Shown here piece after piece: positions 1 through 34,222 of a stretch of 34,222 nucleotides of DNA. The position numbers and the translations under genes are program-made. Each line of letters starts with the position of its first letter. Position 1 is the first letter of the stretch. Below the pieces are notes generated by a model. It worked only from the letters and a program-made list of their open reading frames with translations. It did no database searches and was not told the DNA's origin. The stretch is from Acidobacteriaceae bacterium (GTDB taxonomy: Bacteria > Acidobacteriota > Terriglobia > Terriglobales > Acidobacteriaceae): NCBI GenBank assembly GCA_003168355.1, contig PMSQ01000150.1, positions 25,205 through 59,426 on the forward strand. Direction: 5' to 3'.

Positions 1-3000
1 TCAGCAAGCTCAAGCCTTCGCTCGAGAGCGTGCTGAAGCTGGCGGAGCTCTATACCCAACAGGGACTCTTCAACGACGCCCGCGCTCAGTATCTGCAGGT
101 AGCCGAAGAATTCCTGAAATCCGGCGAACTGGAAAACGCCGTCCGCATCTTCCAGAAGATTCTGGAAATGGATCCGGAAAACACCAATATGCGCGTCCGC
201 CTGGCGGAAGTCTACGTCCGCCTCGGCAAGAAAAACGACGCCTGGCAGATTTTCTCTGCCGTCGCCGAAACCTTGCGCTCCAAGGGATCTCTGAGCGCCG
301 CCGAAGAAGTTCTGCAGCGCATGCTCACTCTCGATCCCGGCAACGGCTACGCCCTCCTCATGCAAGGCCGCAATCAGCTTGAGGCCGGCGACGCTGAAGC
401 TGCCATCGAATCGTTGCAGAAAGTCTCCGATCTCGATTCCAATCCTGACGGCCTCCGCGATCTGCTCAAGGCCTATCTGAAAACGGGCCGCCTCTCGGAT
501 GCCGGCACTCTGGCCAGCAAGCTCCTCACCGTCCACAACGACCTGCCCTCCATCTCCGTTTTCGCCGATGCCCTGATGCAGGCCGGCCAGTACGAGAGCG
601 CGCTCCAGGTTTATGACCAGCATGCCGACCGCCTGCTGGCGGAAAATTCCGACAATGTTCTGAAGAACCTGCATTCCATCATCGGGCATGTGCGTGACAA
701 TCCCGCTTCGCTCGAGAAACTTCTCGATCTCTTTCAGAAAGCCGGAGAGTCCACTCACATCACGGAAGTCATCGAGTTGCTGGCTCACGCTTCGGTACAG
801 GCCGGCGACCTGCCTCGCGCTCGCGATCTTTACCAAAAGCTGGCAACCGTGGAGCCTGGCAATCCCCTGCACTTGAACAATTATCAGCAGGTGGTCAGCC
901 AGCTGGGAGGCCCTGCCGCAACCAGGCTTATTTCCGTCGAAGAAGCCGCCGTTATGATCGACGAGCTCGAAGCAACTGCGCCGTCGATCCACCAGCACTA
1001 CTCCGATGCGATCGCCCTCTCGGTTCGGTCTGCACTCACTGATGCTGAACTTTTCATTTCCTACAACATGCCCGCCAAGGCTCTGGGCCCGCTTATGGCA
1101 GCCCTGCCGCAGGCGCCCACGGATCTTCGGTTAAACCAGCGTCTTGCCGCCCTGCACACGCGCGCGGAGCGGTTCGCCGAAGCTGCGGTCTGCTGCCGCA
1201 CTCTGCAGAGCGTTTATTCCGAGGCGGAATACCCCGAAGAGGCCACTCGCTACGGCGAACTCGCCGACCGCTACCAAGAGCGCTCGACAGTCTCCGTCGC
1301 CTCGGACTCTGGCATAGCCGAGTCAACTCCGGCAGAGCCAGCTTTTGAGGAATCAACTCTTGACGAGATTCCAGTCGAAGCCGCGGACGCTGCTCCCTGG
1401 CCCGCGGCCGCTACCGAGCCCGCGGCAGACCTCGAATTCGCCATCGTCAACGATCAAGATAAGGATCAGGATCACCATCCTGAACTGCCCGTCGTAGAAT
1501 CTCAATCAGCTCCGACAGAAATCGATCTGTCCTCCGAATGGGATGACTCCCTCACCGTCGAAGCCGACGCTCCGCCCGCAGCCGCGGAAGTCGAAATCTC
1601 CGACGCCGTGGGCGACCACGACATTCCCACCGCCAAGCCCACCAAGGAAACGTTCGACGAAGGTAAGCTCGACAAACCAAAGGCTGGCGGAGAAAAGGTC
1701 GACCCCGAAAAGATCAACGAAACCATCGAAGAGGTCCGTTTCTACCTCGAGCACGGCATGCCCGAGCAGGCCTCCGCGGCTTTCGAAAAGCTTCAGGCTC
1801 TCACCAGCGACCAAGCCACTATAGAAACCCTCCGGGCGGAAATCGAAGTCGCTTCCCAGGAAACCCCCACAGTGGAAGAAGTGTCCGCGGTCGAAGCCGT
1901 TTCCGAGTTCGCGACTGACGAGTCTTCTGCCGAATTCACCATCGACGAGATTCCGGCCGCTTCCCAAGAATCCCCGGCTGACGTCGAGGAAATTTCTCCT
2001 GAACCGCAGCCCGTGGCGGAAACCCACGCTCAGCCTGTGCTTCACGCTGAGCCAGCCGCTGTCGAACCCCCTGTGGTCGAAGCTCCTGTGATCGAACCTT
2101 CTGTGGCCGAACCCGCGCTGATCGATCCCCATGTGGAGTCGGCTCCGGGCGTCCTCCAGGAATTGGTTTCCGATCTTGAGTCTTCCCTGGGCGAGAACTT
2201 CCTTCCGGGGACGATCTCGCATGAACCCGACCCTGCCGTCGAACATGCTTCGGCTCACCCGACCTCAGATTTCGAACTCCAATCTGACGAAGCTCACGCC
2301 GGCCATGTCCCCGAACTTGAGCCTGTCGGCGAGGCAGCACCCACTACTTTCGGCGTGTCCCAGGCCGAGCCCATGGGCGAGTTTGTCGCCGATCTCGAAG
2401 CTTCTCTGGGCGAGGACTTCCTCAAGGGCGCTCCAGTTGCCGAAGCTGAGCCCGCCTCCCAGACTCCGCCCGTTCAGCTTGAGACCCCAGTCGCCTCGGT
2501 TCCGCCACAAACCCGGCCCGTGACCACGCCCGCCACCGATGCGCCGGTCAGCGCTCCTATTGCCGCCAGCGCCGCGGCCGCTTCGGCGTCTTCCGGGGCT
2601 CCCGCGCTTTCGTCGCGAGCTTCGGCCCCAGTACAGCAGCAGCCTGCGCCCGTGCCAGGAACCCTCAAGCCGCAAATTTCTCCAATCATTCCCAGCGCAG
2701 CGCCCGCCGCCGCTGCCAAGTCTTCTCCCTTTAGCGAAGACGCTGGTGTGGATCTCGCCGAAATGTTTGGCGAACTCAAACACGATCTTGAATCCGGCTC
2801 TTCCACAACTGAAGAGGATCCTGAAACCCATTACAATCTCGGCATCGCCTTCCGCGAAATGGGCCTGCTCGACGAAGCCATTGGGGAGTTGCAAAAGACC
2901 TGCCAGGCCGTCGACCGCGGACATCCCTTCCCGCAAGTCATGCAGACTTATACCTGGCTCGCCCAATGCTTCCTCGACAAGGGCATCCCCGAGGCCGCCA

Positions 3001-3194
3001 TTCGCTGGTATGACAAGGCTCTTCACGCCCCCAGCGTCGACGAAGAGACGCGCACCGCTCTCCACTATGAAATCGCCGCCGCCTATGAGACCGCTGGCGA
3101 TCGACCCTCCGCGCTCAAGCACTTCATGGAGGTCTACGGCCGCAACATCGATTATCGCGACGTCTCCGAGCGCATCAAGCCCCTGAAGTCGTAG
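1..3194 (+). CDS. TPR-repeat protein with long disordered middle (5' partial)
   Basis: The reading frame is already open at base 3 with no in-frame stop before the first GTG at 30, and the residues there (SKLKPSLESVLKLAELY) continue a TPR helix, so the gene starts upstream of the window. The N-terminal ~400 residues are tandem TPR units (for example around bases 40-300, with repeated DPEN or DPGN turns). A Pro/Ala/Glu-rich, low-complexity region follows (about bases 1290-2740). Three more TPR-like units sit at the C-terminus (about 2815-3180). Two copies of an acidic motif, DLESSLGENFL and DLEASLGEDFL, lie in the linker (about 2149-2208 and 2371-2430), and a related DLAEMFGELKHDLES lies just before the last TPRs. 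No signal peptide or TM segment is visible in the part present. The role is probably a cytoplasmic scaffold for protein-protein contacts; the partner is unknown. Confidence 0.88.
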   Translation, partial: SKLKPSLESVLKLAELYTQQGLFNDARAQYLQVAEEFLKSGELENAVRIFQKILEMDPENTNMRVRLAEVYVRLGKKNDAWQIFSAVAETLRSKGSLSAAEEVLQRMLTLDPGNGYALLMQGRNQLEAGDAEAAIESLQKVSDLDSNPDGLRDLLKAYLKTGRLSDAGTLASKLLTVHNDLPSISVFADALMQAGQYESALQVYDQHADRLLAENSDNVLKNLHSIIGHVRDNPASLEKLLDLFQKAGESTHITEVIELLAHASVQAGDLPRARDLYQKLATVEPGNPLHLNNYQQVVSQLGGPAATRLISVEEAAVMIDELEATAPSIHQHYSDAIALSVRSALTDAELFISYNMPAKALGPLMAALPQAPTDLRLNQRLAALHTRAERFAEAAVCCRTLQSVYSEAEYPEEATRYGELADRYQERSTVSVASDSGIAESTPAEPAFEESTLDEIPVEAADAAPWPAAATEPAADLEFAIVNDQDKDQDHHPELPVVESQSAPTEIDLSSEWDDSLTVEADAPPAAAEVEISDAVGDHDIPTAKPTKETFDEGKLDKPKAGGEKVDPEKINETIEEVRFYLEHGMPEQASAAFEKLQALTSDQATIETLRAEIEVASQETPTVEEVSAVEAVSEFATDESSAEFTIDEIPAASQESPADVEEISPEPQPVAETHAQPVLHAEPAAVEPPVVEAPVIEPSVAEPALIDPHVESAPGVLQELVSDLESSLGENFLPGTISHEPDPAVEHASAHPTSDFELQSDEAHAGHVPELEPVGEAAPTTFGVSQAEPMGEFVADLEASLGEDFLKGAPVAEAEPASQTPPVQLETPVASVPPQTRPVTTPATDAPVSAPIAASAAAASASSGAPALSSRASAPVQQQPAPVPGTLKPQISPIIPSAAPAAAAKSSPFSEDAGVDLAEMFGELKHDLESGSSTTEEDPETHYNLGIAFREMGLLDEAIGELQKTCQAVDRGHPFPQVMQTYTWLAQCFLDKGIPEAAIRWYDKALHAPSVDEETRTALHYEIAAAYETAGDRPSALKHFMEVYGRNIDYRDVSERIKPLKS

Positions 3195-3322
3195 AATAGC
3201 CCGATGGGTTTTGCCGCTCACATCCTCTTTCGGTGGTCAACAAACCGGCGCTCCGCAAATAGGCGCCGTGGATCCTTCCTCTCTTCCTGCGCCACATCAG
3301 CCCTGCTGCAGGGGAATACCCT

Positions 3323-3700
3323 GTGACCACCGATCCCAAATTGCCCGTTGAAAGCGGTCCCACCGCGCCTCCCCAGCCTGCGCCTGCGCAGACCGAAAAC
3401 AGCGCATGGCTCCTCGAATCGCCCCCGCCCGCCCCGGTGCCCCAGTCGCATCGCGGCTTGCAACTCTTGCTGCACCGGACTTCCGTCTTCCTTTTCGTGC
3501 TGATTAGCGCGGTCGCGGGCGTCCTGCTCCTGATCCTTCCCTGGACCCCGGAGTGGACCGACAATTATCTTCTGCTTTCGTATCCCTGGCTTCGTACCTT
3601 GATCTCCACCGGGTTTTTTCGCGGCCTGTGTACCGGCTTGGGGTTGCTCGACATCTGGATCGGCTTCTGGGAAGCCCTCCACTATCACGATCACCAGTAG
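3323..3700 (+). CDS. small two-TM membrane protein, function unknown
   Basis: A 125-residue protein with a GTG start at 3323; a purine-rich stretch (CAGGGGAA) lies a few bases upstream. The first ~45 residues are Pro-rich and presumably cytoplasmic. Two hydrophobic stretches follow: one around residues 52-73 (FLFVLISAVAGVLLLILPW) and one around 95-115 (FFRGLCTGLGLLDIWIGFW). It ends in a His-rich tail (ALHYHDHQ). I do not recognise a family. The opposite strand also has a long frame here, but this strand has the clear membrane-protein pattern. It lies between the TPR gene and the LOG gene, with 128 and 91 bases of spacer. Confidence 0.65.
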   Translation: MTTDPKLPVESGPTAPPQPAPAQTENSAWLLESPPPAPVPQSHRGLQLLLHRTSVFLFVLISAVAGVLLLILPWTPEWTDNYLLLSYPWLRTLISTGFFRGLCTGLGLLDIWIGFWEALHYHDHQ

Positions 3701-3791
3701 TTTCAGAGTGGTGTGGCAGTTGCGCCCACAGGTCCTGGTTTTCACAACGCTGGTTTTCAAAACATCAGATTGCAGAACGTGAGTCTCCTAC

Positions 3792-4676
3792 ATGGTCGAT
3801 AAGCTCAACCCCGCACCTCTTGCCTATGAGAATCAACCCTTTATCGACAGTCCTGACGGACGCATTCTGCGCATCCTGGCGGAGTACCAGGAACCTCTGT
3901 CGCGTTTTCGCCGCGAACAGATTCAAGATACGGTCGTCTTTTTCGGCTCCGCCCGCTTTCAAGGCGAAGACGCCGCCAAAAAGAATCTAGCAATCGTCGA
4001 AAAAAACGACGGGAAAACTCCCGGCGCGCAGCAGGACCAGAAACTGAAGAACGCCCGCGCCGCCGTCGACATGGCCCGTTACTATGAAGATGCGCGCCGC
4101 CTGGCCCACATGCTCACCGAGTGGTCGATTCAGATTCCCGCGCGCCGCCGTCGCTTCGTCGTCACCACCGGCGGTGGTCCCGGCATCATGGAAGCCGCCA
4201 ACCTCGGCGCATACGAAGCCGGAGGCAAGACCATCGGCCTCAACATCAATTTGCCCTTCGAGCAGAATCCAAACTCCTACATCACGCCCTCGCTCAACTT
4301 CGAATTTCACTATTTCTTCATGCGCAAGTTCTGGTTCGCCTATCTCGCCAAGGCTCTGGTGATTTTTCCCGGAGGCTTCGGCACCATCGATGAGCTCTTC
4401 GAAATCCTCACGCTCGCCCAAACCGACAAGCTCGCCAAAAAAATTCTCGTGGTCATTTACGGCAGCGAATACTGGCACCGCATCATGAACTTCCAGGCCT
4501 TCGTCGATGCCGGCACCGTTTCTCCGCAAGACCTCAACCTGTTCAAGTTCGTCGACACCCCCGAAGACGCCTTCACCTTCCTTCGCGACGGTCTCACCGA
4601 ATATCATCTCGGCGGTTCACCCAAGAAAGAGAAGGAGCAGGAAGTCCTGCCCGAAATTGCAAAGACCAGGCCGTAA
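3792..4676 (+). CDS. LOG-family (TIGR00730) Rossmann-fold nucleotide-binding protein
   Basis: A 294-residue protein with both signatures of the LOG / 'lysine decarboxylase-like' family: GGGPGIMEAAN (about residue 126-136) and PGGFGTIDELFE (about 193-204), the second holding the conserved glycines and the Glu. Known members are cytokinin-riboside-5'-monophosphate phosphoribohydrolases or nucleotide 5'-monophosphate nucleosidases such as PpnN; none decarboxylates lysine. It is longer than the ~190-residue minimal LOG, with an N-terminal extension of about 85 residues that includes a charged stretch (KKNLAIVEKNDGKTPGAQQ), as in the larger bacterial members. The ATG at 3792 has only a weak ribosome-binding site. 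The reaction is probably hydrolysis of a nucleotide N-glycosidic bond in the cytoplasm; the exact substrate cannot be told from sequence. Confidence 0.85.
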   Translation: MVDKLNPAPLAYENQPFIDSPDGRILRILAEYQEPLSRFRREQIQDTVVFFGSARFQGEDAAKKNLAIVEKNDGKTPGAQQDQKLKNARAAVDMARYYEDARRLAHMLTEWSIQIPARRRRFVVTTGGGPGIMEAANLGAYEAGGKTIGLNINLPFEQNPNSYITPSLNFEFHYFFMRKFWFAYLAKALVIFPGGFGTIDELFEILTLAQTDKLAKKILVVIYGSEYWHRIMNFQAFVDAGTVSPQDLNLFKFVDTPEDAFTFLRDGLTEYHLGGSPKKEKEQEVLPEIAKTRP

Positions 4677-4801
4677 TCGAGGAATACGATGTCAGCCCAG
4701 GTTTCCCCTGTGTAACTCTGTGCCCCCTGCATTTGAGAATTTCGGCACTGCGATAAACTCGGCGGTCTTGCGTGCTTGCTCTAGACTGTGAGCTGAAGCT
4801 G

Positions 4802-5509
4802 ATGGCCGAACGCACACTTCTCTACTACATTACTGACCGCACGGCCTTCCCAGGTGACGAATCAACGCGCCGCCGCCGTCTGCTTGAAAAAATCGCTGAA
4901 GCCGCAAGTGCCGGCGTCAACTACATCCAACTCAGGGAAAAAGACCTTTTTGCCCACGACTTGGAGTCTTTGGCCCGCGAAGCAATGCGGATCATCCATG
5001 ATCGAAAACTGACAACTGGCGACCGGCAACTGGCAACTGCCTTACTAATCAACTCCCGCACCGACATAGCCCTAGCCACCGCGACCGACGGCGTTCACCT
5101 CCCCGCCAACGACATTTCTCCCGCGGAAGTTCGAGCAGCCTGGAAGTGTGGTGCGCGCACCCCTTCGGCAAGCTCAGGGCAAGCTCTCGCCCGCGAAACG
5201 CCAGAAGATCCGCTGATCGCTATCTCCTGTCACTCCCTGCGAGAAGTAAATCAAGCTGCCGCAAACGCCGCCTCCTTCGCCGTCTTCGCGCCCGTCTTCG
5301 AAAAAAAAGTCCTACCCGGTGCCCGCATCACCGGCCTTGAAGCCCTTCGCCAAGCCTGCCGCGCCAAAATCCCGGTGCTCGCGCTCGGAGGAGTAACGCT
5401 ACTGAATGCTGAGTCTTGTCTGCAAGCTGGTGCAGCCGGCATTGCCGCCATCCGGCTTTTCCAGGAAAATGACATCGCCGCCGTCGTTCGCAAACTACGT
5501 GGAGATTAG
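4802..5509 (+). CDS. thiE: thiamine-phosphate synthase / TenI-like TIM-barrel protein
   Basis: The frame shows the ThiE/TenI fold in order: YYITDR at the start, YIQLREKDL (substrate-binding QxRxK), LLINSRTDIAL (normally INDR), DGVHLPANDI (normally GVHLGQxD), ISCHS, AVFAPVFEKK and VLALGGV. ThiE joins the thiazole phosphate and hydroxymethylpyrimidine pyrophosphate into thiamine phosphate. The INDR Asp and the GQ of HLGQ are changed, so a TenI-like role is possible. An in-frame GTG at 4772 would add 10 residues; the ATG at 4802 starts just before the conserved strand and is preferred. Two segments look inserted and are encoded by repeat-like DNA: DRKLTTGDRQLATA (bases 5007-5039) and RTPSASSGQALARE (bases 5155-5200). 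No other thiamine gene is adjacent. Confidence 0.75.
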   Translation: MAERTLLYYITDRTAFPGDESTRRRRLLEKIAEAASAGVNYIQLREKDLFAHDLESLAREAMRIIHDRKLTTGDRQLATALLINSRTDIALATATDGVHLPANDISPAEVRAAWKCGARTPSASSGQALARETPEDPLIAISCHSLREVNQAAANAASFAVFAPVFEKKVLPGARITGLEALRQACRAKIPVLALGGVTLLNAESCLQAGAAGIAAIRLFQENDIAAVVRKLRGD

Positions 5510-5514
5510 CCCGT

Positions 5515-5604
5515 TGTTTTGAAGAGTTGCTTGCTCGTGGGCAGTCGTTCGCTTTTGGAGAGTTACATGCTTTTGAGGGACTACTCGCTTTTGGGTGGCG
5601 CAGC
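5515..5604. repeat. 18-bp tandem repeat, five degenerate units
   Basis: Units begin at 5515, 5533, 5551, 5569 and 5587, an exact 18-base period. The last three all start GCTTTTG; a rough consensus is GCTTTTGGRGAGTTRCTY. The array lies directly after the ThiE stop codon and runs into the hairpin repeat that follows. It is noncoding on both strands as far as I can see. Confidence 0.6.
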
Positions 5605-5652
5605 GCTTCAGCGCTGCGATCATGACTATCTCACTTAAGCGGGCTTTAGCCC
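5599..5652. repeat. dispersed palindromic repeat, two hairpins
   Basis: Two perfect stem-loops lie in tandem. The first is CGCAGCGC / GCGCTGCG with a TTCA loop (5599-5606 and 5611-5618). The second is GGGCT / AGCCC with a TT loop (5641-5645 and 5648-5652). They lie between the convergent thiE and YdeI-like genes. They may also act as a bidirectional terminator, although no U-tract follows. I associate this style of intergenic element with Acidobacteriota genomes; copy number was not computed. Confidence 0.55.
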
Positions 5653-5668
5653 CTCAGGTAACAGATGT

Positions 5669-6142
5669 TTACCCCATCCACTTCGTGCCCGACTTAAGAA
5701 CCTGCATCACTTTGGCCAGGCGTCGCGCTCGCGTCTCCTCCTGCTTCGCTCCCGCAATCCAGATCGCCATCTCTTTCTTATGCGAAAACGAGAGCTTCTC
5801 CCAATTCGCTTGCGCCGTTTTATTCTTCGTCAGCACCTTCTTCAAGGCTGGCGGTGCCTCCACCATGCGCTCCTCTTCGTCCCGCTCCATCACAACTTCG
5901 ACCATGTCTCCAGGTTTTACCCCCGCACCTTTGCACAGGGTTTTGTTCACCGGCATCATGTGGCAACCACCCATGGGCATTAGCGATGACCGAAACTGGT
6001 AGCCGTTAATCGTTCCGCGGATCGGCACGCGTGCCCGCGTCCCAAAAAACTCCGGCACGTCCACCGGCGGAGTGATCGCCGCTACCACTCCCGCTTCTTT
6101 CCCCTGAATCTTTGCTGTAAAACGCAACTCTTGTTTCGCCAT
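5669..6142 (-). CDS. YdeI/OmdA-family protein with DUF1905 domain
   Basis: A 157-residue cytoplasmic protein. The first ~90 residues match the DUF1905 beta-barrel pattern (LRFTAKIQ, VPIRGTINGYQFRSSLMPMGG, KPGDMVEVVMERD). The C-terminal ~60 match the YdeI/OmdA helical domain (NWEKLSFSHKKEMAIWIAGAKQEETRARRLAKVMQVL). The ATG at 6142 is preceded by GGAGG at 6-nt spacing on the minus strand, which decides the start. The frame stays open much further upstream, but that part is antisense to the neighbouring gene. The molecular function of the family is not established; some members are reported as involved in stress or peptide resistance. It is divergent from the FGE-fold gene, with 75 bases between starts. 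Confidence 0.85.
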   Translation of the reverse strand: MAKQELRFTAKIQGKEAGVVAAITPPVDVPEFFGTRARVPIRGTINGYQFRSSLMPMGGCHMMPVNKTLCKGAGVKPGDMVEVVMERDEEERMVEAPPALKKVLTKNKTAQANWEKLSFSHKKEMAIWIAGAKQEETRARRLAKVMQVLKSGTKWMG

Positions 6143-6217
6143 CGCAGTCCTCCGTGGCTTGCCTGCTGCTAGACTTTGACTCGGGCTGGAACACGCGACA
6201 ACATCAGCCCCGAAACC

Positions 6218-6946
6218 ATGGCGGCTCATCCGCACTCCCGACCCGGCCCTGCGATCCCAAGCGAGCCCACCCTCGTTTCCATTCCAGAAGCCTGGTTCCT
6301 TATGGGCTCCGCTTCCGGCCAGGATTGCGAACGTCCCATCCACCGCGTCTGGATCGATGCCTTTTTGCTTGCCGCCACTCAAGTCACCAATGCAGAATAC
6401 GAAAGCTTTATGAACTCGACCGCCTTTGAGCCGCCGCCGTTCTGGCATGATCAGAAGTTTAACCATCCTCAGCAGCCCGTCACCGGCGTTTCCTGGTTCG
6501 ATGCACACCGCTACTGCCAGTGGCTCAGCGCGCAAACCGGACGCGCCTACCGTCTCCCTACCGAAGCCGAATGGGAACGCGCCGCTCGCGGCGATCTCGA
6601 GCAAAACAACTTTCCCTGGGGCAACCACCCGCCGCAATCGCTTCCCGGCTATGCAATCCGCTGGCAGACCGGACCCGAGCCCGTAGCTTGCTACGCTTCC
6701 AACGCTTTCGGACTCTACAATATCTGCGACAACGTTCACGAGTGGTGCAGTGACTGGTACGATCCCATCTACTATGCCATTTCACCGGACCACAATCCGC
6801 GCGGCCCCGAGCACGGCCAGCGCAAAGCCTCCCGCGGCGGATCGTGGCGCCATCACGTGAAAGTTTCCCGCTGTTCGGCCCGCTCCAGCATTCCTCCCGA
6901 CTTCCACTACGCCGACTACGGCTTCCGGGTAGCATGCGACGTGTAA
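6218..6946 (+). CDS. FGE/SUMF1-fold protein lacking the catalytic cysteine pair
   Basis: A 242-residue protein with the formylglycine-generating-enzyme fold: a start region with LVSIPEAWFLMGS, then HRVWIDAFLLAATQVTNAEYESF, PVTGVSWFDAHRYCQWLS, YRLPTEAEWERAARG, NVHEWCSDWYDP, RGGSW, RCSARS and DYGFRVA. True FGEs carry two cysteines between GGSW and RCAARS that convert a sulfatase Cys to formylglycine. Here that stretch reads GGSWRHHVKVSRC and is shorter with neither cysteine, so sulfatase activation is unlikely. Other members of the fold include ergothioneine- and ovothiol-type sulfoxide synthases and protein-binding paralogues. The ATG at 6218 lacks an obvious Shine-Dalgarno; an in-frame TTG at 6176 is the alternative. 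No signal peptide is visible. Confidence 0.82.
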   Translation: MAAHPHSRPGPAIPSEPTLVSIPEAWFLMGSASGQDCERPIHRVWIDAFLLAATQVTNAEYESFMNSTAFEPPPFWHDQKFNHPQQPVTGVSWFDAHRYCQWLSAQTGRAYRLPTEAEWERAARGDLEQNNFPWGNHPPQSLPGYAIRWQTGPEPVACYASNAFGLYNICDNVHEWCSDWYDPIYYAISPDHNPRGPEHGQRKASRGGSWRHHVKVSRCSARSSIPPDFHYADYGFRVACDV

Positions 6947-6977
6947 CGCCGGTGTGCCGCCGTCGCTGTCAACTCTC

Positions 6978-6983
6978 TATAAT
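6978..6983 (+). promoter_or_regulatory. possible -10 box for the SDR gene
   Basis: A perfect TATAAT lies 77 bases upstream of the SDR start, in the 114-base spacer. The -35 position, at about 6954-6960, is poor (GTGCCG). Treat as a candidate only. Confidence 0.3.
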
Positions 6984-7060
6984 TTGTCGTTCTGAATCGG
7001 GCATAAGTAGGGTGGAAGCTGCTGTAGCTGTCATCTGCTCAGAATCGAGGCCAAGTACAA

Positions 7061-7909
7061 ATGTTCACTCCAGATCTTCTCCATAACAAGCGCATCCTCA
7101 TTACCGGCGGCGGTACCGGACTCGGCAAAGCCATGGCTCAACGCTTTCTCCAACTCGGAGCCACGGTCTACATCTGCGGCCGCCGCGAAGATGTTCTCCA
7201 GAAGTCGGCCGCCGAACTCTCCGCCGCCACCCGCGGTCCCATCCACGCCATCCCATGCGACGTCCGTAACCTCGATGCCGTCGAGGCCATGATCGATTCC
7301 ATCTGGAAAAGCGGGCCGCTCGACATTCTCGTCAACAACGCCGCCGGCAATTTCATCGCCCGCACCGAGGAACTTTCCCCGCGCGCTTTCGAATCGGTGA
7401 TCGGCATCGTGCTCCTCGGTACACTGCACGCCACTATGGCTTGCGGACGCCGCTGGCTTAAAACCAATCACAAGGGCACCGTCCTCAGCATCTCCGCCAC
7501 GTATGCTCCGGTCGGCTCGGCCTACGTTGTTCCCTCCGCCATCTCGAAAGCCGGAGTTGAGGCTCTCACTCGCAGTCTCGCCGTCGAATGGGGCAATCGC
7601 GGGATCCGCATGAACGCCATCGCGCCCGGCCCCATTCCCACGCAGGGCGCTTTCTCGCGCCTCCTGCCACGCCCCGAACTCGAAACCCTAGCACTCGACC
7701 GCAATCCATTGCACCGCTTCGGCACCGTGGAAGAGTTGGCCAATCTCGCCGTGTTTCTGATAAGCGACGGCTCCGGCTACATCAATGGAGAAGTCGTCCG
7801 CATGGACGGTGGCGAATTTCTGCAAGGCGCCGGAGAATTCAGTACCCTAGGCCGAGCCCTCACCAACGAAGATTGGGAAGCGCTCAAGCCGCGCAAGAAG
7901 AAAACTTAG
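7061..7909 (+). CDS. 2,4-dienoyl-CoA reductase-type SDR oxidoreductase
   Basis: A 282-residue short-chain dehydrogenase/reductase with the glycine-rich NAD(P) site TGGGTGLG (residues 15-22) and NNAAGN (92-97). The catalytic region is not the classical YxxxK but YVVPSAISKAGVEAL, giving Ser159-x3-Lys163, with an upstream SATY (Tyr148). This is the arrangement of animal DECR1 and its bacterial relatives. Further DECR-like signatures are APGPIPTQGAFSRL, GTVEELANLAVFL and INGEVVRMDGGEF. The expected reaction is NADPH-dependent reduction of 2,4-dienoyl-CoA to a 3-enoyl-CoA in beta-oxidation of unsaturated fatty acids. No other beta-oxidation gene is adjacent. A weak GAGG lies upstream of the ATG. 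The class is confident; the exact substrate is inferred. Confidence 0.85.
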   Translation: MFTPDLLHNKRILITGGGTGLGKAMAQRFLQLGATVYICGRREDVLQKSAAELSAATRGPIHAIPCDVRNLDAVEAMIDSIWKSGPLDILVNNAAGNFIARTEELSPRAFESVIGIVLLGTLHATMACGRRWLKTNHKGTVLSISATYAPVGSAYVVPSAISKAGVEALTRSLAVEWGNRGIRMNAIAPGPIPTQGAFSRLLPRPELETLALDRNPLHRFGTVEELANLAVFLISDGSGYINGEVVRMDGGEFLQGAGEFSTLGRALTNEDWEALKPRKKKT

Positions 7910-7958
7910 AAGGCACGCAAATATGGAAGCTGAGACCTAACACCCAACGCCTAAGATC

Positions 7959-8318
7959 TTAAGAACTGCTTCTGTCCGACGGCCGCACCAGCCACTTCAG
8001 CACCATATTCACCAAGCTAAGCACAATCGCTCCCACAAACGCGGCGAAAAATCCGTGCACTTGAAATCCCGGAGCCAGCAACACTGAAGCGAACTCCAGC
8101 ATCAGCGCGTTAATCACCAGCCAGAACAGTCCCAGCGTGACCAGCGTCAGCGGAAACGTAAGAATCTTCAACACCACACCCACCGTCGCATTGATGAAAC
8201 CGATCACCAGCGCCGCAATCAACGCCGCCACCGGACCGCTTACAGAAATTCCCGGCACCACTCGCGAGACAATCCAGACCGCCAACGCACTCAGAACCCA
8301 GTTCAGCAGCATCCGCAT
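7959..8318 (-). CDS. YvlD / phage holin 4_2-like four-TM membrane protein
   Basis: A 119-residue, almost entirely hydrophobic protein with about four TM segments and the family pattern of MRMLLNWVLSALAVWIVSRVVPGI, followed by GFINATVG, LTFPLTLVTLGLFWLVINALML and a last TM ending LVNMVLKWLVRP. Members (DUF360, YvlD) are common in bacterial chromosomes and are called holin-like from similarity only. No phage gene is nearby, so a prophage origin is not supported. The start at 8318 is fixed by a minus-strand GAGGAG at 6-nt spacing. It is convergent with the SDR gene. Confidence 0.8.
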   Translation of the reverse strand: MRMLLNWVLSALAVWIVSRVVPGISVSGPVAALIAALVIGFINATVGVVLKILTFPLTLVTLGLFWLVINALMLEFASVLLAPGFQVHGFFAAFVGAIVLSLVNMVLKWLVRPSDRSSS

Positions 8319-8497
8319 GTTCGCTCCTCGCGTCCCCTCACCTCGTAACGCGCAACATCATTCCCCGCAAGACTACACCAAGCCGCCGGTCCCCTGTCCC
8401 CGGGTCACAGCTTTCAAATAATTACGTCGCGTGCGCCGTCTTTCCAGCCGCCTGCTGTAAACTACACCATTCAATCTGCTCCCAGGAGAAAGTCCGC

Positions 8498-9343
8498 ATG
8501 CCCGAAGCCGCTCTGACCGGTTCCGAATTCAAAAAGCAGTTGCACCAGGGAATTCCAAAGGTGGGCTTGTTCGTCAACTCCCACAGCCCCACGGTGGCCG
8601 AGCAACTGGCCCATAGCGGCTATGACTGGCTGCTGGTCGATACCCAGCATGGCCCGATGCAGAACGAGAAACTTTCAGCGATGCTGAGCGGCATCGCCAA
8701 CGGCGGCGCCAAATCACTGGTGAGAGTCGGCGCGTACAACGACCGTCCCGGCATCCAGCAGGCACTCGATCTCGGCGCCGATGGCGTTCTCATTCCCTAC
8801 ATCAATACCGCCGAAGAGGCCCGCCAGGCCATCAGTTGCACCAAGTATCCCACCGTGGGTACGCGCTCCGTCTACTTTCCGCAGCGCAGCATGAACAAGG
8901 CAGGGCTCCTCGGCTACGCTGGGAATTTCAACAACGACGGCATCATTGCCCTGCAGGTCGAAACTGCATCCTGCATCGAAAACATCGCCGAAATCGCCGC
9001 CGTTCCCGGTGTCGACATTCTTTTTCTCGGTCAAAACGATCTCTGCATGTCCATGGGCCTCTACAACAAGTATGAGTTCCCTCACATGTATACTTCACCC
9101 GAACTCGATGCCGCCACCAAGAAACTGATCGAACACGCGCGCAAGAACAAGGTAATCCTCGGCCTGTTCCTGTTCGGCACGCCGCGTGTTGGAGAATTTC
9201 TCGACAAAGGGTTCTCTTTCTTTAGCCTCGGCAATGACCTGCACCACCTTCTCACTCAAGTCGGGACCTACGTCAACGACGTGGAGAAAACGTCTCAGGA
9301 AAAAGGAAGATCCTGGAAGCGCCGTCCCACCGCGTTGTTCTAG
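8498..9343 (+). CDS. HpcH/HpaI (2-keto-3-deoxy acid) aldolase family protein
   Basis: A 281-residue TIM-barrel protein. It has the family motifs LLVDTQHGPMQ (His51 as general base; D(T/C)EHG in most members), LVRVGAYNDRPGIQQALDLGADGVLIPYI, LQVETASCIENI (metal-binding Glu) and LFLGQNDLCMSMG. Relatives such as HpaI and RhmA are class II aldolases that cleave 2-keto-3-deoxy acids into pyruvate plus an aldehyde, using a divalent metal. The EHG Glu is replaced by Gln here, and the usual GPxDLS reads GQNDLC, so the substrate may differ. A good AGGAGA Shine-Dalgarno lies upstream of the ATG. It stands alone, with no adjacent sugar-acid dehydratase that would fix a pathway. Confidence 0.85.
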   Translation: MPEAALTGSEFKKQLHQGIPKVGLFVNSHSPTVAEQLAHSGYDWLLVDTQHGPMQNEKLSAMLSGIANGGAKSLVRVGAYNDRPGIQQALDLGADGVLIPYINTAEEARQAISCTKYPTVGTRSVYFPQRSMNKAGLLGYAGNFNNDGIIALQVETASCIENIAEIAAVPGVDILFLGQNDLCMSMGLYNKYEFPHMYTSPELDAATKKLIEHARKNKVILGLFLFGTPRVGEFLDKGFSFFSLGNDLHHLLTQVGTYVNDVEKTSQEKGRSWKRRPTALF

Positions 9344-9447
9344 GTCGGTCGGTCAGATCGCCTGGTGAGATTCATGTGGGACGAACACTTGTGTCCGTCA
9401 CTGCTGGCATTACAATCACTCTCAGCTTCGTTCGGGATCCTTGCCCC

Positions 9448-10098
9448 ATGAGTCTGTTACTCACTGATATCGAAGTTCGCGTGCTCGGCTCTCTGATCGA
9501 AAAAGACATCACCACGCCCGATTACTATCCTTTGTCGCTCAACGCTCTGGTCAACGCCTGCAACCAGAAGAATAATCGCGACCCACTGATGACCCTCGAC
9601 GACAATTCCGTCACTGATGCACTCGCCGCGCTGCAGGAAAAACGTCTCGCCGGCCCCGCCAGCGGCGCCGACAGCCGCGTCACCAAGTACGAGCACCGTC
9701 TGCAGGAAGTTTTCAACTTTGATCGACGCGAGATCGCTATCCTCTGCGTGCTTCTACTTCGCGGCCCTCAAACGCCCGGAGAACTCCGCGGCCGCACCGA
9801 ACGCATGTATCGCTTCGAAGCCCTCGACGACGTAATCTCCACGCTCGACCGACTCAGCCAGCGCCAGCCTCCGCTGGCCTCCGTCTTTCCACGCCAGCCC
9901 GGCACAAAAGAGTCGCGCTACATGCAGCTCTTCTCTGTCGACGCGCCTCCGGCAGAGCTTACGCCCGATCGAGCGCCCTCCAGTTATTCGCCTGGCGCTG
10001 ACCGCCTTGCTCGTCTCGAAAACGAAGTTCTGGAATTAGGAAGGAACGTCGCCGAGATGCAGCAACAACTAGCCGCCTTCCGCAAACAGTTCGAATAA
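9448..10098 (+). CDS. YceH family (DUF480) protein
   Basis: A 216-residue cytoplasmic protein with the DUF480 N-terminal signature: LTDIEVRVLGSLIEKDITTP, then YYPLSLNALVNACNQKNNRDPLM. It forms two winged-helix domains, the second around EIAILCVLLLRGPQTPGELRGR, and ends in a coiled-coil tail (ARLENEVLELGRNVAEMQQQLAAFRKQ). Length agrees with E. coli YceH (215). The fold suggests DNA or protein binding, but no molecular role is established. The ATG at 9448 aligns with the usual family start; the frame continues upstream to a GTG at 9376, which is less likely. Confidence 0.9.
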   Translation: MSLLLTDIEVRVLGSLIEKDITTPDYYPLSLNALVNACNQKNNRDPLMTLDDNSVTDALAALQEKRLAGPASGADSRVTKYEHRLQEVFNFDRREIAILCVLLLRGPQTPGELRGRTERMYRFEALDDVISTLDRLSQRQPPLASVFPRQPGTKESRYMQLFSVDAPPAELTPDRAPSSYSPGADRLARLENEVLELGRNVAEMQQQLAAFRKQFE

Positions 10099-10237
10099 TG
10101 CGGACCTCGAAATACGATGCGTTCCCCCGTGCCCTCTGTAATTAATTTTCTTCGCGGATGAAAAACACCGCTTGCCTAACCATAGCTTGATGTAGCCTAA
10201 CTAGAAGCGCTGAGCCGAAACCCGCATTGGAGGTCCC

Positions 10238-11119
10238 ATGCATCGCCGCGATTTCCTCATTCGCTCAACCACCACCCTCGGAGCCACTTGGTTTGCCGCG
10301 AAAAAGCTGACTTCGAGAAATCTGCTCGCCGCTCTCGCCGCCCAACCTCTTTTGTCGAAGTTCACCGCCTCCGACACCGTCACCCTCGGCGGCACCGGCA
10401 TCCAGACCAGCCGACTCGCCATGGGCACCGGCACCGTCGGCTCTGGCCATCACTCCAACCAGACCGCGCTCGGCGTCAAAGGACTTTCCGATCTTCTTCT
10501 CAACGGCTACGACCAAGGTCTGCGCTTCTTCGACGCCGCTGATTCCTACGGAAGCCATCCTCACGTCTCCGAAGCGCTCAAGCACGTATCTCGCGACAAA
10601 GTTACCGTGCTGACAAAAACCTGGGCGCGTGATCCCGCCACCGCCCGCGCCGATCTCGACCGCTTCCGCCGCGAGCTCGGTATCGACCACATCGACATTT
10701 GCCTCATGCACTGCGTCACCGAAGCCGATTGGACCGACCGTTTCAAAGGCGTGATGGACATCCTCTCCGAAGCCAAGCAAAAGGGAATCATCCGCGCCCA
10801 CGGCTGTTCCTGTCACAGCATCGAGGCGCTGCGCGCCGCCGCCACGTCTCCGTGGGTGGAGGTCGATCTAGCCCGCATCAATCCCATCGGCTCGCACATG
10901 GACGCCGACCCTCAAACTGTAGTCAGCGTCCTGCGCGAAATGAAAGCTGCGGGAAAAGCCGTGATCGGCATGAAGGTTCTTGGCCAGGGCGACCTGCGCA
11001 ACCGCCAAGATGAAGCGATCAAATATGCGCTGTCGCTCGGCGTCCTCGACGCCTTCACCATCGGCGCCGAAAGCAAGTCCGAACAGGTAGACCTGATCCG
11101 CCGCATCGCAAGCGCGTGA
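10238..11119 (+). CDS. Tat-exported aldo/keto reductase
   Basis: A 293-residue protein starting HRRDFLIRS, a twin-arginine Tat motif (RRxFL) followed by a modestly hydrophobic stretch. The rest is an aldo/keto reductase barrel: VTLGGTGIQTSRLAMGTGT, FFDAADSYG (Asp99 and Tyr104), VTVLTKT (Lys127) and DICLMHC (His158), so the full Asp-Tyr-Lys-His tetrad is present. Tat export suggests it folds with its nicotinamide cofactor in the cytoplasm and is then moved to the periplasm, or is membrane-tethered. The substrate is unknown. The start is supported by GGAGG 5 nt upstream of the ATG. Similar Tat-signal AKRs are common in Acidobacteriota and Planctomycetota. Confidence 0.85.
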   Translation: MHRRDFLIRSTTTLGATWFAAKKLTSRNLLAALAAQPLLSKFTASDTVTLGGTGIQTSRLAMGTGTVGSGHHSNQTALGVKGLSDLLLNGYDQGLRFFDAADSYGSHPHVSEALKHVSRDKVTVLTKTWARDPATARADLDRFRRELGIDHIDICLMHCVTEADWTDRFKGVMDILSEAKQKGIIRAHGCSCHSIEALRAAATSPWVEVDLARINPIGSHMDADPQTVVSVLREMKAAGKAVIGMKVLGQGDLRNRQDEAIKYALSLGVLDAFTIGAESKSEQVDLIRRIASA

Positions 11120-11153
11120 TCACAATTAGAAGATTCAATAATTGATTATGTGG

Positions 11154-11173
11154 GACAGCCGCCCTCGGCTGTC
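11154..11173. repeat. dispersed hairpin repeat
   Basis: A perfect 8-bp stem GACAGCCG / CGGCTGTC encloses the loop CCCT, within TGGGACAGCCGCCCTCGG. It lies 35 bases after the AKR stop codon. I recognise this as a type of small dispersed element seen in acidobacterial genomes; it might also help terminate the AKR transcript, but there is no U-tract. Confidence 0.5.
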
Positions 11174-11363
11174 GGGCCCAGCCCGAGCTGGTTAACTCGA
11201 AAATCGCCCATCCAAGCCGTGTCCCCCGCCCCACATAGTGTCCGCCTCACCACGACCGCAAACATCTCGCTCCTTTCTAACCTCCGTAAAATCAGCGCCC
11301 GCACTATTGGCCCATTCCTTGCACTCTTCCAGTGCGCTGCTAAGCAGCAGGAGGTGACCAACC

Positions 11364-12332
11364 ATGACCCGTATCAACCTGTTCCGCTCCAAGCCGTTTC
11401 GCACCGCCCCATCAACCCTCGACTCCGTTGCCTGGGGTAAAACCAATTTCGACAAAACCAATTTCGACAAAACCACCAGCACTCTGATTTTCGCCGGGCT
11501 CCTGATCGCTTGTTCCCTGACCGTCGGATGCTCCAGCGACAAACCCAAACCAGTAAGCTCGACTAGCCAGCCCCCAATCACGCAGCCGGTTACAACTGGT
11601 CCCGCGCCCAGCCCGGCGCCGCCTGTGTTGCAAGCCACGACCAAAGCGTTACACAAGAAAGTTGTTCGCAAAGCTCCAGCAACCGTAACGTACACTGACA
11701 AAACTTTCGGAGTTTCGTTTGAGTACCCGCGCAAGTATGCGCTCGAAACCGGCGACGCCGCCACTGAACTCGTCTCGTCCAGCCCCATTCCTATGGACTT
11801 CGTACAACCCGGTGGAGTCGCGCTCGCAGCCGTCGCCCTTCCCGAGTCCACTTATCCCAACTCGGACCTGGACTCGGCCTTCTTCAACGTCAGCGTGAAC
11901 AAAACTCTTAGCGCCGAGCAGTGCGGGGAATTCTCCGTCCCACAGCCGGATCCCACGGTTCCGGCCAATCCCGCCGTCCAGGCCAAGGCTCAGCTCTCGA
12001 CGGCGCCCATTTCCAAATTGATGATCGGTGACATGGAACTCCAATCCGCCGAAACCAATGCCACTCAGGGACCACGCGAGGAAGTGTCGAAGTATTATCA
12101 CGTCTTCCAGAACGGCGCCTGCTATGAGTTCGCTCTGAAAGTCGCAACCACTGGACCCGACACTGCATCCGCGGTAGAAACCACCACAAAACGCATCGAC
12201 CGCGATGAAGTCTTCCAGCGCCTGGAAAAAATCCTGGCCACGGTCAAGATGAATCCCATCGCTGCTCCCGAAGTCAACGCCGAGGTCAAAACGAACGTCC
12301 AACCCACGGCCGCTGGAACCCCAGCTCAGTAA
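11364..12332 (+). CDS. predicted secreted lipoprotein, unknown function
   Basis: A 322-residue protein with a very strong AGGAGGTGA Shine-Dalgarno before the ATG. The hydrophobic segment TLIFAGLLIACSLTVGC ends in a lipobox (LTVGC, Cys56), so the mature protein is probably lipid-anchored. The n-region before it is about 38 residues, unusually long, and contains a duplicated TNFDK encoded by a 15-bp direct repeat. After the Cys comes a Pro/Ser/Thr-rich linker, then a globular part starting at about residue 108 (TVTYTDKTFGVSFEYPRKYAL). This resembles PsbP/DUF1795-like domains that bind small ligands, but I do not claim the family. The C-terminus is Ala/Pro-rich again. Confidence 0.75.
   Translation: MTRINLFRSKPFRTAPSTLDSVAWGKTNFDKTNFDKTTSTLIFAGLLIACSLTVGCSSDKPKPVSSTSQPPITQPVTTGPAPSPAPPVLQATTKALHKKVVRKAPATVTYTDKTFGVSFEYPRKYALETGDAATELVSSSPIPMDFVQPGGVALAAVALPESTYPNSDLDSAFFNVSVNKTLSAEQCGEFSVPQPDPTVPANPAVQAKAQLSTAPISKLMIGDMELQSAETNATQGPREEVSKYYHVFQNGACYEFALKVATTGPDTASAVETTTKRIDRDEVFQRLEKILATVKMNPIAAPEVNAEVKTNVQPTAAGTPAQ
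11439..11475. repeat. 15-bp direct repeat inside a coding region
   Basis: AAAACCAATTTCGAC occurs at 11439-11453 and again at 11454-11468, followed by a partial third copy (11469-11475). It keeps frame and encodes the repeated residues KTNFD in the lipoprotein leader. Confidence 0.9.
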
Positions 12333-12340
12333 CCGCAAAA

Positions 12341-12371
12341 CGGCGCCGGTCATAATTCATGACCGGCGCCG
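12341..12371. terminator. 13-bp perfect hairpin between convergent genes
   Basis: CGGCGCCGGTCAT (12341-12353) pairs with its exact complement at 12359-12371 around an AATTC loop. It starts 8 bases after the lipoprotein stop codon and is convergent with the HAD gene. It is very stable, but without a clear U-tract on either side. Confidence 0.6.
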
Positions 12372-12376
12372 TGTAG

Positions 12377-12396
12377 AGCGGGCGTCCTCGCCCGCT
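12377..12396 (+). terminator. hairpin repeat with T-rich tail, probable terminator
   Basis: AGCGGGCG / CGCCCGCT (8 bp, loop TCCT) is followed by ACTTTTGCTTTT. The stem plus T-rich tail fits an intrinsic terminator for the plus-strand lipoprotein gene. The same stem (GCGGGCGTCCTCGCCCGC) is a form I associate with dispersed acidobacterial repeats. Confidence 0.55.
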
Positions 12397-12442
12397 ACTT
12401 TTGCTTTTGCCCTGAACTTACAGCACGCCTCTCCTCGCGTTC

Positions 12443-13096
12443 TTACACAACCGGCAAGATGGAAAATCCCATCGCGTCCAAATCTTTCCGAAGATCCTCC
12501 ACAGATCGAAACCGCACCGCACAAATTCCGAGATCTCTCGCCGCTTGCACATTGATCTCGCGATCATCCACAAAGAGCGTCTCCTCGGGCTTAACCCCGA
12601 GCCCTCGCAGCGTATGTTCATAGATGGCAGCGTCCGGCTTGATCAAGCGAACTTCCGCGGAAAATGTTCTGAAGTCGAAAAGATCCAGCCAGTCGAAATT
12701 TTCGCGCATGTAATCAATCATGGCCGGATGCATATTCGAAAGAAGTCCGGTCTTGATTCCTCCGCGACGGAGTTGCCCCAGCCAAGCTACCATTTGCGCG
12801 TTCACATTTGCCCACATCTCAATGTCCCATTTGTACACTTGCTCCAGTTGCTCGGCATCGATTCCTATGCCAGAGTCTTCCGCCAACGCGGTCCAATAGG
12901 CTTCCGCTGTCAAATCTCCCCGATCGAACGCACCCCGGTTCTTTTCCCACGTCGGACGAAATGAATTTCCCTCTGCGCCGAATACTCTCGCCAGGCGATC
13001 GAATTCCTCGTCCGATGCTCGATGACAGAGCACCTCGCCGTAATCCAGAACCACTGCATTGATCCTCGCCTCGCTGCGCCTGCTTCCAATTGCCAT
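12443..13096 (-). CDS. HAD-superfamily hydrolase (subfamily IA, YihX-like)
   Basis: A 217-residue cytoplasmic protein with the four HAD motifs: VVLDYGEVL (nucleophile Asp18; the usual second Asp is replaced, as in the DxGxV group), LLSNMH (motif II), LIKPDAAIYEH (motif III Lys) and LFVDDREINVQAA (motif IV acidic pair). A helical cap lies between motifs I and II. The closest known type is the YihX/epoxide-hydrolase N-terminal-like phosphatases, which act on sugar phosphates such as alpha-glucose-1-phosphate. The loss of the second Asp in motif I makes general phosphatase chemistry less certain. AGGGG precedes the ATG at a plausible distance. It is convergent with the lipoprotein gene. Confidence 0.85.
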   Translation of the reverse strand: MAIGSRRSEARINAVVLDYGEVLCHRASDEEFDRLARVFGAEGNSFRPTWEKNRGAFDRGDLTAEAYWTALAEDSGIGIDAEQLEQVYKWDIEMWANVNAQMVAWLGQLRRGGIKTGLLSNMHPAMIDYMRENFDWLDLFDFRTFSAEVRLIKPDAAIYEHTLRGLGVKPEETLFVDDREINVQAARDLGICAVRFRSVEDLRKDLDAMGFSILPVV

Positions 13097-13188
13097 TCGT
13101 ATGCCCCTGTTGGTGTTGAGCCTCTTTGTTTATACCCGACAACCACCGAAGCCTGGCGCGCGCAACGATCTCTGAGAGTCGCCGAGAG

Positions 13189-13686
13189 CTAGGCCTGCCC
13201 CTCGCTCTCTGGTTGCGCCACCAGCAGCAGCACGATGCCGATAATGGTGAACATGCGAAAGGCCGCGTCCTGGCCATTCCACGTCTTTGACTGCCACATC
13301 AGGAACCACTCGCCGCCTAAGCTGAGAAAGGCGACCAACCACATGAGGAGAGCGCATGTGAGCGCCGTAATTGCGACCCGCTTGGCCTGATTGAACGCTT
13401 CCGCAGGTCTCCGCAAAGCTCGCGCCAGATTCAGTCCGCCCCACCAGCACAGAACCATCGTAATGGTCTCCCACGCGACGATCGAGGCATAAGAAAAAAT
13501 GTGCCACGCCGGCGAATTCAGAGCGCGCCACATCCCGCGATTGCCGGGTAAGGTCGAGTCCATCATCAAAACGTGGCGCACAAACTGGTAGTTCGATTCG
13601 TAGTCCGTCGTATTGTTGAGAACGACGAATGAATAGAAGCCCGCCACCGCAAAGACCAGCAGCACCTTGGCAATGCGCAGGGTCAT
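13189..13686 (-). CDS. DUF2165 small integral membrane protein
   Basis: A 165-residue protein with four predicted TM segments and the DUF2165 pattern: a first TM, then VVLNNTTDYESNYQFVRHVLMMDST, a TM with WETITMVLCWWGG, a TM ending WLVAFLSLGGEWFLMWQSKTWNGQ, and a last TM (FTIIGIVLLLV). The function of the family is unknown. The start is set by AAGGAGA just upstream of the ATG at 13686; the frame continues to an upstream codon at 13722 without support. It lies upstream of, and in the same direction as, the HAD gene, with 92 bases between them. Confidence 0.85.
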   Translation of the reverse strand: MTLRIAKVLLVFAVAGFYSFVVLNNTTDYESNYQFVRHVLMMDSTLPGNRGMWRALNSPAWHIFSYASIVAWETITMVLCWWGGLNLARALRRPAEAFNQAKRVAITALTCALLMWLVAFLSLGGEWFLMWQSKTWNGQDAAFRMFTIIGIVLLLVAQPESEGQA

Positions 13687-13758
13687 GGTTTCTCCTTGCC
13701 GATGCTGAGGCGGGGAGAACAATTCTGCTGCGCGATGGGGTAATCATCCTGCACTGAT

Positions 13759-13920
13759 TCATCCGCGGCCGCTGAGTTCCCCATCGCCCGATACGTGTCC
13801 TAGTCGATAGTACGCGGCGGGCTGAGCAGAATCCAATTCCACTGCACGCGCAAAGGCGGCTACAGCTTCACTGTACTGTTTCTGCTGCATAGGAACAGCA
13901 CCCGAATCAACGTAGGCGGT
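13759..13920 (-). pseudogene. remnant of a TPR-containing gene
   Basis: The minus strand of this spacer reads as a single TPR unit: an Ala-rich start, QKQYSEAVAAFARAVELD, then SAQPAAYYRLGHV, ending at a TGA at 13759. The match to the TPR consensus (YxEAxxxFxxAxxLxP...AYxxLG) is clear, but there is no ribosome-binding site, the frame is only about 54-65 codons, and the nearest in-frame ATG (13890) is inside the repeat. I read it as the tail of a decayed TPR gene lying in the 338-base gap downstream of the TonB-dependent receptor. Nothing else is recognisable in that gap. Confidence 0.55.
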
Positions 13921-14024
13921 GCGATGGTCACTTTTGGGACCATGATAAGGAAAATGTTAATTGCGCTTTCGCATCATCTCGCGCACGGCAAAGGCGCCGG
14001 GTTCGGGAGCAGCGAGTCCGCAGT

Positions 14025-17000
14025 TCAGAACTCGAACCGCAAGCCGAATTGAAAATACCTGGGCAGATAGCCATTCGCATCCGAGCTGATTGTGCCAAAC
14101 GTACTATCCCCAAGACCGGTGTCCGGCGCTGCGAAGCGCGGATGATTGGCGAGGTTGAATATCTCAGCTCGCACTTCCACCTTCATGCCTTCTTTCGGTA
14201 CAAAAGACTTGTAAAGATTCAGGTCCACGTTGTGGATGCCGTTGACCCGCAAGCCGGAAAAGTAGCGTGGAGCATTGCCTGGGTTCTGATCACCTGGGTC
14301 CGCAAAGCAGCTCGCATTAAAGAAGGCGGCAACGGGGGAAAGGCCGGCGCTTTCGGCTGCCGAGTTCTGTTGCGAATTCAATGCAACGTCCTTCATGCTC
14401 ATACCACTCTTAAGCTGGGGACAAACGACACTGGGACGCTGGCTGCCATTCGCCAGCCGCCCGAACGTATCCGAGATCGCCATGGGTTGACCGGACTGTT
14501 CCGTGATCAAGGTGGCGATCGACCAGCCGCCAACGACGGCGTCGAGTGCGCGGTTCATATTGCCATCAATCCATTGATCGCGGCCTACCGGCATGTCTAC
14601 GACCACGGCGGCCGCGAGCCGCTGCGGCGTGTCATTAGCGCTGATGCTGTGCTCCAAGTTCAGACGGTCGAGCTGTTGCGGCATGCCGGCGCTCAGCGAG
14701 CCAACAAAGTTGTTCCTGCCTGCCGAGGAATCGTCGGTCGACTTCGACACGGTATAGTTGCCCTCGAAGCTGACGTGGTGCGTCGTGCGCTTCTGGAAGC
14801 GGATCTGCATCGCGTTGTACCAGGAATTCGCCTCCTCCAGCATCAGGCCTTCGAAGTCTCCGGTAAATTGAGGGTACGGATTGAGCAGATACCCCAATGG
14901 AATCTGCTGAGTGGTGTAGAGCGCATCGGGCTGGTTGAAGCATGGGGCGGACGGCGCCGGAGTGCAAGGGGTACTGAACATGGGGAAGAACGGATTATTC
15001 ACGAGCGTCTGCAGAAAATTGCTCACGCAACTATCTGCCGAGCAAGTCGGATCGGTGGGGGTCACAGCGGCGGAAATCTGCGCCAGCAATGTCGACGGCA
15101 TGAAGTCCCGGTTGTTCGTCCCGGACCAGGGCAGATGGGTGGCCCGGTTGGCAACGTAGTCCACGCCGATGACGATCTGGCTAGGCAATTCGCGCTGGAT
15201 TCCCAGGTTCCACTGGTAAATGTCGGCGTCCCGCGCCGCACTCGTGCCCAGGTCGTTATTGTTAGCGTATCCCCAATTCGCCAGTGCACCATACTCTGTG
15301 CCCTGCGGACCGCTAAATCCGTTGGGGAACGGATTTTCCAGAGTCGCGTTTTGGCTCGCAAAATTGTTCTGCGTAAAGAACATCGTGGCGGTTTCGCGGA
15401 ACGCGGTTCCCGGATATTGGAAATTTGTGGCCGGGCTCATTCCAAAATAAATTCCCACCCCGCCGCGCACGACCGTTTTCGAATCGATCCCGTAGGCAAA
15501 ACCCAGCCTCGGTCCAAAGTCTTTGCGGTACGCTGGAACGCTTCTCATGCTGGAAGTAGGGAACTCCGTCGTGCCGTACAGTTCCTCCGAGGACGGTAGA
15601 TTCAATCCAATTCCTTGCATCGCCGCCTGCGCACTCGTCGCACCCCCACTGGCGAGGTTGATGCCGACGCCAGTGTCAGCCGTGAAATTGCTGAACTCAA
15701 TCCGGTTGTACCGCTCGTTGTACGGCGTGCTCCATTCATACCGCAGGCCGAGGTTCAGTGTGAGCTTCGAGTTCACTTTCCAATCGTCCTGGACATAAAA
15801 CCCGGTCTCGGCCGACTTGTTCGCCACCGAGGGATACACGATGAGCGAAGTCGGTTCCGAAGAAAAAGGATTGATATTGTCGGCGTAGCCGAAAAGAAGG
15901 CTGGCAAATGGGTTGCCCGTAAGATTGTTGTTAGAATCGGTCTCGCTGTTCGGACTCGGCGACGTAGTGTAATCCGAAAAGTTGAGGGCTCCGGTGGGAT
16001 CCGGCGGCTGGAAGAAGTTGTTGTAGAAAAGTCTCTGCTCGCCGCCGATCTTGATCAAGTGCGAACCTTTGGAAACGACCAACTGAGACGAATAACTATA
16101 CAGAGTGTGCGCGAAGGTCGTGTTCACACAGCACTGGTCGAAAAGATCGGCAGTGGTCGATGCATCCGACGCGAGGGCAGCTCCCGTCATGTAGAACGCC
16201 GGCATTCGGTCCAACCCATTGGCCTGCTCGAACACTGCCGGCAATGGTGGAAGCCCGTTTGCCTGCTGCGCGGCGTTGAAGCTGGAAATCGTGGGAATAT
16301 TCGTCGTTTCCGCTTCGTGCACCCGGTCCACCGCAAAACGGTTGGTCCAGACAATGCGCGGATTGAGAGTCCAGGTGTATTCGAGCGAGCCGTTTTGCGC
16401 CCTCGTGGGACTGCCTGCGATTCCGTCTCCGGTTCCGTTGTTATCGAAGCCGTCTCCCAGAATATATGGAGTGTAATAATTGGATGTCTCTCGGCTGTAG
16501 CGGCCGCTAATGCGCTGCTTGTCGTTAATCTGATGATCCAATTTGATGTCGAACTGATAATCCGGTGCGTGTGCTACGCCGCTGAATAGGTAGTTGTTAA
16601 ATTCTCCCGGCAGGTTGGGTTGCGGATAGAGATTGAGAATAGCCCGCCCAATGGGGTCGACCTCGCTTGCAGGTATGACGTTCAACGGCCCGTTGTTCTT
16701 AACGCCGACCTGCGACCTCGACACGCACGGACTCCCACAGGTCGTTGGGTCGTAAATGTTTGTCGCCGTCGCTGAGAAATCGGGGTTTTGCGCTCGCTCC
16801 GCCAAGGTCGGCACAGTCGCAACATTGTTGAACCCATTGTTGGCGCGAACTTTTTCAAAATCGACAAAAAAGAAAGTTCGGTTCTTCCGGATCGGCCCGC
16901 CGATTGAAAAGCCTCCCTGGTCGCGCTTGCTATCTGGTTTGGGACTGGGTTCAGGGTTAAAGAAATCGCGAGCGTCCATCTGCGGGCGCTGTAGGAAATA

Positions 17001-17792
17001 CCAACCGCTGCCGTGGAAGGCATTGGTTCCGCTCTTCAGAACCATGTTCACGACCGTGCCGCCGTTGTTGCCAAACTCTGCTGAAAAACTGTTGTTCTCA
17101 ACCTTAAATTCCTGCACGCTTTCTACCAGCGGCTCGTAGTAGACGTTGGAGTTTCCGCCCTCGCCCTGTTCCGGCGCGCTGATCAATGCGCCATCGATCC
17201 TTATCTCGGCCGTCGCATTGCGCTGTCCGTTGGAAACGAAATTCGTCCCAGAGGGATAATTATCCTGCGTGCCCGAACCAGCCGCCTCAGTCACACCTCC
17301 GGCCAGGAAGGTCAAACCGAAGAAATCGCGGTTGATTAAAGGGATCTCCTTCACGTACTCGCTGGTAATGTCGGTACCCAATGTCGCACTCTCCGTGTCC
17401 AACAGCGGAGCGGCTGTCGTGACTTCGACCTTCTCACTCGCACCCGCGGGAGTCACAGTAAAATTGAGCGTACCTTCCTGATCGACGGCAAGTACCACAC
17501 CCGTTCGCTCTGCCGCTCGAAAACCAGGAATCTGAACTTTTACCGAATATGTGGATGGCCGCAAACCGGTGAAGTAGTATTCGCCCTTGTCGTCAGTGCG
17601 GGCGACACTGGAAATATTGGTTCCTGTGTCCGTAATAGTTACGGTCGCACCGTGAACCACCGCTCCCGTTGCATCAGAGACCACGCCACGAAGCTGTGCC
17701 CGGTAACTGCCCTGTGCGACCGCCGACGTCGCAACGCCTGCGAAGAAGTACGCCGCAAGAATGCAAGAGAGAACTCGTCCAGTCGGTCTCAT
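14025..17792 (-). CDS. Oar-like TonB-dependent outer-membrane receptor
   Basis: A 1,255-residue receptor from the ATG at 17792, which has GGAGG 6 nt upstream and begins a standard signal peptide (RPTGRVLSCILAAYFFAG...AVAQ). After it comes a carboxypeptidase-regulatory-like domain (about residues 30-110: LRGVVSDATGAVVHGATVTITDT, GEYYFTGLRPSTYSV), a plug domain (INRDFFGLTFLAGGV, VSNGQRNATAEIRIDG, FSAEFGNNGGTVVNMVLKSGTN) and a long beta-barrel ending FQFGLRFEF, with the terminal aromatic used for outer-membrane assembly. An ATG at 17909, also with GGAGG, would add 39 residues in frame. The gene is the last of a four-gene operon, 26 bases (from 17909) after the sugar kinase, so uptake of an oligosaccharide or glycoside is the likely role. 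The ligand is unknown. Confidence 0.9.
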   Translation of the reverse strand: MRPTGRVLSCILAAYFFAGVATSAVAQGSYRAQLRGVVSDATGAVVHGATVTITDTGTNISSVARTDDKGEYYFTGLRPSTYSVKVQIPGFRAAERTGVVLAVDQEGTLNFTVTPAGASEKVEVTTAAPLLDTESATLGTDITSEYVKEIPLINRDFFGLTFLAGGVTEAAGSGTQDNYPSGTNFVSNGQRNATAEIRIDGALISAPEQGEGGNSNVYYEPLVESVQEFKVENNSFSAEFGNNGGTVVNMVLKSGTNAFHGSGWYFLQRPQMDARDFFNPEPSPKPDSKRDQGGFSIGGPIRKNRTFFFVDFEKVRANNGFNNVATVPTLAERAQNPDFSATATNIYDPTTCGSPCVSRSQVGVKNNGPLNVIPASEVDPIGRAILNLYPQPNLPGEFNNYLFSGVAHAPDYQFDIKLDHQINDKQRISGRYSRETSNYYTPYILGDGFDNNGTGDGIAGSPTRAQNGSLEYTWTLNPRIVWTNRFAVDRVHEAETTNIPTISSFNAAQQANGLPPLPAVFEQANGLDRMPAFYMTGAALASDASTTADLFDQCCVNTTFAHTLYSYSSQLVVSKGSHLIKIGGEQRLFYNNFFQPPDPTGALNFSDYTTSPSPNSETDSNNNLTGNPFASLLFGYADNINPFSSEPTSLIVYPSVANKSAETGFYVQDDWKVNSKLTLNLGLRYEWSTPYNERYNRIEFSNFTADTGVGINLASGGATSAQAAMQGIGLNLPSSEELYGTTEFPTSSMRSVPAYRKDFGPRLGFAYGIDSKTVVRGGVGIYFGMSPATNFQYPGTAFRETATMFFTQNNFASQNATLENPFPNGFSGPQGTEYGALANWGYANNNDLGTSAARDADIYQWNLGIQRELPSQIVIGVDYVANRATHLPWSGTNNRDFMPSTLLAQISAAVTPTDPTCSADSCVSNFLQTLVNNPFFPMFSTPCTPAPSAPCFNQPDALYTTQQIPLGYLLNPYPQFTGDFEGLMLEEANSWYNAMQIRFQKRTTHHVSFEGNYTVSKSTDDSSAGRNNFVGSLSAGMPQQLDRLNLEHSISANDTPQRLAAAVVVDMPVGRDQWIDGNMNRALDAVVGGWSIATLITEQSGQPMAISDTFGRLANGSQRPSVVCPQLKSGMSMKDVALNSQQNSAAESAGLSPVAAFFNASCFADPGDQNPGNAPRYFSGLRVNGIHNVDLNLYKSFVPKEGMKVEVRAEIFNLANHPRFAAPDTGLGDSTFGTISSDANGYLPRYFQFGLRFEF

Positions 17793-17935
17793 GAGGATCC
17801 TCCGTCTCCTTCGCATGTAGCTGACGTTTTCTCGGGCGCGCACGCCGGTCCGCCGGTTGTTGAGAAATCCACCGAAATGGAAATCGTCGGAACCTGCCGT
17901 TTTGGTCATGAAAACCTCCACTTGCCCGTCCTGCC

Positions 17936-18898
17936 CTACTCATTCATAAAAAAAGTTTCTCTGCCCATCAAAGCCCATTGCCGGCGCATGAAGCCAAGCA
18001 ATTCCGTACGATCTCGAAATGCCTCCGTACCTCCTTCTTTCGTTACCGAGTACGCGGCCGCGATGTTGGCGAAGGCCAGGCAGTCTTCCAGTGACCTCCC
18101 CCGCAAAAACGAGTAAATAAATCCCGCATCGAAAGTATCGCCGGCACCGACGTCATCGGCGATGTTCACGCTCGGGGGCGCCAGACTCCAATGCTCATCT
18201 CCCGCGCGGCAAATGGCGGATCCCGAGCCGCGTTTCATCACGACTACTTTGACAAGCTCGGCCAGCCGATCAATCGCCTGTGAAGGATCCGTTGTCCGTG
18301 TTATTTTTTTTGCTTCTCGCTCGTTTGGAAGGAACACATCGACATATTTCAGGACTGCCTCCAGATCTTTCCCCCATAGATCTTCCGGATCATCGTTCGT
18401 ATCAAGAGACGTGGTGAGACCTGCTTCCTTCGCCTGCCGGAACAAATCTGGAATTCGGGGCCGCAACGCACGGTGCAAAAAGAAGGAGCCGAGGTGGAGA
18501 TGACGGGCCCCACGAACGTAGTCCATGTCGATGTCTGAATACTGCATTTCGAACATCGTGCCCGGATACGTCAACATATGGCGATCCTGGGCATGAGGCA
18601 GCACAACCGTGAGCCCGGTGTATGTCTTGCTGACTCCTTGCTTAACGTGGCTGGTGTCAACACCCGCGGCGGACAACCGTTCTACCGCGATTTTTCCGAG
18701 GGGGTCACCACCAATTTTCGATATAAGACCGACTTGCGTGCCGAGCACGCACAAGTTGTGCGCGAAGATCGCCGAGGAACTTCCCAACGTGAATGCAAGT
18801 CCGCTGGCCAGCAACTCTCTGTCGAGCGGCAGATCCCTGGGCAACCCGTATAGAATCAGATCCAGGTTGAGCTCCCCGACAACACAGACCTCGATCAC
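17936..18898 (-). CDS. PfkB-family carbohydrate kinase
   Basis: A 320-residue ribokinase-type kinase. The N-terminal VVGELNLDLIL and the C-terminal signature DDVGAGDTFDAGF (anion-hole GAGD, catalytic Asp254) are intact, as are FLPNEREAKKIT and VVVMKRGSGSAI. Family members phosphorylate sugars or sugar phosphates with ATP: fructokinase, 2-keto-3-deoxygluconate kinase, tagatose-6-phosphate kinase and others. Next to an AgaS-type gene, phosphorylation of tagatose-6-phosphate or of the free incoming sugar are the two reasonable roles; sequence alone does not separate them. The start is GTG at 18898, with AAAGGAG 7 nt upstream. It lies 42 bases downstream of the SIS gene in the operon. Confidence 0.88.
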   Translation of the reverse strand: MIEVCVVGELNLDLILYGLPRDLPLDRELLASGLAFTLGSSSAIFAHNLCVLGTQVGLISKIGGDPLGKIAVERLSAAGVDTSHVKQGVSKTYTGLTVVLPHAQDRHMLTYPGTMFEMQYSDIDMDYVRGARHLHLGSFFLHRALRPRIPDLFRQAKEAGLTTSLDTNDDPEDLWGKDLEAVLKYVDVFLPNEREAKKITRTTDPSQAIDRLAELVKVVVMKRGSGSAICRAGDEHWSLAPPSVNIADDVGAGDTFDAGFIYSFLRGRSLEDCLAFANIAAAYSVTKEGGTEAFRDRTELLGFMRRQWALMGRETFFMNE

Positions 18899-18940
18899 TG
18901 AGTGCTCCTTTCGCGTTCTAAAGTGCGACCGTACACTCGG

Positions 18941-20134
18941 TCAATGGTGAATCTTGACATGCTGTACCACTCGGCTGATGGCGCCATTTGGACTTGGACA
19001 GTCGGGCCGCAGATTCCACCGCAGCGAAAAAAACAAACCCAGCAGTTGCCCAAACATCACGTCCACCACCACGCGATAGTCATCGCCTATATCGCCTGGC
19101 GCAATCGGCGTCAGATAGTATTCGGCGAAAGAGTCTTTGTCCGAGATTTCGCCCCCGGCCACAACTATCCTGGACCTGACCAGCCGCTTTTCCCCGATCT
19201 CCTCCAGCAAATCCCGCTCGTACTGCTGTGTGCGCCAATTGCCCGAAAGAAAGCAAACGAACAGCGTGTCTTGATCCAAAGCCGCCATGGGACCATGGCG
19301 AAGGCCCAACCCCGACTCGGACAGAGTCAAGGTCTTTCCCGCAGTCAGCTCGAGCAGCTTGAGAGCAGACTCCCGCGCCACTGCCTTCAGGGGTCCTGAA
19401 CCGACAAAGCAAGCTTTCGTGTACGCTTCTTTCGCTAACGCCGACGCGCAATTTGCGGCGGTCGGCAGAAAATTTCTGCCCGCCTGCACCAGTTGCAACA
19501 GAATTTCCTCATACCTGTCGAGATCGTTAACGTGCGCCAGACACTGGCCGAAGATCACCATGCTGGAGAATGAGCTGGTCATGGCCAATCCGCGGTCATT
19601 CACGTCGTCATCTAAGCAAATACCTAATACACGCCTTACCTCTGCGCTTTCGCGGATCATTCGACCGTTGGCATTGCACGAGATCACGAGGTGATGAATG
19701 TCCGGACGACACTCCCGAGCAGCCTCCAATGCCGCAACTCCCTCGGGCGTGTCTCCCGAACGCGAAAACCAAATCCAGAGATATCTCCTCCCAGCAATCA
19801 TCAAGTCATCCATGTGCGTCAGCAGATCCGTACTCGCCACCGCGATCACGTCGCAGTGCCAGCACTTGCCTAGAACATAAACTAGAGATTGCCCAATATA
19901 GTCAGACGTCCCGGCGCCGATCAGGAAAACGGTTGGCCTGGAATCCGGACTTGCTCCGACTCCCGCGAGCGACAGGAATTCCTTGATCCGGGCCTGCCTT
20001 CTCCGGAATAGTTCGAAGGTAGACAGCCAGGCATCGGGCTGCTGCGCGATTTCCGCAGGGGTATAGGCCAGCCCGCGAGCGGTTTTCTCGCTGTTCGGAA
20101 GATTTAATAATTCAGCAAGAGCATTCACCCGCAA
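18941..20134 (-). CDS. agaS: AgaS-type SIS-domain sugar-phosphate isomerase/deaminase
   Basis: A ~395-residue protein with two SIS domains and motifs characteristic of AgaS: YTPAEIAQQPDAW, LIGAGTSDYIG (residues 71-81), STDLL, FSRSGDTPEGVAAL, LVISCNANG, NDRGLAMTSSFSSM, VGSGPLKAVARESALKLLELTAG, LGLRHGPMAALDQDTLFV and the terminal PSPNGAISRVVQHV. Characterised AgaS proteins convert galactosamine-6-phosphate to tagatose-6-phosphate plus ammonia, or isomerise related ketose/aldose phosphates, in the cytoplasm. The start is uncertain: TTG at 20134 sits only 3 nt from GGAGG, while the in-frame GTG at 20128 has 9-nt spacing and fits better. It lies 55 bases after the glycosidase-like gene. Confidence 0.87.
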   Translation of the reverse strand: MRVNALAELLNLPNSEKTARGLAYTPAEIAQQPDAWLSTFELFRRRQARIKEFLSLAGVGASPDSRPTVFLIGAGTSDYIGQSLVYVLGKCWHCDVIAVASTDLLTHMDDLMIAGRRYLWIWFSRSGDTPEGVAALEAARECRPDIHHLVISCNANGRMIRESAEVRRVLGICLDDDVNDRGLAMTSSFSSMVIFGQCLAHVNDLDRYEEILLQLVQAGRNFLPTAANCASALAKEAYTKACFVGSGPLKAVARESALKLLELTAGKTLTLSESGLGLRHGPMAALDQDTLFVCFLSGNWRTQQYERDLLEEIGEKRLVRSRIVVAGGEISDKDSFAEYYLTPIAPGDIGDDYRVVVDVMFGQLLGLFFSLRWNLRPDCPSPNGAISRVVQHVKIHH

Positions 20135-20189
20135 AATCCTCCATTCAATACTTTCGCTGCTGCGTTACTTCGGGGCTGGCATTCCGCCG

Positions 20190-22163
20190 TCACGGCTCAT
20201 ACCAAAATACCGCGCCCTTTTCGATCGCAGGAAGCTTGTACGTGACACCGCCGTCACCAGGAGTGCCATTCAGTAGCTGCACCTCTCCGAGAAAGGGAAG
20301 AAAGTATCCATGCCCGATGGTTGTACCTGACACCGTGACTTGGACACCGCTCTGTGGCGTTTGAATCGGATTCACCCCACCCTTCAGCCCGGCAAAGTTC
20401 GAAAAAAATACGTGGGGCTTTCCGTCGACCTGGGAGATTGACGTGGCGACCATAGGGGAAGCAACCACGCGAACCGGCGCGTCGAATTTCAGGTTCTCGA
20501 TAAATTCGTGCTCTCGCTCAGGGTTTACTTCGTCGACATCCTTTTGCAGTGCCGCGTAATAATCCTTTCCCGGGCATTTACTGAACCGGAGCACGTTGGA
20601 TGGAGAACCAAGCTGAGTAGCATCTTCTCCTGTGATGACCAGCGTCTTATTGCCATCCACGTATTTACGAAACCACGCCCTTTCGCTCTCGCTGATCACC
20701 CGCACGTCAGGCAGAATCAAAGTGTGCCCCTGAAACACCGAAAGCGTGCGCGGGGTGACAACCTGAAATTCACGGTGCTGCTGCATGAGAAGGATGAGAA
20801 TTCCGCGGTAGGATGGGATGAATTCGTCTGCGTTGTAATTTCGAGTGCTGGGAGAGAAGTAAACACCGATGGGGGCGATAGTTGTCCGCGGCCGGTAGAA
20901 CGTGTCTTCATGCCCCTTAATCCAGGAAAAAATCCGCGTTCGGGTCGCCGAATCGTTCGATCCCGCCATCGAATGTCCTGGCGCATCCCAAAAATTTGAT
21001 CCCGTCATGATTTCTGAGACTACCAGATTCATCATGGCCTCCCGCCGATCCACCTTCTTGTCCCCATCCCACGAGTAGTTCAGTATCCAAGTTGCCTTAC
21101 CCTGCGCGAAGGCGCGAAACGAGTGCATTCCCACTTGGTAATTGAACCAATCCAGCGCGGTTCTGGACGAAGCCATGTGATCACCGCTGCCGAATTCATA
21201 TTCATGGGCAATGGCATCGACCACCGCGTACAAACTGTAAACATCAGCCCCAACGCGCACGGCCTCTTCCTCAATGCCTGGGTAAATCTCGGAAATCGTC
21301 TTGATTGAGGGATTCACAGCCTTTGCGTTCTGGTCAATGTCTTGCATGAAATCGGTGATCGTTTGAATTCTGAAATCGACCCATTTTCTAAAATTGCGGT
21401 CGGAGAAGTCTCCCAGCTTGACGTCCTTCTTCGCATCAAGGCCCGTTTCTTTTCGGAAGGCCGCAACCGTCGAGTCGTCGAAACTCGCCCAAGTGTCTTC
21501 CCAACCATCGAAGTGCGTCATCCAGTACGGAATGTCGACGTAGATTCCATCGATTCCCGTGGCCGCAATCTGCCTTACACGCTCCATGTAAGTTTTCCGC
21601 CATGCCGGCGCGTAGGGGCTAACCCACACATCCTCATCCCCTTTCGCAATCCAGAAAGCGGTGCCGCCTCCAAAGACCGCGGGTTCTCCGCTGATCTTCC
21701 GCTGAAGCCAGTCCGGATGATCTTTGGCGAGCGTGTGTGGAGTTTTGTCGGCGTTGGCCGTAATGCACTCAGTTCCGGCGATGTAGACAAATGCGCGGTT
21801 GCCCGCTGCGTGCGCCCTTTCCGCCACCTCACGGATTGCCTTCAGCTTTTCCTCCGGGTTGAGAAAGCTCTCGTAGCGGCCCGGTATATCGTTGTCGACC
21901 TCGATGCCAAACACGCCGTCTTCCTGCGCACTTCGGACGATCCGGTCTGCATTATCGCTCTGTAGCCCATACGCGCCGATGCGCACGTAATGGGTCCAGT
22001 TCTGCTCCGCCGTATCGGGGCTCGCCTGCAGGAATGGGGATAACACCACCAAGGCAATCGTCGTGGAAGCAGCCAAGGCCCGGGTAATGCCTGACGCTCG
22101 CCAACGCCCGAGACCAGCGTTATGGAACAGAACAGACCCAAGACGGATTGGGTTTCGTATCAT
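20190..22163 (-). CDS. secreted TIM-barrel glycosidase-like protein, family unresolved
   Basis: A 657-residue protein and the first gene of the operon. A hydrophobic signal segment (ALAASTTIALVVLSPFLQAS, residues 29-48) follows a long ~28-residue n-region. The catalytic-type barrel starts at about residue 58; ATGIDGIYVDIPYW (Asp210) has the GxDGxxxD strand-end pattern of glycoside hydrolases, and TISEIYPGIEEE (Glu292) offers a second acid. Then come ILNYSWDGDKKVDRREAMMN and GSNFWDAPGHSM. From about residue 430 there is a Rossmann/GATase-like region (IGVYFSPSTRNY, LILPDVRVISESERAWFRKYVDG, LVITGED), as in the trimerisation domain of GH42 enzymes, and a small beta domain at the end. I cannot assign a CAZy family. 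The ATG at 22163 has no clear ribosome-binding site and overlaps a predicted operator. Confidence 0.75.
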   Translation of the reverse strand: MIRNPIRLGSVLFHNAGLGRWRASGITRALAASTTIALVVLSPFLQASPDTAEQNWTHYVRIGAYGLQSDNADRIVRSAQEDGVFGIEVDNDIPGRYESFLNPEEKLKAIREVAERAHAAGNRAFVYIAGTECITANADKTPHTLAKDHPDWLQRKISGEPAVFGGGTAFWIAKGDEDVWVSPYAPAWRKTYMERVRQIAATGIDGIYVDIPYWMTHFDGWEDTWASFDDSTVAAFRKETGLDAKKDVKLGDFSDRNFRKWVDFRIQTITDFMQDIDQNAKAVNPSIKTISEIYPGIEEEAVRVGADVYSLYAVVDAIAHEYEFGSGDHMASSRTALDWFNYQVGMHSFRAFAQGKATWILNYSWDGDKKVDRREAMMNLVVSEIMTGSNFWDAPGHSMAGSNDSATRTRIFSWIKGHEDTFYRPRTTIAPIGVYFSPSTRNYNADEFIPSYRGILILLMQQHREFQVVTPRTLSVFQGHTLILPDVRVISESERAWFRKYVDGNKTLVITGEDATQLGSPSNVLRFSKCPGKDYYAALQKDVDEVNPEREHEFIENLKFDAPVRVVASPMVATSISQVDGKPHVFFSNFAGLKGGVNPIQTPQSGVQVTVSGTTIGHGYFLPFLGEVQLLNGTPGDGGVTYKLPAIEKGAVFWYEP

Positions 22164-22188
22164 TGCGTTTAATAACTTTTACTTTCGT
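22162..22188. promoter_or_regulatory. predicted DeoR/AgaR-type operator, copy 1
   Basis: ATTGCG-N10-TTTACTTTCGT on the plus strand, in the 173-base divergent spacer between the glycosidase operon and the DeoR-type gene. A copy with the same two blocks and the same 10-base gap occurs on the minus strand at 24350-24376, upstream of the amidohydrolase. TTTCGT-rich repeats are typical of AgaR/DeoR sites. An extra TTTCGTA at 22153-22159 sits 30 bases from the TTTCGTA inside this site. The site touches the glycosidase start codon. Confidence 0.6.
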
Positions 22189-22336
22189 ACCGCCTCGGGT
22201 GTCAAGCGTAAAATGTTGCCTTCTGAACCAGCGGAAGCTGGCATGGACAAATCAGCCCGGCCACTGTAAAAGAGAATGTCGCGAGAACGTGCGAATGAGC
22301 GCGTCAATTTGAAAGCGAGTCCTGCTGAGTGGAGCA

Positions 22337-23098
22337 ATGCTGAACGAAGAACGGCGTCGACACATCCTGGACATTCTGAGTCGCGACGGCCGCGTTTTGG
22401 TCGTCGACCTGGCAAAACGATTCCGAACGTCCCAGGTCACTATCCGAAAGGACTTGGATGCTTTGCAGGCCCATGGCCGCATTCACCGCAGCCACGGCGG
22501 GGCCCTACCCGCGCGCGAGAGTGCACTGGAAGACCCGACTCTACGGGAGAAGGAGAAGCTGCATCGCAAGGAAAAACTGAAGATTGCGGTTGCCGCCGCC
22601 CATATGGTGCAGGAGGGTCAAGTGGTGATTCTGGATTCCGGGACCACTACTACAGCGATCGCACGGGCGCTGCGTAAGTTTGAGAACCTCACCGTCATCA
22701 CCAACGCTGTAAATGTCGCCGCCGAACTCTCCGGTTCCTCGCTCGATCTCATCCTAACCGGCGGGACTCTGAGGAAGAACTCATTCTCGCTCGTGGGCCC
22801 GATTGCGGAAGAGACGCTGCGGCGACTGAACGGAGATATTCTTTTTCTCGGCGTGGACGGCTTCGACGTGCAACATGGTTTGACCACACCGAATCTGCTC
22901 GAGGCCAAAGTCAATCGGGCAATGATGGATGTGGCCCGGGTTGTGGTGGCGGTGTGCGACTCCAGCAAGTTCGGGCGCCGCACCTTATCTTCGATCGCAC
23001 CCCCCTCGGGGGTGCACCATTTGATTACGGACCGGGGTATTTCGAAACCGGATCTCGCCGCATTAAAGAAGGCTGGAATCCAGGTAACCCTGGTCTAA
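22337..23098 (+). CDS. DeoR/GlpR-family (AgaR-like) transcriptional repressor
   Basis: A 253-residue regulator. The N-terminal DeoR winged helix (NEERRRHILDILSRDGRVLVVDLAKRF, then SQVTIRKDLDALQAHGRIHRSHGGAL) is complete. The C-terminal effector domain of the ISOCOT/sugar-phosphate isomerase-like fold has ILDSGTTTTAIARAL, VITNAVNVAAEL, LILTGGTLRKNSFSLVGP and FLGVDGFDVQHGLTTPNLLEAKVNR, close to AgaR. Such repressors release DNA on binding a phosphorylated sugar. It is divergent from the glycosidase-AgaS-PfkB-receptor operon and convergent (15-base gap) with the amidohydrolase. It likely controls both through the shared motif, and perhaps itself. A GGAG lies only 2 nt from the ATG, so initiation may be weak. 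Confidence 0.9.
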   Translation: MLNEERRRHILDILSRDGRVLVVDLAKRFRTSQVTIRKDLDALQAHGRIHRSHGGALPARESALEDPTLREKEKLHRKEKLKIAVAAAHMVQEGQVVILDSGTTTTAIARALRKFENLTVITNAVNVAAELSGSSLDLILTGGTLRKNSFSLVGPIAEETLRRLNGDILFLGVDGFDVQHGLTTPNLLEAKVNRAMMDVARVVVAVCDSSKFGRRTLSSIAPPSGVHHLITDRGISKPDLAALKKAGIQVTLV

Positions 23099-23113
23099 TT
23101 CTGGCTGAGCAGT

Positions 23114-24301
23114 CTATTTCCCTCGCGCCAGTGCTTCACCACGGAATTGCCCAAATATTCTCTCTGCGTTCTTGTGATAGATCTTTTCCAATACTGAATC
23201 CGGAAGCTCCATTCCGTAAATCTCCCAGCGACCTTGTCCCGGGTATCCCCAATAATCGAAGGATTCATCTCCGGTTTCCAGCCACCGGAAATGATTGCGA
23301 TACATGGCTTCGTCCATGCCGTTATCGGTGCCAAACATGATCCGGTCCTGATACTTGATAAAGAATTCGCGGGCGCGACGAGGCTGGCGGCCCAGTTCGG
23401 CTTCCCGTGCTCCGAACTCGACCATCACATTGGGAAGAGTGTCGAGCAGATGGGAGACATAGTCGAGATTCTCCGGCCAATTCGCCATATGCAGCGCGAC
23501 GAACGTCGTGTGCGGATGCTTGGCGAACATGCGGTCGCGTGCCGCCAGGAGCGATTCCTTCGTGGGGAACTCAGGTCCGTAAAAACTCCAATCCGGATGC
23601 TCGGTCAATTCTTCATATCGCTCATTGGTGTTGTCGACAGGACGAAAGAACGCTTCTGGATCGGTCGAATGAATAGAGACTGGAATACCCAGTCGCCCGC
23701 ATTCCTCCCAGATGGGATCGAGGCGCGGGTCATCGATCGCAATCAGCTTCCCCGATTTGTCGCGCACGCCTAAGCCAAGGTCCTTTAATTGCTTCAGACC
23801 ACGCGCCCCTCGCGCCACGGTATCGTCGAGCTGAGCCACCATCTCCTGGCTGTAGTTGGGATCATCGATCTTGCTGAAGTCAATCTGGCTGAAGACTATA
23901 AAGCGTCCGGGATACGGCTTGACCATCTCGTCGATCACCTGCTGCAGTTTGTCGCCCCACATGCCGGTGAGAATCACTACTGTCTTGACGTTGGTGTTGT
24001 CCATGATCTCCACCACGCGCCGGGGTGCCATGTGGTCGTCGATTCGCATGGCATCGTTCACGTGGTTATGAACATCAATCACGTAGTACTTGGCGCGGTC
24101 CACGTTGTGGGCCGGTGCATGCAGCATCGAAACCGGATGGAAGTCCTTCAGCAGCAGGGTTTTCTTCTCATCCGCTCCGGCGGCGGATTTGTAGCCGATT
24201 TGCCCCTGCGATTGGTCTGGTTGCGGCGCTGCACTCTGCCCGGCAGGCCGCGCCAGAGCGGCTAGAAAAAAGCAATAGGACACAATTAGTTTGATCGACA
24301 T
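23114..24301 (-). CDS. secreted Amidohydro_2-family metal-dependent hydrolase
   Basis: A 395-residue protein with a signal peptide (KLIVSYCFFLAALARPAGQSAA). The TIM-barrel amidohydrolase begins at YVIDVHNHVND (His78 and His80, the HxH metal ligands). It continues with VKTVVILTGMWGD, ARGLKQLKDLGLGV, IPVSIHSTDP (His), TTFVALHMANWPENL (His) and RIMFGTDNGMD (Asp), so the ligand set of PF04909 is intact. Family members include sugar lactonases, decarboxylases and hydratases; the reaction here cannot be fixed. A periplasmic or surface location and the shared operator with the glycosidase operon suggest it acts on the same glycoside or its aglycone. The start has GAGG at about 9 nt. Confidence 0.82.
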   Translation of the reverse strand: MSIKLIVSYCFFLAALARPAGQSAAPQPDQSQGQIGYKSAAGADEKKTLLLKDFHPVSMLHAPAHNVDRAKYYVIDVHNHVNDAMRIDDHMAPRRVVEIMDNTNVKTVVILTGMWGDKLQQVIDEMVKPYPGRFIVFSQIDFSKIDDPNYSQEMVAQLDDTVARGARGLKQLKDLGLGVRDKSGKLIAIDDPRLDPIWEECGRLGIPVSIHSTDPEAFFRPVDNTNERYEELTEHPDWSFYGPEFPTKESLLAARDRMFAKHPHTTFVALHMANWPENLDYVSHLLDTLPNVMVEFGAREAELGRQPRRAREFFIKYQDRIMFGTDNGMDEAMYRNHFRWLETGDESFDYWGYPGQGRWEIYGMELPDSVLEKIYHKNAERIFGQFRGEALARGK

Positions 24302-24349
24302 GGCCCGGCCTCATGATTTACCGCAAATTCTCTTAACAATCTCAACAAA

Positions 24350-24376
24350 ACGAAAGTAAATGGAATCGTTCGCAAT
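24350..24376. promoter_or_regulatory. predicted DeoR/AgaR-type operator, copy 2
   Basis: Read on the minus strand this is ATTGCG-N10-TTTACTTTCGT, ending 49 bases upstream of the amidohydrolase start. Both blocks and the 10-base gap match the site at 22162-22188 exactly, with 20 of 27 positions identical in all. Confidence 0.6.
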
Positions 24377-24582
24377 ATACTTCACAGTTCTAGCTTTCGG
24401 CAAGCGGCTCCTGAAAGAGAGTCAAAAGCACGGCATGAGAATCCGATCGAAATGCACCGACGATACCCTGCGGTCATGACGCGCCTGCAGGCACTCGCGC
24501 TCGGCCTTGCCCTGCTTGGATCGGCGTTCGGTTGGAAGCCTGAACAGAATGACGCAGGCCGGCAGTCCGCCCCGGCTTCTGA

Positions 24583-24961
24583 CCATTCCTCCACCAATCC
24601 ACAGATCCGACTCTATCTCCGGACGGAACCATCATCGCGCTGCACGAGGAAGGCGGAGGAATCTCTTTGTATCGCACGGGCAGCGGCGCGGCCGACTGCA
24701 GCGATGGGAGCGCTCGCCGCTGAGTCTCCGATCCGGTTCGTCAATGGCGGCCGGTCATTATTGGTCGGCGACAGCAGCAGCAAAGACGTCATCCTCACCG
24801 TGGTCGATCTGGCAAGCGGGCAGCGCCAGGCGTGGAAACGCTTGTATTTCAGCGTTCAACGCAAAGGAAAATCAGTCGTGGTCACGCCCGATCTGAAGTA
24901 TTACGCATATTATTCCCCCCGGTATTCTTCCGATCTGTATCTGGTGGAGAATCTCCGCTGA
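24583..24961 (+). pseudogene. decayed C-terminal piece of a TolB/PD40 beta-propeller protein
   Basis: Two reading frames carry successive parts of one protein. Frame A (from about 24583) reads LSPDGTIIALHEEGGGISLYRTGSGA, a PD40 propeller blade, and stops at about 24723. Frame B then reads PIRFVNGGRSLLVGDSSSKDV...VVDLASGQ, followed by VVVTPDLKYYAYYSPRYSSDLYLVENLR, which is the typical last blade and C-terminus of acidobacterial winged-helix/propeller regulators. The change of frame around 24700-24725 and the lack of any upstream domain indicate a frameshifted remnant. A continuous 169-residue frame from 24452 exists, but its N-terminal half does not look like protein of this family. Confidence 0.6.
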
Positions 24962-25288
24962 CTCTCCATGGCAGTTCCTCGCCTTGTCACGAAGTGTAGC
25001 GCTTATGTTGTAGAAACTTCCCACTTAGCGCTGACGGGCAACCTGGAACTAATGCCTCAGGATTGTTTTCGACAAACGCGCAGCTGGTCAGGAGATCGAG
25101 GTCACGTTCATGCTTTTCGCCGCGGCAACGATCGCTCTTCACGCATGAATGCCGGTTCAGCATTCGGAACGGATGACGGGCGACTCAGAAGTTGACAGGA
25201 GCAAAGTCGACTTCCCACTTCTAATCCGTGGACTCCCGTTTCGATTACTTCCGTGTGGCCGACCGTTCGCTCACGAGCCACATCCGCT
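24962..25288. other. intergenic gap, nothing recognised
   Basis: These 327 bases between the propeller remnant and the AraC gene hold no frame with family features and no hairpin or repeat that I can support. It may be further decayed coding sequence. Confidence 0.5.
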
Positions 25289-26269
25289 TCAATTTCGATG
25301 CGACTCTGTGGCATTTCGTCGATATTGTTTTGGTGTCACACCCAAGACACGTTTGAAAGCCTTGCTGAACGCCGCGTCAGAGTCGTAGCCGACAGAGTTT
25401 GCTACCTCGAACAGTTTCCTATGATCTTCCTGCAGCAACCCGGTCGCCTTATACATTCGCCAGTTCGTCAAGTATTCGAGTGGCGTTTCCCCGACCAGTT
25501 CTTTAAATCTCAATGCAAAGGCTGAGCGAGACATACCGGCTGCCGCGGCTAGTGTTTCCACCGTCCACGGATTCTCGATTCTCTCGTGCATTGCATTGAG
25601 CACTGCTCCAATTCTTGGATCGAAGATGGCGCGAAGCCATCCGCTTTTACACGTTTCGGAGCTCGATGCTATGTGGGCACGGACACACTGGATGAACAAA
25701 ATATCCGCTAGCCGGTTGACCATTACTTCCGAGCCAGGTGCTGGTTGTGCCATTTCCGATGCCAGCAACTGCAAAGTCGCGTGCAGTGCGAGGCTTTGGG
25801 CTTGATCGGCCTTGACCAGTATCAACTCTGGCAGTAAACGCTTTAGGGGCTTGACGCTCATCTGGCCAAAGCTGAACCATCCCGAGATTACCGTGGTCGG
25901 GGCGCCGCCTCCGCCGTAATGGATCACGTTGCTGCGATTCTTAGGTGCGACCTCACAAAAGCTGCGCGCACGTGTGCGTGGGTTGTCCCGCAACGCGTAC
26001 GAGCTCGCCGGTGCTAACAGGAAACAATCTCCGCCCGTGAGAGGAATTGGATCCGGCATCCCTCTTACGCTGAGCCAGCAATTGCCCCGCGAAACCATGC
26101 CGAAATGCGCTAACAGGGATGGCGAATTCTTGAGTGCAGACGAAGGAGGCACTCCTTCTTTCGCGTCCTCAGCTTCACGCATAAGACCCCAGGGTGCGGT
26201 GGCCTCCAAGCGGGCCTGCACCACGCTGGCCACGTGCATGGTATTGAACAGATCTGTAAGCGGATCCAA
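25289..26269 (-). CDS. AraC-family regulator with cupin (Cupin_6) sensor domain
   Basis: A 326-residue regulator. The N-terminal ~180 residues match the Cupin_6 sensor of AraC proteins (LDPLTDLFNTMHVASVVQARLEA at the start, LTGGDCFLLAP, VISGWFSFG). The C-terminal ~90 hold the two HTH motifs (NPWTVETLAAAAGMSRSAFALRFKELVGETPLEYL; LFEVANSVGYDSDAAFSKAFKRVLGVTPKQYRR). I place the start at the TTG at 26269, which has AGGGAGG 6 nt upstream and matches the usual DPLTD family start; an in-frame TTG at 26299 is unsupported. It is divergent from azoR-doxX and probably controls it. Related regulators respond to electrophiles or quinone-like compounds; the ligand is unknown. Confidence 0.88.
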   Translation of the reverse strand: MDPLTDLFNTMHVASVVQARLEATAPWGLMREAEDAKEGVPPSSALKNSPSLLAHFGMVSRGNCWLSVRGMPDPIPLTGGDCFLLAPASSYALRDNPRTRARSFCEVAPKNRSNVIHYGGGGAPTTVISGWFSFGQMSVKPLKRLLPELILVKADQAQSLALHATLQLLASEMAQPAPGSEVMVNRLADILFIQCVRAHIASSSETCKSGWLRAIFDPRIGAVLNAMHERIENPWTVETLAAAAGMSRSAFALRFKELVGETPLEYLTNWRMYKATGLLQEDHRKLFEVANSVGYDSDAAFSKAFKRVLGVTPKQYRRNATESHRN

Positions 26270-26387
26270 CTGCAGCCTCCCTTGTGGACGATTGGACAAT
26301 TTATCCGGACTAAATGACAGGTCCCGTCCATCAGCACGGACATCTACTCTATCAGTTTGGATGAATCGTACGGCTCAAGAGGTGCAC

Positions 26388-27035
26388 ATGAAACTACTTC
26401 AAATTGATTCCAGTGCTCGGTCCAGTTCAATAACTCGGAAATTAACAGCGAAGTTCGTTGAGGAATGGAAAAAGAACCACCCCGCTGGCGAGGTCATACA
26501 GAGAGACCTTTCCACAACCCTGTTGCCGCACATCACCGATGATTGGAGTGGGACCCACCTGGACCCGTCGCAGTTGACTCCTGCTCAGCGGAGTTATCTG
26601 TCCACGTCCGACCAGTTAATCGAGGAACTGCAGGCAGCGGACACCATCGTAATTGGCGCGCCCATGTACAACTTCGCGATTCCTTCTCCCCTCAAGGCAT
26701 GGATCGATCAGGTGGTAAGGATGGGAAAGACGTTTGGTTATGGACCAAGTGGTGCGCGCGCACTTCTAAGCGATAAAAAAGTGTTTGTCATCACGTCGCG
26801 AGGCGGCGCCTATCCCAAGGGTACTCCGGGAGAGAAGCTCGATTTTCAGGAACCCTATCTGCGTCACATTCTCGGATTCATCGGTCTCACTGATGTGACA
26901 TTCATTCACGCTGAGAACCAGGCGCGGGAGGGGGCCGGTCCATCGCTAGCAGCTGTGGCTGAAGAAATTGCACGCCTGTCGGCGGAGCAAGGCCAACAAG
27001 TTGCTCATCGAGATAAGGAAAGGAAGCATATATGA
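26388..27035 (+). CDS. azoR: FMN-dependent NADH:quinone/azo oxidoreductase (AzoR family)
   Basis: A 215-residue flavodoxin-fold enzyme: KLLQIDSSARSSSITRKL (FMN-phosphate loop), ADTIVIGAPMYNFAIPSPLKAWIDQVVRMGKTFGY (AzoR signature), VITSRGGAY and YLRHILGFIGLTDVTFIHAE. AzoR proteins reduce quinones and azo compounds with NADH and protect against thiol-reactive quinones. The ATG at 26388 has AGAGGTG just upstream; the frame extends far upstream but that part is antisense to the AraC gene. Its stop codon overlaps the next start as ATGA, implying translational coupling to doxX. Confidence 0.92.
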   Translation: MKLLQIDSSARSSSITRKLTAKFVEEWKKNHPAGEVIQRDLSTTLLPHITDDWSGTHLDPSQLTPAQRSYLSTSDQLIEELQAADTIVIGAPMYNFAIPSPLKAWIDQVVRMGKTFGYGPSGARALLSDKKVFVITSRGGAYPKGTPGEKLDFQEPYLRHILGFIGLTDVTFIHAENQAREGAGPSLAAVAEEIARLSAEQGQQVAHRDKERKHI

Positions 27036-27391
27036 ATGTGACTCTATGGATCGTTCAAGGACTTCTGGCGTTCGCCTTCATCGCTGTCGGTACGATGAAG
27101 CTGTTTGCTTACGAGAAGTTCAAAGCCCAATCCGAGAAGAAGGGACCGACCGGCATCACACGCGGCCTCGCGGCCTTCATTGGCGTCACTGAGGTTGCGG
27201 GAGGCATCGGCATCGTCCTGCCGATGGCAACCAACATTGCTCCGTCAGTCAGCCTGTGGGCTGCAGTCGGACTCTCAACCATCATGCTCCTGGCAATTGG
27301 ATTTCACCTACGCCGCCGGGAGTCGCCGGCTGCGCCCGGCATCCTTTTCTTGCTCACAGTGTTTGTGCTGTTCGGGCGTTTTTCTCGCTAG
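27032..27391 (+). CDS. DoxX-family small membrane protein
   Basis: A 119-residue protein with four TM segments and the DoxX pattern: WIVQGLLAFAFIAVGTMKLF, EKKGPTGITRGLAAFIGVTEVAGGIGIVLP, a third TM with WAAVGLSTIMLLAIGFHLRRRE, and a short last TM (GILFLLTVFVLFGRF). The start overlaps the azoR stop (ATGA), with AAAGGAAG upstream. DoxX proteins often lie beside quinone or electrophile-response genes and may act with membrane redox partners; the exact role is unproven. Confidence 0.88.
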   Translation: MNVTLWIVQGLLAFAFIAVGTMKLFAYEKFKAQSEKKGPTGITRGLAAFIGVTEVAGGIGIVLPMATNIAPSVSLWAAVGLSTIMLLAIGFHLRRRESPAAPGILFLLTVFVLFGRFSR

Positions 27392-27529
27392 AGGAAAGCA
27401 AAGGGCCAGACGCTGCCTTTGAGGGTTCTGCCCGGATCACGCGCTGACTCGGGCTTGCTGTCTGACTCTTACGAACGTAAACCACAAGGCTCGAATCCGA
27501 TCCTCACATCAGGGGTCCCAGAGGTCACT

Positions 27530-27670
27530 ATGGAACCCCAACGTCGTATCGCTCGTGTCGTCACAGTTCCTCCACTTGCGCCCGAATTTGTTGGTACTGG
27601 ACACCTGGCAACGCAGGTCTGCAATCCGCTTCGTGTGGCACCAGTTGTACCCCGTGAGGTATCACACTAA
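27530..27670 (+). pseudogene. probable truncated pirin (quercetinase-like) fragment
   Basis: A 46-codon frame with GAGGT upstream of the ATG. Its first ~35 residues (EPQRRIARVVTVPPLAPEF, then VGTGHLATQV) resemble the N-terminus of larger pirin-family proteins, which start with a RxIARVxxxPPxxxGFVGxGH-type stretch. The following bicupin is absent and the frame ends at 27668-27670. Pirins commonly accompany DoxX and flavin reductases, which supports the reading, but the similarity is short. Confidence 0.35.
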
Positions 27671-28004
27671 GCTTTCCGCGTGGCGAATGCGGGCAGTTCG
27701 CAAGTGCTCGCTTCATCCTGCCAATCAAAACTAATCCAAGTTAGTCGAATTATTAATATTCAATCTTCACGGCTTCTTCATGCCGTCCAGTCTAGGCTCC
27801 TCCCCACATTCGGGGCGTTGAACCATTTGCTTCCCGCCTGGTGGAGTCTCTGCCGATGCTTGACGAAGCATAAAGCATTTTTCGGCTCTTCGACTGCGGT
27901 GGCGACTGGAAAATGGGAAAGCCGCCACTCGTCATCGAGGCACGAAACGAGACGGGAGCGTCGGCTTGGAGAAGAAGGCCGTTCCATATTAAGAAGGTTT
28001 ATGC
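27671..28004. other. noncoding spacer before the efflux cluster
   Basis: No gene is supported here. The part around 27736-27766 is AT-rich (ATTATTAATATTC), unlike the rest of the window. A 111-codon frame at 27680-28015 has no family features, no ribosome-binding site and no conserved composition. Confidence 0.5.
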
Positions 28005-28039
28005 GTTCTTTATGAACTTTTTACCCACTCTTTATGAGT
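28005..28039. promoter_or_regulatory. paired palindromic operator candidate
   Basis: GTTCTTTATGAAC (28005-28017) and ACTCTTTATGAGT (28027-28039) are each 4-bp inverted repeats around the same TTTAT core. Their centres are 22 bases apart, two helical turns. A further TTTATG begins at 27998, 11 bases before the first core. The pair ends 88-127 bases upstream of the outer-membrane protein start, depending on the start used. Confidence 0.55.
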
Positions 28040-28166
28040 CTTCGAGTGTGATGATGATTTGACCCCGAAGGAAAGCGGCAGGAAATTCGATTTGTCCACT
28101 CAGTCAGATTGAACGAACTGCTATTGAGTGAAGAGAACCGGACTTCGGACCGGAGAGGATTCTAAC

Positions 28167-30029
28167 TTGAAAATCACGACAGCTTTATTGCGTAAGCCCG
28201 TAGGGGCTTCGGCCTTCCTTTCGGTGCTTGTTTTGAGTCTCGGCGTTGGCCAAGGTGTGTGCTGTTACGCACAGACTCAGACCCAACCGAACGATCAGCC
28301 GAGAGTGGCTGCCCTGCACGAACCGGTGCCTGGTGATACGAGTACGACGAATAGCACGGCAATTGTGAACGCCCAGCCCGCCGCCGCGCCCGATCCGGAA
28401 ATATCTCCGGCGGTCGCGAAACAGTTCGCGGCCATGCAGGCGGAGATCGAGCAACTGCAAGCAGAACTGAAAGGCCGTGGCGCGACTGAACCAGCGTCGC
28501 TGTCCATCGGAGGATCGTCGACATCTGCCGCAGCCGCGGCTCCGGCCCCAGCCACAACCAGCGCGGCTCCGGCTGTATCGGCTGCACAAGCGCCAAGCGA
28601 CGCCGCAGCCGCTAAGCCTGAAAAAAAACCGCCGACCGAGCCTTTTGCCTTTGCCGACTGGAGCTGGATGAACGGCAGTCCTCACAACAAGGAGGCGGTG
28701 TGGGATTCGAAGTTCTTCACCCCGGAAATCAGATTGGACACTGACTACGTCAGTAGCTTCAACCATCCGAAGGATGACACGCTAGGCGGATCAACCGAGA
28801 TCTTTCGCTCGAATGAAGTCCAAGTAGAGCAGATCAGCTTCGGTGGTGACTTCCACTGGCAAAACGTTCGCGGCCGGATATTGACTCTGGGGGGGATGTT
28901 TGCAGTAACGACGCCAAGGAATGACGGCAGCGTGGGACGCGGCCAATGGGACCTTCGTGGCGCGTACAAGTACTTTGGCGAAGCCTACGGCGGTTACCAC
29001 GTCAACGTGAATCACGGGCTCAACGTTGACGCAGGAATCTTCGTTTCCTACATCGGCCTCTTCAGCTACTGGAACTTCGATAACTGGGCGTATCAGCCCT
29101 CGTACGTATCGTCCAACACACCCTGGTTCTTCAATGGTTTGCGCATCCAATGGTTCCCTACCGAAAAATTGAAGATTGAGCCCTGGATCATCAATGGATG
29201 GCAATCCTATGCCAGGTACGGCAACGTGCCCGGTCTGGGCGGACAGATTCTATACCGTCCGAATGCGAATCTTTCGTTCGTCTTCAATAACTACGGCATG
29301 GGCGAAGATACGCTGGGTCTTAACGGCGCCCGCTCACGTTTACACACTGACAACAGCGTCGAGTACAAGTACTACGACCACCCCGAGAAGACTCTGGACA
29401 AGATGGCTTTCTCAATCACCGGCGATCTGGGATGTGAATACGGTGGAGGAGTGAGTTGTCTCGGGGACAAGAAGACAGCGGGCCAAATCACAGCCTACAA
29501 GCAGGTCTTCGCGGGGTGGATGATCTACGACCGCACGTGGTTCAAAAAGGACAAGTACGCAGTAACTCTTGGCGGCGGTGTGCTGGACAATCCGGGCCGC
29601 TATCTGACGCTGCTGCAACCGATCAATGGAGCGGACGCGGTTTCCGGATCGCCATATTTTCCGGTGTTTCCCGGGTCGGTGTATAAGGCCTGGGACAATT
29701 CCGCCAGCTTTTATTACATGCCAAAACAGTACATCAGTTTCGTCTGGGAGTTCGGTTATCGCCACGCGAATCAGCCATATTTTACGGGGCGAGGTGGAAT
29801 AACGCCTCCGAACGGCAACAACGGTTCTCCCGCCGATTATGTCTGCAATGACGGAAGTTCGACCGGGTTTGGGTGGGCGGTAAATCCCTCCAACCCCATC
29901 GACCCGAACGGAGCCAACCTCGGCCTCGCGCAATCGACCTGCAACGCGAATTCGCATGGCGGACTTTGGACCCCGGATCTGCGCAAGGATGAACCCAGTA
30001 TTCGGATGGCCATCATGGTGAAGTTCTAG
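28167..30029 (+). CDS. outer-membrane beta-barrel protein (BBP2/OmpL-like porin)
   Basis: About 620 residues. The TTG at 28167 with GGAGAGG 8 nt upstream begins a good signal peptide (ITTALLRKPVGASAFLSVLVLSLGVG...CCYAQ); an in-frame GTG at 28128 would add 13 residues. After the signal comes a short predicted coiled coil (VAKQFAAMQAEIEQLQAEL), an Ala/Pro-rich linker, then a barrel rich in aromatic alternating strands (FGGDFHWQNV, GAYKYFGEAYGGYHVNVNHG, LRIQWFPTEKLKIEPWIINGW, SFVFNNYGMGEDTLG) and a terminal RMAIMVKF. This fits the putative beta-barrel porin 2 family. It directly precedes an RND adaptor and pump, in the position where a TolC-type channel is normally found, so it may be part of that unit. 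It is not TolC-like in sequence. Confidence 0.75.
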   Translation: MKITTALLRKPVGASAFLSVLVLSLGVGQGVCCYAQTQTQPNDQPRVAALHEPVPGDTSTTNSTAIVNAQPAAAPDPEISPAVAKQFAAMQAEIEQLQAELKGRGATEPASLSIGGSSTSAAAAAPAPATTSAAPAVSAAQAPSDAAAAKPEKKPPTEPFAFADWSWMNGSPHNKEAVWDSKFFTPEIRLDTDYVSSFNHPKDDTLGGSTEIFRSNEVQVEQISFGGDFHWQNVRGRILTLGGMFAVTTPRNDGSVGRGQWDLRGAYKYFGEAYGGYHVNVNHGLNVDAGIFVSYIGLFSYWNFDNWAYQPSYVSSNTPWFFNGLRIQWFPTEKLKIEPWIINGWQSYARYGNVPGLGGQILYRPNANLSFVFNNYGMGEDTLGLNGARSRLHTDNSVEYKYYDHPEKTLDKMAFSITGDLGCEYGGGVSCLGDKKTAGQITAYKQVFAGWMIYDRTWFKKDKYAVTLGGGVLDNPGRYLTLLQPINGADAVSGSPYFPVFPGSVYKAWDNSASFYYMPKQYISFVWEFGYRHANQPYFTGRGGITPPNGNNGSPADYVCNDGSSTGFGWAVNPSNPIDPNGANLGLAQSTCNANSHGGLWTPDLRKDEPSIRMAIMVKF

Positions 30030-30060
30030 CTTGGCGAGCACCGGGGGCAGAGACGACAAA

Positions 30061-31239
30061 ATGCGCGACATGAACCGGAGCACCGTTCGACAGCTGACTG
30101 CACCTGTTGGGCTGCTCCGTTTTTTCTTTGCCCTCTCTTTGCCGGCCGTGCTGGCCCTGACGGGCTGTAGCGCACATGCAGACCCGGCGGCTGAGGCACC
30201 TCCGCCGGCGAACATCGTACCTGGAACAGATCCCGGCCTGTTCGCGGTGGACCATCCTGAACAATTTCCGCTCGCAGCGGCCGTTGAGCACTCCACGACC
30301 TCCGAGTTGGTGGTCACGGGCGCGGTTACGCCCGACATCGCGCGCAATATTCCAGTGGTCTCGCTCGCATCGGGCCGCGTGGTGGCCATTCGCGCGCGAC
30401 TCGGCGACACAGTGCAAAAAGGCCAGCTGTTACTCACGATTCGCAGTGACGACGTTGCGGGAGGGTTCGACGCCTATCGCAAAGCCGTCTCCGACGAACT
30501 TCTCGCGCGGAAGCAGCTAAATCGAGCCGCGGACCTGTATGCCCACGGCGCCATCGCGCAGCAAGACCTCGAGGTCGCGCAAGACACCGCAGATGATGCC
30601 AAGGTCACACTCGATACCGCGACCGAGCATCTTCGGCTCCTGGGCAACGATCCCGACAAGCCCATGGGCATCGTGGACATCGTTGCGCCCACCACGGGCG
30701 TGATTACCGATCAGGAAGTGACGAACGCGGCGACCGTGCAGGCCTACTCATCGCCCAGCCCGTTTACGATTTCGGATATCTCGTCTGTTTGGATTGTCTG
30801 CGATGTGTACGAGAATGACCTGGCTACGGTCCGGCTGGGGGACATCGCGGAGATCACCCTGAACGCGTATCCCGACCGACCGTTCAAGGGGAAGGTCAGC
30901 AACATTAGCACCATCCTCGATCCGAGTATTCGCACCGCCAAGGTGCGCATCGAAGTGCAGAACCCCGGAATCATGAGGCTTGGCATGTTCGTGAGAGCCA
31001 CGTTCCATGGCCAGACCAGAGAGATGCACACCATTGTTCCGTCCTCTGCGGTACTGCACATGCACGATCGCGATTTTGTTTTCGTTCCCGCGCCCGACAA
31101 GAAATTTCTCCGCGTAGAGGTGGTCGGTGGAGACGTGCTCACCGAGAACACGAAATTGCAGGAAATCAAGTCAGGCCTGAAGCCAGGGCAACCGGTGGTC
31201 ACGAACGCGCTGGTTTTGGATCACGTGCTCGCGCAATAA
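30061..31239 (+). CDS. RND efflux periplasmic adaptor lipoprotein (CzcB/CusB-like)
   Basis: About 392 residues. The lipobox LALTGC (Cys36) ends a hydrophobic segment, so it is a membrane-anchored lipoprotein. The barrel-sandwich (lipoyl-like) half motifs are VVSLASGRVVAIRARLGDTVQKGQLLLTI and VDIVAPTTGVITDQEV. Between them is a helical hairpin (YRKAVSDELLARKQLNRAADLYAHGAIAQQDLEVAQDTADDA), then a beta-barrel (VWIVCDVYENDLATVRLGDIAEI, FKGKVSNISTILDPSIRTAKVRIEV) and a membrane-proximal domain. No His- or Met-rich metal-binding tail is seen. I place the start at the ATG at 30061; a TTG at 30031 is in frame. It is 31 bases after the outer-membrane gene and 113 bases before the pump gene. Confidence 0.9.
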   Translation: MRDMNRSTVRQLTAPVGLLRFFFALSLPAVLALTGCSAHADPAAEAPPPANIVPGTDPGLFAVDHPEQFPLAAAVEHSTTSELVVTGAVTPDIARNIPVVSLASGRVVAIRARLGDTVQKGQLLLTIRSDDVAGGFDAYRKAVSDELLARKQLNRAADLYAHGAIAQQDLEVAQDTADDAKVTLDTATEHLRLLGNDPDKPMGIVDIVAPTTGVITDQEVTNAATVQAYSSPSPFTISDISSVWIVCDVYENDLATVRLGDIAEITLNAYPDRPFKGKVSNISTILDPSIRTAKVRIEVQNPGIMRLGMFVRATFHGQTREMHTIVPSSAVLHMHDRDFVFVPAPDKKFLRVEVVGGDVLTENTKLQEIKSGLKPGQPVVTNALVLDHVLAQ

Positions 31240-31352
31240 CGGAAGGTGCAAACCGACACAGCCTCGCGGGCGCGGCTCATGCCAGACATTCCAGATCAGC
31301 AGCCGTGCAGAGCGGCTGAGTCGGCGCATCTGCAAGCCAGACAGGACAGGGA

Positions 31353-34222
31353 ATGATTCGGGCTCTAGTAGACTTTGCGCTCAACAACAAATTTGTAGTA
31401 CTGGCCATCGCCTCCCTGCTGGCCGGCTGGGGAGCTATCTCGTTCCACAACCTGCCGGTGGAAGCCTATCCCGATATCGCCGACAACTACGTGACGGTTA
31501 TTACTCAATGGCCGGGCCGCTCGGCGGAGGAGGTGGAACAGCAGGTCACGATTCCAATCGAAATACAAATGTCCGGAATGCCGCACATGACCTTTCTACG
31601 GTCCGAGTCCATTTTCGGCCTGTCGTTCGTGATCATGATTTTCGACGACAGTTCTGAGAACGACTGGAACCGCCAGAAGGTGCTAGAAAGGCTCACCCAG
31701 GTCAATCTCCCTCCCGGACAAAACCTTCAACCTCAAATCGGCACCGACTGGAGCACCACGGGCCAGATCTACTGGTACACACTGAGAAGCACAAATCCTC
31801 GCTACGACCTGATGGAATTGAGATCGATCGAAGACTGGGTTCTTCTCAAGCAATTCAAATCCGTTCCCAATGTGGTGGATGTTTCCGACTTCGGGGGCAC
31901 GGTGCGTGAGTATCAGGTGCGGGTGGATCCCAACAAACTGGTGTCGTACGGCCTCAGTATCGGACAGGTCGAGCAGCAATTGGCCAACAACAACATCAAT
32001 GCCGGGGGCAGCTTTGTTGAAGAAGGCCTACAGCAGATGAATGTTCGCGCCCTCGGGCTATTCAGCAGTGTGCAAGACATCGAGCAGACCGTCCTAAAGA
32101 CTCAGACCGGGACCGCCCTTCGGGTGAAAGATATCGCAGACGTAACCCAGGGTCCGAAAATCCGGTTGGGCCACATGGCGAGAGCCAATCACATGGAAGA
32201 GGGGCGCATCATCGACGAGCCCGACGTCATTCAAGGTGGTGTGCTGATGCGCAAAGGGGCGGAAGAGCAACCCACGCTCGACGCCATTCACAAGAAAGTG
32301 GACGAACTCAACAACGGCCTCTTGCCCCCCGGTGTGCAGGTCGTTCCTATGCTGGATCGCAGCGATCTGCTTCACTTCACCTTGCACACCGTGATGCACA
32401 ACCTGGTCGAAGGCATGATTCTGGTCAGCATCATTCTTTTTCTGTTTCTCTTGAATGTGCGGGCCGCGTTCATCGTCGCGCTCACAATTCCGTTCTCTCT
32501 GCTCTTTGCCTCGATCTGGCTGGACTTGAGCCATATTCCAGCGAACCTTCTCTCTCTAGGTGCGTTGGATTTCGGAATGGTGGTGGATGGCGCGGTGGTC
32601 ATGGTGGAAAACATCGTTCGACACGTGAGCCGCCTGAACAACGGTTCCGGGGCGATAAAACAGACGTCCGCGGAAGCGATTCGTGAGGCGGCGCATGAGG
32701 TGCAACGGCCGGTCTTTTATGCCATCGCCATCATCATCACAGCCTATTTGCCGATCTTCACGCTGCAACGGGTTGAGGGCCGGCTCTTCCGGCCCATGGC
32801 CTGGACGGTCGCGCTCGCTCTGCTCGGTGCCATGACTTTTTCCGTTCTCGTCGCACCGGTGCTTGCGGGCATATTTTTCCGCAATGGTGTTCATGAACGG
32901 CGCAACCCGGTGATGGATTACCTGACTGCACGCTACCGCGAAGGGCTGCGCTGGGCGGTTCCGCATCGCTGGGTAGTAGCTGGTGTTGGCATCGCGGCCC
33001 TGGCTGGAACGCTCTTCCTGGGCTTTGGCGGCATCATTGGTGCAGAGTTCCTGCCGCACCTCGATGAGGGCGCGATCTGGGCGCGAGGCACTCTGGCCAA
33101 CAGTACAAGTCTCACCGAAGGCGAACAGTTCACCAAGAATGAGCGTTATGTTTTTGCGTCGTTTCCGGAAGTGAAAACGGTTGTCTCGCAGGTGGGCCGT
33201 CCCGATGACGGAACCGACACCGGCGGATTCGGTAACACGGAGTATTTCGTCGACCTAAAGCGGAAGGACGAGTGGAGGCCGGTTTTCCATCGCAATAAAG
33301 AGGAACTGGTCGCTGCCATGAATCGCGCGGTGGAAAAGTATCCTGGTGCGATCTGGAACTTTTCGCAGCCCATCGAGGACAACGTCGGAGAGACGATGAC
33401 GGGCACCAAGGGCTCGCTTGCGCTCAAGATTTTTGGGGACGACCTGAAGACTCTTGAGCAGACAGGTGAAGAAGTCACCGTCGTGATGGCGGACATCCCT
33501 GGTATGCATGACGTCAAACTTTTACGCGATTTTGGCCAGCCAAATCTCGACTTGACCGTGGATCGCCGCCTGGCGGCTCGGTTTGGCCTCAACATGGCGG
33601 ACATACAAGACGCCATCCAGACCGCCGTGGGCGGGAATGCTGTGAGTCAAGTGCTGATCGGCGAGCAGCGCTACGACGTGGTGGTGCGGTACCAAGCCCC
33701 CTACCGAAATACTCAACAGGCCATCGAGAGGGTTCGTTTGCTTTCGCCCTCCGGCGAGCGAGTGTCTCTGGCGCAATTGACCAGCGTAGAGGTCAAGGAC
33801 GGCGCGTACGACATCTACCGCGAAGGCAACAACCGCTATCTCGCAGTAACGTTCAACGTAAGGGGCCGCGATCTGGGCACCACGGTCGAAGAGGCGATCA
33901 AGCGGATTGGCGAGAAAGTGAAGCTGCCGCCGGGCTATGCCATCGGCTGGTCGGGCGAATATGAAAACGAAAAACGAGCGGAAGCGCGTCTCGCTCTGAT
34001 TATCCCGCTGACGATTCTCGTCATCTTCATCATTCTCTACACCATGTTTCGCTCTTACAAATGGTCCCTGCTCATTTTGCTGAACGTTGGCCTGGCTCGC
34101 GCTGGAGGTTTCTTGGCCCTGCTGGTTACGGGAACGTACCTCAGCGTGTCCTCAGGCGTGGGCATGCTGGCGCTGTTCGGCGTGTCGGTGCAAACCGGTG
34201 TCATCATGCTCGAATACATCAA
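31353..34222 (+). CDS. heavy-metal-type RND efflux pump (CzcA-like), 3' partial
   Basis: The frame is open from the ATG at 31353 to the end of the window (956 codons); family length is about 1,030-1,060, so roughly 80-100 residues are missing. It begins IRALVDFALNNKFVVLAIASLLAGWGAI, TM1 of RND pumps, and has VEAYPDIADNYVTVITQWPG. In TM4 the HME-type motif DFGMVVDGAVVMVEN places Asp406, Asp412 and Glu419 at the same spacing as the proton-relay acids of CzcA. The second half repeats the fold (AEFLPHLDEGAIWARGTL, GVGMLALFGVSVQTGVIM). The substrate is likely divalent metal cations by family; DFG in TM4 argues against the Cu/Ag (CusA) subgroup. It belongs with the preceding adaptor and barrel genes. 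Confidence 0.9.
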   Translation, partial: MIRALVDFALNNKFVVLAIASLLAGWGAISFHNLPVEAYPDIADNYVTVITQWPGRSAEEVEQQVTIPIEIQMSGMPHMTFLRSESIFGLSFVIMIFDDSSENDWNRQKVLERLTQVNLPPGQNLQPQIGTDWSTTGQIYWYTLRSTNPRYDLMELRSIEDWVLLKQFKSVPNVVDVSDFGGTVREYQVRVDPNKLVSYGLSIGQVEQQLANNNINAGGSFVEEGLQQMNVRALGLFSSVQDIEQTVLKTQTGTALRVKDIADVTQGPKIRLGHMARANHMEEGRIIDEPDVIQGGVLMRKGAEEQPTLDAIHKKVDELNNGLLPPGVQVVPMLDRSDLLHFTLHTVMHNLVEGMILVSIILFLFLLNVRAAFIVALTIPFSLLFASIWLDLSHIPANLLSLGALDFGMVVDGAVVMVENIVRHVSRLNNGSGAIKQTSAEAIREAAHEVQRPVFYAIAIIITAYLPIFTLQRVEGRLFRPMAWTVALALLGAMTFSVLVAPVLAGIFFRNGVHERRNPVMDYLTARYREGLRWAVPHRWVVAGVGIAALAGTLFLGFGGIIGAEFLPHLDEGAIWARGTLANSTSLTEGEQFTKNERYVFASFPEVKTVVSQVGRPDDGTDTGGFGNTEYFVDLKRKDEWRPVFHRNKEELVAAMNRAVEKYPGAIWNFSQPIEDNVGETMTGTKGSLALKIFGDDLKTLEQTGEEVTVVMADIPGMHDVKLLRDFGQPNLDLTVDRRLAARFGLNMADIQDAIQTAVGGNAVSQVLIGEQRYDVVVRYQAPYRNTQQAIERVRLLSPSGERVSLAQLTSVEVKDGAYDIYREGNNRYLAVTFNVRGRDLGTTVEEAIKRIGEKVKLPPGYAIGWSGEYENEKRAEARLALIIPLTILVIFIILYTMFRSYKWSLLILLNVGLARAGGFLALLVTGTYLSVSSGVGMLALFGVSVQTGVIMLEYI

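Follow-up and report, generated by a model that had tools for sequence, protein, structure and literature searches.

Which sugar is captured by an acidobacterial locus that couples an outer-membrane receptor, a secreted-looking glycosidase, a PfkB-family kinase and an AgaS-type SIS enzyme, and how would that sugar enter metabolism? We considered this question for a 34,222-nucleotide stretch of an Acidobacteriaceae genome (hereafter the window), where these four genes form a minus-strand run in the ORF list, with gaps of 55, 42 and 26 bases, and are accompanied by a repressor gene and an amidohydrolase gene (Table 1). A first-pass annotation made from the DNA alone had described this tight spacing, a divergent AgaR-like repressor and a secreted amidohydrolase nearby. 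The ORF coordinates bear out the first, and the AgaR equivalog profile NF040755 (271 bits, cut-off 260) the second; the hydrolase matches PF04909 and, from its N-terminus, looks secreted. Our favoured reading, which we hold with a probability of roughly 0.6, is regulated non-PTS utilisation of galactosamine or N-acetylgalactosamine (GalNAc), fed by an alpha-linked galactosamine-containing polymer.

Table 1. Features of the locus, in window coordinates. Gene calls were made mechanically by script and some ORFs are too long; the receptor's span and its 26-base gap are counted from the receptor's ATG; the signal peptides of the glycosidase and the amidohydrolase were judged by eye.
Feature	Coordinates	Strand	Remarks
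TonB-dependent receptor, Oar-like, OMP_b-brl_4 + CarboxypepD_reg	14025..17909	-	Pfam 617 bits; last gene of the operon
PfkB-family kinase	17936..18898	-	Pfam PfkB 150 bits; gap 42 to AgaS
AgaS-subfamily SIS enzyme	18941..20134	-	SIS 42.5 bits, TIGR02815 270 bits; gap 55
GHL10-like glycosidase, 657 residues, secreted-looking	20190..22163	-	GHL10 27.9 bits
Operator-like 11-mer	22178..22188	+	Between operon and agaR; the first ATG of the operon lies 14 bases downstream
AgaR, DeoR-family repressor, divergent from operon	22337..23098	+	NF040755 271 bits
Amidohydro_2 metal-dependent hydrolase, signal-peptide-like N-terminus	23114..24301	-	PF04909 91 bits
Melibiase-like glycosidase gene, divergent, remnant of about the first 102 codons	24317..24610	+	61% over residues 1-102
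Second operator-like 11-mer	24350..24360	-	Upstream of the amidohydrolase gene

The gene order, for which a search in other Acidobacteriota had been proposed, is conserved beyond this strain: one locus (L119) carries all six genes in the order of the window, and two more (L118 and L122) carry all six rearranged. AgaS proteins scoring above 140 bits occur in only 28 of 297 genomes of the phylum, yet on independent contigs AgaS, PfkB, AgaR and the amidohydrolase turn up again no more than 10 kb from genes related to that of the 657-residue enzyme, so that the clustering is more than chance would give. Among the loci of the best 80 of 178 relatives of this enzyme (GHL loci), 66 have a related TonB receptor, which in 59 of them is encoded on the strand of the glycosidase and no more than 3 kb away. 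Only 24 of the 80 have SIS or tagatose-pathway genes nearby, while 56, many on short contigs, lack a SIS or aldolase gene within reach; glycosidase and receptor are thus not bound to this pathway everywhere. PfkB is also found in 13 of 16 AgaS loci without the glycosidase, which represent 16 of the 28 genomes above 140 bits and mostly the best matches; three of them (L054, L059 and L060) have neither PfkB, AgaR, the amidohydrolase nor KbaZ.

The upstream regions of the operon and the amidohydrolase gene share an 11-mer, conserved in relatives, to which AgaR may bind. This operator-like motif, read off the window itself, occurs at 20 sites (two of them in the window), against a mean of 1.1 and a maximum of 10 for shuffled motifs, in 21 sources hand-picked from 81 for AgaR, a SIS gene or the amidohydrolase, a selection that does not take in every such locus and in which the upstream regions of pathway genes and those of other genes may overlap. 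It is absent upstream of the genome's own LacD-type and NagA genes, which lie outside the locus. The 16 AgaS loci without a GHL enzyme (about 315 kb) hold no exact site and four one-mismatch matches (L055, L056, L057 and L060), and the lack of exact sites makes the motif seem limited to GHL-linked loci.

The central enzyme of the proposed route is AgaS, whose score of 270 bits against TIGR02815 falls below the curated cut-off of 529 and so marks it as a divergent member. It matches PDB entries 3odp, 3c3j and 3i0z over nearly its full length, while GlmS and GlmD were rejected as identities at 52 and 43 bits. We read it as a putative galactosamine-6-phosphate deaminase/isomerase. A relative of GlmD/NagB-II-like deaminases can take its place, and in E. 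coli growth on GalNAc and galactosamine is described as requiring agaS (PMC3668189). Another SIS gene of the genome, on contig C135, was considered as a second deaminase and rejected as GlmS-like.

In relatives, AgaS-type or other SIS genes adjoin GatZ/KbaZ, or a second kinase with LacD, or a second kinase with GatY. LacD is present in 6 and KbaZ in 7 of the 80 GHL loci; the 16 AgaS loci without glycosidase have GatZ/KbaZ in seven cases, GatY with a second kinase in two and sugar carriers in six. KbaZ (14 loci) and a LacC/1-PFK-type kinase (10 loci, 8 of them with LacD or GatY) never occur together among the 96 loci, and AgaS is present in 14 of 17 KbaZ genomes as against 28 of 297 overall, a co-occurrence whose P values ignore kinship. 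The window's genome (92% complete) has no match to PF08013 or PF01116; on another contig it encodes a LacD-type aldolase with 475 bits against PRK12858 (cut-off 184) and 376 bits against the LacD equivalog, below the cut-off of 432. The comparison shows that one pathway can end in three interchangeable ways, and it assigns a kinase by elimination: since the loci of relatives supply the missing steps, through KbaZ or through a second kinase with LacD or GatY, the window's PfkB protein is best read as a galactosamine/GalNAc (hexosamine) kinase. With the LacC/1-PFK-type kinase of relatives it shares only about 27% identity, and this over just part of the sequence. It could instead be the tagatose-6-phosphate kinase, with an unlinked enzyme phosphorylating the hexosamine and the remainder of the pathway unchanged. 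PfkB is indeed the operon's only kinase, and the genome has no LacC/1-PFK-type kinase over cut-off, the 1-PFK cut-off being passed by none of its kinases. We nonetheless regard this assignment as unlikely, given that the same PfkB type also occurs in loci with a LacC/1-PFK-type kinase plus LacD or GatY, as well as in KbaZ loci, where no tagatose-6-phosphate kinase would be needed if KbaZ is a C4 epimerase (PMC11907403).

The 657-residue enzyme, for which the first-pass annotation could name no family, is by its sequence a protein that fits no well-studied glycosidase family. Its only Pfam matches are GHL10, exactly at the cut-off of 27.9 bits, GHL13 and GHL6, and a phmmer search against the PDB gave no match at E<=1. 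Its structure model (pLDDT 86.6) shares a three-domain layout with GH42/GH164-type glycosidases in Foldseek (TM about 0.55-0.6, identity 8-13%), and profile matches to the second domain are also of GH42/GH164 type. GH42 enzymes carry their catalytic Glu residues on strands 4 and 7. The window's enzyme differs from them: by our strand reading of the model, strand 4 bears Asp210, strand 5 bears Glu292 and strand 7 shows no acid, and it is this Asp/Glu pair that is invariant in two alignments, of 61 and 10 sequences, which overlap in the window protein and one other gene. This invariant pair and its placement suggest that the enzyme acts on alpha linkages. The endo-alpha-1,4-galactosaminidases of GH114, GH135, GH166 and GH191 are likewise TIM-barrel proteins, but none of these families is named among the 50 Foldseek matches listed, and neither the Pfam matches nor the PDB sequence search places the enzyme in them.

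The neighbours of its relatives offer a hint to the substrate. Spherulin4 genes (PF12138, 98 bits against a cut-off of 30), which we take to be CAZy family GH135, adjoin the GHL enzyme in 5 of 80 loci; the neighbour examined has no PDB match at E<=0.01. PF12138 was found in none of the 297 background genomes but once per genome, beside GHL, in four of eight GHL genomes, which serve as positive control for that search. This placement, with no detection in the background, suggests that the substrate is a galactosamine polymer with alpha linkages; our leading guess is galactosaminogalactan from fungi or a polymer resembling Pel. The window itself has no GH135 gene. These adhesive fungal and bacterial polymers have few characterised cutting enzyme families according to PMC12054363, which also uses GH135 as a CAZy name. 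One outside hint for galactosaminogalactan is that a Verticillium making it raised the soil share of Acidobacteriota relative to a synthesis-cluster mutant (PMC13245733).

GH109 occurs in 3 of the 16 AgaS loci without glycosidase, and Melibiase-like enzymes matching Mel713_L056 lie near the cluster in 21 of 80 GHL loci. No intact gene of the latter kind is found in the window: a second alignment of the remnant runs to residue 212 (24320-24931, 45%), a 169-residue ORF (24452-24961) with no Pfam match overlaps it where relatives keep the full gene, and DNA similarity to L119 stops at 24608. The frequency of Melibiase-like neighbours, the GH42-like overall fold and the depositors' naming of the nearest PDB structures as putative tagatose-6-phosphate ketose/aldose isomerases would all suit neutral galactose as the sugar, freed by the glycosidase from a galactan or galactoside and isomerised by AgaS, as galactose-6-phosphate, to tagatose-6-phosphate without deamination. 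The AgaR score, the GH109 and Spherulin4 genes, the replacement of AgaS by a relative of GlmD/NagB-II-like deaminases and the genetics of agaS in E. coli (PMC3668189) argue against galactose, which we consider distinctly unlikely. A fructosamine (Amadori product) pathway of the frl/fra type, with a PfkB kinase and a SIS deglycase, is hardly credible; family scores and neighbouring genes of tagatose type led us to reject it. It would account for the SIS-PfkB pairing and for the match of the kinase to fructoselysine 6-kinase (90 bits, with a cut-off of 247), but the SIS protein, at 270 bits for AgaS, has no listed fructoselysine-6-phosphate deglycase match at E<=0.001, and the tagatose-specific exits of relatives would be purposeless.

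The galactosamine/GalNAc reading also has to account for deacetylation. The amidohydrolase, in which HxH, H211 and H271 are invariant and D326 nearly so (18 sequences), matches PF04909 only and has no NCBIfam match at E<=0.001, which leaves it outside the NagA family; a NagA is encoded elsewhere in the genome (338 bits). All five AgaS genomes without a NagA match at E<=1e-20 have the amidohydrolase, and all four without the amidohydrolase have NagA. This complementarity is no evidence for the amidohydrolase as deacetylase, because 24 of the 28 AgaS genomes carry it (chance about 0.43).

Taken together, the secreted glycosidase would cut the polymer outside the cytoplasm, the TonB receptor would take in the pieces and an inner-membrane carrier that this locus does not appear to encode would hand the sugar to the cytoplasm, where PfkB would form the hexosamine-6-phosphate. 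An acetylated sugar would lose its acetyl group to the unlinked NagA, or possibly to the amidohydrolase; AgaS would then yield tagatose-6-phosphate and ammonia, some further kinase and the unlinked LacD-type aldolase would complete the route, and AgaR would repress both transcription units. The earlier proposal of outer-membrane capture, extracytoplasmic cleavage and tagatose-6-phosphate entry under AgaR-type control is supported. Should our favoured reading hold, a family whose relatives in genome collections number 178 or more would be a source of enzymes that cut these polymers, and it would become possible to test what Acidobacteriota of peat and soil use as a carbon source. A bolder combination strikes us as improbable: the enzyme, with Asp210 and Glu292, would be the first of a new family of retaining alpha-galactosaminidases, the linked PF04909 hydrolase would represent a new class of extracytoplasmic galactosamine de-N-acetylase, and with the receptor the two would turn soil Acidobacteriota into dedicated consumers of fungal galactosaminogalactan or bacterial Pel.

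Finally, the locus had been set apart from the known aga cluster. Profile searches (Pfam/NCBIfam) reveal no GalNAc-6-phosphate deacetylase among the six genes, which also include no tagatose-bisphosphate aldolase and no PTS genes. The separation from aga systems in general is not supported: candidates for the missing deacetylase and aldolase, NagA and a LacD-type enzyme, are encoded elsewhere in the genome, and in E. coli the place of agaA can be taken by nagA (PMC3668189). Shewanella, moreover, is described as having a non-PTS aga pathway (Omp-Aga, AgaP, AgaK, a deacetylase, AgaS, AgaZ, AgaY and AgaR), which includes an outer-membrane receptor, a permease and a kinase of its own (PMC12118421). 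With the PTS-based aga/gam clusters of E. coli and Streptococcus, as presented in PMC3668189 and PMC4694137, the locus shares an AgaS-subfamily protein, AgaR and the proposed tagatose-6-phosphate route, whereas a TonB receptor stands in place of PTS genes. With the Shewanella pathway, as outlined in PMC12118421, it shares an outer-membrane receptor, a putative non-PTS sugar kinase, an AgaS-subfamily protein and AgaR-type regulation; here, in contrast, the kinase is of the PfkB family, the glycosidase lies inside the operon, deacetylase and aldolase are unlinked, a LacD-type enzyme takes the place of AgaY, and no permease or other inner-membrane carrier is seen among the window genes scanned. 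The locus is therefore probably a non-PTS galactosamine/GalNAc pathway of known kind with a new front end, the glycosidase, and its novelty probably lies in that enzyme's family and in the polymer.

The locus is real and conserved; its substrate and activities we infer. The gene coordinates and three small intergenic gaps of the first-pass annotation were confirmed by reading the open frames of the window, which lies on contig C47 of a 5.3-Mb assembly of 92% completeness. Because the closest named relatives belong to Terriglobales and to other Acidobacteriota MAGs, we place the source in the Acidobacteriota. Profile searches assigned the gene products to OMP_b-brl_4 (receptor), PfkB (kinase), SIS proteins (as a divergent AgaS-subfamily member), the AgaR equivalog and Amidohydro_2, and found the 657-residue glycosidase to be GHL10-like, with a score at the cut-off (hereafter GHL). 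Three PDB entries that align with AgaS across nearly its full length carry the name putative tagatose-6-phosphate ketose/aldose isomerase. Elsewhere in the window, genes for a BBP2-type porin, an HlyD-type fusion protein and an AcrB-type pump stand in a row; they make up an RND efflux operon, which has no connection with the locus.

Coordinates of features in the window and in related loci
Feature	Source	Position	Strand
TonB-dependent receptor	window	14025-17909	-
PfkB kinase	window	17936-18898	-
AgaS	window	18941-20134	-
GHL glycosidase	window	20190-22163	-
TTTACTTTCGT, first copy	window	22178-22188	+
AgaR	window	22337-23098	+
Amidohydrolase	window	23114-24301	-
TTTACTTTCGT, second copy	window	24350-24360	-
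Start of Melibiase-like gene	window	24317-24610, perhaps to 24931	
RND efflux operon	window	28128-34220	
Melibiase-like domain and GHL in one frame	L070 (genome G221)	9004-12870	
Protein of about 525 residues	L134	5072-6631	

Among 297 genomes of the phylum, own genome included, AgaS exceeded 140 bits in 28 and relatives of the 657-residue enzyme (E<=1e-5) occurred in 14, of which G221 holds a close one (64%). An alignment-based scan of the genome collection yielded 178 relatives; our GHL loci are those around the best 80. Searching these 80 with the six window proteins (tblastn) found a receptor relative in 66, within 3 kb of GHL and on the same strand in 59 of them, together with relatives of the amidohydrolase (21), PfkB (18) and AgaR (18). 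The AgaS query matched in 17, eight of them at just 25-28% identity and belonging to a separate SIS cluster nearest to GlmD (155 bits, cut-off 580). Where AgaS occurs without GHL, the receptor matched in 6 of 16 loci, at just 26-30% identity. The gene order, sought in other Acidobacteriota, recurred in locus L119, which has all six genes in the same arrangement (amidohydrolase 92, AgaR 93, GHL 84, AgaS 79, PfkB 79 and receptor 70% identical); in L118 and L122 the six are all present, in other arrangements. An SIS or aldolase gene was visible in only 24 of the 80 GHL loci, which counts against a tight tie between GHL and the pathway, although short contigs are frequent among the 80. In nine otherwise similar loci (L158, L167, L169, L172, L173, L174, L175, L194, L196), a GlmD/NagB-II-like SIS protein replaces AgaS, and several of these also carry LacD and a second kinase. 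The glycosidase's commonest neighbour after the receptor is a protein of about 525 residues whose start is Tat-like and which matches no Pfam family (L134 and 28 further loci).

The pathway can be read from relatives. Around AgaS, 20 kb were examined in 16 of the 28 AgaS genomes (one stretch shorter). The window's PfkB type was present in 13 of these loci, and AgaR, the amidohydrolase and GatZ/KbaZ in 7 each; four loci had MFS sugar carriers, three had GH109, and two had GatY together with a second kinase and an SSF carrier. In L054, L059 and L060, PfkB, AgaR, amidohydrolase and KbaZ were not found. Of the 80 GHL loci, 6 hold a LacD-type aldolase with the second kinase and 7 hold KbaZ. Of all 96 loci, 14 hold KbaZ and 10 the second kinase, with no overlap between the two sets, and 8 of the 10 second-kinase loci also hold LacD or GatY; L067 and L069 have weaker second-kinase matches and no visible aldolase, and L066 pairs KbaZ with a weak 35% LacD match. 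The second kinase scores above the cut-off for 1-PFK 'hexose kinase' (264 vs 216) and below that for LacC (120 vs 410); it may act as LacC. GatZ and KbaZ interconvert fructose-6-P and tagatose-6-P (PMC11907403), so KbaZ loci would need no tagatose-6-P kinase. As the window-type PfkB is common to all three layouts, it would most simply be a hexosamine kinase. The three exchangeable exits from tagatose-6-P are the strongest evidence that this is what the SIS step yields. In the window's own genome (92% complete), no GatZ/KbaZ or class II aldolase was seen, and no kinase reached the 1-PFK cut-off (top score 85 bits, contig C206). Contig C135 encodes a LacD-type aldolase (PRK12858 'tagatose 1,6-diphosphate aldolase', 475 bits, cut-off 184; 376 for the LacD equivalog, short of its cut-off of 432) with 53% identity to the relatives' linked LacD, and NagA lies on C177 (338 bits, cut-off 226). 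Among the window genes scanned, no inner-membrane carrier was found.

The AlphaFold2 model of the glycosidase, built from 61 sequences (pLDDT 86.6), appears to combine a TIM barrel with an alpha/beta domain and a beta sandwich. At 8-13% identity, the 50 Foldseek matches listed were alpha-agarase, an alpha-L-fucosidase, GH42-type beta-galactosidases, GH164 beta-mannosidase, beta-1,2-glucosyltransferase and GH66 dextranase; in PDB profile searches, most matches were to the second domain of GH42-type enzymes. Alignments of 61 and of 10 sequences both show two invariant acids, Asp210 at the end of strand 4 and Glu292 on strand 5, a placing which we take to be shared with GH13, GH66 and similar retaining alpha-glycosidases, unlike GH42. 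In G221, a single open frame spans a Melibiase-like domain and GHL, and may or may not encode one protein.

Spherulin4 (PF12138), the GH135 family, adjoins the glycosidase relative in L134, L151, L154 and L156 and lies beside GHL as a 129-residue piece in L127; KbaZ and PfkB are also present in L151 and L154 and absent from the other three. At E<=1e-8, PF12138 was absent from the 297 background genomes; four of eight GHL genomes had one match each, all beside GHL, and the other four none. GH135 was not found in the window's own genome. Enzymes of GH114, GH135, GH166 and GH191 target galactosaminogalactan or Pel (PMC12054363). Mainly on the strength of these neighbours and of the polymers such enzymes act on, our guess is that the substrate might be of the galactosaminogalactan/Pel type.

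The amidohydrolase (E<=1e-20) occurs in 24 of 28 AgaS genomes vs 71 of 297 overall; 11 of the 28 have it less than 10 kb from AgaS. The window contains two exact copies of TTTACTTTCGT, one 14 bases upstream of the first ATG of the operon and the other 48 bases upstream of the amidohydrolase ATG; allowing one mismatch, it holds 3 matches where 0.3 would be expected. Pathway genes in 21 chosen sources are preceded by 20 such sites. Shuffled motifs (150) gave a mean of 1.1 and at most 10, and upstream stretches of other genes, similar in length, held 6. Because the motif precedes both and is enriched in this way, the amidohydrolase probably belongs to the operon's regulon. AgaR would be the protein that binds the motif. 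The window-type amidohydrolase has a signal-like N-terminus; a PF04909 form lacking one accompanies AgaS and KbaZ or GatY in L057, L058, L061, L064 and L065. Since both forms occur, members of this family seem to act in two different compartments. The amidohydrolase model (pLDDT 79) has decarboxylases, hydratases, lactone hydrolases and uncharacterised proteins as fold relatives, and a role as putative de-N-acetylase is an attractive possibility. Next to the amidohydrolase, the window keeps just the start of a Melibiase-like glycosidase gene, a truncated remnant of what L119 and other relatives carry intact and divergent from the amidohydrolase.

Literature on AgaS and tagatose in Acidobacteria, TonB-dependent galactosaminogalactan utilisation, and Sulfotelmatobacter with N-acetylgalactosaminidase, subscription journals mostly outside its scope, gave no account of the locus, nor did the parts covered of PMC13245733 and PMC5584002 on Acidobacteria and galactosaminogalactan. 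GalNAc use by peatland Acidobacteria was inferred earlier (PMC6018796), and the aga pathway is covered by E. coli genetics (PMC3668189) and reviews (PMC12118421, PMC4694137). The first-pass suggestion of a possible new amino-sugar or glycoside use system stands for the front end and not for the pathway: the locus is best read as a known pathway joined to a new front end.
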